IMG/VR virus record: IMGVR_UViG_3300030104_003441
Coordinates: 1 to 64,000 of that record
From: a virus
DNA length: 64,000 bases
Strand: one strand, 5' to 3'
Made by a program: the position numbers and the translations under genes. Under the pieces are notes generated by a model. The model saw nothing but the letters and a program-made list of their open reading frames with translations. It was not told the origin of the DNA and ran no database searches. This document shows positions 1-64,000 of this stretch, piece by piece. Positions within the stretch are counted from its first letter, which is position 1, and each line of letters begins with the position of its first letter.

Positions 1-59
1 CTCCTGCGCCACCGAAACAAGCACCAGTACCTGATGAGGTAGAAGACCTACCATTCTAG
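1..59 (+). CDS. ssb: C-terminal tail of single-stranded DNA-binding protein (partial)
   Basis: The frame running from position 3 to a TAG stop at 57-59 ends in the residues DEVEDLPF after a proline-rich stretch (PAPPKQAPVP). A Pro/Gln-rich linker followed by an acidic tip ending in Pro-Phe is the hallmark of bacterial-type SSB tails, which recruit replication proteins. The stop lies 1 nt before the ATG of the primase-helicase, which fits a replication operon. Only about 18 residues are inside the window, so the assignment rests on the tail and its neighbour alone. Confidence 0.55.
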   Translation, partial: PAPPKQAPVPDEVEDLPF

Positions 60-60
60 T

Positions 61-1776
61 ATGAACGTAGAGGATAAAGAGATCAATGGATTTGCGATTG
101 ACAAGTTCAATCAGCATAGCCTAGATGTAGGTAAGCCGCAGGGGACTTGTCCCTTGTGCTCTGCAGATAGGAAACCTGAGAATCGTAAGGCGAAATGTGC
201 CTCATACGATTGGGAACGTGGTCTCGGTACCTGTCATAATTGTGATACCAGTTTTCAACTGCATACGTATCAACGCAAAGGAGCCAGTGAGAAGGTCTAT
301 GTTAGGCCTCAATCTACTAACGTGCCAAAAGTTGAAACTAAAGTTGAAGATTGGTTTGAAACAAGAGGTATATCTGCTCGTACTCTAGCTGACCTACAAG
401 TCGGTGAAGGTACTGAGTGGATGCCTCAGACAGGTAAGTCCGAGAATACTATCCACTTTAACTACTATATGGGTGATCAGCTGATCAACGTTAAGTATAG
501 AGATGGTCGTAAAAACTTTAAGCTTTATAAAGGTGCTGAAAAGATCTTTTACAACATAAACTCTATAGTTGGTTATGATTCCTGTATAATAGTTGAAGGT
601 GAGATGGACGTGCTTGCAATGCACGAGGCGGGAGTAAAGAACGTAATATCCGTACCCAACGGAGCTACACTAAACTCAAACAATCTCGATTACCTAGATA
701 ATTGCATCGACTATTTAGAAGACAAGACTGAAATAATCTTAGCTCTTGATACTGATGAACCTGGCCAAGCTCTTAAACAAGAGTTTATACGTAGACTAGG
801 AGCTGAGGTATGCTATTTAGTTGACTTCGGTGATTGTAAAGACGCCAATGAATACTTACTAAAGCACGGTAAAGACAATTTACGTAGTGTTATAAACAGT
901 TGTAAACAGGTGCCGCTAGAAGGTGTTTCAACATTATACGATATAGAAGATGAACTCAAAGACTTTGTACAAAACGGATTCAAGCCAGGCTTTCAAGTTG
1001 GCTTACCTAACTTCGATAAAATTTTTAGTACTTACACCGGTCAGTTTATTACTGTCACTGGCATACCGTCTTCTGGAAAATCGGATTTTGTGGACCAGAT
1101 GGTGGTTGGCTACAACAACAACTATGGTTGGAAAACAGCATATGCGTCACCAGAAAATCAACCAACGTATCTCCACGCTCATAAATTAATGCGTAAGCAT
1201 TGGCAAGATATGCCAACGCCAGGAGATATCGGCGGTCAACAATGGAAGAAGGTAGCTGACCACGTTAACGATAACTACTTCTTTATTGATATGGATAGGT
1301 ATACCCTAGAATCTGTATTACGTAAGGGAGCAGAACTCGTAAAACGTAAAGGTATCAAATGCTTAGTTATCGATCCCTTTAATAAGGTTCGAGATACAAA
1401 TGCTCAGTCAGACGATGTAAACCGTTACACAATGGATTACTTACAGAAGATCGAGATATTTGCTAAGAAGTATGACGTGTTAGTTTTTATTGTAGCTCAC
1501 CCAACTAAAATGTATAAAGGACAAGATGGAAAAATTGAAGAACCTACTATGTACAATATTAAAGGAGGTGGTGAATGGTACGATGCTAGTTACCACGGTT
1601 TACTCGTACACCGTGACTATGAGAATAAAACAGTTAAAGCAAAAGTTCTCAAGGTTAAATTCCAAAACCTAGGTGAGAACGGAGCTGAAGCTCATTTTAC
1701 GTGGGAACCTAGATCTGGTAGCTTTATGCCTATGATGGCAGACGTTGCTGAAACAGAGTCTATGCCATGGGAATAA
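61..1776 (+). CDS. T7 gp4-like primase-helicase
   Basis: Bifunctional replication protein of 571 aa. It has an N-terminal zinc-binding primase domain (C30, C33, C58, C61), a Toprim domain with EGEMD at 179-183 and ALDTDEPG at 228-235, and a RecA-like hexameric helicase domain with Walker A GIPSSGKS at 334-341 and a Walker B-like CLVIDPFN. It should unwind duplex DNA ahead of the fork and lay down primers, as T7 gp4 does. The length and domain order match the T7 family. It follows the SSB tail and overlaps the next small gene by 10 nt, consistent with translational coupling. The polymerase it would serve is outside the window. Confidence 0.95.
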   Translation: MNVEDKEINGFAIDKFNQHSLDVGKPQGTCPLCSADRKPENRKAKCASYDWERGLGTCHNCDTSFQLHTYQRKGASEKVYVRPQSTNVPKVETKVEDWFETRGISARTLADLQVGEGTEWMPQTGKSENTIHFNYYMGDQLINVKYRDGRKNFKLYKGAEKIFYNINSIVGYDSCIIVEGEMDVLAMHEAGVKNVISVPNGATLNSNNLDYLDNCIDYLEDKTEIILALDTDEPGQALKQEFIRRLGAEVCYLVDFGDCKDANEYLLKHGKDNLRSVINSCKQVPLEGVSTLYDIEDELKDFVQNGFKPGFQVGLPNFDKIFSTYTGQFITVTGIPSSGKSDFVDQMVVGYNNNYGWKTAYASPENQPTYLHAHKLMRKHWQDMPTPGDIGGQQWKKVADHVNDNYFFIDMDRYTLESVLRKGAELVKRKGIKCLVIDPFNKVRDTNAQSDDVNRYTMDYLQKIEIFAKKYDVLVFIVAHPTKMYKGQDGKIEEPTMYNIKGGGEWYDASYHGLLVHRDYENKTVKAKVLKVKFQNLGENGAEAHFTWEPRSGSFMPMMADVAETESMPWE

Positions 1777-2042
1777 ACGATAAGAAACGTAAGAAAAAAG
1801 TTTTAGGTAGAGCGCCTGAGTCTATACCTTACACTGATGACAACATGAAGCACGTTGCTTGGTGTATGAACAACAGTATAGTCGTTGGTTTTTCTCCTGT
1901 ATGGGATTCAGAAGATGATTGGACTATTGATATAAAAATCAACAACAAATCAAGCGTTGACCCTAATACATACAATGGAGAAGAAGTTATGGCTAAAGTT
2001 TACGAATACTATAAATACTACTACGATAAATATGAAAAATAG
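1767..2042 (+). CDS. hypothetical protein, 91 aa
   Basis: Small protein I do not recognise. It has a basic N-terminus (KKRKKK) and a Tyr/Lys-rich C-terminus (EYYKYYYDKYEK). It starts inside the end of the primase-helicase gene and overlaps the thymidylate synthase-family gene by 11 nt, so it sits as a coupled cistron in the nucleotide/replication operon. No membrane segment or catalytic motif is visible. The position suggests an accessory replication or nucleotide-metabolism role, but that is inference only. Confidence 0.7.
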   Translation: MGINDKKRKKKVLGRAPESIPYTDDNMKHVAWCMNNSIVVGFSPVWDSEDDWTIDIKINNKSSVDPNTYNGEEVMAKVYEYYKYYYDKYEK

Positions 2043-2688
2043 ATTTTACAATGCAGACTCTGCTTTCAGTTATTTTCTAAATGAGATCAGATGTAATGGT
2101 ATAGAGTTTGGTGATACTAAAGCTTTATTCAATGTAGGCTTTACTATGGAACATCCGCGCGATATGTTTATACTAAACAAAGAACGTGAGTGGAACAGAG
2201 AGTATGCTGAAGCTGAATGGCAATGGTATTTATCAGGTGATAATAATATAAAAAAGCTAGGCGAACTATATGGTAAGATACCACCAATATGGGAGCGTAT
2301 GGCTGATGATTTTGGTTATGTTAATTCTAACTATGGTTATCAATGGCAAAGAACAGATTGGAATGGTACTAGCCAGCTAGAATATATTATAAGTCTGCTA
2401 GAGCAGAATCCTGATACTAGACAAGCAGCGATAAGTATACACGATGCTAAAGAGCATCCTAAGTACAAGACTGATACGCCATGTACTTACGCTGTGCAGT
2501 TTACAATACTAAACAATAAGCTTAACATGGCTGTAGTTATGAGGTCAAACGATTTATGGTTTGGCTTCTGTAACGATCAATATTGTTTTGCTAACCTGCA
2601 AATGCTTGTAGCGTATGAGCTAGGTATTGATTGCGGCGAGTATTACCATTACGCGCATAACTTACACTTATATAATAATAAACTATGA
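2032..2688 (+). CDS. thymidylate synthase-family enzyme, probable dCMP hydroxymethylase
   Basis: A ThyA-fold pyrimidine C5-transferase of 218 aa. An in-frame start at 1957 exists, but the ATG at 2032 gives homology from the first residues and a short overlap with the gene before it. Visible family features are NYGYQWQ (99-106), the catalytic Cys151 in the DTPC motif, the phosphate-binding RSND (171-174), Gly178 and the terminal HLY (212-214). Aligning on RSxD and Gly puts Asp182 where E. coli TS has Asn177, the residue that reads the uracil ring. In T4 dCMP hydroxymethylase this position is also Asp. That suggests dCMP as substrate and 5-hydroxymethylcytosine as product. It is shorter than TS (about 264 aa), ending just after the HxY motif. 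A plain thymidylate synthase is the alternative. Confidence 0.8.
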   Translation: MKNRFYNADSAFSYFLNEIRCNGIEFGDTKALFNVGFTMEHPRDMFILNKEREWNREYAEAEWQWYLSGDNNIKKLGELYGKIPPIWERMADDFGYVNSNYGYQWQRTDWNGTSQLEYIISLLEQNPDTRQAAISIHDAKEHPKYKTDTPCTYAVQFTILNNKLNMAVVMRSNDLWFGFCNDQYCFANLQMLVAYELGIDCGEYYHYAHNLHLYNNKL

Positions 2689-3035
2689 AACAGATATTAA
2701 CAACATGTATGACACTACTAAGCTTAGTATCATACTCACAAGATACATTGTGTACAATGGTTACACTAAATGAAATAATTATATTTGATTATAATACTAG
2801 TCAAGTAACAAGCAGAGTTGATCACAATGGCGAATATAATTTAAAAGTCGAAGATGGTAAAGTCATGTGTCTACATCTTTGTGATGAGAAAAAAGGATAC
2901 AGAGACGTTACTACAACATTTGAAGACGAAAGTCGCCTTCAAAATACTTTTGATGCTTTCGACAATGTTATATTTACTGGAGAAGACTGGGGCAGTGTTA
3001 CAATTAATGTGTCTAAAGCTAGACGCAGAAAATGA
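2685..3035 (+). CDS. exported protein of unknown function, 116 aa
   Basis: The N-terminus has the form of a Sec signal peptide: a basic start (MKQ), a hydrophobic core (ILTTCMTLLSLVSYS) and likely cleavage before QD. The mature part is about 97 residues, acidic to neutral, with several Cys (C22, C63, C66) and a basic end (KARRRK). It overlaps the genes on both sides by 4 nt, so it is clearly part of the nucleotide-metabolism operon, an unusual place for a secreted product. I do not recognise the family. A periplasmic role, for example in superinfection exclusion, is only a guess. Confidence 0.7.
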   Translation: MKQILTTCMTLLSLVSYSQDTLCTMVTLNEIIIFDYNTSQVTSRVDHNGEYNLKVEDGKVMCLHLCDEKKGYRDVTTTFEDESRLQNTFDAFDNVIFTGEDWGSVTINVSKARRRK

Positions 3036-3841
3036 CGTATTGCATATACCACATACCAGGTAAAAAAATTGGTGTAACAAATAACCTGGAAGAACGAGTT
3101 ACACGACAACAAGGTTATACAGAAGATGAATACGAAATACTAGATATGTCAGATGATATTTGCTACATATCTCATAGAGAGATAGAGCTACAAAAAGAAT
3201 ATGGTTACAGAGTAGATCATAAACTGTATAAAGATTTAAACCCTATAAAACAAGAATTAAATTCAATGAATATAAACATAACAGAACAAACAACAACATT
3301 CCCATGTCCAGTGAACAAGCTTAAAGGTAGGCTTATGGATGAGATCGGTATGAGCTGGGAAACAGAGCATGGTAGGTGCTGTATTGACGTAGATTCAGTC
3401 AAATGGATTATGGACAACGTTAAACCATCTATGTATAATAAAGATAGATGCTATGTATATAACAAAGCGTTCGCTAGGTACTTTGACAACAACGCATGCT
3501 GTAAGACGAACATAGGTGCGTTAAATATGAGTGGTCGTAGAACACCAGATCGTTTTGATTTAATTAGACTATGGGCTAGTGAACGAGGTTTATACGACAA
3601 AGGCGATACTAAAACTCAATACTTAAAACTCATGGAAGAGGCCGGTGAGCTTGGTAGAGCTATACTTAAAAACGACCGTGATGAGTTTATAGATGCTATA
3701 GGTGACATGGTTGTAGTTCTTACAAACTTAGCTGAGCTAGGAGATGTATCAATAGAAAAATGTATTGATGAGGCTTACGAAGTCATAAGCCGCCGTACGG
3801 GTAAGATGGTTAATGGTACATTTGTAAAAGATACGCTATGA
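3032..3841 (+). CDS. GIY-YIG-like domain fused to MazG-like nucleotide pyrophosphohydrolase
   Basis: Two recognisable halves in 269 aa. Residues 3-60 resemble a GIY-YIG nuclease core: CIYHIPG, then KIGVTNNLEERV with the conserved Arg, then a downstream Glu. The second motif reads KIG rather than YIG, so catalytic activity is uncertain. Residues 185-265 carry the all-alpha NTP-PPase signature: EEAGE at 202-206 and a paired DEFIDAIGD helix. MazG-type enzymes hydrolyse (d)NTPs to the monophosphate; T4 dCTPase belongs to this superfamily. Placed just after a probable dCMP hydroxymethylase, it could strip dCTP from the pool. The middle (80-180) is Cys-containing and unassigned. Confidence 0.8.
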   Translation: MTYCIYHIPGKKIGVTNNLEERVTRQQGYTEDEYEILDMSDDICYISHREIELQKEYGYRVDHKLYKDLNPIKQELNSMNINITEQTTTFPCPVNKLKGRLMDEIGMSWETEHGRCCIDVDSVKWIMDNVKPSMYNKDRCYVYNKAFARYFDNNACCKTNIGALNMSGRRTPDRFDLIRLWASERGLYDKGDTKTQYLKLMEEAGELGRAILKNDRDEFIDAIGDMVVVLTNLAELGDVSIEKCIDEAYEVISRRTGKMVNGTFVKDTL

Positions 3842-4119
3842 GTGATAGAGAAATAATGAACTCTAAGTCTACTGACAAAGTTGTAACTATGAGGTTCCGT
3901 GATCCAGTAGTACGACGCGTATGCGAAAAGTTTACACAGCGATCTGATGAAGGCTTTGCCAAGTACGGTCGTACGTTAGACGCTGAAATGCGTGGCGGAC
4001 ATAAAGATCTTGATGGTTATCTTAACGATGTGCAAGAAGAACTTATGGATGCGATACTATATATACAAACAGCTCGTGAACTAATAGACACAATCGTTGG
4101 GCCGGAAGACCACGCATAA
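3838..4119 (+). CDS. MazG-like all-alpha protein, 93 aa
   Basis: A small helical protein whose core (FAKYGRTLD, then DGYLNDVQEELMDAILYIQ) has the pattern of a minimal all-alpha NTP pyrophosphatase: a Glu-rich helix (EELMDA) that could bind Mg, preceded by a helix with RSDEGFAKYG. It overlaps the GIY-YIG/MazG fusion by 4 nt and the nuclease gene by 23 nt. Two MazG-like proteins side by side suggest either different nucleotide targets or a mixed oligomer. The catalytic set is incomplete by eye, so the enzymatic call is tentative; the fold call is better supported. Confidence 0.65.
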   Translation: MSDREIMNSKSTDKVVTMRFRDPVVRRVCEKFTQRSDEGFAKYGRTLDAEMRGGHKDLDGYLNDVQEELMDAILYIQTARELIDTIVGPEDHA

Positions 4120-4555
4120 AAGCAAGAGCAGGAAACGAGGTCCAGTAAGGTCAAAGAAGGTTACCTATGACGGCATAACCTTCGCCTCGGGTCTTGAGCG
4201 CTATATGTATCAAGCACTAAAGAAATCTAAGATCAAAGCCGAGTACGAGCCGGAGACATTTGTTCTTCAAGACGGATTTATGTGTGACATACAGTGCTAC
4301 GAGCGTCAAGCTAATGGTAAAGGCGATATGGTAAATCGTGGAGAGAAGAAAATACTACCTATTAAGTACACTCCTGATTTTATCGGTAAAGGTTTTATAA
4401 TAGAAACTAAAGGTAGGGCAAACGAAAGTTTTCCTATGAGATGGAAAATGTTTAAGAAATACATTAACAAACATAATATGCCTGTAACTTTATATAAACC
4501 CCAGAATCAAAAGGAGTGCGATAAAGTTGTAGAACTAATAAAAAGCAAACAATGA
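4097..4555 (+). CDS. T7 endonuclease I-like Holliday junction resolvase
   Basis: A PD-(D/E)XK nuclease of 152 aa, close in length to T7 gp3 (149 aa). Candidate active-site residues are E34 (in SGLERY), D94 (in YTPDF), E103 and K105 (in IIETKG), spaced as in T7 endonuclease I. The N-terminus is strongly basic. It would resolve branched replication and recombination intermediates before packaging. No ATG lies near the start; the reading frame opens at a TTG at 4097, inside the gene before it, so this gene seems to use a TTG start coupled to upstream translation. Confidence 0.88.
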   Translation: MGRKTTHKSKSRKRGPVRSKKVTYDGITFASGLERYMYQALKKSKIKAEYEPETFVLQDGFMCDIQCYERQANGKGDMVNRGEKKILPIKYTPDFIGKGFIIETKGRANESFPMRWKMFKKYINKHNMPVTLYKPQNQKECDKVVELIKSKQ

Positions 4556-4704
4556 GAGAATGGGAATTAAGTGTTGGGTTTTACCCAGGAATAATCGTAG
4601 GGTTTAGATCTTACGAACAAAATGACAGGAACAATCACGTGTTGTACTTACCATTTGTAGATATATGTTTAACAGTTTTAAAAAATATAGATGAGTCAGA
4701 TTAG
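4552..4704 (+). CDS. conserved small phage protein, 50 aa
   Basis: A short frame beginning at ATG 4552 (overlapping the stop of the nuclease gene) and ending at TAG 4702-4704, 14 nt inside the reductase gene. The product starts MREWELSVGFYPGI and contains YLPFVDICLTV; this Trp/Gly/Pro-rich pattern with a hydrophobic end recalls small proteins encoded next to phage ribonucleotide reductases. The overlaps on both sides and the lack of any other use for this 135-nt gap support it as a real gene. Function unknown. Confidence 0.7.
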   Translation: MREWELSVGFYPGIIVGFRSYEQNDRNNHVLYLPFVDICLTVLKNIDESD

Positions 4705-6556
4705 TAGAGATATTTTATCAGATATCACGGTGCACATGAAGTATGCCAAGTATATACCTGAGCTTAACAGAAGAGAAACATGGGAAGAGCTTGTTACACG
4801 TAACAAAGATATGCACGTTAAGAAATATCCTGAACTAACAGATCAAATAAACGAAGCTTATAAATATGTATATAATAAAAAAGTTTTACCGTCAATGCGT
4901 TCGCTACAGTTTAGTGGTAAACCTATTGAAATATCCCCGAACAGGCTGTATAATTGTAGTTACCTACCTATTGACCACGTTGATAGCTTTAGCGAAACTA
5001 TGTTCTTACTTCTTTCAGGCTGTGGGGTGGGTTATTCAGTGCAGCAGCACCACGTTGGAGGATTACCACACGTCATTAGACCGTTTGAAAAACGACACAG
5101 GCGTTTTGTAATAGGTGATAGTATTGAAGGTTGGGCTGACGCAGTTAAGGTTCTTATAGAGTCTTATCTTGGCGGTCGTAGATGTTCTAAAGTAAAATTT
5201 GATTACTCAGACATCAGACCTAAAGGTGCAAGGCTAGTGACGTCAGGGGGTAAAGCCCCTGGCCCACAGCCACTCAAAGAGTGTTTAGTTAAAGTTAAAG
5301 GTATATTGGATGCTAAAGAAGATGGTACACAACTTACAAGTCTTGAGGTACATGATATTGTATGTCACATTGCTGATGCTGTCTTGGCTGGCGGGATTCG
5401 ACGTGCAGCACTCATATCGTTATTTAGTGCTACGGATGAAGAAATGATATCCTGTAAAGCTGGTAACTGGTGGGAGCTAAACCCACAACGCGGTAGAGCT
5501 AATAACTCTGCTGTGTTAATGAGACACAAGGTTACTAAGCAGTTCTTTATGGAGCTATGGAAACGTGTTGAAGCATCAGGTGCTGGTGAGCCAGGTATAT
5601 ATCTAAACAACGATAAGGACTGGGGAACAAACCCGTGTTGCGAGATTGCTCTTCGTCCTTATCAGTTCTGTAACCTATGTGAGGTTAACGTATCAGATAT
5701 AGCTGATCAAGATGATCTTAACGCTAGAGTTAAAGTTGCAGCCTTCATAGGCACGTTACAAGCAGGTTATACAGACTTTCATTATCTAAGAGAAATATGG
5801 AAAGATACAACAGAGAAAGACGCTTTGATAGGTGTGTCAATGACAGGGATCGGCAGTGCATCTGTTCTGCAAATGGATATGAAGGACTCTGCAAGTATCG
5901 TAAAGAAGGAAAACATAAGGGTAGCAAAGCTAATAGGTATAAACAAAGCCGCGCGTACAACTTGTGTTAAGCCTGCAGGTACTACATCACTAGTGCTAGG
6001 TACATCATCTGGTATACATGCTTGGCATAACAAGCATTACGTACGTAGACTACGAGTTGGTAAGAACGAAGCAATTTATTCTTATCTAGTTAAAAACCAC
6101 CCTGAGTTAATCGAAGATGAATACTTCAGACCTCATGATACAGCCGTGATCAGTGTGCCGCAAGCGGCGCCACAAGGTTGCATTGTAAGAACTGAGTCTG
6201 CGTTTGACTTACTTGAAAGAGTTAAAAAGGTTTCAACCGAGTGGGTTGCACCTGGTCATAGGTCTGGTTCAAACACTCACAATGTTTCTGCTACTATTAG
6301 TTTGAAAGAAAACGAATGGGATGAAGCTGGTGAGTGGATGTGGAAGAACAGAAAATACTATAACGGTTTATCTGTTTTACCATATAACGGTGGTACATAT
6401 ACTCAAGCTCCGTTTGAGGACATTACTAAAACTAAATTTAATGAAATGGTTAAGTCTCTAAATGATGTTGACTTATCAAACGTAATGGAGTTAGAGGATA
6501 ATACAGATCTCTCTGGCGAGCTAGCTTGCTCAGGCGGATCGTGTGAGGTTACATAA
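4691..6556 (+). CDS. nrdJ: adenosylcobalamin-dependent ribonucleotide reductase (class II)
   Basis: A single-chain class II reductase of 621 aa that makes deoxyribonucleotides using adenosylcobalamin as radical source. Visible features are the N-terminal SMRSLQFSG and YNCSYLPI motifs (first redox Cys), GCGVGYSVQ, the NPCCEIAL active-site loop (N314, C317, E318), PAGTTSLVLGTSSGIHAWH and a C-terminal redox pair C613/C618 in ACSGGSC. The compact single-subunit layout resembles the monomeric Lactobacillus type. It closes the left operon and is followed by a strong terminator. It needs host vitamin B12, so phage dNTP supply would depend on cobalamin in the host. Confidence 0.93.
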   Translation: MSQISRDILSDITVHMKYAKYIPELNRRETWEELVTRNKDMHVKKYPELTDQINEAYKYVYNKKVLPSMRSLQFSGKPIEISPNRLYNCSYLPIDHVDSFSETMFLLLSGCGVGYSVQQHHVGGLPHVIRPFEKRHRRFVIGDSIEGWADAVKVLIESYLGGRRCSKVKFDYSDIRPKGARLVTSGGKAPGPQPLKECLVKVKGILDAKEDGTQLTSLEVHDIVCHIADAVLAGGIRRAALISLFSATDEEMISCKAGNWWELNPQRGRANNSAVLMRHKVTKQFFMELWKRVEASGAGEPGIYLNNDKDWGTNPCCEIALRPYQFCNLCEVNVSDIADQDDLNARVKVAAFIGTLQAGYTDFHYLREIWKDTTEKDALIGVSMTGIGSASVLQMDMKDSASIVKKENIRVAKLIGINKAARTTCVKPAGTTSLVLGTSSGIHAWHNKHYVRRLRVGKNEAIYSYLVKNHPELIEDEYFRPHDTAVISVPQAAPQGCIVRTESAFDLLERVKKVSTEWVAPGHRSGSNTHNVSATISLKENEWDEAGEWMWKNRKYYNGLSVLPYNGGTYTQAPFEDITKTKFNEMVKSLNDVDLSNVMELEDNTDLSGELACSGGSCEVT

Positions 6557-6576
6557 TCTAAAACCACCGGAAACAG

Positions 6577-6608
6577 AAAAGGGGAACTTAACGGTTCCCC
6601 TTTTTTTT
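6577..6608 (+). terminator. intrinsic terminator between convergent blocks
   Basis: An 11-bp perfect stem (AAAAGGGGAAC with GTTCCCCTTTT), a 6-nt loop (TTAACG) and a run of eight T to 6608. It lies 20 nt after the reductase stop. On the minus strand the same hairpin is preceded by A and followed by only a short T run, so it could also slow the convergent virion-gene transcript. Confidence 0.92.
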
Positions 6609-6654
6609 ACTTACACCAGCCGCAGCCGATGCATATTGGACATATGTGTTTCAT
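6607..6654 (-). CDS. possible 15-aa Cys-rich peptide
   Basis: A minus-strand frame from ATG at 6654 to TAA at 6607-6609 reads MKHICPICIGCGWCK: four Cys in CxxC-x2-CxxC spacing, able in principle to bind a metal ion. It is the last frame of the virion block and runs into the terminator. So short a frame can occur by chance, and only the unusual Cys pattern argues for it. Confidence 0.25.
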   Translation of the reverse strand: MKHICPICIGCGWCK

Positions 6655-6672
6655 GGTTTTATTTAGTTTTAA

Positions 6673-7158
6673 TTATGCTACAACTGATGCTATAAATACC
6701 TCTATTTTACAAGCGGCAGCTAATGGATCTACTATAATAGATTCTAGATTAACTAAACTAGAAAGAGCGGTTATAGGTGTTGCAGCATCTGAGTTAACAA
6801 CTATGCCATCACTTGGAGAGCCCATGATAAAGCTTTTTCCAGCTTCAAGTAATATTGCGCCTTGATCAGCTGCCGCAGAGTCGTTTTCAGCTGTGTCTAT
6901 TTGTAAATCTAATATAACAGAGTTAGAAGCCTCTAGATTTGTTACTCTAATATACTTAACGTTTTCAACGTCCATAGACGCGTCTGAAGTGCCAGTCGTA
7001 GCGTGGAACGTAGCCACTGTAACAGGTACACCAGAAGGCACAGTTATTATTCTGTGATATACGTCATCAACGCCTGATACCGTTAATGTGTTTGTAGAGC
7101 CTCGTGCCGAACCGTTAAGCGTCACCGCCTCTGTTAATGTTACTACTAAATCAGCCAT
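6673..7158 (-). CDS. putative virion surface protein, 161 aa
   Basis: A beta-rich, Thr/Ser/Val-rich protein without Cys except near the end, typical of small phage decoration or fibre-associated proteins. It has no signal peptide or membrane segment. It is the last full gene of the virion transcript, after the endolysin, in a run of similar small beta-rich proteins (7627..8555). I do not recognise a named family. Its style (VTVATFHATTGTS, then VKYIRVTNLEASNSVILDL) resembles proteins that report mean values over repeated strands in capsid or fibre proteins; this is an inference from composition and place. Confidence 0.6.
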   Translation of the reverse strand: MADLVVTLTEAVTLNGSARGSTNTLTVSGVDDVYHRIITVPSGVPVTVATFHATTGTSDASMDVENVKYIRVTNLEASNSVILDLQIDTAENDSAAADQGAILLEAGKSFIMGSPSDGIVVNSDAATPITALSSLVNLESIIVDPLAAACKIEVFIASVVA

Positions 7159-7165
7159 AATTTCT

Positions 7166-7627
7166 TTATATTACTTTATATTTTGTTTTACCGTTTTCTT
7201 TATATGCTTTTAAACAACGATGCCTATTTTCGTCCTCAGATACATAACTAACATGTACCCAAGCTGGGTTTTTGTCATCTCCAAACTCCCATATCATCTG
7301 ATCGTAATCTAAGTGATAACGCATCCACTGAAACATAGCCGCATTACTTCTATGTCCATATGTATCATCAAGATCAATAGCCTGACCTTTGCAGTGTTGT
7401 GATTTTTTGCTACCACCAATAGCTACGTTAAGCTCAGGTGATCTATAAAAACTATTAATCTTGATAGGTCCACCAACATGCTCTCGCAGTGGTTCAAATA
7501 CCTTTTCAGCTATAAGCTTCATGTTCTCTAACTCTTCTACGTCTGGTATATTTTCAATACCTCTACGCAAAGCTGTATTGCTACGTGTTGCTTCTTTATA
7601 GCTTATGTGTTTACTTATATTATCCAT
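7166..7627 (-). CDS. M15-family peptidase, probable endolysin
   Basis: A 153-aa protein with the peptidase M15 metal site: SQHCKGQAIDLD gives H78 and D85, and WVHVSY gives the third ligand H125. The upstream INSFYRSPELN and the SxHxxGxAxD pattern are typical of D,D- or L,D-carboxypeptidase-type endolysins that cut peptidoglycan cross-links. No signal peptide is present, so release would need a holin; the holin candidate is far upstream at 49792. It overlaps the next gene by 1 nt. It could alternatively ride in the virion, given its tail-gene setting. Confidence 0.88.
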   Translation of the reverse strand: MDNISKHISYKEATRSNTALRRGIENIPDVEELENMKLIAEKVFEPLREHVGGPIKINSFYRSPELNVAIGGSKKSQHCKGQAIDLDDTYGHRSNAAMFQWMRYHLDYDQMIWEFGDDKNPAWVHVSYVSEDENRHRCLKAYKENGKTKYKVI

Positions 7628-7929
7628 TATTGTATAATTACAGACAAAGGTGCAGATGTACTTAAACCTCCAGCTGATGTTGTTATTTTTAACGTAAAAG
7701 AATTTCTTGAATATGACAAACCCTCTGTTAAAAGTAAGCTAGTACTACCAGGTATATCAGTTTTAGCTATATAGAACTTGTTAGAAGACGAGTCTTCAAC
7801 AAACAGATCTATTGTTACTAAAGTGCTAGCGTGAGTATTAGTTAAACGTATAGATTTAACAGACCCAGCGTTACTGTGTATATTTCTTAACGTAGTTGTT
7901 GTCGCACTTGTTATATTAAATGTCTGCAT
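7627..7929 (-). CDS. small beta-rich virion protein, 100 aa
   Basis: Thr/Ser-rich with alternating hydrophobic residues (SIRLTNTHASTLVTIDLFVED), similar in style to the product of 6673..7158, which has VKYIRVTNLEASNSVILDL. The shared pattern IRVTN-x-(8)-V-x-IDL suggests the two are related beta-sandwich proteins. It sits between the tail-fibre genes and the endolysin with 1-nt overlaps on both sides. Role as a fibre accessory or decoration protein is inferred. Confidence 0.65.
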   Translation of the reverse strand: MQTFNITSATTTTLRNIHSNAGSVKSIRLTNTHASTLVTIDLFVEDSSSNKFYIAKTDIPGSTSLLLTEGLSYSRNSFTLKITTSAGGLSTSAPLSVIIQ

Positions 7930-8555
7930 TATAGTAGTGGTATCATTCCTGTTTTAGTTAAAGTAGTATTACCACCTTTACTTATGGTAGTTTCTACTAC
8001 TGTTACAGGTATTTTATAAGTTGTACCTTTGTTAGTTGTTGTGGCGGTAAGCTCACCAAAAGTTATAGCAGTTGATTTACTTAGGTTAGCTTGATTTGCA
8101 ACATTAAGTTTAGCGTTGTGAGCTGTGCTTCTTGTTATTTCTCTAGCCTGCAAAGAAGATATAGTTGTAGTATCACCTGCTAAAGCCGTAGATCTAGTAG
8201 TACCTAAAGTCATACTTGTCTTAGCTGTATTAGCCGTGATCGCGTTTGCTTGAGCTGTTGATATAGTTGTCGTGTCACCAGCTAACGCTGTGCTACCAGA
8301 TGTACCAAGAGTCATACTAACTTTATCTTTGTTAGTAGTTATTATACCTCTAAGATAATCAAGCTCATCTTGCATCTGTTGTAGTTGAAATATCAATGGA
8401 CCAAATTCTGGGTGCGTCAAGTACCACTCACAGCCTTCGGCTCTATCTAAATCCCAAATTGCCTCAGCTGTTGTTAAGTTACCTGATTTAGCTTTGTTAT
8501 CACCACTGCCAGTAGTAGCATAAAATTCCTCGTATCTTTTGTTGTTTAATGCCAT
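7929..8555 (-). CDS. tail-fibre-associated protein with internal repeat, 208 aa
   Basis: The N-terminal 70 residues are charged and contain a helical stretch (LIFQLQQMQDELDYLRGI). A tandem repeat follows: SMTLGTSGSTALAGDTTTIS and then SMTLGTTRSTALAGDTTTIS about 34 residues later, each continuing into an Ala/Thr-rich helix-like segment. Such repeats are common in trimeric fibre shafts. It lies directly downstream of the long fibre protein. Receptor binding or fibre capping is likely but not shown. Confidence 0.65.
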   Translation of the reverse strand: MALNNKRYEEFYATTGSGDNKAKSGNLTTAEAIWDLDRAEGCEWYLTHPEFGPLIFQLQQMQDELDYLRGIITTNKDKVSMTLGTSGSTALAGDTTTISTAQANAITANTAKTSMTLGTTRSTALAGDTTTISSLQAREITRSTAHNAKLNVANQANLSKSTAITFGELTATTTNKGTTYKIPVTVVETTISKGGNTTLTKTGMIPLL

Positions 8556-8564
8556 GTTGTTTGG

Positions 8565-10397
8565 TTAAGATAAATCTAAAATATAGTAGCTAAGGACTAC
8601 GTCTATCGATGTAAAACAGTTGTTAGTGCAACCGCCCGCAAAAAACGTAGCTTCCACTTTCTTGTTAACAGCGTCAGTAAGTACCGTAGATGTTACGAGT
8701 CGATAGCTATTAAGGTTATGTAACTGGTCGGTTGTTATATTATACATGAACCTACGGTAGTATAGCGCAGAGTAGGGTTCTGTAAAACCATCATAACCAA
8801 AACCAAGAGTGGATACCGCGGTGTTAGTCGCCGCTCTGTCTGCAAAAACGTAATTACCCATAGCGCCTAGTATTATGACTTTATCAGCTCCTGGCGCAGG
8901 TATTATTTCAATAGGTGTGGTGTGTAGTGAGTTAGCTTCAGCTTGAGTTATAGTTCGCCTAGCCACTTTCCAAGCAATATCAGTTTGAGCTCCACTAGCA
9001 ACGGAAACAGTGCTGCTAGCTCCACCACCCGAGGCCGCCCAAGTTAAGGTGCCTGATCCGTTTGTTTGTAAAAAATCGCTGGCGTTACCATCAGCGGCAG
9101 GTAGCTGCCAAGCTATATTAGAACCTATAGCAGCAGGTGCTATGAAGCCTACATAACTAACCCCGTTGTCAGTACCTTCCTGTAGAAGTAGTCTACCGCC
9201 TGTAGTAGTACTTGTTGCAGCTGCCGTGATTGTACCTCCTGAAGCCGTAAAAGTACCAGACGAAACAACGGCTGCATTAGATCCGGCTCCAATAGTCACA
9301 TCGACTTCTCCACTTGCGTTTCCATCTTTAAGAGTAAGACCAGTTGTTGAAGCACCGTTGTGAGATGCTACGTCAAACAATAACTTACCGCCTTCATTAC
9401 CAGCGCTTGCATCACTTATTTTACTTTGTATTAAACCGTATTGAGTAGCCGTACCACCATCGTTGTTACCACGAAACATTACAGACCCAATTACGTGGTC
9501 GTCAGCCCCAGTATCACTGTTTGTAAAAGTGAACAACGGGCCAGTAGCGTCGCTAGTAGTGTTGTTAAGGGTGAATCTTGGCGAAGCTGATACAGAAGAA
9601 GTAAAAGTATAATTTTTAGCATCACCTGTAACATCACCACCAGCAGCTTCTAAAGCTATGTCACCAGCAGCATCTAAAACTATATGGCCACTACCACCTG
9701 TTTCTATTTCTATATTACCAGCAGTAGTTATTTTATCACCATCAATATCTAAATCACCGGCTATAGTAGTTGTTGAAGCAGTGCCATACGCAAGATTTAC
9801 ATTTACAAAATCGTTAGTACCTTCACCTCTAGCGTAAAAAGCGTCTCGTAAATTATATGTGGTACCGTTGCTTGCGGCAACTCTTATCGTGAAATTACCT
9901 GCTTCATCAGTAGCTGTAGCAGATCCTATTTCAGCAAGTATGTCCGCAAAAGTTATCCTACTCGGAAAGGGTGAAGCAGCGTTGTTTCCCTCAAATCTTA
10001 TGCGACCTAGATCGTCGCTAACCTGACCAGGCTGGTTCAAGAATGTGGACGTTCTTGATTTAATAAACTGAAGTTCCGCAGGATTAGCAGAATCTACTAG
10101 ATTACTTATCTTTAAACCAGAGTTTAAAAAAGAGGTGCCTGGATCTGAATAAATATTAAGATCCAACTCTCCCACATCACCCCTATAGTTTAAAAACGAC
10201 ATTTGATCACCAGCGTTACCTAATCTAAATCTAGTAACACCACCGCCTTCATCGTCGTCCATGCTAACAAAAACATTGCCATCTGATTTCAAATTTAAGC
10301 TACCACCTTCCTTTGATCTTATAGACTCGTGGAACCTAGCATCTTGCCTAAACCTAGCTATGAAGTCAAATATATGTTGGCCTATCCACTTAATCAT
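8565..10397 (-). CDS. tail fibre protein, 610 aa
   Basis: Starts MIKWIGQHIFDFIARFRQ. The ATG at 10397 overlaps the stop of the gene before it by 4 nt (ATGA), so I prefer it to the in-frame ATG at 10466. After an N-terminal helix that may anchor to the tail, the rest is Gly/Thr/Ser/Asn-rich and beta-predicted (for example LDIDGDKITTAGNIEIETGG and GSGTLTWAASGGG), ending in a compact domain with C-terminal Cys pairs. This layout is typical of receptor-binding fibres with low-complexity shafts. It is followed by two smaller fibre-like genes and the endolysin. Confidence 0.75.
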   Translation of the reverse strand: MIKWIGQHIFDFIARFRQDARFHESIRSKEGGSLNLKSDGNVFVSMDDDEGGGVTRFRLGNAGDQMSFLNYRGDVGELDLNIYSDPGTSFLNSGLKISNLVDSANPAELQFIKSRTSTFLNQPGQVSDDLGRIRFEGNNAASPFPSRITFADILAEIGSATATDEAGNFTIRVAASNGTTYNLRDAFYARGEGTNDFVNVNLAYGTASTTTIAGDLDIDGDKITTAGNIEIETGGSGHIVLDAAGDIALEAAGGDVTGDAKNYTFTSSVSASPRFTLNNTTSDATGPLFTFTNSDTGADDHVIGSVMFRGNNDGGTATQYGLIQSKISDASAGNEGGKLLFDVASHNGASTTGLTLKDGNASGEVDVTIGAGSNAAVVSSGTFTASGGTITAAATSTTTGGRLLLQEGTDNGVSYVGFIAPAAIGSNIAWQLPAADGNASDFLQTNGSGTLTWAASGGGASSTVSVASGAQTDIAWKVARRTITQAEANSLHTTPIEIIPAPGADKVIILGAMGNYVFADRAATNTAVSTLGFGYDGFTEPYSALYYRRFMYNITTDQLHNLNSYRLVTSTVLTDAVNKKVEATFFAGGCTNNCFTSIDVVLSYYILDLS

Positions 10398-12691
10398 TTG
10401 ATAATCTTCTTGACAACAACGCGACCGTTCCAAACAATGCGTACCATATACATTCCTGGAGGCCATAAGGACGCATCTATCGCGTTCGTATTTGTTTTAG
10501 ATAATATGGTACGTCCATTCGAATCGATCACGTCTATGTCAACTTTTTGATTTATGTTTAACACATTACCAACTGGGTTTGGATAGACAGCTAAGTCGTC
10601 ACCAGCAAGTATAGATTCTATACCTGTAGCTTCACAGTAGTTATAAGTCTCTTGACAAGTGTTATCCCAACCTTCATCACAGCAATATGGATCAGCTTGT
10701 ATTACCCAAGCATAACACATATCGTTGAGCCAGTAAGGATTACCAGGACCTGTAACACAGTCAGCCGCATATAAGCAGTTGCTAGCAGCTTCATTTGCTA
10801 GTTCGTTATAGTTGTATGCAGCTGGGTCCATACAGTCAATGATTACTTCTTCACACGAACCGTTGTCAGTATTAGCCAGCGGATCATAATTAAAGGCGTT
10901 GCTATCAGTACAGCCATAAATGTAAGCGATACAACTACCGTCTTCAGCATTAGCTTCCGGATCATAGTTAAACATTGTTGCGTCTGTGCAACCGTAGATG
11001 AAAGGTATACAGCTATCATCATCGGTGTTAGCAGCCGAGTTATAGTTAAAAGCAAGTGGGTTCGTACAGCCTAATACCACAGGTATACAACCTTCGTTAT
11101 CTACATTTGCTTCTGGATTATAATTGTAAGCTGTATTATCCATGCAGCCGAATACTGCAAGAGTATCACAGCTACCATTATCAAAATCAGCTTCGTATCC
11201 TTGAGTGTAATATTCTAAGTAACCTGCTTGAGTACAACCAGCTTGATAGTAGCAGCTACCATCTTCTGTGTTTACGTCAGCGTTATAGTTCTGCGCCATC
11301 ATGTCTGTACATCCATAAGTAAACGGCTCACAGCTATCACCGCAGTAAGGCTCAAAGCTATATGTTGGCCAGCTAGGTGCTTTAAAAGGTTGTAATGCAC
11401 CTTGTCCGTTGTTAAAGAAAGGATTTGTACCTTCAGATAATAACGTATCACCTGCTGCATTAGTAATAAGTACAGAGTTATGTAATGTTTGAAAAGCTAG
11501 TTCTTGAGCTGACTGTTGAGCGTTACCTTGTTGAAAGTAATATAACTTAACCTCTTCGTCAGAGTCTAAGTTAATAACCCATGACTCTGAGAATGAACCA
11601 GGTCCCATAGTGAATAACCATTGCTGATCACCTTGAACCATACCTAGCTTTGAGTTACCCCAGCCATCACCTCCGTCGTCTTCTATAACAATGTTTATAG
11701 CGCAAGGGCTATTATTGTCTGATATAGTAGCTAAGCTATCGTAGTTAAAAGACTCTGGGTCTAAACAACCCCATGTGTGTAGCGTTTGACATGTGTCTTG
11801 AACTGTAGCCAATGGATCGTAGTCTACGTAGTCGTCATCCATACAGCCAACTACATCAGGCGCTGGTGGACAAGGCTCAGTAAATATAGGTCCAGAGTAT
11901 TCCGTGTTACCTTCAAACTCGCTAAACGCTAGATCTTCTAACTCCCATATAACACTGTCGCAAGCTGTGATAACACACGCTCCATCTTGACCTCCTGATT
12001 CAGAGCCGTTAATACCATCACCGAACTCGTCTATTAGTACTAGCTCAAAACCTAACGCTACACAGAAGTCATATGTGTAAGTAACTAACTGATCGCCAAA
12101 GTCAAACTCACCAGGTATAACCTGTTCGTATAACTGACCATTAGATAAGTTAACTATATTAAAACCAGTTTCGCCAGGCCACGTGTCAAGAGTCAACTGC
12201 ATAGACACTAGCGTTTCAAGAGAGTCGCACTCAAGCAACTCGCAGCTACCGTTATCTAACGTAGCCCAAGGGTTGTAGTTCTGCGCTGTTTCATTTGTGC
12301 ATCCAAGTAATACAGGTAAGCACGGGTTAAGAGTAAAAGCAACCGTGTCTGTTGCGCTAGCAAACTCATAGTTAGCTGTATCTAATCCACAAGCATTGTG
12401 TAGCCTGTAAAAACCTTCGCCAAACTGACAACATATACCATCTCCAAAGGCGTCCATCATTACAAACTGGTAATCACCAGCAGGTAAAAATTTTGTTACA
12501 GTTAATAAGCTATTGTCCTGATATGGAGGATTAACAGCGACAACTTCTTCGTCTTCGTTTAATATATTCCACGAAGTTTCAGCAGCGTACTCGTCTGTCT
12601 GCACAGTAATATCTAACCAACTACCTTGCCCTAATACTGCGCTAGCTAATAACCAAAATAGTATTACAAATATGTATCCTAACTTCTTCAT
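10394..12691 (-). CDS. secreted Cys/Asp-repeat protein with type IX secretion sorting domain
   Basis: A 765-aa exported protein. It has a signal peptide (MKKLGYIFVILFWLLASAVLG, cleavage near residue 21), then about ten copies of a repeat of the form GC(T/M)D-x3-(F/Y)NY(N/D)P-x-A-x3-D-x-GSC, and finally a T9SS type A C-terminal domain: YPNP at 703-706, IDVIDSNGR, GMYMVRI and KKIIK at the extreme end. T9SS is found only in Bacteroidota and carries such cargo across the outer membrane to the cell surface. The Asp-rich repeats may bind calcium. It lies between a thioredoxin-like gene and the tail fibre, so it is expressed with virion genes. A host-derived cargo captured by the phage is the simplest origin. 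Confidence 0.9.
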   Translation of the reverse strand: MKKLGYIFVILFWLLASAVLGQGSWLDITVQTDEYAAETSWNILNEDEEVVAVNPPYQDNSLLTVTKFLPAGDYQFVMMDAFGDGICCQFGEGFYRLHNACGLDTANYEFASATDTVAFTLNPCLPVLLGCTNETAQNYNPWATLDNGSCELLECDSLETLVSMQLTLDTWPGETGFNIVNLSNGQLYEQVIPGEFDFGDQLVTYTYDFCVALGFELVLIDEFGDGINGSESGGQDGACVITACDSVIWELEDLAFSEFEGNTEYSGPIFTEPCPPAPDVVGCMDDDYVDYDPLATVQDTCQTLHTWGCLDPESFNYDSLATISDNNSPCAINIVIEDDGGDGWGNSKLGMVQGDQQWLFTMGPGSFSESWVINLDSDEEVKLYYFQQGNAQQSAQELAFQTLHNSVLITNAAGDTLLSEGTNPFFNNGQGALQPFKAPSWPTYSFEPYCGDSCEPFTYGCTDMMAQNYNADVNTEDGSCYYQAGCTQAGYLEYYTQGYEADFDNGSCDTLAVFGCMDNTAYNYNPEANVDNEGCIPVVLGCTNPLAFNYNSAANTDDDSCIPFIYGCTDATMFNYDPEANAEDGSCIAYIYGCTDSNAFNYDPLANTDNGSCEEVIIDCMDPAAYNYNELANEAASNCLYAADCVTGPGNPYWLNDMCYAWVIQADPYCCDEGWDNTCQETYNYCEATGIESILAGDDLAVYPNPVGNVLNINQKVDIDVIDSNGRTILSKTNTNAIDASLWPPGMYMVRIVWNGRVVVKKIIK

Positions 12692-13066
12692 TTAAAAATC
12701 ACTATATATTATTTCATCAATCACCCCTTGCACGTCTTTCTTTGTAGCCTCCATCTCCATCATTATGTTAGCCTGAAACCTCTCAACTTCTTTGCCGTTA
12801 AACACTATGATCGTAGGTACTACAACTATTTTGTAATCAGTTTGATAGCTACCTTCGTCAATGTTAATGTTCATAACATCACAGTCTGTAAGCTTCTCTA
12901 AGTAGTCAACGTTATTACTAGCGTTCCAACTAGCATTAAATTGCACAACGCAGATATCACTACCGCATAAGTTTTGTGCGTTAGCGGCTATTCCACCAAC
13001 AAGCATGATAACTAATAACAACGCGTACACTAACGTGGTTCTCCAGTTCATTGTATCTGTTTCCAT
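12692..13066 (-). CDS. exported thioredoxin-fold protein without CxxC
   Basis: Residues 10-31 form a signal anchor or signal peptide (TLVYALLLVIMLVGGIAANAQ). The mature part follows the thioredoxin pattern: VVQFNASWN, then a helix, INIDE, and the cis-Pro strand VPTIIVFNGKEVERF. The usual WCxxC active site is replaced by ASWNASN, so it cannot act as a standard disulphide reductase. Two Cys (NLCGSDIC) lie just before the first strand. It ends 1 nt before the T9SS cargo gene starts, suggesting a chaperone or folding-helper role for Cys-rich exported proteins; that role is inference. Confidence 0.75.
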   Translation of the reverse strand: METDTMNWRTTLVYALLLVIMLVGGIAANAQNLCGSDICVVQFNASWNASNNVDYLEKLTDCDVMNINIDEGSYQTDYKIVVVPTIIVFNGKEVERFQANIMMEMEATKKDVQGVIDEIIYSDF

Positions 13067-13068
13067 GG

Positions 13069-13353
13069 TTAATTTAGTTTATCAATTTTTTCTTCGATAC
13101 GATCGAGATCTTCTTTGAGCTCAGACACGTCTTCTTGAGTAGTCATAATAGTCTGTCGCACTAGTTTATCTTTCATATCAAACTCCATGCGAGTTACATC
13201 TGGTGGTAGTGGTTCTGGTAGTTCTTTAGCTAAAGCTATATCAGCTTGTAGCGTAAAATATAAACCAATCAAGGCTGCTAGTCCAGCGCCCGCCATGCCA
13301 ATTGTCTTGAGGTCTAATGTTACTTTAGTATCCTCACCTATTTGTTTTGCCAT
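13069..13353 (-). CDS. membrane-anchored coiled-coil protein, 94 aa
   Basis: One hydrophobic segment at about 17-38 (IGMAGAGLAALIGLYFTLQADI) is followed by a Pro-rich linker (ELPEPLPPD) and a charged C-terminal coiled coil (DVSELKEDLDRIEEKIDKL). This shape fits an inner-membrane spanin-like or holin-associated protein, or a virion membrane-penetration protein. It lies between the PAP2 fusion and the thioredoxin-like gene. The topology is clear; the lysis role is a guess. Confidence 0.65.
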   Translation of the reverse strand: MAKQIGEDTKVTLDLKTIGMAGAGLAALIGLYFTLQADIALAKELPEPLPPDVTRMEFDMKDKLVRQTIMTTQEDVSELKEDLDRIEEKIDKLN

Positions 13354-13359
13354 TTTACT

Positions 13360-14496
13360 TTATTTTTCTCCGCACTTTTTACTTGGGTCATTAACTTGTC
13401 TCCAATCTTCTTTTTGAAACCAGTCTCTTAAAGTAGCGCCTGGTTTACGAGCTCCTTTAACATTTGTTTTGCTAGATCTCTTGTATTTACCTTGAGCGCC
13501 TGATGATTTCTTTGCGCCAACTAGTTGTTTTCTTTTTTCTTTTGATAAACCTTTTATCTTAGCAGCTGGTAAACAAGTCTTTGTAGTACCACCGCCTTTT
13601 TGTTTTTTCATAGGTGAATCTTTACCCATACGTTTACGTACTATGTTTTTAGTACGCTCCATTTTATCTCTATAAGACTTATCGCTGTCTTTAGTGTTAA
13701 AGTTTATCTGCTGATTTAGACTACCTATAATAGCCTTAAGGTTTGTTTTACCTCTTGTCTTCATAAGCCAAGAAGCTAATCCATCAGCTGATAAATCTCT
13801 AAACTTACCTTTAGCATCTGGGTATTTAGAGTCGTTCCACTCTAAACGCTTTTTCATAGGAGATGATTTTTTACAACTACCCTTAGAGCCTTTGGCTGTG
13901 CCTGGAACTCTTTCATAACCTTCCCAGCATTTAAGCGGGCTATTTTTGTTTGATGTAGCTTTGTAGTGTTTAAACATAGTCTTACCTAAGTCTTCACCAA
14001 ATTTAGAATCAGATTTGTAATGTGCTCTTGCTACGTTTCTACTTTTAGAAATATCTTTACCAGCCTTTCTAAACTTTTCAGCTGCCCTAGGATACATGTC
14101 TGCTAAAGCCTCTCCAACTAATACACCTTGAGCTGAGTGACCTGACGGATACGATGGCGTTTTCATAGAAGCCATCTCTATAGTTTTTAGGTTTATGTTA
14201 TGTTTTTTAGCTAACTCTTTTGGCCTAGGTCTATTAAAATGTTTTTTAAGTTTTAATATAGGGCTAGTTGAATCATCCATTAGCTTTTTAACTAAACCAC
14301 TAGGGTACTCTACACCAGCTGACTTAGCTGTTTTTTTAAACGTAGCTTCTATATCATCTTTTTCTGTAACAAACTTTTTATTCATAGGAGTCTTAGACAG
14401 CTGTTTGATCTCTTGATTTGTATCAAAAGAATCATCGCGTGGAGGTTTCTTTTTCATAAAACCTTTTATATCTAAGTTCTTAAATAAACTAGCCAT
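13360..14496 (-). CDS. PAP2-type phosphatase fused to basic phage domains
   Basis: A 378-aa fusion. Residues 75-175 carry the complete PAP2/class A acid phosphatase signature in order: K82-x6-R89-P90, P117-S118-G119-H120, and S152-R153-x5-H159-x3-D163. This superfamily uses the two His for a phosphohistidine-type hydrolysis of phosphate esters, often on lipids. No signal peptide or membrane helix is seen, so a soluble enzyme is likely. The remaining 200 residues are Lys-rich, with SPLK and SPMKK motifs shared with other small virion-region proteins, and end in a domain with ATLRDWFQKEDW and a conserved C-terminal Cys. A virion-carried enzyme is possible. Confidence 0.8.
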   Translation of the reverse strand: MASLFKNLDIKGFMKKKPPRDDSFDTNQEIKQLSKTPMNKKFVTEKDDIEATFKKTAKSAGVEYPSGLVKKLMDDSTSPILKLKKHFNRPRPKELAKKHNINLKTIEMASMKTPSYPSGHSAQGVLVGEALADMYPRAAEKFRKAGKDISKSRNVARAHYKSDSKFGEDLGKTMFKHYKATSNKNSPLKCWEGYERVPGTAKGSKGSCKKSSPMKKRLEWNDSKYPDAKGKFRDLSADGLASWLMKTRGKTNLKAIIGSLNQQINFNTKDSDKSYRDKMERTKNIVRKRMGKDSPMKKQKGGGTTKTCLPAAKIKGLSKEKRKQLVGAKKSSGAQGKYKRSSKTNVKGARKPGATLRDWFQKEDWRQVNDPSKKCGEK

Positions 14497-14663
14497 TACT
14501 TTTTCTTCTTACCCATTTTACCTGGTCCACCAGCTTTAGTGCAACGCACTCCCCAACCTGACGCATAAGCGCTAGGCCATACTTTAAATTTACTTTTAGC
14601 AGCTGTTTTGCAAGCTGGACTAATGCCTTTTTTATAAGGCGCTCCTTTCATTTTAAATGCCAT
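14496..14663 (-). CDS. MAFKMK-tagged small basic protein, 55 aa
   Basis: A frame from ATG 14663 to TAA 14496-14498, overlapping the next start by 1 nt. The product begins MAFKMKGAPYKKG, contains KVWPSAYASGWGVRC and ends in KMGKKKK. The WPSAYASG segment resembles a motif found in small basic proteins of tailed phages and giant viruses, often fused to other modules. The MAFKMK start is shared with four other proteins in this window. Function unknown; nucleic-acid binding or capsid loading is plausible from charge. Confidence 0.75.
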   Translation of the reverse strand: MAFKMKGAPYKKGISPACKTAAKSKFKVWPSAYASGWGVRCTKAGGPGKMGKKKK

Positions 14664-14667
14664 GATG

Positions 14668-15030
14668 TTAACAGTTCCATCTACGTCTAGCCGCTTTACC
14701 TCTTTCGCCGGTCCAGCTTTTTGATCTAGCGCAGAACGATTTTCTACGTTTAGCAGCTTTACTACCTGGCTTTAGCTTTGAAGGCTTAGTGGTTACAGCT
14801 GTTTTTAATTTACTACCTGGGTTATTTCTTTTATACTCATCAACACCTTTCTGAGTCATACCTCCTCCAGCGGCACCACCTGTTCCAGTTGGTTTAGCTT
14901 TATTAAAATTTTTACCAGGACCTATGGTCTTACGCGGATCTGCTTTTTTAAATCCACTACCTATGCCTCCAGCTCTACGTCTACCGCAAGAAGTTTTAGA
15001 AAAAGGATTGTTTTTTTGTACATAAGCCAT
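14668..15030 (-). CDS. small basic phage protein (DUF6321-like), 120 aa
   Basis: Highly basic and Gly-rich in the middle (GTGGAAGGG). The C-terminal half, from GMTQKGVDEYKRNNPGSKL through KRRKSFCARSKSW to the final RRRWNC, follows the pattern I know from DUF6321-type proteins of marine tailed phages. The two Cys near the end (SFCAR and WNC) are conserved in that pattern. It is likely a virion-associated DNA-binding protein, given its charge and its place beside the PAP2 fusion, but no experiment supports a role that I know of. Confidence 0.7.
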   Translation of the reverse strand: MAYVQKNNPFSKTSCGRRRAGGIGSGFKKADPRKTIGPGKNFNKAKPTGTGGAAGGGMTQKGVDEYKRNNPGSKLKTAVTTKPSKLKPGSKAAKRRKSFCARSKSWTGERGKAARRRWNC

Positions 15031-15033
15031 ATC

Positions 15034-16077
15034 TTAGAAGATTACATAGTTTGCTCCACACTTAAAGTTGTACCACTCTCTATTCCAGTACTTATAATAT
15101 CTACCCTCAAGAAATACACCTAAGTGTTTGTTAAATCTGTGTCCAAATATTAAACCGCCTGAGTAATCAAGCCATTGTCCGTTTACTGTATTGTGATACA
15201 TATACTCACCTCCAGTGTCGTAATGGTAGGGTAAAATATTTCCCCATGAGTGGAACCAGAAGTCGTCTGTAAAGTGATAGAAGTCGAAGCCGGCAACCAC
15301 CGAGTAATTCCATTGACGAGAGAGTTCATTTCTTTTTCTAGCAGTGTATTCAGATAAGATGCTAGGGATAGTGACCGCCTCCCAGACTTCAGTGTTTGTT
15401 GCAACGACTGTTCCGTCAGGAGCGAGGTACTCGCCTGTAGTAAGGTTGTGTGAATATCCTTCTTCAATTGCGAGGTAAGTATAGTGTATATCTCCTGTTT
15501 CCAGCTTCCACTCTTCAAGTGGATCATACCCGTATGGTTCTGAGATACGCTGCGCGACACCTGCGTGCAAAGAAAACTTGTTACCGAGCTTAAGCCGAAA
15601 TCGTTGCGAAGCTTCAAAGTATTCGATGTCTGCAAACCCGTCTTCAACGTATTCAACCTTACCCATAACTTTGTCTCCGATGTAACGAAAAAAGTGGTGC
15701 TGATTAAAAAACTCTTTACCTTGCTGTCTTTCGTATGTAACTTCTCCAAGAAACTCTATGCCGTTACGTTTACCTATATTAGCGTCAGCAGACCAAGATG
15801 TCTCTGATCCATCATAAAAAGCATTAGCTCTGTTTTCATAACCAAACCTAGCGATCTTACGTACACCCATAGATAAACTGTAGTCAAACGGCGTAGCTAT
15901 AGTCTCTTGAGTTAATCCACCTGTAACAGAGTATGTAGTTTGATCTGACACAGAGTTACCTCCATTTACAGCCGCGTAAAACGTGGAAAACTTAAACGCT
16001 TTCTTTAGTTCTTGAGCTTGTACTATAGTACAGCTAAATAGTAAGGTTAATAATAAACTTAATCGTGGTAGTAACAT
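15034..16077 (-). CDS. predicted outer-membrane beta-barrel protein, 347 aa
   Basis: Signal peptide at 1-22 (LLLTLLFSCTIVQAQ), then alternating aromatic/polar strands throughout (for example FFRYIGDKVMGKVEYVEDGFADIEYF, read in parts) and a last strand ending in GANYVIF. A terminal Phe is the standard Bam recognition signal. Eight to twelve strands are plausible for this length. A phage gene for a host outer-membrane protein is unusual; it might mask the receptor (superinfection exclusion) or help another secreted phage product. It overlaps the end of the giant virion gene by 19 nt, so it is certainly part of the phage transcript. Confidence 0.75.
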   Translation of the reverse strand: MLLPRLSLLLTLLFSCTIVQAQELKKAFKFSTFYAAVNGGNSVSDQTTYSVTGGLTQETIATPFDYSLSMGVRKIARFGYENRANAFYDGSETSWSADANIGKRNGIEFLGEVTYERQQGKEFFNQHHFFRYIGDKVMGKVEYVEDGFADIEYFEASQRFRLKLGNKFSLHAGVAQRISEPYGYDPLEEWKLETGDIHYTYLAIEEGYSHNLTTGEYLAPDGTVVATNTEVWEAVTIPSILSEYTARKRNELSRQWNYSVVAGFDFYHFTDDFWFHSWGNILPYHYDTGGEYMYHNTVNGQWLDYSGGLIFGHRFNKHLGVFLEGRYYKYWNREWYNFKCGANYVIF

Positions 16078-19000
16078 TTTCCTGATTTATTTTTTGTTTT
16101 CATTTTGCATTGTTTGCCGTCCTTCTTTATATGCGAGCACTGTACCTCGTCTTCTTGTTGAGCAACTTGCTGATGTATTGTACAGAAGTTTTCGCCAGGT
16201 AAAGCCATATTTGAACATCGCTTACCGGATCTACTTACTGCGGCGCATTGAACTTCTTCTGCACCTTGTTCTCTCTCTTCGTCTTGGTCGAGCATATTAT
16301 CTTCTACTTCCGCAAGCTCTTCATCTGCTTTTACTATCTCTTTTTGTTGTTTTTCTATTTCTCTTTCAGCATCTTTTATAGCTTTAATCTTATCTCTACC
16401 TCTTTGTTTAGCTTCTTCAACCTCCGTATCTTCAATACCAAGTTGCCACTTAGGATAACCCATTAATAACGCTACACGTTGCCAAGTTTCGTTATTATTG
16501 TCTAGCATACCCTGTATGTTATCTACTTTTTGTACAAGTCTAGCAACAGGTAAGTTGCTTAGAGCTTCAATTACATTTGCACCAGCGTGTATGGCTGGAT
16601 TATCAATATCAAAACCCATCTCGCTTATAGCCTCTCTATTGTAGTTCCATTCATTACCTGCTGAATACAGCTTACGTAACTTAGAGCTTATAACAGGAGA
16701 AAAACTAGTTAGTTGAAGAACAGTTCTACTGTGATCCGGAGAGCTTAAAAAACTATCATCATAAGCTTTCGCCTCTTGCTTTTCAAACTCAAGCACCGTG
16801 TTACGTATAGCACTTAGTGCGGCACCAAGAACACCGGTACCTCTAAGCTGAGAGTCAATAACTGTATTTACTGTTCTATCAATAGATGCGCTTAAATCTT
16901 TATTATCAGCTTCGTTGTTTTCATCTTCTTCTTCTAATCCAAATCTAAACAAAGCGTTTTGTAATGCAGAGAATATAGCTGACTGTATAACTCCGTAGTA
17001 AGCGATCTTAGACATGTTAGTTTTTAAATCACCTCTACCGTTTACTATATCTCTAGCTGCTTTTTCTTGTATACGCATGTACTGCATTGGTGTATTAGAC
17101 CATGCAAGTATAGTTCTACCTAAACCAGACGCTTGTTGTTGAGATATAAGATCTGCCCTTGATGATTGCTGATTAGTCTCTGTTAACTCTTGGAACTCTA
17201 AAAAAGCTTGCTCTTCGGCTTGTTGCTTGGTTTTACCTTGCTTAACTAGCTCTCTTATTTTGTTTCTGTAATACGTAGAACCTCCTGCGCATATAGCAAA
17301 ACTGTCGGCAATCTGTGTAGGTGTAAAACCTTTTTTAATTAACCAGGCAACAGCTGCTTTAGCTGGGTTTTTCTGACCTGCCATAGCAGCCGCAAGCTCT
17401 GCCTCTTGCACGTTGTATTCTAAACCAGCCCTTCTTTGCTTAAGCATTGGAGAGTTCCATAACATAGAAAAATCTTTCCAATATTGCTTTTGGTTACCAA
17501 ACGCTTTTGCTGCAGCAACTGGATTATTAAACGACCAGTTAATATAGTTAGTAGCAGATATGGTTTGAAGCATTGCAGATCTCATGTTTAAAAACATCGT
17601 TGCTCCAACAGAACCGTTAATCCAATTGTTAAACTGATTAGTTAATCTATTAGCACCTGTAGGTCTATTAGAACCTGTTCTCATTCTATATAGACTATCT
17701 TCAAGAGCTTCTCTAAATTTACTTCCTTGAGTAGCTTCAATTTTATTTAGATTAGTTGGCGTGAATATAGTGTCGATGTTTTGCTGCCACTCCTCTAAGT
17801 ACTCAGCTCGTCTAGCTTTGTTGTTTAAGTTAAACAAGTCTGATACAATAGTTTCACCAATCCAATTAGCCGATGGCTCAACCCACGTACCTTTACCTAT
17901 CATGTTTAGTTGCTCAGCAAAGTTACGTAAATCAACGTCTTTATTAATAACATCAGTCATAGACTTTAAATCTCTCATAGATAGCTCAGGAATATCAAAT
18001 CCATTTTTCTCCCATAAGTAAGTCCTAATAGCTTGGTCAAACGTAAAAGCAGATCCAGGTAGTCGCTTGTTTAATTTTCTTTTAACACTAGGTATATCTT
18101 TATACAAAGCCTTAAGATCTTCAGAAGCTCTTTGTCTAGACTCATTCATTTCTCTATTGGCTCTAGCAAAAGGCTTAACTAAGTTTTCTTCAAAGAAAGC
18201 TCTGTCAGCATCACCTCGTTTACCTTTACCCATAAAGTTTTGCATAAGGCCCATAAAGTCTTGAGCGCCAGGCACTACAATTGACTGAGTGTACCTACGC
18301 TTACCTAGCATTTTACCTTTAGCTCCGCTAAATATCTTCTCGTAGCCAATACCAGTTTTACGCTCAATCATTTTATTGAACTCCAAGTTCATGTCTTGCG
18401 AGGCTAGTCTACGCGCTTGTTGAACGTTAGACTTAATATCAAGTTGACCTAGCACTTCTTTAACAGCTTCTACGTTAGGTAAAGCGTCGTCGACAAAGTA
18501 CATATCATTATAACCTTCAGCAAACTTTTCCAACATCCACTGAGCCTTGGCTGCGCCTTCGCTCTTGCCTAGGCCAGTAATATTTTCTAAAGGTATGTCT
18601 ATGCCTTTACTTCTAAGCCAACTATGTATAGGTTCAGCCGATGCTTGTTGTCTAGCTGTTAATACAAACACATTGTTTGATCCGTACTTGCTTATTTGAT
18701 TTTTCATCTTCTGTAGCAGTGGTCCATCGGCACCACCTCTTACATTTGCAAAATCAGAAAAGTCAAATTCATACCCTTGCTCGGCATACTTAGGCCCTTC
18801 AATTGGCCACTGTTCGCTACTAATTTCTACGCGCTTACCATCTTTAGTTGCTACAACAAAGTTTTCTCCATCTACAATTAAAGTCTCGTCAAAATCAAAC
18901 GTGCTCATACCCTTCTTCTTAGCACGAGGGTTTCTAGAATTAGCCACAGCCTTCTTCATGTTTTCCATTTGCTCAAGCATACGGGTAGGCTCTAAATTCT

Positions 19001-22000
19001 TTTCTGCCAAACGAGGGCTTATCATCTCTGCGTAAGATTCTCTAAGCATAGCACCTCTTTTAGACACTTCAGCAACGGACAAACCTGTTTTACTATAGAC
19101 CTTGCCGTTTCTATAGTTAACCAGCGATAAATCAAAAGGAGATTTATGGTTAGCCATATAATACCTAGATTCTATAGGATCCATACCTGGCACGTGGAAC
19201 GATGGTAAATCAGTTTTTAATATTTTATTTACCATTGTGTCTAACGACTCTGGTATAAGAGTAGTATGATAATCTCGAAGAGTAAGCTCTAACGCTTTAG
19301 CTTGTGGTGCCGCGCCTTTAGACAATATATAATCATATATTCTAGCTTTCACGTTCTGAGCTGGAGTAGTGTGTTCAAGCACCCAGTTCTTTCCGTATTT
19401 AGCCTCTATATCTGCTCTACTCATTTCAGGTAGCACGGCTAGCGAGGCTGATTTTTTAATCAAACCTTCCATAGGACCTCCTTGCCCTTCAACGATCTGC
19501 CTAACTTGACGATATGTTATGTCACCATTAGTATACATATCTTTTATTGTCTCTATTACAGATGATTTTCCTTTACCATCAAACAGAGCTTTCTTGTTTT
19601 CTTCGCCGATATTATCAAACTTGTCGCGGGCTTCTAAATCCCATAATCCATCTTTTCCTGTAACTCCTTCTAATACTTTATTCTTCTTACCAACTCCATC
19701 TGAATCTGCACGTGAAGATCCTTCGTAGTCTTTTAGCTTAACACCTTCAGACTCTAGTCTAGCGTATACACCATCGGCAGCCTCTTGTGCTTTAGCAGCT
19801 GTCTCAAACAAAGCAAACCTGTTATCACTTCTAAACTCAGTATTTCCCTCGATCATATTCTGTTCTGCAGTCTTAATGAGGGTTACGCTTAGGATTTCTA
19901 ATGGGTTTTCAGGGTTTTCAATTTCTGATTTACTAGGCTTCTTGTTAGTCGTCGTTACTTTTCCAGTTCTTTTATTTCGTACTTCATACTCTCTGTGCGA
20001 TCTATAAGTACCAAGACCAGCTCCTTTACTTATACCTTCTTTTATTAAAGCTTCAAACGCTCCTTTACCCTTAACTCGAGTTAGAGTTTCTATAATACCA
20101 CCCTCCATAGTAAAGGCGGCTTGTCCTTCTCTAATGCCTTCTATACTGTCATATAGATTTTTTGTTTCAAGAGCTTCAAATCCATACTTAGCCTCTATTG
20201 ATTGCAAGCTTTTTGGGTATGCAATAGCTTTCATAGACGCTTCAATAGCTCTCTTAGGCGTCATAGTTGTAAACGTAAACTGCGCTTCAAGTTGCGTTGC
20301 AATTTTCTTTATGTCTGCCTTGCTTATATTTTCAATAGGGTTGTTTGCAAAGTGAGTTATCATAGCGTGCTCAAAAGCTTTTTCTTCTCCGTCAGTAACA
20401 GCTTTTTCGTACAAATCTTTAAACTCTTTACTTTCGATTTGATCTAAAAACTCCATTTGCTCAGTAAAATCTTTCAACTCTAACCTTGAACTAGCAAGCC
20501 TAGCTTTACCCGCGCTAATCTGATTAGCTAAAATCTCTGTAGCGATACCTAGCTTTTGAGACACAGCAGGCAAGTTTTCCATAGCCGCCTGGTATGTCAT
20601 ACCTCTAACTACTTCTTCCATGTAGTTCTTTCTAATACCCTCTATGTTTCGCGCAATGGCTTTCTCGTTTTTAGAACCAGGTTCACTAGCGTATTCTTTA
20701 GCTAGCGTATTGTCAATGTCATACCTAACTTCACCACCACCAAGTTCAACCTCTTTTATACCTAATCTCTTAAGTGTTTCAGCTTTGCTTAGTTTAAGTA
20801 GCTCCTTAGGGGTGTTACCTTGACCTGTAGGATCTGCTTCAGCAGTGAGTCTACCGGTTTCTTTAGAAGTAAATTCCGCAATACGCTTTGGTGTTCCATA
20901 TAAAACCTCTTTGTAGTTTGCTGGTTGACCTTTCTTAGCTATATTAATTGTTTGTAGAGTGTTGGCTACACCAATAGCTTTACCTTCTAGTTCTACGTTA
21001 CCAGTTCTAGTAGATAGTGTTCCTTCTGGTAATGCAGATTTTTTAGCTATATCTAGAGTTCTACCTATAGTTTCAATGCGCTCTGCAGTATTCTTACCAA
21101 ATACTTTGTCAACTATTTCTTTTGGAGTTTTTATATTTTTTAAATCACGATATGAAGTAGGTATGTCAGACGTTGTTTCTATATAATCTTTAACAAACTT
21201 GCCATGCTCTTTAATACCCTTTTTTATTTGCGACTCTCTTCCTTCAGGGGCATTGTCAGTAAGTCTTTCTCTTATATCTATTCTAAGTCTAGCATCAGTC
21301 TTGTTATTTAGCTTCATTTCTGAAGGAGTGTATACTGGCTCTTGACCTGGCTTTAAATCTGTTGTAGTCCCTGTAAATTCAGTCTTTTCAATACCAGGTC
21401 TCTTTAACGCTGTACCTAGTTTATTTACAATGTACGAATTTAAATAAGCATCGAGATCATCATTTTCAATACCTTCTTTTCCATCTGTCTCTCTAAACTT
21501 TCTATTAAAAGCATCTAAGTGTTTTAATAGTTCTGGCCTAGTAATATCCCACGCAAAATCTTCTCTTTCAGACTTAGACATGTTCTCAAATGTAGGCGTT
21601 TCAAATCTTCCTTGACTTTTAGCCACGGCTATGGTCTTACCTCTATAAGAACTTATTATAGCATCAATAGCCTCTCCTTGTCGTTGAGCGTCTCTACCTA
21701 CTAAGTCTTTGCTAAACATAATGTCCTTATGGCCAGCGTGTATTCTATTTATCCTTTCTTTTCTAGCGTTATCTGATTCGTTTTGCGCAGGTCTATCGAT
21801 TACCAAAAGATCATCTATTGATCTAATAGCTTGTATATTTTCCTGCATTTTTGCCTCATAACCTTCTGGCTTGTTTTTAAACAAATCAACGTTATCTTTA
21901 ATAAGATCACGTCGTCTTTTAGACTCTGAAGCTAATCTACTTGTTTCAGTAAAATGTATACCTTGCTCGTTGTAAAGCCTTTCCATCTCTCTAGCCTCAG

Positions 22001-25000
22001 GGCTACTTGGCTCAGCTATAACATCTTGCAAATGCTCAAGCACTTTTAAACTATTCTTACCTCTGTTAATGCTTTCAATATAGTTACCAAAGAACTCTAC
22101 TATGTCTGCCTCCTTTGTAAAATTATATTCTTGGTTTAATTCTTTTCCTACAGTTTTCTTAACTAAATCTCTAAGTTCACCAAACGCATTTGCTTTTCTT
22201 AAATCTCTTAAGTTTTCTGGCTTAGATAAATGCTCAGCTATATGGCTAAATAGCTCCCAGTCTTTTGCTCTAGCGGCTTCCCATGGTGTTTTTTCTACAT
22301 CAAACTGACGGTTCTGCTCTACTATCTGATCGTAAAGATTTTCAAAAAGCGGTACGTTTCCATCTGGATCTACACCAAGTTTAATTTTTTTAGCCACACC
22401 CATAAGTTGTTGCACAAAATCGCTTTTAAATCTAGCATTAGTACCAAATAGTATCTCCATACCTGAGTGACCTAGCTCGTGCGGAGCATACCCTTCTGCA
22501 AATTCTGCCACGTTATATCTTACTACTACTGTCGAGCCTTTAACTTTTTTACCCATTAAGCCGACGTCCATTACATTACCGTCTTTGTCTTTATAGTAAA
22601 CCTCTGCGTTTCTTTTCTCCATGGGTTTCATCAAGATCTCGTAGTTAGCAGCGCCTGATCCACTAGGCTTTTTATTAACCTCTCTTACCTTACCAGTTCT
22701 TTTATCTCGTATTACATACGTGTCAGGGCTACCATATTCTACTTCAACGTTAGCGCCTTTTTCTTTATAGTGCTTAACTTGCTCTAAAGTTCTAGTCTTT
22801 AATCTTGAAGCGCCTATAGTTCTATCCATTAAATCTAAACCGTCTTCGCTTCTTCTTAATTGGCTAGCTAGGCTTTGAATCAACTGCGAGTAGTCTGCAA
22901 AATATTCCTTAGTCATAGGCTTTCCGTCCTTTGTCTTCGTACGGTATGCCCTCATTCCAGGCCTTGCGACTATTACAAAGTCTTTTGTTTGGTAGTTCTT
23001 TTTACTAGCAACTTCAAAGTCTTTACCAGTTTTTTTGTTGAAGATAACGTAGTTGTCTCGTGTTTCAAAGATAGCGTCTTCTGCTTCTTTTTTAGCTTCT
23101 CTTAAACTTTCTATTGTACCGGCTTTTTTATAAGCAGCTTTGTGCGTAAAACCAAAAGCGGTACCCATAGCCCAGTTGTTAGCCCAGCGTTGTAAGTTAC
23201 TTGATCCATCGCCATAATGCTCTTCTATCATGCCGCTAAACTCTTCGTAACCCATTAAGTCGTCGGTTAACATAAGTCCAAGCTCTCCAACCTCACTACC
23301 AACCGTGAAGCTTAGAGGTCCTTTAAATGCTAAGTTATATATTTTTTCTAGCCTTGGAGCGTTGTTAGCCATCATAGCACCAAATCTAGTTTTTTGAAAG
23401 GCTGGACTAAACGTGCTCGCGTTTATAGTGCCTAGCATCGGTGATAAAATCTGTGTTGCACCACCAAAGCCAAAACCAGTAGCAAACGACTCTAGTCTTG
23501 CGCCTGAAGAAGAAGGTAAAGAAGCAAACTTTGCACCTTCAATAGTAGACTCAGTTAGAAAAACTCCAACTTTAGAAGCTAAGCTAGCGCCTTTAGTTGC
23601 CTCATAACCACCCTGAGCTAAATACACTGATAAAGGTAATTTAGCGTTGTTTGCCGCTGCTGTTGCTTGAGCTACCGTTAAAGCTTGTTTTCCGTTCCAA
23701 TATCTCTTAGCTTTATGCGCTTTGAGTATCATGTCTAAGCTTTTAGTACCACCAGCAAAAATTTTAGCTGTTCTTAACGAAGCTGTAGCCTTGTTTGCTA
23801 TGGCAAACTCAACAAGTATACCTGCGCTAGAAGCAAGTCCCTCACCAAATTGTTCTCCAAAACTTCGATCAATGTAAGCTTTTTGATCTCCTCTAATTTC
23901 AATACCAGCGTTACTTAAAGTAGTAGTGTACTCGTCTATAACTTCTCTTTCTGTATAGTTGCCATAACCAAAAGCCGCGCCTTCAGGATTAAACGCTTGC
24001 CCTATACTATCTATAAAAGGCAAGCTCATAATAGCTAATTTTGCATAGTTTTGAGCGTTATTCTTTTCTATAGATATAACATCTTCATTTAAAAGATATA
24101 TTCTTTTTAATGCCTCTTGTTGTATTTTAAGGTCTCGCATTTGCTGCCTTAATATATTTCTTTCTGCAACTCCATCTGCGTCAAAAACGTGATGAAAGTT
24201 TGATACACCTCCGCTTGTCTCCATTCCAAGTGGGTTTGTACCGCTTTTCATAAAGGATTCCTCACTATCCATCTTGTTGGACAAAATCAACGCCTCGCGC
24301 AGAGTCATATCTTTATTAGTTGTACCAACTTGTGTAGACTCACCAGTCGCAAAGTTTGACTCAAAATAAATATCTGGTCGATAAAACTCAAAACTTTGAA
24401 CTTCGTTTAACTTTGCGTTTAAAACAGCTAGAGCCTTAGCATTTTTTTCATAAGCCTCTCTAGCCATATCTCTTGGCGTTAAGTTTGTATTACTTGCAAA
24501 CTCTGCTCTTAATTCATTTTCTTGCTGCTGTATTTCCCCACTAACGTCTTCAGTATTTTCAGTAACAAACGGGTTGTCTTTACCAACTGGTCTAATTAAT
24601 TGCCCTGTAGTTAAATCAAATAGCATCTCATATTCCCCACCTTCTTCTCTAACTTTCTGTATGATCTGGTCTCTTCTGCTTATATAAGATTGAATCTCAG
24701 CATAACGCAGGTTTTCTTGATTATCTAATTGGTAGTTAATACTAGCTAACTCTCTCATCAAAGGATCTTCAATAGTATTAATCTGAGAAGCCGTGTATGT
24801 TTTAAAGAATTGTTCTGCGTCTTTTATGCTTACGGTTTTTCCTTCTTTAGCTTGATAACCACGCACAATTCCACCTGGCCTATTCCCCACTCCTCTGTCT
24901 AAAGTTGGATCATACTCACCAACAGCCATGCCAGGAACAAGCGTAGTAAGCGTTATGTCTCCCTGTAGTAATCTTTCATCAAAGCCAGCCGCTAAATTGT

Positions 25001-26618
25001 CTAAACCTTTGTTCTTGTAACCCTCAATTTCGGCGTGATACCTTTCTTTAATAATGTGATCTATATCTGAATCAGTTAAAGCAGGGTAAGCTTTTCTAAC
25101 TTTTTGACCAAACAACGTCCAAGCATCTTCAGTACCTAAACGACCCTTTACTTCTTTAAGAGCATCGTCTATTGTAATAATTCCGGCTCTTATATCTTCA
25201 ACGCGTTTTGGATCGTCCATAAAAGCATGGAAACCGCTTCCGCCTTCTCCAAAATAATTGTCTAGCCAAGTTCTTGAAAAAGATTCTTTTTGCTCTACCC
25301 ACTCCTCTCCTTTTTCATCGGTTAAAGTAGGGTCTTCCTCTAAAAACGTAAGTAACTCTTTAGTAAATTCTGTGCTACTTCTAAGATTAAAATTCTTCGA
25401 TACACCATGAGAATTAGTTATAGTTATGTTATTAACACTAAGATACCTACCACTGCCATCAGAGTCTTCTCCAATACCTTCTTCTACTATGTAATCATTA
25501 GGAAGATACGTTGTAAGCTCCTTTGCAATCTTCTCTTCAGACCACCAACCACCAATATTTGTGTTAATAATTTCAGTTACAACTTCTCTAGCTTTTGTCT
25601 TTTCTTTTGTAGCTACAGCTTTTTGATATACTTTAAGAGCTTCGTTATACGGCTCTACAACCTCTTGATTATACAACTCCTCTACCTTATTAGACCACTG
25701 CTCTTGCATGTCCTCTTGCGCCTTTTGAATCTCTTCGGCTGTTGCGTTGGGTGATATTACAGATGTATCAAGTTCGATTTTATTTAATCGATCACGGTTT
25801 TCAGTATACCAATTGTTGATACCCTGCATTTCAGGTTTTTCAGCGTTGTTAGCTCTAACAAGATTTTCTTCAGAACTATAACCTTGCTCTTGGCCTTGTC
25901 TCATTTGAGCCAAAAGAGCCTCTTTTTCTTTATCTTCTTCTGACAGCTCTTCTTCTACCGGCTCCTCTCCATACATCATTAAATCCGTAATCCTCTGCTC
26001 TTCTTCAGATATTGCGTCCGGCGTAGGGCCACTTAAACGTTTATCTTCTGCTTCGCGCAAAAGCTTCCCCAGCTCCTCCATTCTTTGATGTTCAGGACTA
26101 GATGTGTCTATACCAAACGAAGCGAATAAACCATACGGGTCGTTTTCATTTGTATACTCAGGAGTTTGCGGGGTTGTTGGCTCTGGTACATCTAGGCTTA
26201 AGTTAAGTAATGATTGATCAAAATCAATAACCCCAGTAGTGTCTGGCATATCGTAGGAAACCTCAGGCATCTGTATGTTTTGTGAAACATCAAAAGTACT
26301 CTTTACCTGCGTTCCAAAAAGCCCTGTCGTTGCGCCGTCTTCTTCAGTTGCACTAGAGCGAGTAACACCTACGTTAAGCACAGTGCTACCTATATTACGC
26401 TGTCCTGCGTTACGTTGTGAAGTAGGTTGTGATTCAGGTAAACCAATAGAATAATCTCTTTGGAAATCACTAAAACTATTAGTATACAAATTGCTTTGTA
26501 CAGCAAGTTTATTGTATAGTTCTCTAGCACCTTCTGGTGAACCATAGTCTATTTTAAACTGCTCAAACGAGTTGGTGTAAAGCTCTTGTTGAAATAACTT
26601 TGTATATAATTCTTGCAT
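16059..26618 (-). CDS. giant internal virion protein, 3519 aa
   Basis: The true start is the ATG at 26618, overlapping the upstream stop (ATGA). The N-terminus has two copies of LYTNSF-x2-F-x2-DY (13-25 and 44-56). A zinc-protease-like site HELGH lies at 1380-1384. A HAD-type phosphatase block starts at D2575 (DFDETL) with later VLTAR and VDD motifs. A short module of the form (R/N)KRTGK ... NKKPS occurs around 1190, 1300 and 2210. The C-terminus ends in two zinc-knuckle-like units (C-x5-6-GK-x-C ... C-x2-H). Position, just after two putative core proteins and in the slot of T7 gp16, suggests a virion protein injected with the DNA. No lytic transglycosylase motif is evident. Confidence 0.8.
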   Translation of the reverse strand: MQELYTKLFQQELYTNSFEQFKIDYGSPEGARELYNKLAVQSNLYTNSFSDFQRDYSIGLPESQPTSQRNAGQRNIGSTVLNVGVTRSSATEEDGATTGLFGTQVKSTFDVSQNIQMPEVSYDMPDTTGVIDFDQSLLNLSLDVPEPTTPQTPEYTNENDPYGLFASFGIDTSSPEHQRMEELGKLLREAEDKRLSGPTPDAISEEEQRITDLMMYGEEPVEEELSEEDKEKEALLAQMRQGQEQGYSSEENLVRANNAEKPEMQGINNWYTENRDRLNKIELDTSVISPNATAEEIQKAQEDMQEQWSNKVEELYNQEVVEPYNEALKVYQKAVATKEKTKAREVVTEIINTNIGGWWSEEKIAKELTTYLPNDYIVEEGIGEDSDGSGRYLSVNNITITNSHGVSKNFNLRSSTEFTKELLTFLEEDPTLTDEKGEEWVEQKESFSRTWLDNYFGEGGSGFHAFMDDPKRVEDIRAGIITIDDALKEVKGRLGTEDAWTLFGQKVRKAYPALTDSDIDHIIKERYHAEIEGYKNKGLDNLAAGFDERLLQGDITLTTLVPGMAVGEYDPTLDRGVGNRPGGIVRGYQAKEGKTVSIKDAEQFFKTYTASQINTIEDPLMRELASINYQLDNQENLRYAEIQSYISRRDQIIQKVREEGGEYEMLFDLTTGQLIRPVGKDNPFVTENTEDVSGEIQQQENELRAEFASNTNLTPRDMAREAYEKNAKALAVLNAKLNEVQSFEFYRPDIYFESNFATGESTQVGTTNKDMTLREALILSNKMDSEESFMKSGTNPLGMETSGGVSNFHHVFDADGVAERNILRQQMRDLKIQQEALKRIYLLNEDVISIEKNNAQNYAKLAIMSLPFIDSIGQAFNPEGAAFGYGNYTEREVIDEYTTTLSNAGIEIRGDQKAYIDRSFGEQFGEGLASSAGILVEFAIANKATASLRTAKIFAGGTKSLDMILKAHKAKRYWNGKQALTVAQATAAANNAKLPLSVYLAQGGYEATKGASLASKVGVFLTESTIEGAKFASLPSSSGARLESFATGFGFGGATQILSPMLGTINASTFSPAFQKTRFGAMMANNAPRLEKIYNLAFKGPLSFTVGSEVGELGLMLTDDLMGYEEFSGMIEEHYGDGSSNLQRWANNWAMGTAFGFTHKAAYKKAGTIESLREAKKEAEDAIFETRDNYVIFNKKTGKDFEVASKKNYQTKDFVIVARPGMRAYRTKTKDGKPMTKEYFADYSQLIQSLASQLRRSEDGLDLMDRTIGASRLKTRTLEQVKHYKEKGANVEVEYGSPDTYVIRDKRTGKVREVNKKPSGSGAANYEILMKPMEKRNAEVYYKDKDGNVMDVGLMGKKVKGSTVVVRYNVAEFAEGYAPHELGHSGMEILFGTNARFKSDFVQQLMGVAKKIKLGVDPDGNVPLFENLYDQIVEQNRQFDVEKTPWEAARAKDWELFSHIAEHLSKPENLRDLRKANAFGELRDLVKKTVGKELNQEYNFTKEADIVEFFGNYIESINRGKNSLKVLEHLQDVIAEPSSPEAREMERLYNEQGIHFTETSRLASESKRRRDLIKDNVDLFKNKPEGYEAKMQENIQAIRSIDDLLVIDRPAQNESDNARKERINRIHAGHKDIMFSKDLVGRDAQRQGEAIDAIISSYRGKTIAVAKSQGRFETPTFENMSKSEREDFAWDITRPELLKHLDAFNRKFRETDGKEGIENDDLDAYLNSYIVNKLGTALKRPGIEKTEFTGTTTDLKPGQEPVYTPSEMKLNNKTDARLRIDIRERLTDNAPEGRESQIKKGIKEHGKFVKDYIETTSDIPTSYRDLKNIKTPKEIVDKVFGKNTAERIETIGRTLDIAKKSALPEGTLSTRTGNVELEGKAIGVANTLQTINIAKKGQPANYKEVLYGTPKRIAEFTSKETGRLTAEADPTGQGNTPKELLKLSKAETLKRLGIKEVELGGGEVRYDIDNTLAKEYASEPGSKNEKAIARNIEGIRKNYMEEVVRGMTYQAAMENLPAVSQKLGIATEILANQISAGKARLASSRLELKDFTEQMEFLDQIESKEFKDLYEKAVTDGEEKAFEHAMITHFANNPIENISKADIKKIATQLEAQFTFTTMTPKRAIEASMKAIAYPKSLQSIEAKYGFEALETKNLYDSIEGIREGQAAFTMEGGIIETLTRVKGKGAFEALIKEGISKGAGLGTYRSHREYEVRNKRTGKVTTTNKKPSKSEIENPENPLEILSVTLIKTAEQNMIEGNTEFRSDNRFALFETAAKAQEAADGVYARLESEGVKLKDYEGSSRADSDGVGKKNKVLEGVTGKDGLWDLEARDKFDNIGEENKKALFDGKGKSSVIETIKDMYTNGDITYRQVRQIVEGQGGPMEGLIKKSASLAVLPEMSRADIEAKYGKNWVLEHTTPAQNVKARIYDYILSKGAAPQAKALELTLRDYHTTLIPESLDTMVNKILKTDLPSFHVPGMDPIESRYYMANHKSPFDLSLVNYRNGKVYSKTGLSVAEVSKRGAMLRESYAEMISPRLAEKNLEPTRMLEQMENMKKAVANSRNPRAKKKGMSTFDFDETLIVDGENFVVATKDGKRVEISSEQWPIEGPKYAEQGYEFDFSDFANVRGGADGPLLQKMKNQISKYGSNNVFVLTARQQASAEPIHSWLRSKGIDIPLENITGLGKSEGAAKAQWMLEKFAEGYNDMYFVDDALPNVEAVKEVLGQLDIKSNVQQARRLASQDMNLEFNKMIERKTGIGYEKIFSGAKGKMLGKRRYTQSIVVPGAQDFMGLMQNFMGKGKRGDADRAFFEENLVKPFARANREMNESRQRASEDLKALYKDIPSVKRKLNKRLPGSAFTFDQAIRTYLWEKNGFDIPELSMRDLKSMTDVINKDVDLRNFAEQLNMIGKGTWVEPSANWIGETIVSDLFNLNNKARRAEYLEEWQQNIDTIFTPTNLNKIEATQGSKFREALEDSLYRMRTGSNRPTGANRLTNQFNNWINGSVGATMFLNMRSAMLQTISATNYINWSFNNPVAAAKAFGNQKQYWKDFSMLWNSPMLKQRRAGLEYNVQEAELAAAMAGQKNPAKAAVAWLIKKGFTPTQIADSFAICAGGSTYYRNKIRELVKQGKTKQQAEEQAFLEFQELTETNQQSSRADLISQQQASGLGRTILAWSNTPMQYMRIQEKAARDIVNGRGDLKTNMSKIAYYGVIQSAIFSALQNALFRFGLEEEDENNEADNKDLSASIDRTVNTVIDSQLRGTGVLGAALSAIRNTVLEFEKQEAKAYDDSFLSSPDHSRTVLQLTSFSPVISSKLRKLYSAGNEWNYNREAISEMGFDIDNPAIHAGANVIEALSNLPVARLVQKVDNIQGMLDNNNETWQRVALLMGYPKWQLGIEDTEVEEAKQRGRDKIKAIKDAEREIEKQQKEIVKADEELAEVEDNMLDQDEEREQGAEEVQCAAVSRSGKRCSNMALPGENFCTIHQQVAQQEDEVQCSHIKKDGKQCKMKTKNKSGKCYYHD

Positions 26619-27817
26619 CAATCTTGCTTGTTAAGTGATCCAGGTCCTAATCTGTCTTTCGCAGCCGATGTTGATCTATTGTCATCAAAAGTACTATTAA
26701 CGTTAGTTGTTACATAGCCCATAACAATCTTTCTGAAAAGCTCAACGTCTTTTTGAATCATATTAATAACCTTATTCCTATCCTCACCTTTAAGGGACAC
26801 AATTAAGGCTTTATCTTCAGCATCGATATTGCCATCGTTATTAACATCAAACGGAGGTAATTGATCTTTAGCTGTACCAATTAAAATATCTGTAAACAAA
26901 GCGTCTGACTCCTGCAATATCTGTCTAAAGCTTTTGCCGTTGTTCATAAACACAGCTCCGCTATTCATCATTCTATCAGCGTTATTATCATTAATGTTTG
27001 TGTTGACCCAGTCGCTAGCTTCGTTAATTAACTCTTTACGCTTGTATGTAACAACAGGGTAATCCTCGCCGGCCGCGTTTTCTGGTGCCTCAGGCATGAT
27101 CGAAGCTGTTGCGGAAGTACGCTTCATAAGGTCTCCAAATGCTTTAGCTTCATTAGCTGGTTTAGTAGCCATTTTAATAAACTCAGTTACATCTTTTTTA
27201 TATATCTGCTGTGGTGGATCGCCATACTCAAAGTACGCTTCATTATCGTCATCGTACATTAACGTAGTGTTTTTTTGGCTTATTAACTCCCTCATATTGT
27301 TGAGCATCTCAGTGCCTCCCGGTATATTTTCTAGCATTTCTAAATCAAGACCAGTAGGCATAGCGTTTCCGTCAGCGCCTACAGGGTTCATTACGTCTTC
27401 TAGTATAGCAACTTGCTCTTTCATACCTTGTATGGACGCGTTACGCTCACCCATTTCCTTAAGCATAGTCTCTTGCGTTTTTTTATCTGCGGCTAAAAAC
27501 GCTTCGCGTTGATCTGTTTCAAAAGCTTTAGCTTGGTCAAACGTGCTAGTTGAATAAGCACTTTGCCTAGAACCAAGGTTGTCTATGGCATCGTTAAAGC
27601 TTTCTACAGCTAACTCATGCCTTTCTTCTTCTGCTTGTCTAGCTTCTTCTGCCGCTGCCAACCCGGCTCCTACTTGCTGACCTGCTGCTGTAAGAGCGTC
27701 GCCGGCCATAAAGTCTCCTTCTTTACGCTGCCCAGCCTCGGCCGCGCCTTTTATACGATCTAACGTGTCTGCACGTAGTCTATAATCTAGTGATCTGCTT
27801 GCTGCTTCTTTTGACAT
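26618..27817 (-). CDS. putative internal virion protein with EF-hand-like loop, 399 aa
   Basis: An Ala/Glu-rich, helical protein in the slot of T7 gp15. Near residue 324 it carries DVNNDGNIDAEDKAL, a textbook calcium loop (D-x-N-x-D-G-x-I-D-x2-D) like those in dockerins and EF hands. The N-terminal 120 residues look like coiled coil. It abuts the giant protein gene (ATGA overlap) and the preceding gene (1-nt overlap). Calcium binding might switch its assembly or release, but only the loop itself is seen. Confidence 0.7.
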   Translation of the reverse strand: MSKEAASRSLDYRLRADTLDRIKGAAEAGQRKEGDFMAGDALTAAGQQVGAGLAAAEEARQAEEERHELAVESFNDAIDNLGSRQSAYSTSTFDQAKAFETDQREAFLAADKKTQETMLKEMGERNASIQGMKEQVAILEDVMNPVGADGNAMPTGLDLEMLENIPGGTEMLNNMRELISQKNTTLMYDDDNEAYFEYGDPPQQIYKKDVTEFIKMATKPANEAKAFGDLMKRTSATASIMPEAPENAAGEDYPVVTYKRKELINEASDWVNTNINDNNADRMMNSGAVFMNNGKSFRQILQESDALFTDILIGTAKDQLPPFDVNNDGNIDAEDKALIVSLKGEDRNKVINMIQKDVELFRKIVMGYVTTNVNSTFDDNRSTSAAKDRLGPGSLNKQD

Positions 27818-28524
27818 TAGTTTTCTTCTTCTTCTTTGTTTTCAATACCTGCCATGGCTTCACCTGCTGCTTGGAAAGCTTTTTTCGCCGCGTCGTCTTT
27901 AGCTAACTTAGATATACCACCCATAGCCGCGGTGCCTAAACCTGTTACACCTGCCTGTATACCTTGCATCTTCTGTTGCTCAGCTAATCTTTGATTTTCT
28001 CTTTGCACAGCGAGTTCGTCAGCTGACATACCCATCAGAGATTCTATCTTACCCATCTCAGCTTGTCTAGATATAAGTTCACCTTCACGCTCAAGGCTAG
28101 CAAGTTTAGATGTTTCATCAGCTGCTCTCTGCTGGTTAGATGCTTCTTGTGCGCCAATTGATGCTGATGCTTTCTGTGCGTCTAATGAACCTTGATTAGC
28201 TAACGTTTGAGCTAACGCAGCAATACCAGATCCACCAGCAGCGCCTCTCATGCCTTGCATTAGATTAGCTTGTTGCTGCATCTGTTGTTGCTTCATAAAC
28301 TCAGCCTCTTGCTGATTTACTGTAAGATCCTCGTATGCGTTTTCTATATTAAGATAAGGATTACTTGTGTCTAATCCTTTAAACATTTCCTTCTGCGCGT
28401 CTAAATCTGCTGCCGCTTTTTTAGCCGCCTCTGCTGCTGCTTTAGATCTTTTAGCACCATCAATAGCCTTAATAGTACCGCCAATAGCTGATACAGCGCC
28501 TGTTACTACTAATGCAAAACTCAT
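27817..28524 (-). CDS. putative internal virion protein B-like, 235 aa
   Basis: N-terminal hydrophobic Gly/Ala segment (ALVVTGAVSAIGGTIKAI) followed by long Ala/Gln/Lys-rich coiled coil and a second Gly-rich hydrophobic stretch (IQAGVTGLGTAAMGGI). Size, composition and position match T7 gp14-type proteins that form part of the ejectosome in the membrane. The three genes 28524 to 16059 would then be the gp14-gp15-gp16 equivalents in order. No sequence identity is claimed. Confidence 0.7.
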   Translation of the reverse strand: MSFALVVTGAVSAIGGTIKAIDGAKRSKAAAEAAKKAAADLDAQKEMFKGLDTSNPYLNIENAYEDLTVNQQEAEFMKQQQMQQQANLMQGMRGAAGGSGIAALAQTLANQGSLDAQKASASIGAQEASNQQRAADETSKLASLEREGELISRQAEMGKIESLMGMSADELAVQRENQRLAEQQKMQGIQAGVTGLGTAAMGGISKLAKDDAAKKAFQAAGEAMAGIENKEEEEN

Positions 28525-28527
28525 GAT

Positions 28528-29001
28528 CTATTTATTTTTAATGTATTCATCGTATTGTTTATAATCTACAGACACCGTCTCTCGTTCAATCTCGTCTATG
28601 TTAGTTGTGTTTGTAGGATTTTTATGGGTATTATACCACACTGAATTTTCGTGCGCATAGAGAACGCGTTTAATACCTGGCGTAGCTATTATATGACAAG
28701 GAGCTACGTAATCTTTTCTACCTTTTTCATCTGCAACTGATACGTGGCCTTCAGTTAGAAAACACATGTGTAAATGTTTATGTATTGCGCCTACCACTGC
28801 CGAGTCTTTACGCATTGTCATCTTACGTATATACACACCTTCCATAAAAAAGTGTTCTATCGGTAGTACTTGACTATCAGTAACTATAGGCTTATCCTTA
28901 GTACCTTTTATAATATTTTCTCCGTCTGCTAATTCAAACAGATCTTGTTCGAGTTGTGTTACTGCTTTTCTAAAGCTTTTTTGTAACTTGTTATCAGTCA
29001 T
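28528..29001 (-). CDS. cupin-like phage protein, 157 aa
   Basis: The middle of the protein follows a small-beta-barrel cupin pattern: MRKDSAVVGAIHKHLHMCFLTEGHVSVAD, read in parts, with the HxH pair followed by a Gly-turn strand, and later APCHIIATPGIKRVLYAHE. HxH plus a later His could hold a metal, but the third ligand set is not certain. The N-terminal 40 residues are helical. Small cupin-like proteins occur among marine phage structural genes; role unknown. Confidence 0.65.
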   Translation of the reverse strand: MTDNKLQKSFRKAVTQLEQDLFELADGENIIKGTKDKPIVTDSQVLPIEHFFMEGVYIRKMTMRKDSAVVGAIHKHLHMCFLTEGHVSVADEKGRKDYVAPCHIIATPGIKRVLYAHENSVWYNTHKNPTNTTNIDEIERETVSVDYKQYDEYIKNK

Positions 29002-29026
29002 TAAATTTAATTAAAGTATACTGATA

Positions 29027-29037
29027 TATAGTTACAC
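29027..29037 (-). promoter_or_regulatory. possible late promoter motif GTGTAACTATA
   Basis: Second copy of the motif at 56587..56597. It lies 25 nt upstream of the ATG of the cupin-like gene, in one of the few longer leaders of the virion block, and is followed on the minus strand by AGTATA. Confidence 0.3.
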
Positions 29038-29047
29038 TTATTAGTGT

Positions 29048-29413
29048 TTATTTACTACTTTCAAAAGCATCCATGCCTATAGAGAACAGCTCTGCTTCAG
29101 TTGTAGAGTTGTTTACAAACTTAACGCTAGCATAGTATCCTAATATAGAGCTTAAATTAGCCTTGTTATCTTTGCTAAACAATACGAACTTAGTAGTGCT
29201 GTTTAAAGCGCCTGGTAATATTGTATCGCATATAACTGCTGGAGTAGATGACTGAGCATCATTTATCTGTCTTATCTGTCCTATTTCTACAACAGATCCA
29301 CTGTTTTTTGTAAAACCACCGTCAGCTGAAGTATCTACGTAGTACGCAGTATCTCCAACTTGACACGAAGAGTTTAATGGCGCAGAAAACGTTAGAGTTA
29401 AAGAGTAAGGCAT
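29048..29413 (-). CDS. virion-associated beta-rich protein, 121 aa
   Basis: Beta-predicted with a conserved Cys in PLNSSCQVGDTAYYVD and another in VICDTILPGA. The phrase 'DTAYYVD' followed by an Asp/Gly-rich loop is reminiscent of short tail-lumen or collar proteins in marine phages. It lies 1 nt from the large beta-rich protein upstream and has a 46-nt AT-rich leader before the cupin-like gene. Function unknown. Confidence 0.65.
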   Translation of the reverse strand: MPYSLTLTFSAPLNSSCQVGDTAYYVDTSADGGFTKNSGSVVEIGQIRQINDAQSSTPAVICDTILPGALNSTTKFVLFSKDNKANLSSILGYYASVKFVNNSTTEAELFSIGMDAFESSK

Positions 29414-29414
29414 G

Positions 29415-31559
29415 TTAGTTGTGTGTTGTAATTAATGAATCTATGTATATTGGAAACGTAGCGCTTTTGCTTAACTCTCTAACTTTCAAATTACCAGATA
29501 TAACAATATCGTTACCCACCTTGTTTGACTGCAAGTTTATTAAAGAAACATGTGGATTTGTAGGTTCAAACGTAAGATTGCCTATAGCAGTAGAACCAGC
29601 AGTTTCTAATTCAAAAGTATTACGGTCAGTTATAGAATCTACAGTTCCTACCGTTGCTCCACTAGAGTCTTTTACAATCATGCCAGGTATTATACCTCTT
29701 GTTCCGTGAAATTCTGGAGTTGCATACACCGATGTTAGCACAACTTGATGAGTAAAGGCAGGAAAATTGTTGAGATTTACAGTAGTAGAGTTTGTCGTGA
29801 AGCCTGATTGAAGCCTTTCTATGTTATCTGAATTAAGCCCACCAACCTTTAAATGACCACTGTCTTGTACGCTTAGAACTTTACCTTGGGCTGGTGATAC
29901 AGTAAAAGAAAAAGGAACTATATCAACAGCGTCGCGCTCAAATCTAAGTCTAGTGTTGTCTTCTACAGTAGAAGCTGAGCTTAGTATTATAGAATTATTT
30001 GTTACGCTTGATACCGTAGTTCCGTGAGGTATGCCGCTACCTGTAATAAGCATGCCTGGCAATATATTTTCATTAGCCGTGTTTAACGTTAGTCTAGTAG
30101 AAGAAACCCCGCCAGTGCCACCTCTATATATACTATACGGGTTTGTTTGTTGACCGCGAACATCACCAACTATTTTTTCTGGTCTAGCAAAAGTTATGTC
30201 AGAAGGAAGAGTAGCATAGAGGGAAGAGTTGAGTGTTGACAGAGTTATTGTGCCAGTAAGAAAACCTTTTTGTATAATACTTTTAGGCTTAGCTTTTATT
30301 TTAGTAATTTTACCTTTTTTCTGTGTACCTCTATCTTCTACAATTACATCATACCTCTGCGCTGTAAGATCTGCATTTTCATAATAAATTGGATCTAGCG
30401 CAAATTCTTTAGTTGCTTTACCGTTTTCATCTAGTGTAAATTGATTACCAGATCTATCTGGAAATTTAAGCCCCTCTACTCCCAATGGCACACTACCCTC
30501 AAATACCGTGAAGTCTTGATTTTCAAAATCATAATCACTAAATCTTATTACACCAACAAGGTGACCACTTAAAGAATCAGTTTTACGCGTGCCGTCTGTT
30601 AGACTTGTTGTTTTAAAAAGATTAATAGTGCCAACAGAACCTGGTTGCCCAGTTATTATTATTTCAAAATTACCGCCGTCAGAAGGTACTTCACTTGGAA
30701 CTTCCACCTCTGTTACAACATCAGTTTCAGCAACCTGTATTTCTTTTAAAGGTACTTCAAAATTTAACTTATGACCGTCGTTAATAGTAAAATCATCAAT
30801 AAAACCCATAAGAAAAGGTTGCACGTTAGCAAATACCCTTACCGTAAAAGACGTTATTTGATTAGAACTATTAACAGACTGTTCTACCACGCTTGCCGCG
30901 TATAAGCTATCATTAATATTACCCATTAAAGGATTTCCAAACGTGAACACGAAGCTATTTGGAACGTATTCGTAGAAATAACCTGTATTAGCTGCGAAAG
31001 TTATTTCTTGTATAACGTTTGTTGCTGAACCGTATAAAAAAGATGCAGAGTTTCTAAACACAGATCCAGCGGTTACAGTTGTTTCTGTAACATCAGTTAA
31101 ATTAACATTAGTAACGGTGTGCTTGCTAGACAAAGAACTATCTGTTAACTCTGCAGTGGTCTCTAAAACAAAATCGTGAGTTGTGTTAAACGTGGGCGCT
31201 AGATCTTGCTCGTCTATGTCTACATAGATAGGTGCCGCAGATGAAGGTGTGTACGCGTTCAAGTGTACGGTTGCTTTAACTTTATTAAAAGGTGTTCCAA
31301 CTAAAGATCCATCAACAGGATTATCTGTAAAAACTACTTTAGATACTGGAGCGTCTACATTACCGCCGGTCCACGTATTAGTAGGACTTTCAGTAGCTCC
31401 ACCGATTTTAAAGTTTTCTTTTTTAATATATGCCCCGCTCCAATCATTTGTGAATGAATCTGGATTCATCGCTGTGATTTCAAGCTCCACCGTTTGCCCG
31501 GCTTCAGCGGTTCCACCAACCGCATCAAATGTATTTGATATTACGTACCAGTCTGCCAT
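29415..31559 (-). CDS. tail or baseplate beta-domain protein, 714 aa
   Basis: Start chosen at ATG 31559 (MADWYVISNTFDAVGG), one nucleotide after the upstream stop; the longer frame to 31607 would overlap that gene for no reason. The protein is beta-rich throughout, with Ig-like style segments (VEVPSEVPSDGGNFEIIITGQPG) and Thr-rich strands. Its place beside the nozzle protein points to a distal tail or fibre-attachment protein. Confidence 0.65.
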   Translation of the reverse strand: MADWYVISNTFDAVGGTAEAGQTVELEITAMNPDSFTNDWSGAYIKKENFKIGGATESPTNTWTGGNVDAPVSKVVFTDNPVDGSLVGTPFNKVKATVHLNAYTPSSAAPIYVDIDEQDLAPTFNTTHDFVLETTAELTDSSLSSKHTVTNVNLTDVTETTVTAGSVFRNSASFLYGSATNVIQEITFAANTGYFYEYVPNSFVFTFGNPLMGNINDSLYAASVVEQSVNSSNQITSFTVRVFANVQPFLMGFIDDFTINDGHKLNFEVPLKEIQVAETDVVTEVEVPSEVPSDGGNFEIIITGQPGSVGTINLFKTTSLTDGTRKTDSLSGHLVGVIRFSDYDFENQDFTVFEGSVPLGVEGLKFPDRSGNQFTLDENGKATKEFALDPIYYENADLTAQRYDVIVEDRGTQKKGKITKIKAKPKSIIQKGFLTGTITLSTLNSSLYATLPSDITFARPEKIVGDVRGQQTNPYSIYRGGTGGVSSTRLTLNTANENILPGMLITGSGIPHGTTVSSVTNNSIILSSASTVEDNTRLRFERDAVDIVPFSFTVSPAQGKVLSVQDSGHLKVGGLNSDNIERLQSGFTTNSTTVNLNNFPAFTHQVVLTSVYATPEFHGTRGIIPGMIVKDSSGATVGTVDSITDRNTFELETAGSTAIGNLTFEPTNPHVSLINLQSNKVGNDIVISGNLKVRELSKSATFPIYIDSLITTHN

Positions 31560-31560
31560 A

Positions 31561-34500
31561 TTAATCCGCTGTTGCGTCCCAAATATCACCGCTACCATCA
31601 GCTCCAACGTAGCTTGTAGAAGTATTATTTGCGACTGTTATTGTTAAACTTTCTCCAAGACTAGGGCTACTATGAGCTAATGAAGCAGTACCTAAACCTT
31701 GAACTGTAAACTCTCTTTCATCTAAATTAGTTAATGCTGTAGTCACCCCGCTAGGATACCCGTAGTATTTACCTTCTTTATTTTTAAACTCAATTTCACC
31801 ACACTCTTGTAGGTTAGTATATATGTTGTCAATATACCAACCAGCTGTTGTTGCTTCAATATTATAGTACTCACCATCTGTTATAGAGCTGTTTGTTTCA
31901 AGCCCATATCCAGAGCTATAATCACCAGTTAACCAAGAGCTGCTGCTTTCTGTATCGAAATTAGTTATTCTACCAGCAGTACCTTCATATGCTATAGCGC
32001 CCCAGCTCTTAACACTTTCTGGGCCATCGTTAAATATTACAGTTACGTCTGAAGTGTATTGAGTACCATAGAAATTATTTCTTGTTTCGTTTACATGATG
32101 CTCCCATATATGGCCATTTAAAAAAGTGTAGTATTTATTATTTAAGCTAATACCATCTTCCATCGTTCTAAAGAAAGTAGCTCCACCTACAGTAGAACTT
32201 ACATAAAACGTTTTAAAGCTAGTCCACCCATCTGACATCTCGTTAAAAGAAACTACAGCTTGTTCAGAAGGTAATATTTGTGAAGGACTTACTTTTTTAG
32301 ATACAGCTATATTATACTCGCCTTTTTTAACATCATAACTACCAACAACTTTATTTACGTCTTTAGCAAACAAATCAGCAAAATAATCTCGCATACCTTT
32401 ATCAGATATAGATCTTACACCTTCTCCACCTAGAACTAATACGTGACCTCTAAATACATCAGTAAAATATATATTGTAAGGTGTTGCTGCAAATGACTCA
32501 GGGTTTTTTCCAATACCGTAGTTTCCTTGGTACGCTGTTGCAGATCCAATAACTTTGTTGCTAGCTACAACTTGAGAATTACCATCAGCATTAAACAGCA
32601 TGTCCTTATTGGTTTCCGCTCTAAGGATTTTATCTTCACACATTATAATTAACCTTGTGTTTCTGTTATAAAGCCTTTGTATGCTACCGTAAACGGGATT
32701 AATATCTTTTGTTATAGGTTCAGCCTGTATAAACTGGTTTGTGTCATTAACTCCAGAATTAGAGTTATAAATACCAGACCAAATCATACCGTGTTTTCTT
32801 CTCTCTTCTTTTAAACTTCCTGGTAATACAGTAGAGGCTTTTACCCCGCTATCCATTTGAACTGCGTTAAAATCATCTCTAACTCTATCAGACTCTACAC
32901 CGTTACCAAATGACCAACAGTTACTCCATGGTAATTTATACTCTGAAGAAATTAACAACTTTGATTGTATAGTTCCTTTTTTACCATGTAATCTAGCGCT
33001 TGTGCTATTTGGGCCAATGTTGCTTATAAGATTTACATCTACGCTAGATCCATCAGGCCTTTCTATTTTAATTTTACTAATATACTGATTAGTTGGAGTT
33101 GAAGTCGCTGGTGTTAATAAACCTAGCGCAGGAGAAAAGCTTATAGTCTCTTCATTTGTCCATTGCGTTACAGTGTGCGTTACTGACGATCTTGTAAATG
33201 TGGAAGAGCTAGCGCTTCCTCCCTCAAGTCCAAGTTCAGCAGGAACTTCTGTCCATGTGTTTATCTTAAACGTAGAACCTATAGGCACTAAATTTTCTTT
33301 AGTTTTATTAGATAAGTAAATAGGGTTTAAATTACTAGCTTGATAATATATATCTAGATCAGGAACCTCTTTTGGCTCAGTCTCCCATACAGCAGCGTCA
33401 GAAGCAAAGTGGTCGCTATTAACATCGTCGAAAGGTCTAACGATTTGTATTGCATCTTTTCTATTATCGCTAGGATACGAAGAACTCGCAGGTTGTGTAC
33501 CTACGCCAGCATCATGTCTTAATGCTCTTCTAAACTTCGGGTTGTCAGCACTAGTAACTATATCTGGATCAGTACCGTGTATAGGACTATACTTAGAGCC
33601 TTGAGATCCTATAGGTGGATCTACTACTATTGTCCAGCGCTGTCTTAAGTTGTGGCCGTAATATTGATCATTCTCGTTGCTTGTCCAGTGGTTTCTAATA
33701 CCAAAAACACCCGTGTATTTATTAGTTCCAGAAAAATATATTGATCCATCAAAACCAGTCCCGCCGTTGTTCTGAAAATTATTACCTTCTTTATATTGAT
33801 GACCTGGGTTATTTGATTGATTGCTCCAGCCTATTTCATTAGATCCAGCTGAAAAGTTATGAAAAGATTTTGTTGTATAAACTTGACCGTCAGGATCTCG
33901 TTGAAACCTAAACCTAGTTCCTGGAGTGCATAGTTTTCTCATAAATTTCCAAGCTGCTGAGTAGATATTAGCGTCTTGAACATCTTTAAGTTGATGAGCT
34001 ATAGGAAAATCATTATTGGTTAAAAATCCACTTTGATGGCCAGCGCCCATGCCAGTCCAAGATATATCCATACACTTACCATTAGCCCATATACCTCTAC
34101 TTGGTTGACCTCTTCTATAACCTGTGTTACCTGCTAAATGCTGGTGGGTACCAAAGTGTGGAGCTACAGAGCCTTCTTCTTGAGCAGCAGTGTCTGGTTT
34201 ATCAAACGATTGACCGTCTTTATGATATTGATTTGTGTAGTTATTACCAGGGGTATCGTCATCAGGAGCATAATCAGATTGGTTACCCTTGCCAGTCCAA
34301 GAGTATGCGGTGCACGCGTCGATAAAGAAATCTTTAAGACCAGCCATACCTAACCAAAATTCTTGAGCTTCGGTTTGATTAGAGCCAGTTCCAATACCTA
34401 CTAAAGGACTTAACGGACCTATTGAATCGTCACTACCTATATCATAATACAAATCTCCTGATTTAACGCCAAACGCGTCAAAACTATCGCTTATGTCATC

Positions 34501-37500
34501 AGAATTAGTACCGGCTCCACCTCCCCAATAATAAGCAGATTGACTACTAAAACCATCGCCGGTATAATTTGTCCAAACGTGTTCTGTAGGATGTTGTCCA
34601 GGATGGGCTATAGATCCTGAAGTTACGCTACCACCGGCAAATCCATGTTGCACTTCAAAGTTAGTTCCAGTAGCTGCTCCCCACTCTTTTGCGTTATAAG
34701 GTACAACCCCTAAAGCTGATGAACTGTATACACCCGCGTTCCAATAACCATTGTTGTTTAAATACCTAAGACCCCATGTAGCAAGAATCTCGTACTGCTG
34801 GTCAAGGCTATCTGTTTGATCTATTATATACTGCTCTAGTAAATCGTCTTTAAACACTTTTACAAAAAATCTACCAGTATACTCTGCTTTCATTTTTGTA
34901 TCATCAGCAAATAAAGTAAGCACAAGATCAGCGCGCATGTCTGCTGGCTGTTGACTTTCACCTAAAATAAACTCTACATCAGGACCAAAAACATTTTCTA
35001 TCTTTAGTCTATAATCTCCATCAACTGCAGCATCACCTATTTGACTTAAGTTTGATATAACATATAACTCAGAAGCCATGTTATCATTAGGACCGTAAAA
35101 GCGTAGTTGAAGATTCTCAGGAGTTTTTATTTGAAAGTTATCTCCAAACGCGTCTTCGAAAGCTGTTTTAGTTACAGTTATAAAAGTTCCACCTACAGAA
35201 GGATATCCACTTTCAAGATTATCACCAATAGCAGATGTTGCCGCGTTATCAGCTCCCTCAAAAACTCCAATGCTACCAAGATTCTGTCTTTTTGTTTTAA
35301 CCTCGTCTGGCACTTCGTTAGATATATCTATAACTTTGTATCTAGCTTTTTTATCAGCATAAGCATTTGATCCGTGGTTTTTCTTTAATGTTATATAAGA
35401 ATCTTCAGTTATTTTATTTCTTTCAGACGAAGGAAACGAAAGCCATATGTTTTCATCAGACGTATAATACCACCTGTCCATCGTCATGTTGTAATACTCA
35501 TCAGAAGAATCTTTTACATAAAACGAAAAGTACTCTGCCCAAGTAGGAATAGTTAAACTTTCTGAATCAAATTTTACAGTTAATCTATTTCTTTGATCAG
35601 CTACAGCATGTGGCAATTTTATAGTAGAATCTTTAGGCGATATAACAGGCGTTTCTCTTCCGTATTTGTCACTAAAAACTACTCCAACCTCATATAGTCT
35701 ATCAGACTTTACTGACGGAGGTGCATAATCACCACCTACTAAGCTGGTGTTAGTAGATTCAAATCCTATGATTAAGTTAGGATCTTTTTCTACTGTATAG
35801 TTCTGTAAATAGTTACCGTATATAAGTCTGTTAGCACTTATTTCTTGTGCTTGCGCAAGGCGTGGTACGTTGTCGTAAGGGCGAAGCAGTTGATTAGAAG
35901 GCACTGTTCTGTAAATAGTGTCGGTATCTAAAACTATTTCTCCTCTTGATGTTGTTGAAAAAGAGTTTCCTTGATCTGGCCACATAGGATGTCCATCGCT
36001 TGGCTTTATTGTTTTTACAATATACACCGTAGGATTATTAGTTTCCTTGTATAGTATATCAATCTCTACAACATCCTGAGGTATGTCAAATTCTTGAGGA
36101 TGATAGCCTTTTATTCTAAGACTTTTCGTTTGATTGATCATACCAAGGTTGTAACCTTGCTCTGGAATAAAGTCGTACGGACCGGTCAAAAAAGCAACTG
36201 CTGAAAACGGAGCAAACGTAGAATATTCTCCATCTTCAAATTTATATCTATACGAAAATCTTGGAAACTTAAAATCAAATAAAGTATCGCCTGGATCAAT
36301 TCTAACATACCAAGTTAAATCACTTGCTGATATTTCATTGCTTATAGATATTATTTCTATTACGTAATTCTGGTTTATTGAATCAGGATCTGTAACACCA
36401 GAGCTTATTACTCTCGCTAAAATATCGTAATCTTCAAACTCTACTGGTCCTTGAGTCGCTGTTGATTGTCTTATAAGCTTTAGTATATCTCCATTTTCAA
36501 AATGAGCACCTTGATCAAGATTAATGGAAATAGTGTCTCCGTTGTTTAATGATTCATCATCATCAAAAAACGATTTATTTGACAGCGTGCCGTGCAATGG
36601 GTTTTCTACACCAGAAGAATTAACTCTAGGTACTGAAGTTCTAAAAGCATCTATTATCGGAGCTTGTGTAGGCGATGGCTTTATTACTGTTACGTGGCTT
36701 TCGTCTACAAAAACAGGGCGTTTATTATCACTCCTAGTAATAATAGCTGGTGTTCCTAAGATATCAACAGAGTAAATACCAAGAGTCAGTGAACCAGATT
36801 TAGTTACTAATCTAGTATTAAAAAACGGTAGTGACCCATTGAAAGTTTTATAAGTAAGAGATGTATTAGCATTAGCAAAACCTGTTAACGGGGTTGCGTC
36901 ACCGTCAGTTGATTTCAATCCACCTGTTCCTGCTATAGATCTAGATATGCTTATTTTCTTTGGCTCAGATACATTGTCAGTCCAAAATAAAAAATCATCT
37001 AATATATTTATAGCAGTAATATAAATATTTTTATTAAAGTTTAAAACTCTTGGCGATATAAACTCTATAGCGTCACTAGCATCTACACCTGTAGGTGGAG
37101 TAAAAGCAGTGCCGTTTTGTTCTAACATTATTTTATAGCTAGAGTTTGAAGCGTTGTATATAATATCTGATACTTTAATATTATCAGCAGCGTTATATGT
37201 ATTGTCACCTAACGTGCCTGTAACACGCATACCTATCCTAACGCCAGTAAAGTTAAAGTCTGCAGCAGAGTGAGTACCACCAGCTTGATTTGTTACATCA
37301 CTTCCTTTAGGTATGTATAAAAAATCTTGGCTACTAGTGCTAGCTTGCGCAATAGTAACTTTTACTTTAAATATATCTACAAAAACGTATTTGAGACTTC
37401 TTGCTACAGTGTCAAACTGTATAATATAATCTTTAGATATAGCTGGAGATCCTTCGGCATTATTTAAATCACCAGAAGAAACAAAGTAGTATATATTATC

Positions 37501-37755
37501 TGTTGCTGGATCACTAATACAACCAACTACTGTAGATGTGTCTGCAACATCATAAACGTAACTATCACTTGAATCTTGCTTTATAGAGTTTCGTTTGATA
37601 TTACCTAATAAAGTCTGAGCGGTGCCTACGTTAGAACCATCTGAAGTAGCTATCTGTATATTAGTTGCTTCTCTATATTGACCATTGGGAACAAGGCGCT
37701 CGTCCATGTCCTTGTTCATCTTGCCTTGAGAAAAGTTATGTGTTACTACTGGCAT
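31561..37755 (-). CDS. very large tail nozzle/stabilisation protein, 2064 aa
   Basis: The N-terminus (HNFSQGKMNKDMDERL, then VPNGQYREATN) is the conserved opening I associate with tail-stabilisation or nozzle proteins of Bacteroidota podoviruses, where MNKD(L/M)DERL(V/L)PNG is nearly invariant. This is the T7 gp12 position, directly after the two smaller tail-ring proteins. T7 gp12 is about 800 aa, so this version is greatly enlarged; the extra length is beta-rich with many Trp/Tyr and may include receptor-binding or enzymatic inserts, though I see no catalytic motif. Confidence 0.8.
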   Translation of the reverse strand: MPVVTHNFSQGKMNKDMDERLVPNGQYREATNIQIATSDGSNVGTAQTLLGNIKRNSIKQDSSDSYVYDVADTSTVVGCISDPATDNIYYFVSSGDLNNAEGSPAISKDYIIQFDTVARSLKYVFVDIFKVKVTIAQASTSSQDFLYIPKGSDVTNQAGGTHSAADFNFTGVRIGMRVTGTLGDNTYNAADNIKVSDIIYNASNSSYKIMLEQNGTAFTPPTGVDASDAIEFISPRVLNFNKNIYITAINILDDFLFWTDNVSEPKKISISRSIAGTGGLKSTDGDATPLTGFANANTSLTYKTFNGSLPFFNTRLVTKSGSLTLGIYSVDILGTPAIITRSDNKRPVFVDESHVTVIKPSPTQAPIIDAFRTSVPRVNSSGVENPLHGTLSNKSFFDDDESLNNGDTISINLDQGAHFENGDILKLIRQSTATQGPVEFEDYDILARVISSGVTDPDSINQNYVIEIISISNEISASDLTWYVRIDPGDTLFDFKFPRFSYRYKFEDGEYSTFAPFSAVAFLTGPYDFIPEQGYNLGMINQTKSLRIKGYHPQEFDIPQDVVEIDILYKETNNPTVYIVKTIKPSDGHPMWPDQGNSFSTTSRGEIVLDTDTIYRTVPSNQLLRPYDNVPRLAQAQEISANRLIYGNYLQNYTVEKDPNLIIGFESTNTSLVGGDYAPPSVKSDRLYEVGVVFSDKYGRETPVISPKDSTIKLPHAVADQRNRLTVKFDSESLTIPTWAEYFSFYVKDSSDEYYNMTMDRWYYTSDENIWLSFPSSERNKITEDSYITLKKNHGSNAYADKKARYKVIDISNEVPDEVKTKRQNLGSIGVFEGADNAATSAIGDNLESGYPSVGGTFITVTKTAFEDAFGDNFQIKTPENLQLRFYGPNDNMASELYVISNLSQIGDAAVDGDYRLKIENVFGPDVEFILGESQQPADMRADLVLTLFADDTKMKAEYTGRFFVKVFKDDLLEQYIIDQTDSLDQQYEILATWGLRYLNNNGYWNAGVYSSSALGVVPYNAKEWGAATGTNFEVQHGFAGGSVTSGSIAHPGQHPTEHVWTNYTGDGFSSQSAYYWGGGAGTNSDDISDSFDAFGVKSGDLYYDIGSDDSIGPLSPLVGIGTGSNQTEAQEFWLGMAGLKDFFIDACTAYSWTGKGNQSDYAPDDDTPGNNYTNQYHKDGQSFDKPDTAAQEEGSVAPHFGTHQHLAGNTGYRRGQPSRGIWANGKCMDISWTGMGAGHQSGFLTNNDFPIAHQLKDVQDANIYSAAWKFMRKLCTPGTRFRFQRDPDGQVYTTKSFHNFSAGSNEIGWSNQSNNPGHQYKEGNNFQNNGGTGFDGSIYFSGTNKYTGVFGIRNHWTSNENDQYYGHNLRQRWTIVVDPPIGSQGSKYSPIHGTDPDIVTSADNPKFRRALRHDAGVGTQPASSSYPSDNRKDAIQIVRPFDDVNSDHFASDAAVWETEPKEVPDLDIYYQASNLNPIYLSNKTKENLVPIGSTFKINTWTEVPAELGLEGGSASSSTFTRSSVTHTVTQWTNEETISFSPALGLLTPATSTPTNQYISKIKIERPDGSSVDVNLISNIGPNSTSARLHGKKGTIQSKLLISSEYKLPWSNCWSFGNGVESDRVRDDFNAVQMDSGVKASTVLPGSLKEERRKHGMIWSGIYNSNSGVNDTNQFIQAEPITKDINPVYGSIQRLYNRNTRLIIMCEDKILRAETNKDMLFNADGNSQVVASNKVIGSATAYQGNYGIGKNPESFAATPYNIYFTDVFRGHVLVLGGEGVRSISDKGMRDYFADLFAKDVNKVVGSYDVKKGEYNIAVSKKVSPSQILPSEQAVVSFNEMSDGWTSFKTFYVSSTVGGATFFRTMEDGISLNNKYYTFLNGHIWEHHVNETRNNFYGTQYTSDVTVIFNDGPESVKSWGAIAYEGTAGRITNFDTESSSSWLTGDYSSGYGLETNSSITDGEYYNIEATTAGWYIDNIYTNLQECGEIEFKNKEGKYYGYPSGVTTALTNLDEREFTVQGLGTASLAHSSPSLGESLTITVANNTSTSYVGADGSGDIWDATAD

Positions 37756-37758
37756 GTG

Positions 37759-38682
37759 TTAGTGCTTAATTGTTTTAGACTTACCTCTTAATACTTGTGT
37801 AAGTTCTTCTAATTTGTAATTAGATAATCTAAGTTTAGCTTTTCTAGTTTCAGCAAATCTTTCTTTTTTAATTTGAGTCAACAAAGCTTGCTGTGAGTCT
37901 TTTCTTGCTGAAAGCACTCCGTAAAGAATATGTTTGTATATTGCTTCTTCAGCGAACTTAGGTACTAGTGAAGAGCTTAGGTCTATAGAGGTATTATCAG
38001 CTGACGTAGATATACCATCACTAATGTATTTTAACACCAATGTTTTACCTGCTAGGTTAGAGCTAAAATGAAACTTACCAGCTGAGTCATCAATATAAAA
38101 CGAGCCGTTTGCTTGAGCGTACTGCGGATCAATGCCATATCTACCACCTATTAAATCACCGTATGTATCATCAAATTCGTCAGAGTCAACATCACCTATA
38201 TCAGTCGCGTTAGTTTGAGACTTATAATTACCCCACGTAGTAGAGTCTTCATCCGTGGTAAGATCATCGTTAGCACCTAAAGCGCTAGTATCAAAACCAC
38301 CAAAGTCTTGAACATCGTGGCCTATGTCTAAAGGATTAGATGTTTTAGATGTTTTGTATATAGTTCTTTGTATACCGTTCGCGTCACTCCAAGCTAAGTT
38401 TACATAATTAACGTAATCAACAGGCATGACTAACATAAGCGAGGTTGGTACTACTACTTCCCAGTCTTTTGTACACTTAAGTGTATCATAGCTTAATTCT
38501 TGTAGAGATCGTATTGCATGGAACGTTATGTCAGCCATTACAACGTTTTCACACAGTTTTCCTGCGCCTACATATGTCGCCGCAAAAGAGTCTATAATTT
38601 CTGTTAGGCTTATAAATCTATAATTACCGTGGTCACCACCTGTTAAGTAATATGTTTTTTCTGCTGAAGTTAATATACCCAT
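37759..38682 (-). CDS. tail tube/collar ring protein, 307 aa
   Basis: Contains VVMADITFHAIRSLQELSYDTL and VVPTSLMLVMPVDYVNYVNLAWSD (read in parts), a pattern I know from collar/ring proteins of Bacteroidota podoviruses that sit between portal and nozzle. The central Asp-rich insertion (150-200) is variable-looking. The C-terminus is basic and helical. It overlaps the next ring-protein gene by 1 nt. It takes the position of a T7 gp11-like tubular protein. Confidence 0.75.
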   Translation of the reverse strand: MGILTSAEKTYYLTGGDHGNYRFISLTEIIDSFAATYVGAGKLCENVVMADITFHAIRSLQELSYDTLKCTKDWEVVVPTSLMLVMPVDYVNYVNLAWSDANGIQRTIYKTSKTSNPLDIGHDVQDFGGFDTSALGANDDLTTDEDSTTWGNYKSQTNATDIGDVDSDEFDDTYGDLIGGRYGIDPQYAQANGSFYIDDSAGKFHFSSNLAGKTLVLKYISDGISTSADNTSIDLSSSLVPKFAEEAIYKHILYGVLSARKDSQQALLTQIKKERFAETRKAKLRLSNYKLEELTQVLRGKSKTIKH

Positions 38683-39419
38683 TATGAGATTTTTTGAATA
38701 GCTAATTCAGAAGCTTCTTTACCAGCAGCTATCTGTACTAGGCCAGGTTTGTTAAGAACTATACCTGCTAGTTCTAATATCTTGTAAACTACGGTGTCTG
38801 TTTCTGCTTTATGTAGCTCGAAATCTACAGCTAAAGTAGAGTTATACATTGCTTTACCGTTAATAACAACATAAGCCCAGTTAACTGTTTTTGGTACTCT
38901 AAAGCATTCAACAGTCACGCTGCTAGTTACTGGATCTACACCGCCATCATATACTTGTATATCTTGCCCGCTTGTTCTACTGTCGCAGTATATTGGTGCT
39001 TGGCCTGATGTTGTCGCCATGTGCCTTGTTGAGCTTTTTAATCGCTGAGCTTCAAATACGCTAACCTTTTGACATGGCTCGTTTCCAGAAAGCACCATAC
39101 CTGTTTGAAAAACATCATACGCCGTGCCGCTCACAGTTACTGTAGCTGGAAACGTATGTCCACTTGTTACAGATTCAAATGATTGAAACGGCGCTAATTT
39201 TCTATCTATTAATTCCTGTATATCGGTTTCGTCAACTTCGTTTGTTCTGTTAGGCTCTTGAAGCTGTTTTAAATTTTTAGAGTAAAAATATGTTTCAAAT
39301 ATTTGTATTTGAGCTTGGTTTGCCAATAAGTTAAACTCCTGAGGAGTTATATAACCACGTTGCTCTTTGTTTGCAAGGGCTAATACTCTTTGATATACTG
39401 TGTCTACACTTATTGCCAT
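38682..39419 (-). CDS. head-tail adaptor/ring protein, 245 aa
   Basis: Start set at ATG 39419 (MAISVDTVYQRVLALANKEQRG); the longer frame would need a TTG. The N-terminal helical region (YITPQEFNLLANQAQIQIFE) is typical of head-completion or adaptor proteins in this phage type, followed by a beta domain with paired Cys. Together with the next gene it would build the tail ring under the portal. A stable hairpin (39441..39462) sits in its leader. Confidence 0.7.
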   Translation of the reverse strand: MAISVDTVYQRVLALANKEQRGYITPQEFNLLANQAQIQIFETYFYSKNLKQLQEPNRTNEVDETDIQELIDRKLAPFQSFESVTSGHTFPATVTVSGTAYDVFQTGMVLSGNEPCQKVSVFEAQRLKSSTRHMATTSGQAPIYCDSRTSGQDIQVYDGGVDPVTSSVTVECFRVPKTVNWAYVVINGKAMYNSTLAVDFELHKAETDTVVYKILELAGIVLNKPGLVQIAAGKEASELAIQKIS

Positions 39420-39440
39420 AATTCTTTTTTTGTAGTTTTG

Positions 39441-39462
39441 CAACCACCCCGAAGGGTAGTTG
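39441..39462 (-). promoter_or_regulatory. UUCG-capped hairpin in tail-operon leader
   Basis: On the minus strand a 9-bp stem (CAACTACCC with GGGTGGTTG, one G-U pair) closes a UUCG tetraloop. It is followed by A-rich sequence rather than a U run, so it is not a standard terminator. It may protect or punctuate the mRNA between the 286-aa gene and the tail genes. Confidence 0.65.
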
Positions 39463-39477
39463 CATCACCGTTGATTA

Positions 39478-40338
39478 TTATTTTAATCGTTTTTCTATAT
39501 TTGTATAAACTTCCATACCTTCATCTGTCTTAAACCAAGACGCTAATGCCGAATACGGGTGTTCATCAAAAGGAACTGTCATTAATTTCCTACCATTTGA
39601 TCCCCATGTAAAGGTTCTTTGATCAGTAGACAGTTTAATAATATTAAGTTCAGTTGCTTTAATACCAAAGTTTCTTAGCGCTACATTTTCATCAGTAACT
39701 AATTCTAAGAATAACTTAGGGTTTCTCTTAGCAAATAGTATCAAATCTCTTTTAAGCTCCTTAGAACTCATCGTAGATACCTTAGAACCAATCTCAGCTC
39801 TTAACACTGCTTCTGCCATATCAACTTCTAGTTCCATGGCGCTATTTAACGCCATAACTTCCATTTCAAGCCAAGCAATTTCATTTTCTGCTTTTCTTAC
39901 TGGTTTTTCTTCGTAGAACACTGTGTCTCTGTCTGGGTGATATAAAGATAAAAACTTTTGCAATATAGTTTTTTCTTTTTCTACTATAAGCATACCGTTT
40001 CTAAATATAATATGCTCAAGCCTTTGATCACCCTTCATCTCGTCAACGAAGCAAGTTCGTTGATTAGAACAATATTTAAGTTCTCTTTCGTAGCCTTTTT
40101 CTTCATCAAACCAGTGAACGTTTGCGCTTCTAATAGATCTTGACAAAGGCTTTTTCCTGCCTTTAAGTCTATATATTCTATTTTTAAACTCCCAGCCGTC
40201 ACCTAGCTTTTTAGTAGTATCACCAGCTCGCTTCTTCTTAGGTTCAACATGAACCTCTTTCGTAACAGGTACTTCTTCAACAACAGTTACATTTTCTACA
40301 GGTTGATCTACAACCTCTTCTTTTTTATTTTTTGCCAT
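39478..40338 (-). CDS. hypothetical virion-block protein, 286 aa
   Basis: The first 40 residues are charged and low-complexity (VENVTVVEEVPVTKEVHVEPKKKR). The rest is mixed alpha/beta with conserved-looking features: HWFDEEKGYERELKYCSNQRTC, read in parts, FLSLYHPDRDTVFYE and a helical C-terminal half ending ASWFKTDEGMEVY. I do not recognise a named family. It is set apart from the capsid gene by a terminator and from the tail genes by a hairpin, so it may be expressed at its own level. A head-associated role is likely from position. Confidence 0.65.
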   Translation of the reverse strand: MAKNKKEEVVDQPVENVTVVEEVPVTKEVHVEPKKKRAGDTTKKLGDGWEFKNRIYRLKGRKKPLSRSIRSANVHWFDEEKGYERELKYCSNQRTCFVDEMKGDQRLEHIIFRNGMLIVEKEKTILQKFLSLYHPDRDTVFYEEKPVRKAENEIAWLEMEVMALNSAMELEVDMAEAVLRAEIGSKVSTMSSKELKRDLILFAKRNPKLFLELVTDENVALRNFGIKATELNIIKLSTDQRTFTWGSNGRKLMTVPFDEHPYSALASWFKTDEGMEVYTNIEKRLK

Positions 40339-40366
40339 AATATATAATATAATAAAAGTTAATATA

Positions 40367-40396
40367 AAACTACCCTACCCGAAGGCAGGGTAGTTT
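40367..40396 (-). terminator. hairpin terminator after the major capsid gene
   Basis: On the minus strand a 13-bp stem with one G-U pair (AAACTACCCTGCC with GGTAGGGTAGTTT) closes a UUCG tetraloop and is followed by UUUUAUAUU. It starts 15 nt after the capsid stop. Partial termination here would give extra capsid transcript relative to tail genes. Confidence 0.82.
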
Positions 40397-40410
40397 CATC
40401 AAATATAATC

Positions 40411-41916
40411 TTACTTCATCAACATGAAGTTGTTTGCTCCTTGCGTTACTAAGCAACGCTCAGATAAATAGTGAATCTGCATCGCGTCAAGCGCTGAAGT
40501 TGCAGCACCAACCGAACCAGTTACCCACGTCTTCATCTTACGGTTATCCGTATTAGAAGCTCTGTAACGAACGTGTAGGAAAGGACGCTTAAGGTTCTTA
40601 CCTAGTGATTGATCGTATACAGTTGAAGTACCAGCTGGAATAATAACACCGCGAATAGCAGCAGATCCAGCAATACGGTTGATCTCTCCACGAGTTGCTT
40701 TGTCGTTTAAGTAACGGAAGTCAGACTTGTAGAAGTCGTAAGATCCGCGACGGAAACCAGAGAAGCCAAGGTTTAGAGCCATGTCTTCATCGTTTTCAAA
40801 CACTCCATAAGAAGTTCCACCAGCACCGTAAGAGTTCATAGATGCAAGCATGTCGTCGATAGCTAAGCTAGTCGCACGGTTCACAAACATCATGTTCTCT
40901 TCAATAGCACCTTGCTTATCAAACTCTGCTAGAATAGCATCAAACTCAGCTAAGTCAGTAGCAGCGTTAACACCAGTAATACCTGAAGTTACGTTTCCGC
41001 GAGACTCAATAGCCGCGAATAAACCTTCAGTACCAGCGCCGTTTGCACCTGCGTCTGTACCATCACGAACAACACTTCCGTTGAAACCGATAAGAGAAGC
41101 AGCTTCTGTCTTTTCAGACTCAAGCATAGCCATCTCTAAGTAATCAGTGAAACGAGCACGAGTGTCTCCTGAAGCCTTTAGGTACCATAAGTAACCTGAC
41201 TGACCTTCTTCACCTGTAACTTCAACCCAACCAACTTGAGAAGTATCAGATCCAGAGATCTCGTAGTAATCCTTCATGATGATTGGCTTGTTGCTGAACG
41301 ACTTGAAAGTCGGTGTTAGAGCAGTACGCTTGTCAGCTTCAGCAGCACCAGTAATACCAGCATACTTTGCTCCTTTACCGTACTCAGAACCTATAACTAA
41401 TAATACAGAACCACTACCAGTAGTAGCGTGTCCAGCAAGATCAGCCTTATCATAAGCCTCAACCGTGATAGCAGCTGTCGCTGGCGTCGCTACAACTAAC
41501 GCTTTAGTTACGATACCTGCAGTAGCAATAAGTACGATATCGTTTACACGAACACCGTGGTTAGCTACAGCAAAACCGTTTTCACCGTCACCAGAACCGT
41601 CGATATCAGTTACAACTGTGAATGTACCGCTAGTATCACCAGCAGTAGCTACTGTACCAACGTATGATAAATGTAAGCGAGATTGCTCAGACCAAACAAC
41701 TTGGTCAGACGTCATCGCCTCTTCAGCACCTACTTGAGAAAGGAAACCTGAGATAGTTCTTTGTCCGAACACTTCAGCCTCTTTCTCCATTAGGTCTGGT
41801 AAATATTGTTGCTCCCAGCCAGTTGAACCGCCTGCGAAGTCAATGTAGTTACTTGCTAAAGTCTGCTGCTGTGCAGTTGGGACTTTGTTAAGTAACGGTC
41901 CATTTGTAATTGCCAT
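40411..41916 (-). CDS. major capsid protein, 501 aa
   Basis: HK97-type head protein by context and style. The N-terminal segment (ASNYIDFAGGSTGWEQQYLPDLMEKEAEVFGQRTI, read in parts) is followed by a small beta insertion (80-180), a long middle region with YLWYLKASGDTRARFTDYLEMAMLESEKTEAASL, read in parts, and NMMFVNRATSLAIDDML, and a C-terminal domain. It lies right after a Glu-rich scaffold and portal gene and is followed by a terminator, as expected for the most abundant late product. The codon usage looks more even and GC-richer than the neighbours, typical of highly expressed capsid genes. Confidence 0.85.
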   Translation of the reverse strand: MAITNGPLLNKVPTAQQQTLASNYIDFAGGSTGWEQQYLPDLMEKEAEVFGQRTISGFLSQVGAEEAMTSDQVVWSEQSRLHLSYVGTVATAGDTSGTFTVVTDIDGSGDGENGFAVANHGVRVNDIVLIATAGIVTKALVVATPATAAITVEAYDKADLAGHATTGSGSVLLVIGSEYGKGAKYAGITGAAEADKRTALTPTFKSFSNKPIIMKDYYEISGSDTSQVGWVEVTGEEGQSGYLWYLKASGDTRARFTDYLEMAMLESEKTEAASLIGFNGSVVRDGTDAGANGAGTEGLFAAIESRGNVTSGITGVNAATDLAEFDAILAEFDKQGAIEENMMFVNRATSLAIDDMLASMNSYGAGGTSYGVFENDEDMALNLGFSGFRRGSYDFYKSDFRYLNDKATRGEINRIAGSAAIRGVIIPAGTSTVYDQSLGKNLKRPFLHVRYRASNTDNRKMKTWVTGSVGAATSALDAMQIHYLSERCLVTQGANNFMLMK

Positions 41917-41927
41917 TTTTTCTTAAT

Positions 41928-43076
41928 TTACTTTTTGTTTTTACTTTTAATTTTAAATTTAAAAGAATCAGAATCATCGCCTAATACTTTGAACTTCATG
42001 CCTCCAGATTGAGGCGCGCTGTACGCTCCTCTAGCATCTGTGTTGATGTTCTTAGATTTAGCAACTGTTTCTTGTATTGCATCTGCTTTACCTTGCTCAT
42101 AAAAATGTTGAGCTATAGCATCAGCATGCATTGCTGTGTATAGACCTTTATGGTAACCTCTAGCGTCTTCCATCGTGTTCTCTTCGTTTAGAAACTTTCC
42201 AACAAAGTTATTAATATCACTTTGGCTTTGCTTTACCTGATCTGTATTCTTAACATTGAATCTGTATTTTTTATCTCCAACACTATATTCAAAACCTTTG
42301 AATTTGTCATTAAAAACCTGCTCGGTCTTTTTGTTAAATACGGACTTTTGTTTTTCAACAACTTTTTGAGTTTGCTCTGACTCTTTATTGTATCTGTTGA
42401 AAAAATCTACAGCTTTCTGTTGCTCGGGCGTGAGCTTTATTCCAGCTTTAATTTCTTCATAGTACTTAGACTTTTGCCCGTCTAAATAGGCTTTAGCCTC
42501 AGCAACTTGCTCTTTTCGGGCTAATTTTCTTCTCTTTATATCACGCTCATCATCTATTGATTCATCATAGGCAAATTGATCTTCCATCAAAAAGTCTACT
42601 TCTTCAGAAGATAAATGAGGTTTTTTTGTTTTGTAATATTCACGTAAAGCATCTTGATCATCTAATTCGTTTATGTCTCTATTTAGCTTTACGTAGTCAT
42701 TAATATCACCACCAGTGTCATTCATAAACTCTACTAGTTTTTGTATGTTGTCAGGCAATGCCTCACCTGTTTGCTCAGACTCCTCAACAGCTTGTATAAT
42801 CTCTTCTTCAAGCGCTTCTACTTCGTCTGTTATCTCTTCTAACGCTGGTGCTTCAACTTCGTTTTCATCAACAGGTTCTGCAACTACTTCTTCAGGTGTA
42901 GTTTCTTCTGCTGCCGGTTGAGATAAATCTACTTTAATAACGTCAGGATTATCTGCGCTATCAAACTTGCTTAAATCAAGCTCGGGTTTTTCTTCAACAA
43001 CCTCTTCTTGAGGCGTTTCGTTTTCGACCTCTTGGATTACATCCTCAAGATCTGTTTGATTTTCTTGTTCCATCAT
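41928..43076 (-). CDS. scaffolding protein, 382 aa
   Basis: Strongly acidic N-terminal half (runs of Glu and Val/Pro, for example EVEALEEEIIQAVEE) and a Lys-rich helical C-terminal half. This charge layout, and the position between portal and major capsid, are typical of internal scaffolding proteins. The short C-terminal tail (FKFKIKSKNKK) is basic, as needed to bind the inner capsid surface. No protease motif is visible. Confidence 0.8.
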   Translation of the reverse strand: MMEQENQTDLEDVIQEVENETPQEEVVEEKPELDLSKFDSADNPDVIKVDLSQPAAEETTPEEVVAEPVDENEVEAPALEEITDEVEALEEEIIQAVEESEQTGEALPDNIQKLVEFMNDTGGDINDYVKLNRDINELDDQDALREYYKTKKPHLSSEEVDFLMEDQFAYDESIDDERDIKRRKLARKEQVAEAKAYLDGQKSKYYEEIKAGIKLTPEQQKAVDFFNRYNKESEQTQKVVEKQKSVFNKKTEQVFNDKFKGFEYSVGDKKYRFNVKNTDQVKQSQSDINNFVGKFLNEENTMEDARGYHKGLYTAMHADAIAQHFYEQGKADAIQETVAKSKNINTDARGAYSAPQSGGMKFKVLGDDSDSFKFKIKSKNKK

Positions 43077-43090
43077 AAAATATTATATAA

Positions 43091-45472
43091 TTAATTACCA
43101 ATTTGTGGGTTAAACTTATCTAAACCCATTCCGCCTCCTAGTATATCATTACCTGAAGACTCAAACTTTTTACTCGTTTGTTTCATATTTTCTCGCCTAT
43201 CTTTACCGTCTTCTTTCATCCTCTCTACTCCCATAGCTTGCGAGCGTTCTTCGCCACGTAGTTTTTGATTTAATTCAAACTCGTAAGCCATAAGTTCTTT
43301 CTTTAATCTAACTTCTTCTTGTAGATGTTTTAATTTACCTTCGTTTCTTGTTGCCTCTAGTTGCAAGTCCGCTTGAGCTTTTGCCTGATTTTTTTGCATC
43401 TCAGTTTGAGCAATGGCTTGTTGAGCTTGCGCATTTGCTTGTGCTTGCGCTTGTGCGTTCTCTTGTTGGATTTTTTGATCTCGTTCTTGTTTTTTCTTAC
43501 GTTTAATCTTTAACAGTTGATTAGCTAACTTTATATTTCTAACTTCTCTAATATCAATAGCATCATCTAAATCTATTAACTGTTGAGCTAGTGCTGTTTG
43601 TATGTTGTTTTCTAACAATTGTTTTTCTTCAGCGTCAGGTTCTAACTCAAGAAATATACCGAAATCATACAAGTGCAGTTCAGACATTTCTTTTAACGTA
43701 GCTACGTTATGTGATCCTATAGCCTGAACAAACGCATCGGCTGTTGGTGAATATTCAAGTATGTCTGATATTCTAAGAGATAAAGCTTCAGCCATAGACA
43801 CTGTTAGAAAAGAGCTTGCGTTAAGTATGTGACGTGTAGCAACGTTTGAATTTGCGGCTGCTAGCTTTTGAACTCCTACTAATGACTTTGGATCTGGCAC
43901 ACTAGCATCTCTAGCTTCATTAAGGCCTGTTACATCACGTATCATCTGTAGATAATAGTTGTAATTGCCTATAAGAGCTTGTAACTTATTACCAGCACCT
44001 GCTCCGTTAGATATTTCTTGAATAGGTATTTTACCAGGATTTTGATCTCCATCTGAAGTGAAGCTTCTACCTATAACACTACCAGTTTGGAAGAACATAT
44101 TAAGCGCTTCTTGTGGATTATAGTTTGTGCCGTTGCCTAAATCTACTTCAGCAAGTCCATCAGCATCAAGGTATACGCCATCAGGCACCATGCGCGACAT
44201 TACTTGCTGTAACTTTAAATGTGTTAACTGAATCATATCAGCAAACCCAGTAATTCTACTAACTAAAGACTCGATTTTACCCTCATACATACGAGGCGCA
44301 ACAAGAGAGTAATTCATCTTAACTTTGTTAAAGTCAGATTTATTACGCATCATGTTATCGGCTTTATTCCACTTGATCAACTTGTCTGTGCCTAAGACTA
44401 TAGCACCTTCAAATAAACATTCTACAGATCGCTGTATCCTAGAGTAACCTCCTTCTTTGTTATTTGGCGGATTAAACGTGTCTGGTTTTTCTATTGCTTT
44501 GTATCCACCTGTTCCAGTTTCTTTAATCTTATAAACGTTATTCATATACGTTTTAAAATTAAAGTATAATACTTTTATTTTATTATCATCCGCCTCTTGT
44601 ATATGCCTACCGTATGTTCCGTAGTATCTCTTTGAAGACGATTTTTTTATTTCTTCTAAATCACTAGCCGTAAGATTAGGAAACTCTTTTGCTAACTCGT
44701 TAATAGGTATTGTTTTTACTTCACCTATATAGTATATGTCATCAAAATAAGGAGACTCAGTGTAAGAATAAACTAAATCAGCAGGATCAACATATTCAAC
44801 CTTTGCACCTTCACTAAAATTAAAATTAGTTTTTACACACCCTATGCCTAACACGGTAAGATCATATAAAACTCTTCTTCTAGTTAAATCATAATTACTA
44901 CCCTCTAAAAGAACATTGATAGCTTGCTCTTCTGCTATTTCTACAGCCTGCTTATAAGTAAGTTGCATGTGCAAATCAAGCTCTTCTTTAGTATCAGGTA
45001 GTTGATCTTTATCTGTTTCATAAAGATCCATGTTAAACATCTCTTGTGCTTGATCATTAAACTGTCTTGATCTCATATCACGCTGTATCGACTCCATGTA
45101 CTCGGTTCGCTTACTAACGCCGTATTGATCTTGAGAATACGCTTTTATATTAAACATACGCTCAGACATACCATTAACAACTATATCTACAAATTTAGGT
45201 ATAATAGGTACTGGCTTCCAATCTAAATTAAGATAAGATAAATCGCCATTAATAGACAATTCGTCTTTATATTTTTGTATAGACTGCTCACCTCTTGCAT
45301 ACAGTCTTAATCTATGAAATGAATTTTGGGTATCAAGGTATCTGTTAGAATGATTACCTTTAAACCACTCATGCTCGATAGCTTGAGCTACTTTCAAACC
45401 ATACTCTGCGCTCATCTTTTCAAGATCAGAAACAGTTTGAGATGGAAAATTAACATATACTGACTCAGCCAT
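43091..45472 (-). CDS. portal protein, 793 aa
   Basis: Large portal of the kind seen in Bacteroidota podoviruses. The core includes LTVLGIGCVKTNFNFSEGAKVEYVDPADLVY, read in parts, ITGFADMIQLTHLKLQQVMSRMVPDGVYLD, read in parts, and LQMIRDVTGLNEARDAS, which match portal-type stem and wing helices. The C-terminus is a long Gln/Ala/Lys coiled coil, probably the barrel region inside the head. It overlaps the terminase gene by 8 nt and precedes the scaffold gene, the standard head order. Confidence 0.85.
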   Translation of the reverse strand: MAESVYVNFPSQTVSDLEKMSAEYGLKVAQAIEHEWFKGNHSNRYLDTQNSFHRLRLYARGEQSIQKYKDELSINGDLSYLNLDWKPVPIIPKFVDIVVNGMSERMFNIKAYSQDQYGVSKRTEYMESIQRDMRSRQFNDQAQEMFNMDLYETDKDQLPDTKEELDLHMQLTYKQAVEIAEEQAINVLLEGSNYDLTRRRVLYDLTVLGIGCVKTNFNFSEGAKVEYVDPADLVYSYTESPYFDDIYYIGEVKTIPINELAKEFPNLTASDLEEIKKSSSKRYYGTYGRHIQEADDNKIKVLYFNFKTYMNNVYKIKETGTGGYKAIEKPDTFNPPNNKEGGYSRIQRSVECLFEGAIVLGTDKLIKWNKADNMMRNKSDFNKVKMNYSLVAPRMYEGKIESLVSRITGFADMIQLTHLKLQQVMSRMVPDGVYLDADGLAEVDLGNGTNYNPQEALNMFFQTGSVIGRSFTSDGDQNPGKIPIQEISNGAGAGNKLQALIGNYNYYLQMIRDVTGLNEARDASVPDPKSLVGVQKLAAANSNVATRHILNASSFLTVSMAEALSLRISDILEYSPTADAFVQAIGSHNVATLKEMSELHLYDFGIFLELEPDAEEKQLLENNIQTALAQQLIDLDDAIDIREVRNIKLANQLLKIKRKKKQERDQKIQQENAQAQAQANAQAQQAIAQTEMQKNQAKAQADLQLEATRNEGKLKHLQEEVRLKKELMAYEFELNQKLRGEERSQAMGVERMKEDGKDRRENMKQTSKKFESSGNDILGGGMGLDKFNPQIGN

Positions 45473-47690
45473 GCTTGTTTATTATTTGGGAGTTATACCC
45501 TTTATTATCATATTTAGATATATTCAAATTCAAAGGTGTTTTTTCTATTTTAGCGTTTGGTGCGTATAGGTGTCTGTTGCAAGCCATGATAGCTAAACCA
45601 GAACTTATTGAAGCATCGTGCTTAGTTCTTTTGTTTATATTAAACTTAGCCCAATCATTTAGTAGCTCATTAAAATACACAGTTCCATATTGACCGTCAC
45701 CAAGATGACCAACGTGGTTTTGAATGTACATCTCTATTGCAGCCGCGTGAGCTTGCTTAATATCTTCACTAGAGTTTGGTATGCCACCAACTTCTTTTTC
45801 TGAGGTAGACATTTTTTTCCAAGTTCTATCTGGTCTGTTCATACTATATCCTCTATAGCCTCTACGTCTTAAATAGTATAGTAATCTTGGTTTGTTATTC
45901 TCTGCGAGTAACGGCATTCCGTAAAACACTAATGCCATTAATACATCTTCAAAAAATATCTCTGCGGTTTGTGGTCTTGCTATATACTCTAGGAAGAACG
46001 TGCTCGATGGCGCTTCTTCCATAGAAAATTTTGTTAATCCGTGTAATGCTCCGTTAGAACCCCTACCGTCAACAGTACCACTAATGTCATAACTATCACA
46101 CCCAAACGCTCCAACATGCTCATTGCCTGGGAACTTAATCCCATTTTTTGTAAACTGTCTGTTTTGCAAATGAGATGGAGGCACCCAACTTACTTTAAAC
46201 CTACCAGTAGGATCAGGGTGAAATATAACTCTAGTGTCTTTAATTCCATTTTCCCAAGAAAAACTACCAACGGTAAAAGGAGCGTTGTGAATGCTGCCTT
46301 CGTTATAATCTATTTGCTCGTATATTTTAATTAAATTAAATATACTATTTTTAGTTTCATCTCTAAACGCGTGTTCTTCTGTTCTAGGAAACTGTCGATA
46401 AAACTCGTTTAACGCATCTTGATCATCTCTTAAACCATCAGCTTCATTTTCCCAACTTGTTATTACGCCTACATCTATCAGTTCACCGTCTGGTCCCAGT
46501 CGTTCATCATCACCTGGATTATCAAAGACTGGAAGTCCGTATTCATCAATAAATCCTTCATAGTTCCATTCCATAGGGATAAAGAGAGAATAAAGCCCAG
46601 ACTTCGTTTGTCCATTAGCATTTCGTCTTGATACGTCAGAATCATTGAATAGCTTTTTAAAATTGTTTCCACCCTTATCTAATGCGTTACTGGTACTGCC
46701 CATCATGCATTTACCAACGATTCTACTACCTAGCCTTAAACAGGTTTTAGTAACTCGCCAGTTGTTTAATATGTTATCAGGCCTCTCCCACTTACCACTC
46801 TCATCGTGAACTAGCAAGTTTAGCTTTTCACCATCATAGCTATTATCACCAGTGTTCTTCCAGTCTATCGTAGTATCTAGACCAGCTATCTCTTCAAGCT
46901 GTTCGTTTACCTGTATTTTCTTACGAGTAAACTTACTAGCTGGAACTCTATACGCAAGCTCGGACTTTGGTCGGTCCATACCATCTTGTATAGGTTTAAA
47001 GAAGAAAGGGTAATTTATTGATATAGGTACAACCTTATCAGTAAACATTTTCTTCGCATCGGCACCAGACTTAGAGAGTATCCCATATCTACTATCACTT
47101 GATATAGTGGCTAAGTTAACTGTTTCAGCTGATGACATAAACGAGAAACCTGAACGACGGTTTTTAAGGTAGCACATCCCATAGCATCTCTTATCAGCTT
47201 TGCAGGCTTCCCAGAATATAAAGAATAGTCTGTTCGCCTCTCTAAAGTCTGGAGCTCCAACGTCAATTTTGCTCCATTGTAGGTACATATAATGCGTACC
47301 TGTTATATATGTTGGTACGCCATTGTTAGTAAACCAAAATCCTTCTTCTCTGCGTTTAAATTCTTCGTCAATATAATCGTACCACTTTTCTTTTTGCTCT
47401 TCTGGATAATTCCTCCAGTCGAATATATTCTTAATACGAGCTAGTTCTTTAGGATACTCTGCTTTAACCCATTTGTTTTTCTCGTGCTTAAATACGTTTT
47501 TATTGGGTTTAGGTAAAGCTATCTTAAAGCCTTGTATATCATAAATATCGCCTATAACTCCGTTATGCGAAAGAACTACTAGATCGTGTTCTTTGTTATA
47601 ACCGTACTTCCACTTCTTACCTCTGTTAAGTCTAGTAAGAGTAGTTTTCTTTATAGGTTCAACTATCTTATATAAAGTCTGTTCGTACAT
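45465..47690 (-). CDS. terL: terminase large subunit, 741 aa
   Basis: Packaging ATPase-nuclease. The motor domain has a Walker A-like KNRRSGFS at 176-183 and Walker B LLVHDE at 292-297, followed by a coupling motif GSTSNALDKGG. The nuclease half starts around GAFGCDSYDISG, whose first Asp is a likely catalytic residue, and has further acidic residues downstream. The N-terminal 110 residues form an extra domain. Its neighbours, TerS upstream and portal downstream, confirm the role. Confidence 0.9.
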   Translation of the reverse strand: MYEQTLYKIVEPIKKTTLTRLNRGKKWKYGYNKEHDLVVLSHNGVIGDIYDIQGFKIALPKPNKNVFKHEKNKWVKAEYPKELARIKNIFDWRNYPEEQKEKWYDYIDEEFKRREEGFWFTNNGVPTYITGTHYMYLQWSKIDVGAPDFREANRLFFIFWEACKADKRCYGMCYLKNRRSGFSFMSSAETVNLATISSDSRYGILSKSGADAKKMFTDKVVPISINYPFFFKPIQDGMDRPKSELAYRVPASKFTRKKIQVNEQLEEIAGLDTTIDWKNTGDNSYDGEKLNLLVHDESGKWERPDNILNNWRVTKTCLRLGSRIVGKCMMGSTSNALDKGGNNFKKLFNDSDVSRRNANGQTKSGLYSLFIPMEWNYEGFIDEYGLPVFDNPGDDERLGPDGELIDVGVITSWENEADGLRDDQDALNEFYRQFPRTEEHAFRDETKNSIFNLIKIYEQIDYNEGSIHNAPFTVGSFSWENGIKDTRVIFHPDPTGRFKVSWVPPSHLQNRQFTKNGIKFPGNEHVGAFGCDSYDISGTVDGRGSNGALHGLTKFSMEEAPSSTFFLEYIARPQTAEIFFEDVLMALVFYGMPLLAENNKPRLLYYLRRRGYRGYSMNRPDRTWKKMSTSEKEVGGIPNSSEDIKQAHAAAIEMYIQNHVGHLGDGQYGTVYFNELLNDWAKFNINKRTKHDASISSGLAIMACNRHLYAPNAKIEKTPLNLNISKYDNKGYNSQIINKHG

Positions 47691-47965
47691 TATTTAGATC
47701 TACCCTCAGCAAAACCCTTAAATACTCTCTCTTTCTTTTCTTCAGGTGCTTTACCTTCTAAAAGATTTTCTTCTTCTTGGATTCTGTTTAATATCTCAAA
47801 GGCGTCGAAGATCGCAAGCTTTTTTGTAGCAGCGGCATTCTTGAGTCTATCAGCTGATATATCATCATCTGAATCAACAATAGCTTCTTTAGCTACTTTG
47901 ATTAATTCCTCAACCGCTCTGTGCCCAGCTTGGATTATATTCTTCTTCGTCTCCTTGATATTCAT
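47690..47965 (-). CDS. terS: probable terminase small subunit, 91 aa
   Basis: Start set at ATG 47965 (MNIKETKKNIIQAGHRAVEEL). A short, all-helical protein with IIQAGHRAVEELIKVAKE and a Lys/Asp-rich middle (DDDISADRLKNAAATKKLAIFDAFEIL), read in parts, overlapping the large subunit start by 1 nt. Size, helical nature and position immediately before terL fit a small terminase subunit, although no clear helix-turn-helix is seen. Confidence 0.7.
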   Translation of the reverse strand: MNIKETKKNIIQAGHRAVEELIKVAKEAIVDSDDDISADRLKNAAATKKLAIFDAFEILNRIQEEENLLEGKAPEEKKERVFKGFAEGRSK

Positions 47966-48500
47966 ATTTAATTGTAATAAATTGAGATGGTATGCGATAT
48001 AAACGTTTACCATCAACTACGAACTCACACTCTGTATTAGGTCTAAAACCTACAAGAGAGTTTAGCTCTGCTCTGCCATCAGTATGCTTAACAATGCCAA
48101 CCAAAGGTTTTTCAGTGTCAACACTTAGTTTGCTATTGTCCTTAATAGGTTGCACAAAACAATAACCACGTGGGCATACCCACTCTTCGTTACGCTTGTA
48201 CAAAAATATCTGATCATTATTTACAAAGTATTTATTTTCCTCGTAGTATGACCTGCTATTACGCTCTTTACCTCTTACATCGTGCCAGCGCCTGAATACG
48301 TTAAAGTGAACTAAAACTGTGTCACCAACTTGTATTTCTGTATCGCTTAACTTTGGTTTAGATATAACTTTAGCAAATCTATTAACGTGATGATGATTAA
48401 ACACATCTGTATTCAGTATTAATTGTTTATCACCTACTTTTGTAGTATTGTTATATCTCTCACCTACGGGCTCTACAATAAAGTTGTAAAGCGCTTGCAT
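47910..48500 (-). CDS. hypothetical protein with GroES-like strand pattern, 196 aa
   Basis: Starts MQALYNFIVEPVGERYNN and contains VNRFAKVISKP, EIQVGDTVLVHFNVFRRW and later YCFVQPI. Strand order and the phrase QVGDTVLVH recall the GroES barrel (a first strand ending I.P.G.R, then GD.VL), but it is twice the size of GroES and lacks a GGI mobile loop. It overlaps the TerS gene by 56 nt. It may be a barrel protein used in head assembly; this is a low-level guess. Confidence 0.7.
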   Translation of the reverse strand: MQALYNFIVEPVGERYNNTTKVGDKQLILNTDVFNHHHVNRFAKVISKPKLSDTEIQVGDTVLVHFNVFRRWHDVRGKERNSRSYYEENKYFVNNDQIFLYKRNEEWVCPRGYCFVQPIKDNSKLSVDTEKPLVGIVKHTDGRAELNSLVGFRPNTECEFVVDGKRLYRIPSQFITIKYEYQGDEEEYNPSWAQSG

Positions 48501-48721
48501 CAGTATTCTAAATTATATTCTACTGATATAGCCATGTTCTTATTAAAATCTTTCCAAGGTATAACAGCTTTATCTTTTCTAATATATATAGAGTACTTAT
48601 CGGTTTCTTCTAATATATCACATATAGTATGACCGCCATACACTTCCTGTCCAACAGCGTAGTGCATAGCGTCATTTTTATAATCTTTACCTATAGTAAT
48701 CTTACGAATCAGATGGTTCAT
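48500..48721 (-). CDS. conserved small protein, 73 aa
   Basis: Begins MNHLIRKITIGKDYKNDAMHY and ends WKDFNKNMAISVEYNL, alternating beta strands with a GQEVYGG turn. It overlaps the following gene by 1 nt and the upstream gene by 20 nt. This compact pattern recurs next to terminase genes of Bacteroidota phages in my memory, but no function is known to me. Confidence 0.7.
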   Translation of the reverse strand: MNHLIRKITIGKDYKNDAMHYAVGQEVYGGHTICDILEETDKYSIYIRKDKAVIPWKDFNKNMAISVEYNLEY

Positions 48722-48980
48722 CTTCTTTGTAGTTTATAGTACCGTCTTGAATAACTATATCGTTAGATCCATATTTTTCTTGAAAAGATTTTTGAATCTC
48801 GTTTAATTTATCGTTACCTTGGAATAGAGCATGCAACGCAGCGTGCTTTTGTGCTTCCATAGTGCCGATATCAAACTGTAGCTTGTTAATAGCTGCAACA
48901 GTATTTTGTAATTCTTTTAGCTCTTCTTCAGAGATCTTCTCTGGTTTTAGGTCTATAACCTTTTCTTTTTTCTTTCCCAT
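48702..48980 (-). CDS. coiled-coil small protein, 92 aa
   Basis: A helical protein: charged N-terminus, then ELQNTVAAINKLQFDIGTMEAQKHAALH, read in parts, with heptad spacing, ending in a short strand (IVIQDGTINY). It is likely a small structural or assembly factor. It overlaps the next gene by 20 nt. The leader (48981-49009) holds short tandem AATTA and TTTATTG repeats that may help ribosome loading in a host that does not rely on Shine-Dalgarno pairing. Confidence 0.65.
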   Translation of the reverse strand: MGKKKEKVIDLKPEKISEEELKELQNTVAAINKLQFDIGTMEAQKHAALHALFQGNDKLNEIQKSFQEKYGSNDIVIQDGTINYKEDEPSDS

Positions 48981-49009
48981 AATTAAATTAAATTAAAATT
49001 GTTTATTGT

Positions 49010-49789
49010 TTATTGTTCAAATCCAAGCACAAGTGTAATAGGAGTTGTATTGAAAACTAACTTGTCGTTTGCACTTGCGTTGGCTAAATTAGCTTCTAAC
49101 GTTACTTGAGTAGCACTATCTACACTTTTAACTGTACCAAGTAAATTATCATCTTCGTCTCTTAAAATATCACCAGGCGCTAAAGCTATTGTTGCGTCTA
49201 GATCAGCAACAGTAAGTACTGGGCTGTCTGTAGACATCGTGCCATCGACTGTCATTGTTGAAGGCCCCCAGTTGTGATTACCCTTAGATATACTAGCTAC
49301 ACACAAACTAGCGTAACCTTTAGATGAACCCGAGCCAGGCACTCCCTCGAGAATAGGTGTAACTACTAGATCTTGCGATGTCGAAGCGGTAGAAGCACCA
49401 CCAGAGGCTTCTATCATAATTATGTTGCCATATATTAAATCAGCGCCATTACTAGCCAAACTTGCGTCAACGTAAGTTCTACTTTGAAGTAAATGCGCAG
49501 CACCGGTTTGAGTTAAGGTTGAATCTACAGTGCCACGTCTATCAGCCGAAAGAAATGGAGCTGTTCCTTCTTCGTCTGTCTTTGCAAAATATAGTTCAAA
49601 ATCAAGTGGAGTATAATCTGCTCCGTTTTTACCTCTATACAAACAGTGACCACCTAAAAATCTAGCAGATCCGTTAGGTACATCAAACTTGGCGAAATCA
49701 AATAGAATTTGTGTAGCGCTTATATTACCAGCATTTAAAGCTGTAACAGTAATTGTAGGTTTAACTACTGCTTGAAAAAATTTACTCAT
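49010..49789 (-). CDS. beta-rich virion protein, 259 aa
   Basis: The N-terminal 110 residues form a beta-rich domain (PTITVTALNAGNISATQILFD, read in parts). A later part (SPVLTVADLDATIALAPGD, then LGTVKSVDSATQVTLEA) looks like a small barrel of the kind inserted in capsid or head-fibre proteins. It is the first larger structural gene after the lysis-type genes. A head decoration or head-fibre role is inferred. Confidence 0.6.
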   Translation of the reverse strand: MSKFFQAVVKPTITVTALNAGNISATQILFDFAKFDVPNGSARFLGGHCLYRGKNGADYTPLDFELYFAKTDEEGTAPFLSADRRGTVDSTLTQTGAAHLLQSRTYVDASLASNGADLIYGNIIMIEASGGASTASTSQDLVVTPILEGVPGSGSSKGYASLCVASISKGNHNWGPSTMTVDGTMSTDSPVLTVADLDATIALAPGDILRDEDDNLLGTVKSVDSATQVTLEANLANASANDKLVFNTTPITLVLGFEQ

Positions 49790-49791
49790 AA

Positions 49792-50220
49792 TTACTTTTT
49801 TACTTTTTCTATAGATCTACCAGCAAAGTATGCACCGAAAGCGGTAAGCATAAGTATCTGTAGTAAATCTACATATGAATCTTTAACATTAAAAGGCAGT
49901 GTATCTACGCTATCAAAAACCATTGTTAGCATGAACATACCCATTAGACATATAAGCGTTAGTGGCCTAATCATCTTAGCTAGCTTTACATCGCTACCCA
50001 TATCAGCTTTCCACCTTTCGCTTACGTTATTTTGAAAAGCAACCTCAGCATCTACAGCGGCCATGCCCGCATCTGTATCTACTTCTGGATCTTTATCAAT
50101 AAGGTTTTTAACTACGCCTAACGCACCTTGATCAGGTAGAAAATCTCCTACTACGTCAAGAACGTTTGGCGCTTTATTCTTTAGCCATTTACCTAGGCCT
50201 GTATCTTTAATCTTTTTCAT
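49792..50220 (-). CDS. holin, 3-TM type, 142 aa
   Basis: The sequence SERWKADMGSDVKLAKMIRPLTL is the hallmark start of the GTA-type 3TM holin family. Hydrophobic segments follow at about 85-105 (LTLICLMGMFMLTMVF) and 112-132 (LLQILMLTAFGAYFAG). The N-terminal 70 residues are soluble. It would form holes in the inner membrane so that the endolysin can reach peptidoglycan. It lies next to a zincin-like gene, about 42 kb from the M15 endolysin. Confidence 0.8.
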   Translation of the reverse strand: MKKIKDTGLGKWLKNKAPNVLDVVGDFLPDQGALGVVKNLIDKDPEVDTDAGMAAVDAEVAFQNNVSERWKADMGSDVKLAKMIRPLTLICLMGMFMLTMVFDSVDTLPFNVKDSYVDLLQILMLTAFGAYFAGRSIEKVKK

Positions 50221-50570
50221 TACTCTGCTTTTTTAGCTCTCTTCTCCCAAGGAAACACATTACTTCCTTCCTCGTGCCACTTACCATTGTATTTAATCTT
50301 ACCGCCTTTTCTGTGGTAAGTTTTATTACCGTCTCTAACGTAGTCATCACCATAAGCAATTTTACCCTGCTTCATTTCTTTCGCGTGAACACTTTCGTGA
50401 CGTATAACCTTTTTTTCTAAAGCACTTCCCTTAGGCACATCTTTATCTACGTAGATACTACCATCCATATTAGCTTCACCGAGTATGCCTTTATCTAGAT
50501 TTTTTCTAAATATAGGTGTTTCTTTTGAGTTTCTAATCTGTCTTTTTTCTCTACCTAATTTATAAGCCAT
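50220..50570 (-). CDS. zincin-like metallopeptidase protein, 116 aa
   Basis: Carries HESVH at 58-62 in KKVIRHESVHAKEM, an HExxH zinc-protease motif. A third ligand is not certain; candidates are H98 in KWHEEGSN or later acidic residues. The protein is short and basic. It overlaps the holin gene by 1 nt, so a lysis or prohead-processing role is possible. It could also be an inactive relic, as short HExxH motifs can arise by chance. Confidence 0.65.
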   Translation of the reverse strand: MAYKLGREKRQIRNSKETPIFRKNLDKGILGEANMDGSIYVDKDVPKGSALEKKVIRHESVHAKEMKQGKIAYGDDYVRDGNKTYHRKGGKIKYNGKWHEEGSNVFPWEKRAKKAE

Positions 50571-50574
50571 GTTG

Positions 50575-50745
50575 TTATTTATTAGAAAGCGTTATTGTAC
50601 CATCATCGTTTTGTTTTATGTGGTAAGTTCGTTTGCATATATTAGAAGCTTGCAGTGGAGTTAAACCGTTTTCAACTAAGCCGTCATACAAAGCTTGCCT
50701 TGCTTCTAGCAACGTGCCGCGAGTTACTTCTACTTTATCAGACAT
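50575..50745 (-). CDS. hypothetical protein, 56 aa
   Basis: Frame from ATG 50745, overlapping the upstream stop by 1 nt, to TAA 50575-50577. The product starts MSDKVEVTRGTLLEARQALYDG and has a second half with NICKRTYHIKQNDDGT. It fills what would otherwise be an empty 175-nt gap in a tightly packed operon. The mix of an N-terminal helix and a C-terminal strand pair is unremarkable; function unknown. Confidence 0.7.
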   Translation of the reverse strand: MSDKVEVTRGTLLEARQALYDGLVENGLTPLQASNICKRTYHIKQNDDGTITLSNK

Positions 50746-51083
50746 TATTTTTCTCTACGGCGTTTAACTTGATCTTTAAAAAACTTTGAGTCTTGATCGT
50801 CTACTTTTCTCTGTAATCTATCTCTTTTACCTTTGTTACCTTTTTGAGCTGCAACATTTCGTCTCCTTGCTAACTTTGCACCTTTTATATTACCTTCATT
50901 TAATCGATCAGTAACGTTTTTAACTGTACCACCTTTTCTACCTCTAATCCTATCTTCCTTGCTTTTTTTCATAGGAGTTTCTGGAGCATCTAAAATCTTT
51001 TGCTTTAGATGATCAGGTAAGTTTTTTTGTTTACCTATAAGAGCTTTCATCATAGGGCTTTTGCCCTTCATTTTAAACGCCAT
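50745..51083 (-). CDS. MAFKMK-tagged basic protein, 112 aa
   Basis: Starts MAFKMKGKSPMMKALIGKQ, continues LPDHLKQKILDAPETPMKK and ends in a Lys/Arg-rich tail (RDRLQRKVDDQDSKFFKDQVKRRREK, read in parts). It shares the MAFKMK opening and SPM motif with four other small genes here. High charge suggests nucleic-acid binding or packaging inside the head. Function unknown. Confidence 0.75.
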   Translation of the reverse strand: MAFKMKGKSPMMKALIGKQKNLPDHLKQKILDAPETPMKKSKEDRIRGRKGGTVKNVTDRLNEGNIKGAKLARRRNVAAQKGNKGKRDRLQRKVDDQDSKFFKDQVKRRREK

Positions 51084-51084
51084 A

Positions 51085-51525
51085 TTATCTATCTTTATCT
51101 CGTATCATATCATCTATAGACTTGTTATAGACTTTATCTGTGTACGACTTGTTATTAAAAAATACACTACGTTCAGAAGTCGGTAGATCTTCTTCGCCAA
51201 GCAGTATGCGGTATATTCGTGTTACTAGCTGGGAGCATTTAAACGACGTCTTATAAACAGAGTACTTAATACTAGTTCTGTTTCTATGTCGCCAAACCTC
51301 TATCCAGCCAGCTGATCGTAGTTTCTCCCACCTTTTCTTATCCCAAGAATATGTGTAAGCACCCTCGATAAATTCGTTACGGGTAAATCTACCCTTGTGA
51401 TCTAAATATATAAGTAGTTCTAGATCAGCATCAGTTAATCCATAAGTCTTACAGGCCCACTTACGCGTGAGCCTGTAGTACTTAAGGATGTTCATGTCAC
51501 GCAGATCTTGCGCGGTTAATCTCAT
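51085..51525 (-). CDS. winged-helix (MarR-like) DNA-binding protein, 146 aa
   Basis: Helical N-terminus (LKYYRLTRKWACKTYGLTDADLELLIYLD, read in parts) followed by FTRNEFIEGAYTYSWDKKRWEKLRSAGWIEVWRHR, read in parts, which has the spacing of a winged helix with recognition helix and wing. Lack of other domains suggests a transcription regulator or DNA-binding assembly factor. As it is expressed from the virion block, it may control late genes or bind the genome during packaging. Confidence 0.65.
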   Translation of the reverse strand: MRLTAQDLRDMNILKYYRLTRKWACKTYGLTDADLELLIYLDHKGRFTRNEFIEGAYTYSWDKKRWEKLRSAGWIEVWRHRNRTSIKYSVYKTSFKCSQLVTRIYRILLGEEDLPTSERSVFFNNKSYTDKVYNKSIDDMIRDKDR

Positions 51526-51531
51526 TTAAGA

Positions 51532-51945
51532 TTAAGCAGCAGTTATAACTCTAGTAGTAGTAGTTCTTCTAATAGCTATAGCAGTAACGTTGTTGATTGG
51601 ATACTTACTGTTAACAGCATCGAACACAGGCACAGCAACCCCATTAACCGTGTTGTTATTAGCCAAAGCAGCGATATCTTTAATAACATCTGCTTCTTTA
51701 CCTTCTTCTACAGTTAAAATAACTAAAGAGTTCTCAATACCTTCACCTCCAGCATCACCAACTCCAAAGTGCTTGTTAAACATACCTGTTTCGTTAAATG
51801 TTAATTCAACAGTGTCTTCAGTACCAGTCATCGTTTGTAAATCGTTTAGATCAAACGCTGCTAGATCTAAGTTTGTTCCATCGTCAGCAGAGCCTACAGA
51901 GTTACTATCAACACCGCTAGCATGGAATACAACAAATTTTTTCAT
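51532..51945 (-). CDS. hypothetical acidic virion-block protein, 137 aa
   Basis: Acidic N-terminal half (VDSNSVGSADDGTNLDLAAFDLNDL, read in parts), mixed alpha/beta, with a Thr/Arg-rich C-terminus (AIAIRRTTTTRVITAA). The repeated Asn/Asp turns resemble small capsid decoration proteins. It has a longer AT-rich leader (101 nt) than its neighbours, with two CCTTAAA-type repeats. Function unknown. Confidence 0.6.
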   Translation of the reverse strand: MKKFVVFHASGVDSNSVGSADDGTNLDLAAFDLNDLQTMTGTEDTVELTFNETGMFNKHFGVGDAGGEGIENSLVILTVEEGKEADVIKDIAALANNNTVNGVAVPVFDAVNSKYPINNVTAIAIRRTTTTRVITAA

Positions 51946-52046
51946 TTTGTTTAAATTTTTAATTGTTAATTGTTTATTATTTACCGTTTAAGGTTTATGA
52001 TTTAAGGTTTAGGTCTAATATCTATATTACACGTTTAGCGAAGTAA

Positions 52047-52304
52047 TTACTCCACTAACACTACATCTCTCGCTCTAATTACATAGTACATTGTATTTGC
52101 CCAGGTTATACCATGTCCAGCGTGCTTGTCGTAATATATAATGTCTTTATCTTTTAGGCCTTCAACTAGATTACCTGTAGAGATAATCGTAGCTTTAATA
52201 TACCTATTGTTTTCGTCTAAGTCTTCAGTAAGAAGTAGGCCACCAACTTTCTTAGGACCTTCTTTTTCAATATCGACTATAATGTAATCATTGACCGCTT
52301 TCAT
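52047..52304 (-). CDS. groES: GroES-like co-chaperonin, 85 aa
   Basis: Starts MKAVNDYIIVDIEKEGPKK; the ATG at 52304 matches family length better than the one at 52316. The mobile-loop region reads KKVGGLLLT, equivalent to the GGIVL of GroES that contacts GroEL. Later STGN, KDIIYYDKHAGHG and the final strand VVLVE follow the barrel order. It overlaps the groEL gene by 17 nt and lies downstream of it, the reverse of the usual bacterial groES-groEL order. Confidence 0.85.
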   Translation of the reverse strand: MKAVNDYIIVDIEKEGPKKVGGLLLTEDLDENNRYIKATIISTGNLVEGLKDKDIIYYDKHAGHGITWANTMYYVIRARDVVLVE

Positions 52305-53859
52305 CTGCTCTAGCATTTGAGATTACACAATCGGCTGATATAATAGTTGATACTACTGATACAGCGTTTTTAAGCGCAGACTTAGTCACAAGTACTGGAT
52401 CTACAATGCCTGCTTCAATCATATCTACACACTCACCAGTTATCACATCAATGCCACAATACTCTTGATCGTCACATACTATACCTGTAATACCTGCATT
52501 ATCTAGTATTGTATTGAAAGGAGCTTTAATAGCTTCTAGCAACGCTTCCTCACCCGCATTAGCGGGAGAAATTTTTTGAGCAGCCCACCATAACGCAGAA
52601 CCTCCACCTGGTACAATACCTTCTTTCAATGCAGCTTTAGTAGCATATATAGCATCTTCAACTCTGTCTTTCTTTTCTTTTAACTCTACTTTAGACTGAG
52701 CGCCAACTTTTATCTTAGCTACAGACCCTGATAGCATAGCTAGTCTTTCTTCTAGCTTTTTGCGTACAAACCCGTTTTTCTCTTCATTGATTCTAGTTGT
52801 AACGTTATCTATACGCTCTTGCACTTCATCAGACATTTCTTCTAACGTAATAACAGTGTTGCTGTCACTAGTAATAGCATACTCAACTTCACCTAGGTGC
52901 TCTATGCTTATAAGATCTAAGTCGTCGCCGAGCTCTTCGTTTATAACAGTAGCACCTGTCATTATGGCTAGATCTTCAGTAGCCTCTTGCTTAGTAGGTC
53001 CAAAGCCAGGTAAGTCAACTATGTTAACCTTAATATTACCTTTTACTTTATTCATCATAAGCGCTGCTCTAACGTTTTGAGATACAGGAGCTATAATAAG
53101 TAAAGCACGCCCTTTTTTAATGACATGCTCTAATACGTTTTGTATTTTACGTACATTAGGTATCTCGCTAGACACTATTAATACATACGGGTTGTCTAGC
53201 TCTGCTAGATGTTTATCAGTGTTAGTGACAAAGTGAGACGACGTAAGCCCACAATCGAACTGCACTCCGTCAACTAACTCCACATGCGTATCTTCGGTGC
53301 CACCTCCCTCCATAAGTACGACACCATGCTTACCTACTTTTTCGTAAGCTTCTGCAATAATGCATCCAAGGGCTTTATCATTATTGCAACTAATCGCGCT
53401 AACAGCGCTAAGCATGCTCCCTTCAACTTCAATAGCCCTCCCTTCCAGATGTTCAATAACTCTTTCCAGGCCTGAGCTAATACCTTTTTTGATTTCGCGA
53501 ATAGACTCATTTGCGTATTTTTCTTTGTTTACTTCTTTTAAAAGCGATTCAGCAAGAACGGTAGCCGTTGTAGTACCGTCACCTGCTTCTTTCACTGTAT
53601 TATTAGCCGCTTCCTTAATTAAGGTAGCACCTATGTTTTCGACCGGATCATATAAGACTACGCTTTGGGCAACGGTTACTCCGTCTTTTGTTATGACCGG
53701 CATGCCGCGAGCATCTTCATAAATAACGCATTTACCCGATGCGCCTAATGTACTTTTTACGGCTTGCGCTAGCTTGGTTACACCAGCAATTACTTTATCT
53801 TTAGCAGTTTGACCAAAGTCTAGTTGTTTGATCAACTCACTAGGTAAGTTGTATTCCAT
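52288..53859 (-). CDS. groEL: phage-encoded GroEL chaperonin, 523 aa
   Basis: Full-length chaperonin with all three domains. ATP site: TKDGVTVA at 58-65 and GDGTTTAT at 93-100; the PGGG near residue 415 is also present. The apical domain holds the expected substrate groove region. The C-terminus ends in ISNARADESGQ and lacks the GGM repeat tail of host GroEL. It is probably used to fold the unusually large or abundant virion proteins. It sits in the virion block with its own AT-rich leader (TTTAATTTAAT upstream of the ATG). Confidence 0.95.
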   Translation of the reverse strand: MEYNLPSELIKQLDFGQTAKDKVIAGVTKLAQAVKSTLGASGKCVIYEDARGMPVITKDGVTVAQSVVLYDPVENIGATLIKEAANNTVKEAGDGTTTATVLAESLLKEVNKEKYANESIREIKKGISSGLERVIEHLEGRAIEVEGSMLSAVSAISCNNDKALGCIIAEAYEKVGKHGVVLMEGGGTEDTHVELVDGVQFDCGLTSSHFVTNTDKHLAELDNPYVLIVSSEIPNVRKIQNVLEHVIKKGRALLIIAPVSQNVRAALMMNKVKGNIKVNIVDLPGFGPTKQEATEDLAIMTGATVINEELGDDLDLISIEHLGEVEYAITSDSNTVITLEEMSDEVQERIDNVTTRINEEKNGFVRKKLEERLAMLSGSVAKIKVGAQSKVELKEKKDRVEDAIYATKAALKEGIVPGGGSALWWAAQKISPANAGEEALLEAIKAPFNTILDNAGITGIVCDDQEYCGIDVITGECVDMIEAGIVDPVLVTKSALKNAVSVVSTIISADCVISNARADESGQ

Positions 53860-53889
53860 ATTGTATTAAATTAAATTAAAGTGGTTTGG

Positions 53890-54174
53890 TTATAAAAACC
53901 TTGGGTTTGATCTTTTTTTATCTTTCGGCTTACTTTTAAACTGATCGGTAATTTTTTCACCTCTTTTCATTTTTCTTTCAGCTCTTTTAGTTCTGCCTCT
54001 GCGTTCTAACTCTTCAGCACGTAATTCTTTTTTGCGGCCTCGGTGATATTTACGATTAGCTTTAATCTCATCTTTGTCTCCGCCAAGAGATTCACGATGT
54101 TCACGCTGATCTTGTCTCATTTCCTTACGAGTTCTATCGCCGTAGAACTTTATGCCTTTCATTTTAAACGCCAT
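53890..54174 (-). CDS. MAFKMK-tagged basic protein, 94 aa
   Basis: Opens MAFKMKGIKFYGDRTRKEM and is then almost entirely Lys, Arg and Glu, in long helical runs. Charge and length suggest a DNA-condensing or internal head protein. One of five MAFKMK-starting genes in the window; it precedes the groEL gene in the transcript. Function unknown. Confidence 0.7.
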   Translation of the reverse strand: MAFKMKGIKFYGDRTRKEMRQDQREHRESLGGDKDEIKANRKYHRGRKKELRAEELERRGRTKRAERKMKRGEKITDQFKSKPKDKKRSNPRFL

Positions 54175-54176
54175 GA

Positions 54177-54650
54177 TTACTTGCGTATGTATAGTTTTGT
54201 TCCAGCTTTAAACTTCTCAGTATCGTCTTGAACAGTCACAAATTTTCTTCCGTCACTACCTTTTTTTACAGCAGATAAGTTTCCTTCGTCAATATTTGCA
54301 GAGCTAACTGACTTTCCAGCAGCTGTCGTGTACTTGCTAGGGTTTCCGTGAGTAGTGTAGCTACCTTCTTTTACTTCACCCTTTTTTTTATCATCAAGCT
54401 TCATAGCAGATCTAGATAGTTTTTTACCGACCTCAGCTCCAACTCTAGCCCCAACTCCAGCAGCAGCGGCTTCACCTAAACGTTTTGCGTGTTTTTTCGT
54501 CTTTCGTTCCTCTCTCTTTTCTACTCTAGCTTCTTTTCTAGCTCTACGCGTGTCTTCAGGACTTTTCATTTTCATAGGAGCACTAGACCTATTATCACCA
54601 GCCATCTTAGCCATGTTAGCTACAGCTTGGTTTTTCATTTTAAACGCCAT
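54177..54650 (-). CDS. MAFKMK-tagged basic protein, 157 aa
   Basis: Starts MAFKMKNQAVANMAKMAGDN, then PMKMKSPEDT, a basic helix, an Ala/Gly-rich hydrophobic stretch (LGEAAAAGVGARVGAEVGKKL) and a mixed C-terminus ending FKAGTKLYIRK. The SAMKL motif recurs in the gene at 54995..55798. Likely another internal virion protein; a membrane-active middle segment is possible. Confidence 0.7.
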   Translation of the reverse strand: MAFKMKNQAVANMAKMAGDNRSSAPMKMKSPEDTRRARKEARVEKREERKTKKHAKRLGEAAAAGVGARVGAEVGKKLSRSAMKLDDKKKGEVKEGSYTTHGNPSKYTTAAGKSVSSANIDEGNLSAVKKGSDGRKFVTVQDDTEKFKAGTKLYIRK

Positions 54651-54661
54651 TATTCTTTGTT

Positions 54662-54952
54662 TTAAAAAGTTTTTACAACTTTAGGCCCTTTTGTAGCCTC
54701 TAATTTTTTAGAAAAGTAATCAACACTGCCGTTAATCGCGGATTCTGCGCCTTCTAGCGTTTCTCTACGAGTAACAGCGTGCCAATTATTATCTTCTCTA
54801 GGGTTCGACACCTCGGTTTGGTAGTATCCGTTAGGTAATTGGGTGATTCGCCAACTAGATTTTGTAGACATGTGTGTCCAGTCTGCAACTTCTTGTTTAT
54901 TTGGCTTTGCTGTGTGCGTCGTTGAAGACGTCTTGTAGTATAAATAGGTCAT
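54662..54952 (-). CDS. hypothetical protein, 96 aa
   Basis: Compact alpha/beta protein with Trp-rich strands: SSWRITQLPNGYYQTEVSNP, then NWHAVTRRETLEGAESAINGSVDYF, read in parts. It has neither the MAFKMK start nor the charge of its neighbours. I do not recognise it. It is flanked by 11 nt and 42 nt of non-coding sequence within the same transcript. Confidence 0.65.
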   Translation of the reverse strand: MTYLYYKTSSTTHTAKPNKQEVADWTHMSTKSSWRITQLPNGYYQTEVSNPREDNNWHAVTRRETLEGAESAINGSVDYFSKKLEATKGPKVVKTF

Positions 54953-54994
54953 ATTTATGGTTTTTAGGTTATATATGGTGTAAAGGTCAATCCT

Positions 54995-55798
54995 TTACGA
55001 AAATGCCTTCATTAATTTTCTAATTTCAGCTTGTCGGCGGTAATTCGCATCTGTTGGGCTTGATAAGTTTTGAAGTGACTTCAGTTCTCTGTTTGCTTTT
55101 TCCATGTCAAACGATCCACCTTTCATAAATCCGTACTTTTTTGCACCAGCCATAGACTCTTTGCTCATAGACTCTACATTAGCTGCAGGCATTGCATTGT
55201 CCATAGCTTTTTTCTTATCTGCTTCACTAAGTTTCATAGCAGATTTTTTCTTCATAGACATAGGCGAGATTTTTTCTTCTAGCCTTGCAACCTTTTTAGC
55301 AGCTTTATCTCTAGTATCTTGCTGCTTCATGATTAAACGATCGTCTTTTCTCTTTGTTCTTCCAACTACTCTCGCAGTTTGAGCTTGATTACGCGCGGTT
55401 TTACGCTTCGCTTTAGTTACTCCTGTGCGACGCTCAATCTTCTTAGCTCCTTTTGCTAGTATTTTCTGCTCTCTTGCTTCGCCTTTTTTAATAGCTTTAT
55501 CAGCTATTTCAAGATTTCTAGCGTCTGATTTTTCAGCACGATAGGCTTTTTGCTCAGCCCTGTTAGCTGCTGTATCAGCTTTACGAGAATCTTTACGTTG
55601 CCTCTTCATCTCTTTAACAAGATCTTTAGCCTGCTTAACATTGTCTTTTGATGTGTCAGAAGGCTTGCCTTCAGCTTTCATTGCAGACTTCTTACCCATA
55701 TCCATAGGAGAGTCTTTTTTCATTTTCATAGCAACTCGGTTATTACCTGCCGCTTTTGCCATCTTCATGAGAGATGGGTTTTTCATTTTGAATGCCAT
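54995..55798 (-). CDS. MAFKMK-tagged Lys-rich protein, 267 aa
   Basis: Begins MAFKMKNPSLMKMAKAAGNN and carries further SPM/SAMK motifs (KKDSPMDMGKKSAMK, EKISPMSMKKKSAMK). The rest is a long, very basic helical rod, ending in a small domain (SFDMEKANRELKSLQNLSSPTDANYRRQAEIRKLMK, read in parts). Such proteins are typical of head-internal, DNA-associated factors. The internal SPM repeats may be prohead protease or packaging signals. Confidence 0.7.
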   Translation of the reverse strand: MAFKMKNPSLMKMAKAAGNNRVAMKMKKDSPMDMGKKSAMKAEGKPSDTSKDNVKQAKDLVKEMKRQRKDSRKADTAANRAEQKAYRAEKSDARNLEIADKAIKKGEAREQKILAKGAKKIERRTGVTKAKRKTARNQAQTARVVGRTKRKDDRLIMKQQDTRDKAAKKVARLEEKISPMSMKKKSAMKLSEADKKKAMDNAMPAANVESMSKESMAGAKKYGFMKGGSFDMEKANRELKSLQNLSSPTDANYRRQAEIRKLMKAFS

Positions 55799-55832
55799 AA
55801 TTAATTATGTTGTTGTTATGTATATATATATA

Positions 55833-56258
55833 TTATGCTCCTTTAGTAAACCATGCATACTCTAACTGAACTATATCAGAAGGATCTGCATGCTGTACGT
55901 GTAGGTTAACCCCTACGTTTTCTTCTGCGTGATGTACAGGCATGAATAAAAACTCATCCGCACTCAATCTCGCGATTGCTTCACCAGTTGTAAACTCTAC
56001 GTCTACTTGTCTAGCTGTTGCTGTAGAACCATCAGTGGTACCCGTATGCTTTACGTATAAATATGCTACAACTGTACCTGCTGGTTTAATTGTTGTGTCG
56101 CCAGGAGTTGCTGTAGCTATCACCGCTGATAGACCTTGTAGAGGTGCTACTACAGTTAATACGTCAGATACAGATAAATCTATATCCATGTTGTTACTAG
56201 TACCTGTTGCGCCTGCGGTACTAGACAATGCTAATGTTGCTGTTAATTCTTGTGCCAT
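55833..56258 (-). CDS. small beta-sandwich virion protein, 141 aa
   Basis: Thr/Ala/Val-rich with repeated beta strands (VLTVVAPLQGLSAVIATATPGDTTI, read in parts, and VVAYLYVKHTGTTD). Style matches capsid decoration or head-fibre proteins. It is the second gene of the virion transcript. No catalytic motif. Confidence 0.6.
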   Translation of the reverse strand: MAQELTATLALSSTAGATGTSNNMDIDLSVSDVLTVVAPLQGLSAVIATATPGDTTIKPAGTVVAYLYVKHTGTTDGSTATARQVDVEFTTGEAIARLSADEFLFMPVHHAEENVGVNLHVQHADPSDIVQLEYAWFTKGA

Positions 56259-56261
56259 GTT

Positions 56262-56564
56262 TTATATTGGTGTATCCGAAGGGATAAATTGTCCTGTTGT
56301 TGCTAGATTATCAAAATCTTGAGCTTCGTACGTATCGCGAGCTCCATGCATATCACCAGCATTGTACCACTTAGCTCTACGCTTTCTTTTAAACTGTCTA
56401 TCTAGCTCTAACTTATCAACAGCTTTGCTCTTCATAGGCGAATCGCTAGACAACTGCGTAAGGGTGGTAGCTACGGTCTCCATTTGAGGAGCTTCTTCAG
56501 CTTTCTTAAACGCTGAGCGCCTAAGTCTTTTACCGTGCATTACGCGTCTTTTACATCTCGCCAT
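56262..56564 (-). CDS. first gene of the virion operon, basic protein, 100 aa
   Basis: Arg/Lys-rich at both ends (MARCKRRVMHGKRLRRSAFKK and QFKRKRRAKWYN) with a middle SDSPMKSKAV motif shared with the MAFKMK group. It opens the 50-kb minus-strand block, 22 nt from a possible promoter motif (56587..56597). Probably a DNA-binding or internal head protein; function unknown. Confidence 0.65.
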   Translation of the reverse strand: MARCKRRVMHGKRLRRSAFKKAEEAPQMETVATTLTQLSSDSPMKSKAVDKLELDRQFKRKRRAKWYNAGDMHGARDTYEAQDFDNLATTGQFIPSDTPI

Positions 56565-56586
56565 TGTTCTATTCTTTTATACTTCT

Positions 56587-56597
56587 TATAGTTACAC
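56587..56597 (-). promoter_or_regulatory. possible late promoter motif GTGTAACTATA
   Basis: On the minus strand GTGTAACTATA, followed after 3 nt by AGTATA, lies 22 nt before the first virion gene. The same motif with a 4-nt gap to AGTATA occurs at 29027..29037 before the cupin-like gene. Two copies only, so the call is weak. Confidence 0.3.
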
Positions 56598-56620
56598 GCT
56601 TAATCTGCTATTTACAAAGT

Positions 56621-56666
56621 GTGACATAAGCCTACTACTAGGATACTATTAACTAGCTAGTGTCAC
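56621..56666. repeat. 46-bp palindrome-bounded repeat, copy 1
   Basis: Bounded by GTGACA ... TGTCAC with AGC/GCT also paired inside, so it can form a cruciform or hairpin. A related 44-bp copy lies in opposite orientation at 63642..63685; the two share GTGACATAAGCCT exactly and a similar middle (TACTATTA). The pair brackets the early gene block. Confidence 0.75.
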
Positions 56667-56702
56667 TAAAAAAACATATTGTAAATATAGGGGCTATGCG
56701 TT

Positions 56703-56731
56703 CCCCCCTCCCCCCGCCCCCTCCCCTCCCC
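56703..56731. other. C-rich tract (G-quadruplex-forming on the minus strand)
   Basis: 29 nt made of five C runs of 6, 6, 5, 4 and 4 broken by single T or G. The complement meets the usual G-quadruplex rule with more than four runs of at least four G. It is a sharp contrast to the AT-rich surroundings and lies in the divergent control region. Confidence 0.85.
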
Positions 56732-56791
56732 AGGAAAAGTCAAACTCTCACAGGGCCCCACCTACTTGTTAAACTCATTATTGCTCGTTTT

Positions 56792-56829
56792 TACAATGTA
56801 TCTACGACAGTATTTAGATAATAAATATA
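56792..56829 (+). promoter_or_regulatory. early promoter-like element 1
   Basis: TACAATGTATCTACGA, then exactly 9 nt, then GATAATAAATA (proposed +1 G at 56817). It is the most upstream copy and differs from the others in the left part. No gene starts right after it; the next copy follows about 100 nt on, so the two may act in tandem. Confidence 0.55.
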
Positions 56830-56892
56830 GAAAAACAAACTAAAAAACTCTACTACATTTTTAAAATCGTTTACAAAACTTCTAAAACATTT

Positions 56893-56930
56893 TACAAAAT
56901 AAATACGAGAATACTTAGATAATAAATATG
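56893..56930 (+). promoter_or_regulatory. early promoter-like element 2
   Basis: TACAAAATAAATACGA, 9 nt, GATAATAAATATG (proposed +1 G at 56918). The last ATG is followed at once by TAA, and the gene start proper is the ATG at 56939. It would drive the first early gene. Confidence 0.65.
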
Positions 56931-56938
56931 TAAATCAA

Positions 56939-57127
56939 ATGAACATGAAAACTCTTATAATTAAAACAATAGCTAACAACTTTAGAAAAAAGCTACCAAT
57001 CGCTCGCAACTTAAAAGTTCAACACATTAACTACATGTATGAATATAACTACATTAAACTATTCAAATCATTAGTTGACTCATTCAAACTAGAACCTCAA
57101 CACTTCAATAATAGATTTATCAAATGA
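56939..57127 (+). CDS. hypothetical early protein, 62 aa
   Basis: Basic, Asn/Lys/Tyr-rich, likely helical (KTLIIKTIANNFRKKLPIARN, read in parts). First gene of the early block, right after promoter element 2. It overlaps the next small frame by 4 nt (ATGA). Function unknown; early host-takeover proteins are often of this size. Confidence 0.55.
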   Translation: MNMKTLIIKTIANNFRKKLPIARNLKVQHINYMYEYNYIKLFKSLVDSFKLEPQHFNNRFIK

Positions 57128-57189
57128 AACAATTACTCGAATCAATACTCATAATTGTAATAATACTACTGTGTTGTTGTGTGTACTAA
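57124..57189 (+). CDS. membrane micropeptide, 21 aa
   Basis: Reads MKQLLESILIIVIILLCCCVY: one hydrophobic helix ending in three Cys. It starts in an ATGA overlap with the gene before it, which supports translation. It is too short to assign a role. Confidence 0.4.
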   Translation: MKQLLESILIIVIILLCCCVY

Positions 57190-57261
57190 ATAATTGTACA
57201 CTTACAGAAGTGGCGGAATACTACTAACGTGAAATTGTATACTAAACAAACAATACTCTTT

Positions 57262-57299
57262 TACAAACTAAATACGTAAGCATTTAGATAATAATAATA
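57262..57299 (+). promoter_or_regulatory. early promoter-like element 3
   Basis: TACAAACTAAATACGT, 9 nt, GATAATAATAATA (proposed +1 G at 57287). The downstream gene starts at 57331, leaving a longer leader than the other copies. It lies in the 141-nt gap after the first early genes. Confidence 0.7.
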
Positions 57300-57330
57300 A
57301 CTAAAACAAAAACATTAAATACTTTATATC

Positions 57331-57570
57331 ATGTCAAATAATACATTAACATCAAAGCGTTTCGTTCTACGTCAATCACTTGTTGGAAAGAACACTAACA
57401 TTACAGTAACATTCAAAAATGGTAACACAGTTACTTACTCACACGACAAAGCATTCACTATAATGCAAAAAGCACTTGAAGCAATGCCATGTTGGGCAAA
57501 GTACAAGTCGTACACTGCTAGTAACAATATACCAAAAGTGTTGCGTGAAACTGAAGCAGTAGTAGCATAA
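57331..57570 (+). CDS. hypothetical early protein, 79 aa
   Basis: Alpha/beta protein with a basic N-terminus and the strand pair NITVTFKNGNTVTYSHDKA, then a helix (FTIMQKALEAM) and a Trp-Lys-Tyr stretch. It lies between promoter elements 3 and 4. I do not recognise it. The start at 57331 is the only ATG that keeps the strand pair. Confidence 0.65.
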   Translation: MSNNTLTSKRFVLRQSLVGKNTNITVTFKNGNTVTYSHDKAFTIMQKALEAMPCWAKYKSYTASNNIPKVLRETEAVVA

Positions 57571-57635
57571 CTACTCTTCAACATAAAGTCCAGTTAGTTT
57601 AGTGTTTACTGGTAAATCAAATATGAACACTAACA

Positions 57636-57678
57636 TAGTAGTCATGGTGCCGAGTTGTGTTCGATTCACAAGCTACTA
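57636..57678 (+). ncRNA. tRNA-like minihelix (acceptor and T-arm only)
   Basis: TAGTAGT (57636-57642) pairs with GCTACTA (57672-57678), 7 bp with one G-U. Inside, TTGTG and CACAA form a 5-bp T-stem around a canonical 7-nt T-loop TTCGATT. Only 12 nt separate the 5' strand from the T-arm, so there is no D- or anticodon arm. An alternative 5' partner TAGTAGC lies at 57560-57566. Confidence 0.4.
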
Positions 57679-57716
57679 CAAACTAAATACGATAACTTAC
57701 AGATAATAATACTATG
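57677..57716 (+). promoter_or_regulatory. early promoter-like element 4
   Basis: ACAAACTAAATACGA, 9 nt, GATAATAATACTATG (proposed +1 G at 57702); the ATG is the start of the 101-aa gene, only 13 nt from the proposed start site. It abuts a tRNA-like minihelix on its left. Confidence 0.7.
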
Positions 57717-58019
57717 ATATTCGATAAGAAACTACGAGCTGAAGTGAAAATACAGCGTGATGCAGTGCATCAATTACTCAAGCACCACTTGCCAAAGTAC
57801 GAGCTAACACTAATCGGTGACAGTGAAATACAACTCACATGGCACTCAAATCCTCACTGTCTACGTGAAACATTACTTACGTGTAGTATGTATGGCGAGT
57901 GGCAATACGAAGAGCACCAATGGGAATGCTTCGATAACTATCATCACTCAACAGACTTAAAGGTTGACTACACGTCACCTGCTAACGAAGTTGTTAATGC
58001 ACTAATGAAACTACTATGA
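57714..58019 (+). CDS. hypothetical early protein, 101 aa
   Basis: Mixed alpha/beta with many His and Trp (HLPKYELTLIGDSEIQLTWHSNPHC, read in parts; YGEWQYEEHQWECF). The density of His/Cys suggests possible metal binding, but no standard spacing is seen. Start fixed by promoter element 4. Overlaps the next membrane peptide by 4 nt. Confidence 0.7.
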   Translation: MIFDKKLRAEVKIQRDAVHQLLKHHLPKYELTLIGDSEIQLTWHSNPHCLRETLLTCSMYGEWQYEEHQWECFDNYHHSTDLKVDYTSPANEVVNALMKLL

Positions 58020-58141
58020 GATTACTATCAACTATCGCGCTGTGCTTAGTATTTAACGCAGAGATAAATCAAGGTTGGCAAGGCTGGGTAAACTCTACTT
58101 GGGATATTGTCACTATAATTGAAACTAGAAAAACTATATAA
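58016..58141 (+). CDS. small exported or membrane peptide, 41 aa
   Basis: Frame from ATG 58016 to TAA 58139-58141. The N-terminus (MRLLSTIALCLVFNA) is a signal-like hydrophobic segment; the rest is short and Trp-rich (NQGWQGWVNSTWD). ATGA overlap with the gene before it supports it. Function unknown. Confidence 0.5.
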   Translation: MRLLSTIALCLVFNAEINQGWQGWVNSTWDIVTIIETRKTI

Positions 58142-58142
58142 T

Positions 58143-58271
58143 ATGAGAAAATTTAATCACCTTGTAATCGCAGAGATTACCATGAAAGCATTACTTGCTT
58201 TAAATATTGGTACGTTTGGTATCGCTATAATAATGTTACTTGTTAACGTAGTATCAGACTTCACAAACTAA
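58143..58271 (+). CDS. single-TM peptide, 42 aa
   Basis: Frame from ATG 58143 to TAA 58269-58271. Residues 14-37 form one membrane helix (MKALLALNIGTFGIAIIMLL). The last residues (FTN) are coded by promoter element 5. Follows the previous peptide by one nucleotide. Function unknown. Confidence 0.5.
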   Translation: MRKFNHLVIAEITMKALLALNIGTFGIAIIMLLVNVVSDFTN

Positions 58272-58301
58272 TTACGATAAGTAATAGATAATAATAATAT
58301 G
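58262..58301 (+). promoter_or_regulatory. early promoter-like element 5
   Basis: CACAAACTAATTACGA, 9 nt, GATAATAATAATATG (proposed +1 G at 58287). Its left part also codes the last residues (FTN, stop) of the membrane peptide at 58143..58271. The closing ATG starts the 56-aa gene. Confidence 0.7.
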
Positions 58302-58469
58302 AAGACAATAAAATTTCTAAAAGACAAAAAAATACAAATAGGCAAACGTGTGTTTCGCCCATACTGTATCAGCGACTTACCAAACAACTTCGGTTGTATT
58401 AACTACGGCGAGTCAGATGGTGTAACCGAATGGTTCGGCTACAAAGGTTTCACTTATATACCAGAATAA
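58299..58469 (+). CDS. hypothetical early protein, 56 aa
   Basis: Frame from the ATG of promoter element 5 to TAA 58467-58469. Basic N-terminus (MKTIKFLKDKKIQIGKRVFR), then Cys-containing turns (PYCISD, FGCINYGES) and an aromatic C-terminus (WFGYKGFTYIPE). Promoter placement makes the start certain. Function unknown. Confidence 0.65.
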   Translation: MKTIKFLKDKKIQIGKRVFRPYCISDLPNNFGCINYGESDGVTEWFGYKGFTYIPE

Positions 58470-58471
58470 TC

Positions 58472-58678
58472 ATGTATCTAACTATTCTATCTTACGACAT
58501 TCTAAGAGGTAACGAAGTAATCACATATGAATTACCGAGTTATGCAGCGAAATTCCAATGCGAAGACATGGAAGAGTATATCTCAGTCACACTTGGTTTC
58601 AATACAAACAACATTGACTGGCAAACTCACGAGGAATTACCTCAACTTGTTGAACTACATAATCAAGACTACGCATGA
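58472..58678 (+). CDS. hypothetical early protein, 68 aa
   Basis: Start set at ATG 58472 (MYLTILSYDILRG), two nucleotides after the previous stop; a longer frame from 58430 would overlap that gene. Acidic, alpha/beta (YAAKFQCEDMEEYISVTLGF). Overlaps the next gene by 4 nt. No recognised family. Confidence 0.65.
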   Translation: MYLTILSYDILRGNEVITYELPSYAAKFQCEDMEEYISVTLGFNTNNIDWQTHEELPQLVELHNQDYA

Positions 58679-59178
58679 ATCAAGCTAAAAAATACAGAAA
58701 ATACTACGAAGCTCTCGACTTGATCGGTTGCAAGCACGTGTCAACACCACGTCAAATCAAGAACGGTACACGCGTATTCCGCCTACCTTTCAAAGACGCT
58801 TGGAATCAAGACATAGACTTTGCTACATACGAGTCAGGTTATGTACGTAGATTAGTAAAGCTCGGTTACTGTCCTTGTTATCAAATCAACAAGAGAAAGC
58901 CAGAAACTCGCCTAATTGAAGTGAAAAGCGGTCCACACAAAGGCTATTACTACAAAAGACGCTCAAACGAACGTGTGTTAATTGAAGGTAATGGCGATCG
59001 ACTAGAGTACTTATTCAACTATATTGTACGTAATTACTTCAAAGCTAAACCAAAGTACAATAGAACTATTGACCTAGAGTGGTTAAACTTCTGTGCAAAG
59101 TGGCAATACGGCGAGTTTGGCTTCAACACTTGCACTGAGCAACAGCAAAATGAAATACTAAAATCTTTACAATCATGA
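58675..59178 (+). CDS. hypothetical early protein, 167 aa
   Basis: Basic and Tyr-rich, with two halves: GTRVFRLPFKDAWNQDIDFATYESGYVRRLV, read in parts, with CPC, then KSGPHKGYYYKRRSNERVLIE. No catalytic signature is clear to me. ATGA overlaps with both neighbours. The basic surface suggests nucleic-acid contact. Confidence 0.7.
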   Translation: MNQAKKYRKYYEALDLIGCKHVSTPRQIKNGTRVFRLPFKDAWNQDIDFATYESGYVRRLVKLGYCPCYQINKRKPETRLIEVKSGPHKGYYYKRRSNERVLIEGNGDRLEYLFNYIVRNYFKAKPKYNRTIDLEWLNFCAKWQYGEFGFNTCTEQQQNEILKSLQS

Positions 59179-59294
59179 ATTACTGTCCATGGGATACTGC
59201 ATTTAAACTATGCAAAGGCGCTTATACGCGCGAAGAAATCGACGAAATGTCGCTATGTGAAATTAACGAAATAATATTTGACCAACATGACTAG
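59175..59294 (+). CDS. hypothetical early peptide, 39 aa
   Basis: Frame from ATG 59175 (ATGA overlap) to TAG 59292-59294: MNYCPWDTAFKLCKGAYTREE followed by a helical acidic end. Three Cys. It bridges two larger genes with overlaps on both sides, which supports translation. Function unknown. Confidence 0.55.
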   Translation: MNYCPWDTAFKLCKGAYTREEIDEMSLCEINEIIFDQHD

Positions 59295-59631
59295 TTACGA
59301 ACAAAGAGCATATGATGCGCTCGCAATGAAGCTAACCGAAGCAGGTTACGCGTATGAGAATACAAGTTGGAGTAATGATGCAACTGCATCTATATCAGTA
59401 ACTTGCGTGCGTGTAGTTCAATCAGAAGATGAGATTGACAAAGTAATGAAGTATGAGTTTCAAATCTATATACCTAACTGTGATTACTTCGACCCAGATA
59501 ACGAGTATTTTAATACTTACGCACTCACTGACGAGATGACTGGTCACACATTTGATTTCGATCGAGCAGACGAAGTTGTAGAGCATATTCAAGATTGTGT
59601 CGATGGTAATTCGGTTGTTTTTACAAACTAA
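59287..59631 (+). CDS. hypothetical early protein, 114 aa
   Basis: An in-frame ATG at 59278 is also possible; 59287 gives a short overlap with the previous stop. Acidic alpha/beta protein (EQRAYDALAMKLTEAGYAYEN, read in parts; YEFQIYIPNCDYFDPDNEYF). The last three residues and stop (FTN) come from promoter element 6. No family recognised. Confidence 0.65.
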   Translation: MTSYEQRAYDALAMKLTEAGYAYENTSWSNDATASISVTCVRVVQSEDEIDKVMKYEFQIYIPNCDYFDPDNEYFNTYALTDEMTGHTFDFDRADEVVEHIQDCVDGNSVVFTN

Positions 59632-59661
59632 ATACGATTACTTTTAGATAATAATAATATG
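59622..59661 (+). promoter_or_regulatory. early promoter-like element 6
   Basis: TACAAACTAAATACGA, 9 nt, GATAATAATAATATG (proposed +1 G at 59647). Its left part again codes a terminal FTN and stop, for the gene ending at 59631. The ATG starts the zinc-ribbon gene. Confidence 0.72.
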
Positions 59662-59871
59662 AAATGTCCAAAATGCAATAACACAATACCAACTGGCCGC
59701 GTGCGCCTTGGTTACAAAGTATGTGTCAACTGTTCTACTGTAGAGCGTTATGGTTGTGCACCGCTTATAAACCACAAGACAGGCAACTCAATACAAATTA
59801 TGTCCAGCAGTGATGCTGCTCGTATTGCCAAGCTTACAAGGCGTCGCGGTTATGGTACAATGCTAAAATAA
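59659..59871 (+). CDS. zinc-ribbon protein, 70 aa
   Basis: Start fixed by promoter element 6. C3-x2-C6 (MKCPKC) and C22-x2-C25 (VCVNC) form a classic zinc ribbon, followed by a basic C-terminus (RIAKLTRRRGYGTMLK). Such small ribbons often bind host RNA polymerase or nucleic acid in early phage takeover. The function here is inferred from the fold alone. Confidence 0.75.
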   Translation: MKCPKCNNTIPTGRVRLGYKVCVNCSTVERYGCAPLINHKTGNSIQIMSSSDAARIAKLTRRRGYGTMLK

Positions 59872-59872
59872 T

Positions 59873-60229
59873 ATGAATAAAGAAAATTTACAAACAAAGT
59901 TAGAAGCGCTAGAGGCTAACGTACAAGCAAAACAAAATGAATTAGGTGTTGCTATGTCAGAAGCTCAAATGGCGCGAGAAGAACTAGCTAATGCAGGTAA
60001 GCCTGAATTATCAGCAGACAAGGCTTCAGATCTAGTGGATTTGTTACAAGGTATGTTTCACGATATACTAAATGACTGTGACACTAGCGACCTAAGCCCA
60101 GAGTTCAGTATAGGCTACGATAACACTATCGAACTCGACTGTCTTGACATGAGCAGCATCGAAGTACATAGCTGTGATATCGAGTCTGTACTAGAGCAGA
60201 TATTCAATATAATGCCTGACAATAGCTAG
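59873..60229 (+). CDS. coiled-coil acidic early protein, 118 aa
   Basis: Residues 1-40 form a coiled coil (LQTKLEALEANVQAKQNELGVAM, read in parts); the rest is acidic with Cys-Asp pairs (DCDTSDLSP, LDCLDMSS, VHSCDIESVLE). Starts 1 nt after the zinc-ribbon stop. An acidic dimer could mimic nucleic acid, but nothing specific is seen. Confidence 0.65.
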   Translation: MNKENLQTKLEALEANVQAKQNELGVAMSEAQMAREELANAGKPELSADKASDLVDLLQGMFHDILNDCDTSDLSPEFSIGYDNTIELDCLDMSSIEVHSCDIESVLEQIFNIMPDNS

Positions 60230-60490
60230 TTAAGCACGACGGTGCAAGGTGTAGTAGAGCATATGTTGAAAATATTTCAAACTACTACATAACGGGTCAA
60301 GGTAGTCTACGCTACCGTAATGCCACCTAAAGTAGGACACGGGTAATTACCGTATTAAAGGCAATGACTACGCGTTGATCGCAGGTAGACCTGACGAAGG
60401 TATCGCTGGTTAGGGTAACCGCCAGGACCATTACTCAGCAGCAATTCCGCTGTAAGAGCATGGGTACAAAGCCGGGTCAACGCTTTATAT
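60230..60490 (+). ncRNA. structured non-coding region, likely RNA
   Basis: No frame is convincing here, but foldable elements are dense: TGTAGTAG (60250-60257) with CTACTACA (60282-60289) enclosing TTGAAA-ATA-TTTCAA, GGTAG/CTACC near 60300, GGTAATTACC, CAGG-TAGA-CCTG, GGTTA-GGG-TAACC inside CTGG/CCAG, and CAGC/GCTG. Short motifs GGGTCAA, TGGTTAGGGT and CAATTCCGC occur here and recur in the same order in 60470..60560, as if partly duplicated. Confidence 0.5.
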
Positions 60491-60581
60491 AAGAGTAACG
60501 GTTGGTTAGGGTCTAGTGCAGCTGATCTTAAGGTCAAGCACAATAAGAAACAATTCCGCAGGTTCGATTCCTGCTACTCTT
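60491..60581 (+). ncRNA. tRNA-like RNA with perfect acceptor and T-arm
   Basis: AAGAGTA (60491-60497) pairs perfectly with TACTCTT (60575-60581). GCAGG-TTCGATT-CCTGC (60558-60574) is a canonical T-arm placed immediately before the 3' acceptor strand. The 60 nt between do not give a normal D- or anticodon arm; instead GTGC ... GCAC encloses TGATC-TTAA-GGTCA. The 91-nt length equals a class II tRNA, and TTAA could be read as a Leu(TAA)-type loop, but no 5+7+5 anticodon arm forms. No CCA is encoded. Candidates: divergent tRNA, tRNA mimic, or the relic of a tRNA 3' end. Confidence 0.55.
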
Positions 60582-60620
60582 ACAAACTAAACACGAATAC
60601 TAACGGATAATATTAACATG
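60581..60620 (+). promoter_or_regulatory. early promoter-like element 7
   Basis: TACAAACTAAACACGA, 9 nt, GATAATATTAACATG (proposed +1 G at 60606). It begins at the last base of the tRNA-like acceptor stem (60575-60581), so RNA and promoter are joined. The ATG starts the 62-aa gene. Confidence 0.68.
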
Positions 60621-60806
60621 AAAGACTATATTACACAAGAGCTGTCAATGCTCGATCGTAGCATCGTAGCTACACCACACACCAAAGAAGACCTAGAGTC
60701 TTTTGCTAAAGCAAACAATGGTTGTAGCGATATACTACTTATGCAAATGGCAATGCAATACGGCTATAAGCTAGCATTAGAAAACTTAGAAACAGAATTA
60801 ATATGA
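60618..60806 (+). CDS. hypothetical early protein, 62 aa
   Basis: Start fixed by promoter element 7. Helical and mixed-charge (ITQELSMLDRSIVATPHTKEDLESF, read in parts; LLMQMAMQYGYKLALENLE). Overlaps the next gene by 4 nt. No recognised family. Confidence 0.65.
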   Translation: MKDYITQELSMLDRSIVATPHTKEDLESFAKANNGCSDILLMQMAMQYGYKLALENLETELI

Positions 60807-61039
60807 GACAAACCTTATACCAAAGACTAACACCAGAGTGCAAAGAAGCTCTAGATCATAACTCTAAGCGTTGGCATGGCGCAACTAACAAAATAGTTAG
60901 CGTGCTATCGTCACATAAATTCTGGTCTGATTTAAGAGTAGGCGACGTACACTTTGTTGTACAGTTCGTAGATCTACCATTTGGAAAAATAACAAGCGGA
61001 ACATATGCGTTCGGCGAAAACATTATTAAAGATGACTGA
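60803..61039 (+). CDS. hypothetical early protein, 78 aa
   Basis: N-terminal helix (LYQRLTPECKEALDHNSKRW) and a beta C-terminal half (SDLRVGDVHFVVQFVDLPFG). ATGA start overlap. The beta part resembles small SH3-like domains, though this is only an impression. Function unknown. Confidence 0.65.
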   Translation: MRQTLYQRLTPECKEALDHNSKRWHGATNKIVSVLSSHKFWSDLRVGDVHFVVQFVDLPFGKITSGTYAFGENIIKDD

Positions 61040-61310
61040 AAAAGAAAAAGCACTAGAAATGTTACCTAATTGGTTTCAAGGTGAAGTATATGAATTAGGC
61101 GATGAAGTTCGTAATCCATTTAGTGGTGAAACGTGCTTACTTGACGCAGCAGAGTTAAGTATGTACGACCACATTAAAGGTTTAGAACTAGCAATAATAA
61201 TGAACATACCTATATTTGACTTAGGTGATAAATATATTGACATTATAGACAAAGGTAAAGATTGGTTTTTGATTAAAAACCCTAACGCATACATGATACT
61301 AATAGACTAA
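61032..61310 (+). CDS. hypothetical early protein, 92 aa
   Basis: Start set at ATG 61032 (MTEKEKALEMLPNWFQ); the longer frame from 61005 would lie inside the previous gene. Contains GEVYELGDEVRNPFSGETC and an aromatic/acidic C-terminus (YIDIIDKGKDWFLIKNP). It overlaps the next peptide by 1 nt. Function unknown. Confidence 0.65.
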   Translation: MTEKEKALEMLPNWFQGEVYELGDEVRNPFSGETCLLDAAELSMYDHIKGLELAIIMNIPIFDLGDKYIDIIDKGKDWFLIKNPNAYMILID

Positions 61311-61417
61311 TGAAGACACTAATATGTATATTATTTTTTTACGTAGTTTTAGGCGCGTATTTTGAGTATCAAAACAGACAAGAAAACGAAGACGAAATAG
61401 AAAGAGATTCATCATGA
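61310..61417 (+). CDS. single-TM peptide, 35 aa
   Basis: Frame from ATG 61310 to TGA 61415-61417: hydrophobic N-terminus (MKTLICILFFYVVLGAYF) followed by a charged tail (QNRQENEDEIERDSS). TAATG/ATGA overlaps on both sides. Resembles small phage membrane proteins that block other phages, but this is not demonstrable here. Confidence 0.5.
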   Translation: MKTLICILFFYVVLGAYFEYQNRQENEDEIERDSS

Positions 61418-61764
61418 GTACAAGAGCAACAATAAGGTTCGCAACACGCGAAGAAGGTGTACCTTTTGACAAACACCCAGAGCAATGGCACGCACAGTTC
61501 TACAACCATTGGGACGGTTATCCTGAAGGATTAGGTGTAGAGATCGCAGAGTCATTTACTAATTATCGTAAAATAGAAGGCTGGGAAGTAGAAGCCCTTG
61601 ATATTGTACACGGCGATGTAGAATACATATACTACATATGGCAGTGTCACGGTAAATCAGAGCCTTGGATTAGTATATTTAATGTTGACTGCGAGTGTGA
61701 ATTTGTAGGTACACCAGATATGTTACTAAAGAAATACAAACTAAATACGAACGATGACGGATAA
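61414..61764 (+). CDS. conserved phage protein, 116 aa
   Basis: Starts MSTRATIRFA and contains AQFYNHWDGYPEGLGVEIAE, a motif (HWDGYP) that recurs in small proteins of many tailed phages. Later YIYYIWQCHGKSEPWISIFNVDC, read in parts. The role is not known to me. Its end overlaps promoter element 8. Confidence 0.75.
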   Translation: MSTRATIRFATREEGVPFDKHPEQWHAQFYNHWDGYPEGLGVEIAESFTNYRKIEGWEVEALDIVHGDVEYIYYIWQCHGKSEPWISIFNVDCECEFVGTPDMLLKKYKLNTNDDG

Positions 61765-61774
61765 TAATAATATG
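61735..61774 (+). promoter_or_regulatory. early promoter-like element 8
   Basis: TACAAACTAAATACGA, 9 nt, GATAATAATAATATG (proposed +1 G at 61760). The left part overlaps the end of the preceding gene; the ATG decides the start of the DNA ligase at 61772 over the in-frame ATG at 61754. Confidence 0.7.
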
Positions 61775-62617
61775 ATGAGACATAAACCAATGCTGGCGTA
61801 TCCAGTCAGCGATAAACCAATTGACTACAGCGATCCTGTATTCATGCAACCAAAGCTTGACGGCGTACGCTGCCTTATACAGTGTGACAAAAGCAAGGTA
61901 ACCGCATGGTCACGCACGGGTAAACAGTGGCTTAACATCGATCACATCTTGTTTAACTTGCAACCTTTTTTCAAGTTTCACCCAAATGTAGTACTTGATG
62001 GCGAGCTATATAACCACGACTTACGTGATGATTTCGAGCAAATTATCTCTTGCGTGCGTAAGACTAAACCAACAGATCAACACCGCTTTGATTCAGCTAG
62101 ACTTGTGCAGTTTCACTGCTACGATATAGTTGGCAAAGGTATGCATCTTCCATATGCTAAACGCGCAGAGTGGATCGGCGAAAATGTCATGCCTAACCAC
62201 TGCGTCAAACGCGTGCAAGCTTATGTTGTTGGCTGTGAAGATCAAGCTAAGGCTTATCACCAGAAAAACCTAGACAAAGGTTACGAAGGCTCTATACTAC
62301 GTCTTAACACTGAGTACCAAGAAAAGCGTTCTCATAGCTTGCGTAAGTTCAAAGACTTCCACGACACCGAAGCAGAGATTATTGGTTGGGTTGAAGGCAA
62401 AGGCAAGCGTGTAGGCACGATCGGTAAGTTCTTGGCTCGTGATGCTGATGGCATCGAGTTCGGTATGCCTGTTATGGATAACTTCAAGTACCTACAGGCT
62501 AACTTCAAAGCTATGCAAGGCTGGGTTGGCAAAACTGCTACGTTTACTTACTTCGAGCGTACTAAAGCTAACAGCTATCGTCATCCACTGTTCAAATGTA
62601 TACGCGACTACGAATGA
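61772..62617 (+). CDS. ATP-dependent DNA ligase, 281 aa
   Basis: Small ligase of the phage type. Nucleotidyltransferase motifs in order: motif I PKLDGVR with catalytic K28, motif III LDGELY, motif IIIa FHCYDIV, motif IV EGSILR and motif V LRKFKDFHDTEAEI, followed by an OB-fold domain (GKGKRVGTIGKFLA to GKTATFTYFERT). It would seal nicks in replicating phage DNA. Start fixed by promoter element 8 at the ATG of 61772. About the size of T7 ligase minus its larger inserts. Confidence 0.92.
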   Translation: MMRHKPMLAYPVSDKPIDYSDPVFMQPKLDGVRCLIQCDKSKVTAWSRTGKQWLNIDHILFNLQPFFKFHPNVVLDGELYNHDLRDDFEQIISCVRKTKPTDQHRFDSARLVQFHCYDIVGKGMHLPYAKRAEWIGENVMPNHCVKRVQAYVVGCEDQAKAYHQKNLDKGYEGSILRLNTEYQEKRSHSLRKFKDFHDTEAEIIGWVEGKGKRVGTIGKFLARDADGIEFGMPVMDNFKYLQANFKAMQGWVGKTATFTYFERTKANSYRHPLFKCIRDYE

Positions 62618-62724
62618 GAAGACTTATATACGACTTATATTATGCTGACGAGATCAGTGTAGACATAGCTATAAAGCTATTAGATAAATTAGAACAAATT
62701 AGAAACAAAAGAAAAGGATATTAA
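62614..62724 (+). CDS. hypothetical early peptide, 36 aa
   Basis: Frame from ATG 62614 (ATGA overlap with the ligase stop) to TAA 62722-62724: MRRLIYDLYYADEISVDIAI, then a basic helix (KLLDKLEQIRNKRKG). One nucleotide before the next start. Function unknown. Confidence 0.55.
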   Translation: MRRLIYDLYYADEISVDIAIKLLDKLEQIRNKRKGY

Positions 62725-62725
62725 A

Positions 62726-62935
62726 ATGGGAAACATGAGTTACTGCCGCTTCGAAAATACGCTAGCGGATATGCGCGACTGTCTATACGCAATTGAAGCT
62801 GGTTTAGACGTAGAAGAATTATCAGATTACGAGATCAGCGCTTTGCACGATTTTACACACGTGGCTAAACAAATAGCTGACTACCAAGGTAGAGTTGATA
62901 ACGTTATTGAGGAATTTAAAGAGATAAATGGATAG
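62726..62935 (+). CDS. conserved small phage protein, 69 aa
   Basis: Opens MGNMSYCRFENTLADMRDCLYAI, a start I know from small conserved proteins of many tailed phages, then a helical rest (SDYEISALHDFTHVAKQIADY, read in parts). Overlaps the next frame by 8 nt. Function unknown. Confidence 0.75.
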   Translation: MGNMSYCRFENTLADMRDCLYAIEAGLDVEELSDYEISALHDFTHVAKQIADYQGRVDNVIEEFKEING

Positions 62936-63092
62936 ATTAGAGAATAGATTAAAAGCTTACGAACGACTAGTTGAATCACAAGAAAAGACTATCAAGCTGC
63001 TTGAGATGCATCTACGTAACGAGAAATTAAAAAACAACAACTTGTCAGACCTATATAGATCAGGCAACGGTATAACGTCAGTAGAAGATTAA
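62928..63092 (+). CDS. coiled-coil peptide, 54 aa
   Basis: Frame from ATG 62928 to TAA 63090-63092, overlapping the next start by 1 nt. Almost entirely a heptad-type coiled coil (LENRLKAYERLVESQEKTIKLLEMHL, read in parts) ending in a Ser/Gly tail. Possible small dimer; role unknown. Confidence 0.55.
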   Translation: MDRLENRLKAYERLVESQEKTIKLLEMHLRNEKLKNNNLSDLYRSGNGITSVED

Positions 63093-63571
63093 TGAATATA
63101 TTTTATTTGCATGAAGATCCGCGTAAAGCAGCTGAGTATCAGTACAATAAGCACGTCGTCAAGATGATCTTAGAGTCTGCTCAGATGCTTTGCACGGCCC
63201 ATCACCACTACGGTAACGGTGATAATGTACCTTATAAAAAGGCTCATTATAATCACCCGTCAACTAAATGGGTTAGAGAAAACTCTCTGCATTATGATTG
63301 GCTGTATGAGCATATGATGGCTTTAGGTAGTGAGTACAAACGTAGATATGGTAGAACGCATATGTCTATAGATAAGTGCGGTCATTTACATGAAGCGCCT
63401 GCTGATATACCACATGAGCCGTTTGAACAACCACCGCAAGCTATGCCTGACGAATATAAAGACAACTGTAGTCTGCAGGCTTATTGGAACTATTACATAG
63501 ACGCGAAAAGAGCAATAGCAAACTTAAAAACCGAAGAAACATATGAACAAAGACCTAAAGAAACGTATTAA
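63092..63571 (+). CDS. conserved phage protein, possible DNA glycosylase-like fold, 159 aa
   Basis: Begins MNIFYLHEDPRKAAEYQYNKHVVKMILES; the DP-x2-AAEY and KHVVKM-x2-E pattern recurs in a widespread phage family whose helical core resembles the pyrimidine-dimer glycosylase (T4 endonuclease V) type. HPSTKWVRE and PPQAMPDEYK are further conserved blocks. Catalytic function is not established. Its end overlaps the next small frame by 29 nt. Confidence 0.7.
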   Translation: MNIFYLHEDPRKAAEYQYNKHVVKMILESAQMLCTAHHHYGNGDNVPYKKAHYNHPSTKWVRENSLHYDWLYEHMMALGSEYKRRYGRTHMSIDKCGHLHEAPADIPHEPFEQPPQAMPDEYKDNCSLQAYWNYYIDAKRAIANLKTEETYEQRPKETY

Positions 63572-63671
63572 GGAATTTAACCGCATTAGTTACAAAGATA
63601 ATTCTAATAGAATTATTGTAGCAACCCTTAAACCGGCTAGTGTGACAATAGCCCCTAATAGTACTAAGTAA
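63543..63671 (+). CDS. hypothetical early peptide, 42 aa
   Basis: Frame from ATG 63543 to TAA 63669-63671: basic N-terminus (MNKDLKKRIKEFNRISYK) and a neutral Val/Ile/Thr end. Most of its C-terminal end is coded by repeat copy 2 (63642..63685). The larger overlap (29 nt) with the previous gene makes it less sure than its neighbours. Confidence 0.45.
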   Translation: MNKDLKKRIKEFNRISYKDNSNRIIVATLKPASVTIAPNSTK

Positions 63672-63685
63672 CAGGCTTATGTCAC
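63642..63685. repeat. 44-bp palindrome-bounded repeat, copy 2
   Basis: GTGACAATAGCC at the left pairs with GGCTTATGTCAC at the right (10 of 12 pairs). It is the inverted counterpart of 56621..56666. It spans the end of the 42-aa frame and the start of the last gene. Confidence 0.7.
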
Positions 63686-64000
63686 AGTATGAACGCAACT
63701 TAGAGCTGTTAAACAAGAGACGCATCGTATATAGAAGAGATCCTATAACAGATACACCTGATATAGAAAATGATATGTATATGTTCTTTGAAAACGGCAC
63801 ACATCAATGCTATGATCTATTTAAGAGCACAGCAAAGATAACCACCTACAAGAGTCTTAAGTGGCACTTGTTAGTGCTGTGGTATCTAAATCCAGGTATG
63901 GATCAAGATGAATTTATGGATATAGCTTTTGAAATATCTGCTAAGACAAATGGTTTTGTTAGTTTTAACATGCCGCCTAACTTATTAGAAAAAATAGTAT
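63679..64000 (+). CDS. hypothetical protein, N-terminal part (runs off the window)
   Basis: Open from ATG 63679 to the window end, 107 residues so far: MSQYERNLELLNKRRIVYRRD, then NDMYMFFENGTHQCYDLFKSTAKI, read in parts, and KWHLLVLWYLNPGMDQDEFMDIAFEI, read in parts. Aromatic and alpha-helical. The ATG lies inside repeat copy 2. Family not recognised. Confidence 0.75.
   Translation, partial: MSQYERNLELLNKRRIVYRRDPITDTPDIENDMYMFFENGTHQCYDLFKSTAKITTYKSLKWHLLVLWYLNPGMDQDEFMDIAFEISAKTNGFVSFNMPPNLLEKIV

Follow-up and report, generated by a model that had tools for sequence, protein, structure and literature searches.

The window analysed here is a 64,000-nucleotide stretch (positions 1 to 64,000) of the virus record IMGVR_UViG_3300030104_003441. 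It includes a plus-strand block of small genes of unknown function followed by an ATP-dependent DNA ligase gene (phrog_114, 2e-70), at positions 56939-62617. Further along the same strand, positions 63679-64000 hold the 5' part of a gene for a 207-residue HTH protein, which ends at about position 64302 and overlaps the start of a gene for a 251-residue sigma-70-family protein located just outside the window (64299-65051 in genome coordinates). The initial annotation had expected a polymerase gene outside the window; the gene found just outside it encodes this sigma factor and not a polymerase.

Eight copies of a repeat had been reported on the plus strand, and all eight are present, at positions 56792-56823, 56893-56924, 57262-57293, 57677-57708, 58262-58293, 59622-59653, 60581-60612, and 61735-61766, the first coordinate of each being the first T of TACA. 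In every one of them TACGA, or a variant of it, is separated by exactly 9 nt from GATAATA, as the initial annotation had stated. The pattern AAACTAAATACGA-N9-GATAATA, with at most one mismatch, finds seven copies in the window, against 0.02 expected from dinucleotide shuffles. The weaker eighth, copy 1 at 56792 (TACAATGTATCTACGA-N9-GATAATA), is recovered by the position matrix with a score of 25.0 bits. Neither pattern nor matrix scans find further copies in the rest of the complete 66,902-base genome. The motif holds about 35 bits of information, to which the nine spacer bases preceding the G of GATAATA contribute only 0.06-0.56 bits each, and it includes a second conserved block, TACAA, upstream of TACGA. 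We set aside the reading of TACAA and TACGA as a direct repeat, 11 bp apart, since its shuffle p value is only about 0.04-0.05. Among the papers searched, the motif string matched only unrelated ones, through primer-like strings.

The motif generalises to IMG/VR relatives, with 4-13 copies per 66-kb phage. In a scan in which the spacer was left free from 5 to 13, it was 9 at all 180 distinct IMG/VR sites with exact blocks, so the search itself did not create the constant spacing. In a looser set, which required GATAATA and 12 or more matches among the 15 upstream positions, the spacing was 9 at 411 of 413 sites, with 8 and 10 occurring once each.

The base located 12 nt after the G of GATAATA is a purine at 210 of 210 sites, and at 391 of 391 sites in the set sampled by the sigma gene, even though this position played no part in finding the sites. 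The purine is retained at all 101 sites without a nearby ATG (p = 5e-19), where it usually follows a pyrimidine (p = 4e-11). Such a pyrimidine-purine step is typical of bacterial start sites. Within the -10-like element, A-11 and T-7 are each 99% conserved, and the YR start follows 7 nt downstream. The reading of the invariant GATAATA as a -10 element, with the predicted RNA start at the downstream purine just described, is thus supported by the sequences. The initial annotation had placed +1 at the G itself, which belongs to the invariant block.

In 58 of 210 sites an ATG lies exactly at this purine, whereas each of the following positions has one at about 3-8 sites. An additional ATG peak, two bases upstream, consists mostly of ATGTAA-like runs that are not genes. 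In the window, the predicted +1 is the A of the start codon for copies 4 (57714), 5 (58299), 6 (59659), and 7 (60618), and, for copy 8 (61772), the A of an in-frame ATG further down the DNA ligase gene. The motif had been described as usually ending in an ATG, which holds for these five copies, with the ATG starting 12 nt after the G, and not for the other three: copy 2 (predicted +1 at 56930) has its ATG 9 nt further on, at 56939, copy 3 (57299) would give a 32-nt leader before the ATG at 57331, and copy 1 (56829) precedes DNA without a clear gene. Since the predicted +1 coincides with the A of the ATG in five of the eight copies, many mRNAs would be leaderless. In Flavobacterium johnsoniae, 87% of mRNAs have leaders of more than 10 nt (PMC6847099). 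We also observe that copy 7 lies directly 3' of a tRNA-like 3' end, and that a DNA ligase ATG at 61754 falls inside the motif of copy 8.

The assignment of the sigma factor is based on Sigma70_r2 and Sigma70_r4, each of which matches 25 of 29 homologues, on profile matches to solved sigma factors (from 4.5e-11), and on a fold match to sigma subunits (E 2e-5). Every motif-bearing record of 60 kb or more, 20 in all, carries its gene, with a broken frame in one. Sampling by sigma alone, among loci with at least 7 kb of upstream sequence, revealed the motif at 46 of 47; 387 of these 391 motif sites are on the strand of sigma, mostly within 10 kb upstream of it. All 25 motif-bearing genomes examined for the HTH gene carry it, and none of the 6 controls does. 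The HTH protein has only weak Pfam HTH matches, and Foldseek gave no significant PDB match to its fold. Neither motif nor sigma was found in five cultured or named relatives identified by terminase, and sigma, HTH protein, and motif could all mark one phage clade. The proposal that the repeats are promoters is supported.

Each phage shows its own dialect of the motif, with per-genome mutual information reaching z values of 17.6, 10, 7.7, 7.7, and 6.1 at motif positions 23, -1, 13, 31, and 10, respectively. Most spacer positions have z values near 1, and spacers are no more similar within genomes than between them. For position 13, the best of 215 sigma columns is residue 229, in region 4.2; this position is non-G in 3% of cases with Q229 versus 32% with E229. 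For position 10, residue 230 of sigma is at or near the top (z 18-19). At these two positions, Erf and exonuclease, used for comparison, give z values of no more than 6.2 and 8.2, and the HTH protein shows scattered associations with the motif up to z 12.5. Covariation is strongest in the helix of sigma region 4.2, and not in the HTH recognition helix. The search for a reader of position -1 gave top columns scattered across sigma and HTH protein, and TACAA, at about the canonical distance from the -10 element, shows no link with sigma region 4.2. TACGA variants thus appear to track the region 4.2 helix, with too few independent changes for phylogenetic proof: a tree-aware independent-pair test found at most 5, at which significance is unreachable.

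We propose, with a probability of roughly 0.77, that the repeats are promoters for the host core RNA polymerase carrying the phage-encoded sigma-70-family factor, with transcription starting 12 nt downstream of the G in GATAATA. This block would be the -10 element, with its G at -12, its second base, A, at -11, and the last T at -7, and would be recognised by sigma region 2; region 4.2 would recognise TACGA, nine bases upstream. TACAA (-37 to -33) probably has a reader of its own, perhaps the HTH protein. The eight promoters would fire the small-gene block where the rightward arm begins, ahead of the HTH-sigma pair on that arm. In some relatives, such promoters would also drive the sigma gene itself, so that the circuit is probably self-reinforcing. 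The binding of sigma to the motif, the division of labour between sigma and HTH protein, and the timing are what we infer from this arrangement.

The element recognised by sigma region 4.2 usually lies about 17 bp from the -10. Here TACAA is found at about this distance and TACGA at 9 bp, and the covariation points to TACGA. A more elaborate version is tentative, and we would sooner bet against it than for it: initiation by two proteins, HTH and sigma, encoded by an overlapping gene pair, with region 4 on an element held rigidly at 9 bp from the -10, roughly half of the usual distance, RNA starting on the AUG, and an arm with largely leaderless mRNAs in hosts that mostly make mRNAs with leaders. 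If sigma is essential, its first round of synthesis needs another promoter. We found no convincing host-type promoter for this role; host -33/-7 promoters are scattered, with no enrichment near these genes. When the structural (minus) arm was searched for another promoter motif, the only enriched features were start-codon context and A/T-rich runs.

The initial annotation had read the repeats as T7-family promoters recognised by a single-subunit RNA polymerase. Indeed, AATACGA and the G nine bases later coincide with the T7 promoter in register, and a motif of about 35 bits with rigid spacing resembles polymerase-specific phage promoters. Taken as a whole, however, the T7 consensus scores -13 bits in register on the motif matrix, where the consensus of the motif itself reaches +37 across these 28 positions, and the start-site signature lies 12 nt further downstream. 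The proposed search for the polymerase gene gave no RNA_pol (PF00940) match in the complete genome, nor in any of the 36 other motif-bearing records (0 of 37 in the family search), although the positive control, T7's own polymerase, was found at 9.9e-110. No PHROG polymerase matched the 3520-residue protein or other large proteins, and the RNAP catalytic motif DxDxD, as in crAss-like or multisubunit-type virion RNAPs, is absent from the 3520-residue and 2064-residue virion proteins. We consider T7-family promoters with +1 at the G very unlikely, although a very divergent polymerase might escape the family search. A translation-initiation or RNA-level element inside transcripts, which would fit a motif often ending at an ATG in an A-rich context suited to Bacteroidetes initiation, appears less probable still: no ribosome site could reach as far upstream as its conserved blocks, copy 1 has no clear gene behind it, and the start codons of relatives often lie 10-40 nt or more beyond the predicted +1, which argues that the motif is not a translation signal.

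The strongest competitor, which we nonetheless regard as improbable, is the host primary-sigma holoenzyme, with the phage HTH protein acting as its activator from the TACAA/TACGA box, in the manner of T4 MotA, and the phage sigma serving other genes. The HTH gene is as tightly associated with the motif as sigma, and the 16-nt box, which resembles a direct repeat (p about 0.04), spans -37 to -22, where such activators bind. However, the match between GATAATA and the host -7 box (PMC6847099) is limited to A-11 and T-7, the covariation favours the sigma helix, and the structural arm yielded no other promoter class that sigma might serve. Isolated perfect copies on large flavobacterial MAG contigs would suit the promoter of a host alternative sigma factor exploited by the phages, but hosts have too few of them, with 1-2 per 2-Mb genome compared to the density in the phages, and 7 exact loci in 84,980 genomes, several on phage contigs. 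Given also that dialects differ from phage to phage, this origin is about as doubtful as a T7-type polymerase.

The repeats thus look like promoters that serve a phage sigma factor and have an unusual, rigid spacing. For a large group of uncultured marine flavobacterial phages (at least 349 sigma-bearing stretches in the scan), this would identify a transcription signal and the protein likely to read it. This reading predicts exact RNA start sites, a regulatory circuit, and early or middle mRNAs that lack leaders. If true, a spacing of half the usual length between the putative elements for sigma regions 4 and 2 would lie outside the usual holoenzyme geometry, and the lineage dialects would be natural variants of sigma-DNA recognition. 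The 35-bit motif may also be used to recognise group members in metagenomes.

T7 promoters are conserved through -17 to +6. The repeats share with this family AATACGA, the G nine bases later, and a high information content, and differ in the lack of conservation in the nine bases before the G, the extra upstream block, and the start signature 12 nt downstream. T4 middle promoters have a MotA box upstream of a -10-like element at a near-fixed distance. By architecture as described, both systems combine a phage-specific box with a -10-like element; here, the -10 is GATAATA, the box spacing is 9, and the phage encodes a sigma itself. Bacteroidetes primary-sigma promoters (-33 TTTG / -7 TAnnTTTG, PMC6847099) presumably engage the same host RNAP core, but the sequences do not match, the TAnnTTTG box being absent and GATAATA invariant instead, and host mRNAs mostly have leaders whereas these would often have none. 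Likened by description, the closest parallels include phiEco32 gp36 and phage 7-11 gp47 (PMC8948821), where a sigma-like factor of a podovirus redirects the host core RNAP to dedicated promoters, with start sites 6-9 nt from the promoter element. Their consensus sequences, tAATGTAtA and GTAAtg-16-aCTA, serve middle and late genes (PMC8948821), whereas the elements described here are TACAA and TACGA-9-GATAATA, on the arm leading to the sigma gene, accompanied by an overlapping HTH gene and predicted leaderless starts.

The eight promoter-like copies described in the initial annotation (56792-61766, plus strand) were all confirmed, each with a 9-nt spacer, and a scan of the whole 66,902-base genome with a matrix from relatives returned exactly the same eight and nothing further above 8 bits. 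About 70 nt of the contig start is repeated at the contig end, so the genome is complete, and the DNA outside the window therefore amounts to only 2.9 kb. The minus-strand arm (approximately 6.6-56.6 kb) carries the structural genes, more specifically terminase, portal, virion proteins, GroEL and a 3520-aa protein. The plus-strand arm, running from 56.8 kb through the contig end to 6.6 kb, carries small genes and genes for ligase, a helix-turn-helix (HTH) protein, a sigma factor, Erf, exonuclease, primase-helicase, thymidylate synthase, MazG and ribonucleotide reductase. The terminase is 63% identical to that of the unclassified spring phage MW202828, 45% to that of the Flavobacterium Elemovirus, and at most 37% to those of Cellulophaga and Tenacibaculum phages. 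The host is probably a flavobacterium, given that one protein of the virion arm has a Por secretion tail and that flavobacterial bins include related contigs.

The motif matrix, based on 459 sites, contains about 35 bits in three blocks: TACA(A), AATACGA and, after N9, GATAATA. All 180 distinct IMG/VR sites have the 9-nt spacer in a scan that permitted 5 to 13 spacer bases, and the looser sites (every GATAATA in those loci that is matched upstream at 12 or more of 15 positions, spacing free) include 411 at 9, one at 8 and one at 10. Each long genome contains 4-13 copies, all of which lay on a single strand in this search; the reversed-pattern control gave zero sites.

These copies had been proposed to be T7-family promoters, read by a single-subunit RNA polymerase encoded outside the window. 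This reading is not supported, as shown by the absence of PF00940 from all 37 motif-bearing records, including the complete genome, in a search that found T7 itself at 9.9e-110, by a PHROGs search of the large proteins that identified no polymerase, and by the T7 consensus, which scores -13 bits in register on the motif matrix. The host primary-sigma box TAnnTTTG does not occur in the motif either.

The candidate reader is the 251-aa sigma factor (genome 64299-65051), which shows Sigma70 regions 2 and 4 in most homologues, sequence-profile matches to solved sigma factors, and an AlphaFold model (pLDDT 80) whose fold also matches them. It is present in 20/20 motif-bearing records of at least 60 kb, broken in one; seven shorter motif-bearing records (48-52 kb) without it are linear contigs, possibly fragments. 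Sampling by sigma instead of by motif, 46 of the 47 loci with enough upstream DNA carry the motif, with 387/391 sites on the strand of sigma, compared to 3 sites in 829 kb of terminase-region loci. MW202828, elemoF, phi18:3, phi40:1 and Gundel_1 have neither sigma nor motif, and sigma has no match among 50,697 deposited phage records. In the sister phage MW202828 (comparison loci L245/L246), a repeated element of its own precedes early-arm genes at 44500-49000, namely the perfect palindrome GTGTCGTTAACGACAC in seven copies.

Bacterial transcription classically starts seven nucleotides after the -10 hexamer. With the A of ACAAAC taken as 0 (GATAATA being 24-30), position 36, which played no part in site scoring, is a purine in 210/210 sites and in 391/391 sites of the sigma-sampled loci, and position 35 is mostly a pyrimidine. 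The purine is also found in all 101 sites lacking any nearby ATG (p = 5e-19). Position 36 is thus the predicted +1, at the classic distance from a -10 element GATAAT in which the key A-11 and T-7 are present. An ATG falls exactly there in 58/210 sites, about 10 times the frequency at the positions after. All of window copies 4-8 have an ATG there, and the sigma homologue's start codon takes the same place in L118, a comparison locus whose sequence was read by eye. These start codons would be lost from the transcripts if RNA started further downstream. A second ATG peak at position 34 consists mostly of ATGTAA or similar and corresponds to no gene start. For the ligase ORF (61754-62617), the mechanical start at 61754 falls within the promoter, and the in-frame ATG at 61772, coinciding with the predicted +1, is the likelier start. 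A stretch that resembles a tRNA and has a perfect T arm (60507-60582), missed by ARAGORN and scoring only 17 bits with the Rfam tRNA model, ends at the exact start of copy 7; motif copies likewise follow tRNA-like ends in four comparison loci (L089, L102, L111 and L306).

Copies within one genome tend to have the same bases at positions 23, -1, 13, 31 and 10 (z 6-18). Nevertheless, the spacers of one genome resemble each other no more than they resemble those of other genomes, so the copies are not recent duplicates; this shared dialect with unlike spacers suggests a reader specific to each phage lineage. Across 65 genomes (47 clusters), position 13 has its strongest sigma link with residue 229, which aligns with the Q of RQIEAK in RpoD, and for position 10 residue 230 ranks first or close to first. 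Both residues lie within the region 4.2 recognition helix. Links with the comparison proteins are weaker: Erf and exonuclease gave up to z 6.2 and 8.2 at positions 13 and 10, and the HTH protein up to z 12.5, for a residue that lies elsewhere than in its HTH. The covariation is limited by phylogeny to about 5 independent changes, for which a paired test cannot reach significance.

The 207-aa HTH protein has a C-terminal HTH. In most genomes its gene either runs into the start of the sigma gene or lies immediately next to it, and 25/25 motif-bearing genomes tested encode the protein, versus 0/6 controls. Its model is confident (pLDDT 87) and has no significant match to any solved fold. We consider it a candidate, unproven, reader of TACAA. 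The 9 bp separating TACGA from the -10 element are half the normal distance for sigma region 4. This points either to a genuinely compact geometry or to a covariation that is due in part to shared ancestry, in which case region 4 would sit on TACAA and the HTH protein on TACGA.

The phage promoter also occurs once each on L211, L212 and L213, which are large flavobacterial MAG contigs, and on contig L312; in L212, L213 and L312 the copy lies in a common repeated locus, ahead of a small secreted-protein ORF. Such copies on host contigs might be chance occurrences or relics, or might mark host genes that infection activates. The 4.3-kb contig L208 bears the label of an Ilumatobacteraceae MAG; it encodes the sigma factor, HTH protein, ligase, exonuclease and Erf of this phage group and therefore looks misbinned.

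A search of the structural arm (6600-56600, minus strand) in six genomes yielded no enriched promoter-like motif. The 3520-aa protein (16059-26621) contains a HELGH metallopeptidase-like motif and an FDFDETL HAD-like motif, and a PHROG search assigned it no family. The divergent intergenic region (approximately 56610-56740) holds an imperfect inverted repeat of the type GTGACA..AGCCT ... AGGCTA.TGTCA, present in 6/6 genomes compared, with a C-rich tract beside it in most; it is possibly an origin, a terminator or an operator.

In phiEco32-like phages, sigma factors that have dedicated promoters have been described (PMC8948821), so promoters of this kind are already known. Compared to those phages, the present system differs in sequence, in spacing, in its overlapping HTH partner and in its predicted leaderless starts.

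Follow-up and report, generated by a model that had tools for sequence, protein, structure and literature searches.

A compact tRNA-like element of acceptor and T-arm, found in phages of unrelated hosts, as a candidate processing cassette

Known tRNA-like RNAs

The enzymes that act on tRNA ends recognize the acceptor/T-arm stack and the elbow. There is a long-standing discussion of tRNA minihelices as the ancestral halves of tRNA, and they have been prepared as substrates for work in vitro. In mitochondrial tRNA punctuation and with the mascRNA of MALAT1, the neighboring RNA gets its end from a tRNA or a tRNA-like element; unlike the element described here, these belong to another domain of life and are whole or near-whole cloverleaves. 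Known cleavage targets of RNase P include phage M3 RNA, the C4 antisense RNA of P1/P7 and plant-virus tRNA-like structures (PMC11143913). M3 and C4 RNAs share with our element a tRNA-like shape within a phage transcript, with cleavage proven there and a cleavage site predicted here, but they are single cases, as opposed to a covarying family across many phages.

Mycobacteriophage DS6A has a TLD-only ("CDS-less") tmRNA, and a molecule of this kind inhibits tmRNA, perhaps via SmpB titration (PMC4131195; PMC11915505). The DS6A RNA is likewise an anticodon-less phage tRNA domain with acceptor, T-arm and D-loop, and a sub-class found in relatives of our phage fits the tmRNA model. Most of our elements, however, have neither a tmRNA match nor G3.U70, often have no P2 helix, carry variable acceptors and, in their minimal form of ~42 nt, lie between genes. 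The 3' tRNA-like structures of plant viruses, with a pseudoknot beside the acceptor, and the bacterial Y RNA YrlA, with its Ro-binding stem and Rsr/Ro context, also mimic tRNA without decoding, but no sequence or model match of either with the element was seen. GOLLD and ROOL lie near tRNAs and their function is not known (PMC12286853); GOLLD (RF02032) is an upstream RNA, not the element itself, and is absent from the locus studied here. Among the open-licence papers that we searched, none describes a covarying family of mini tRNA-like phage RNAs.

The tRNA-like element of the window and its upstream RNA

The DNA analyzed (the window) is a 64-kb stretch out of a 66.9-kb IMG/VR virus record. 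Its portal, terminase and GroEL families relate it distantly to Elemovirus, a genus of Flavobacterium phages, and a structural protein is 37% identical to that of elemo phages; relatives of its TerL come mostly from Bacteroidota bins, with misbinned exceptions. A first-pass annotation had singled out a gene-free stretch of 388 nt as rare in so compact a genome, and both points hold: it spans 60230-60617, between ORFs 59873-60229 and 60618-60806, and the gaps of these genomes have a median of 4 nt and a 95th percentile of 321 nt, as counted, like the ORF statistics below, with a crude gene caller that overlooks starts. The perfect 7-bp acceptor (AAGAGTA/TACTCTT) and the perfect canonical T-arm described at the 3' end of this stretch are both there, and the 54 nt between connector and T-arm fold, as it had said, as neither D-arm nor anticodon arm. 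Tested as a cloverleaf, the element shows no D-arm, anticodon arm or anticodon; the acceptor/T-arm stack and the tRNA-type 3' end are present. The features are collected in Table 1.

Table 1. Positions of RNA and promoter-like features in the window and of related elements in other phage sequences
Feature	Position	Strand	Evidence
H-type pseudoknot CCAGT/ACTGG + TTAGTGTT/AACACTAA, directly 5' of the second element	57590-57633	+	comparison with L004
Second compact tRNA-like element: acceptor TAGTAGT/GCTACTA, connector CATGGTGCCGAG, T-arm 57655-57671	57636-57678	+	T-arm scan
5' hairpin of upstream RNA, GCAC-GACG-GTGC	60234-60245	+	conserved in L004/L005/L008
Long hairpin TGTAGTAG...CTACTACA	60250-60289	+	predicted fold; conservation partial among relatives
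Hairpin GGTAG-TCTACG-CTACC	60301-60316	+	aligned GGTGT...ACACC in L033
Closing helix PX, 5' strand GCGTTGATC	60372-60380	+	pairs with 60475-60483
Closing helix PX, 3' strand GGTCAACGC	60475-60483	+	pairs with 60372-60380
U-rich leader TTTATAT, directly 5' of the element	60484-60490	+	TTTATAT/TTTACAT/TTTTTAT in 6/6 relatives
Acceptor stem, 5' strand AAGAGTA	60491-60497	+	sequence; class covariation
Connector AACGGTT with D-loop-like GG (class consensus AAYGGTT)	60497-60503	+	identical in the 41-nt form of L008
Hypervariable insert at the place of D-stem and anticodon arm, with hairpin 60516-60541 inside	60504-60557	+	interior identity
Canonical T-arm GCAGG-TTCGATT-CCTGC	60558-60574	+	sequence; strict T-arm scan
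Acceptor stem, 3' strand TACTCTT	60575-60581	+	sequence
Discriminator A73 and tail CAA (C74 encoded, no CCA)	60582-60585	+	tail comparison
Promoter-like element copy ACAAACTAAATACGA-N9-GATAATA	60582-60612	+	7-copy repeat
Tag-less tmRNA-like elements, short P2 stub, G3.U70	L065 2980-3060; L067 2982-3062; L077 2288-2368; L072 2045-2124
GOLLD followed by mini element	L166, L184, L195, L221, L234, L244, L258, L268		Rfam match

A clean tRNA or tmRNA match explaining the whole fold had been named as grounds for giving up the idea of a tRNA mimic, a processed stable RNA or a new class of phage non-coding RNA. None was found at this locus: ARAGORN reports no tRNA or tmRNA in the whole 64-kb window, Rfam 15 at gathering scores reports nothing there, and in a permissive search the Rfam tRNA model reaches 17.4 bits at the element, for a cut-off of 29. 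This, together with the covariation described below, supports that idea. A plain tRNA or one with an intron is ruled out, as there is neither an anticodon arm nor an intron family match. So is a full or permuted tmRNA: neither ARAGORN nor Rfam finds a tag reading frame in the window, the insert measures only ~54 nt and the acceptor halves are local, the tmRNA model fitting only the related sub-class. Pair 3:70 of the element is G-C, so the G3.U70 alanine identity is absent. GOLLD RF02032 has no match in the window, including in the permissive Rfam search, and there is no Y-RNA among the permissive matches (whether the models searched include YrlA being uncertain). An attachment site is also ruled out, with several copies per genome and both acceptor strands covarying.

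The RNA upstream is separate from the tRNA-like element. Its closing helix PX forms 9-12 pairs in each of six syntenic sequences, where changes are compensated across the stem (two of the six have a 2-nt internal loop), and ends 7 nt before the element, and the 5' hairpin reads ACGC-GACG-GCGT in L011 and L033, a covarying change. Of the many short hairpins proposed for the region, the folding signal is weak over the whole (z = -1.8) and better for the 60370-60492 domain (z = -3.0); a single upstream fold across the 388 nt was rejected on that whole-region z and on a 5' half too variable between relatives. A pattern search retrieved no homologues of the upstream module besides the known contigs, and a terminator scan no intrinsic terminator on the + strand of the region. 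The repeated motifs are present, at 60294/60474, 60407/60503 and 60442/60551, and mildly above chance (three repeated 9-mers vs 0.44 expected, reached in 18/500 shuffles), but the duplication they had suggested is not needed: it is real but weak, and the copies of TGGTTAGGGT and CAATTCCGC sit in non-conserved interiors. The pairs 60407/60503 and 60442/60551 lie in stretches unconserved among relatives and therefore explain little.

The promoter-like element adjoins without a gap, as had been noted: the ACAAAC with which it opens is also the discriminator base plus tail of the tRNA-like structure. The motif ACAAACTAAATACGA-N9-GATAATA occurs seven times on the + strand of the window (56894, 57263, 57678, 58263, 59623, 60582 and 61736), with none expected by chance; the copies precede start codons and it is probably a phage promoter or leader. 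Two of them have as their first letters a tRNA-like element's discriminator and tail.

An exchangeable slot and a widespread mini element

Comparison with syntenic phages defines the unit. In L008 the element is only 41 nt long (TAAGAGTAACGGTTAGT-GCAGG-TTCGATT-CCTGC-GCTCTTA, i.e. acceptor, AACGGTT and T-arm), so that the window copy is the same unit with an insert just after AACGGTT. L004 carries a different insert at the same position, whose identity to that of the window is 0.61, for a shuffled level of 0.57, compared with 0.96 at the T-arm end and 0.87-0.89 in the flanking genes. Likewise, among the orthologues L083, L084 and L085 the interior is 0.38-0.47 identical, the T-arm 0.96-1.0 and the downstream gene 0.96-0.98. 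In L033 the same slot, after the same helix PX and a TTTTTAT leader, is occupied by a bona fide tRNA-Arg; its occupant is the tRNA-like element in the window, L004, L005 and L008, and a G3.U70 version of that element in L011. The TTTATAT-type leader is alike before tRNA-like element or true tRNA in the six relatives. The Elemovirus isolate elemoF has a true tRNA-Met and no such element in the 50 kb examined.

A slot common with a true tRNA, in a tRNA-bearing region of these phages, could point to degenerate, functionless genes left over from a tRNA cluster. This reading is strongly disfavored, as relics do not lose everything else and yet retain, across many phages, 11-12 covarying pairs together with GG connector and tail, and L083-L085 preserve acceptor and T-arm around a random interior.

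The second element of the window is preceded by an H-type pseudoknot, the second stem of which is TGTATGTT/AACATACA in L004; pseudoknots of this type have a T-arm after them in 15/15 cases (this one and 14 others). Other neighbors were seen in further phages: L002 and L003 have a common sequence GAGGGCTGCAGTATGACGTCTGCAAG... 3' of the element, possibly another structured RNA, and L058, L065 and L066 have just 5' of it a hairpin module, GGTGACT-CATC-GAACC...CTGATGAG, whose stem changes compensate each other (CTCATC/GATGAG, CTCACC/GGTGAG, CTATCC/GGATAG).

Strict T-arms (a 5-bp stem and GTTCRANYC) were counted over 813 kb of the window and its relatives. The gene strand carries 123, the opposite strand 3 and dinucleotide-shuffled DNA 1; two are in the window (57655 and 60558). 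An ORF of at least 100 aa contains just 1 of 103. A 6-bp acceptor partner followed by GG is found within 110 nt for 64 of the 79 non-tRNA T-arms, vs a mean of 6.2 (maximum 11) when the acceptor is borrowed from another element.

We then scanned IMG/VR with the pattern AAYGGTT-N7-GTTCGATTC, which leaves the stems unspecified. Among the matches listed, the T-stem is complete in 117/123 sites, and of at least 106 nonredundant sites, kinship of sequences being handled by removing duplicates only, 86/106 have a perfect 6-bp acceptor, vs 1.2 (maximum 5) in swapped-strand controls, with at least 60 different acceptor 5' strands among the perfect ones. Pair 7:66 is usually unformed, hence an acceptor of 6 bp. 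In two alignments of sites among the matches listed, covariation is 1.07 and 1.10, vs 0.24 and 0.25 in shuffles, and drops to 0.08-0.23 when the partners are slid; a paired acceptor was the condition for entry into both alignments, so the figures free of this bias are 86/106 and the number of complete T-stems. Note that the AACGGTT connector is invariant in A6/A7 because the motif was part of the search pattern. The covariation check proposed at first pass thus turned out strongly positive for acceptor and T-stem, in the relatives as in the virosphere-wide sample, and covariation above shuffles together with the 86/106 acceptors (among the matches listed) indicates a structure under selection.

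All features of the mini element are present at 60491-60585: a 6-bp acceptor, AAYGGTT, the T-arm GTTCGATTC and an N-C tail. Against model R2 (the E-values of models R1 and R2 are rough) only the T-arm of this copy matches, with 19.3 bits, its acceptor-to-T-arm spacing being 60 nt vs a connector of ~10 nt in R1 and R2; it is classed as an expanded variant because its L008 orthologue matches R2 over the full length, with 42 bits. The unit is a ~42-nt element of many phages, of which the window has a version with a ~54-nt insert.

Among the matches listed, hosts of the mini element range from Bacteroidota to Mycobacterium. L227 (78,296 bp) matches the Mycobacterium phages MaryV, Azrael100, EniyanLRS and Cosmo, and MaryV, a cultured mycobacteriophage listed as Wildcatvirus, carries mini elements. 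With stricter filters, the R2 search over 201 bacterial genomes of the host families gave one weak match (28 bits), so that the class looks phage-borne; R2 matches occur in 14 of 16 chosen phage records. The minimal form is, on this sequence evidence, a widespread phage RNA. On the - strand of L170, six near-identical mini elements lie ~150-200 nt apart (928-1777), separated by AAC-rich spacers that look unstructured.

Placement and a possible role at transcript ends

Among the matches listed with flanks, 0/66 mini elements lie inside a same-strand ORF of at least 80 aa, and the gene that follows runs the same way in 55 cases vs 9. In MaryV, each of the two copies has a stop codon directly on its 5' side and, on its 3' side, a hairpin, a Shine-Dalgarno sequence and an ATG. 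The annotated starts of MaryV genes 130 and 141 fall inside the mini elements (L272 2115-2157 and 5065-5108, - strand; ~66162-66204 and ~69112-69155 in MN585992.1); the ATG beyond the Shine-Dalgarno sequence is the likelier true start.

In all eight GOLLD loci searched, GOLLD ends 5-10 nt before a mini element, these loci having been found via the element itself; the Rfam match is full length in seven, L195 stopping at a contig end 6 bits below the cut-off. The phages concerned carry large tRNA arrays, and a full tmRNA in four. Two independently found GOLLDs were inspected by eye: a tRNA-like sequence with acceptor and T-arm follows 18 nt on in Acinetobacter phage vB_AciJM_313 and 11 nt on in a 635-kb metagenomic phage. 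These post-GOLLD sequences are unannotated and degenerate (L273 ~1361-1440, L274 ~1616-1710).

The ends of the elements resemble those of tRNAs. The 3' tail is discriminator-C[AT]A in 83/84 elements, as it is for almost every true tRNA that these phages carry, and C74 is encoded in 55/55 host-type Bacteroidota tRNAs. In the window's phage group, G at -1 occurs in 0/59 elements and 0/18 tRNAs and position -2 is A-rich in both; in the wider set, among the matches listed, G at -1 occurs in 15/106.

With tail, leader, acceptor/T stack and GG kept, the features read by RNase P and 3' processing are conserved and little else. As the best reading we propose that the element is a cassette for cleavage by RNase P and tRNase Z that would set transcript ends, to which we give a probability of 0.52. 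It is favored by the true tRNA-Arg that occupies the same slot in L033, by the intergenic placement and by the adjacency to structured RNAs (GOLLD 8/8, pseudoknots 15/15). The element is the "top half" of a tRNA, a 6-7 bp acceptor stacked on the T-arm with a tRNA-type 3' tail, in which the GG of the short connector may dock in the T-loop and build a tRNA elbow; in the window genome the neutral ~54-nt insert takes the place of the missing arms. The element lies just 5' of the next gene and borders the structured non-coding RNA 60234-60483 on its 3' side, and host tRNA-maturation enzymes would take it for a pre-tRNA. An RNase P cut after 60490 would leave the upstream RNA with a defined 3' end, protected by its closing helix, and tRNase Z or related 3' processing after discriminator 60582 would free the downstream mRNA; the gain for the phage would be that its transcript ends are set.

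Three observations count against this cassette. A 6-bp acceptor with 7:66 mostly unpaired is a departure from the standard RNase P substrate, the six copies of L170 are more what one would expect of an abundantly produced RNA than of a punctuation mark, and a sub-class with G3.U70, part of which scores as tmRNA, points to a possible separate function in some members.

The last two also bear on the main rival, which we consider unlikely: a stable mimic of a tRNA or tmRNA domain that would itself titrate a host factor, like the TLD-only tmRNA of DS6A, with SmpB, EF-Tu, a tRNA-modifying or CCA-adding enzyme or a tRNA-targeting defence toxin as candidate targets. The L170 array suggests dose. The ~80-nt elements of L065, L067, L072 and L077 match the tmRNA model from end to end but for a missing mRNA part (51-66 bits, cut-off 47) and are apparent tag-less tmRNAs in Elemovirus-like phages; G3.U70 is found in every listed member of the wider sub-class while 4:69 covaries, in a search whose pattern fixed U70 and allowed A3; one MaryV element matches the tmRNA model weakly (18 bits); and inhibition of tmRNA by a TLD-only molecule has been reported (PMC4131195; PMC11915505). 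However, the window elements have no tmRNA match, acceptors that vary almost limitlessly imply no common aminoacyl identity, and a decoy needs no fixed position at gene stops, pseudoknots and GOLLD. It is this regular position, with the lack of G3.U70 and of a tmRNA match in the 60491 element, that keeps the estimate low.

The constant pairing of pseudoknot and element and the adjacency to GOLLD would also be expected if upstream RNA and element stayed joined, the latter being a 3' terminal tRNA-like domain that protects the end or recruits host proteins, for which plant-virus 3' tRNA-like structures are a precedent. We regard this as improbable, since neither the interchange with a true tRNA-Arg nor the elements placed directly after a coding gene need a joined upstream RNA. 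Finally, the 3' end often lies 2-60 nt before the next start codon and, in the window, overlaps the promoter-like repeat, as a 5'-UTR switch or attenuator with a tRNA-like fold might; widely varying distances, several copies in tandem with true tRNAs at short spacers and no alternative pairing seen with the start site make such a switch very improbable.

There is a real chance that the mini element, a tRNA-like structure, deserves a class of its own. More tentatively, and with odds somewhat against it, the genome-encoded ~42-nt minihelices (acceptor, GG connector and T-arm) may be an undescribed "cut here" class of RNA in DNA phages of unrelated hosts, which would divide polycistronic transcripts and form the 3' ends of GOLLD-like RNAs. 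The latter would explain why GOLLD lies next to tRNAs, and the cassette reading thus offers a testable reason for that closeness. A natural, covarying and widespread family of phage minihelices would in itself be a surprise. MaryV grows on the laboratory strain Mycobacterium smegmatis mc2 155, where the question of cutting is open to test; if the cutting role is true, phages would use host tRNA-maturation enzymes for their transcript ends, as animal mitochondria do.
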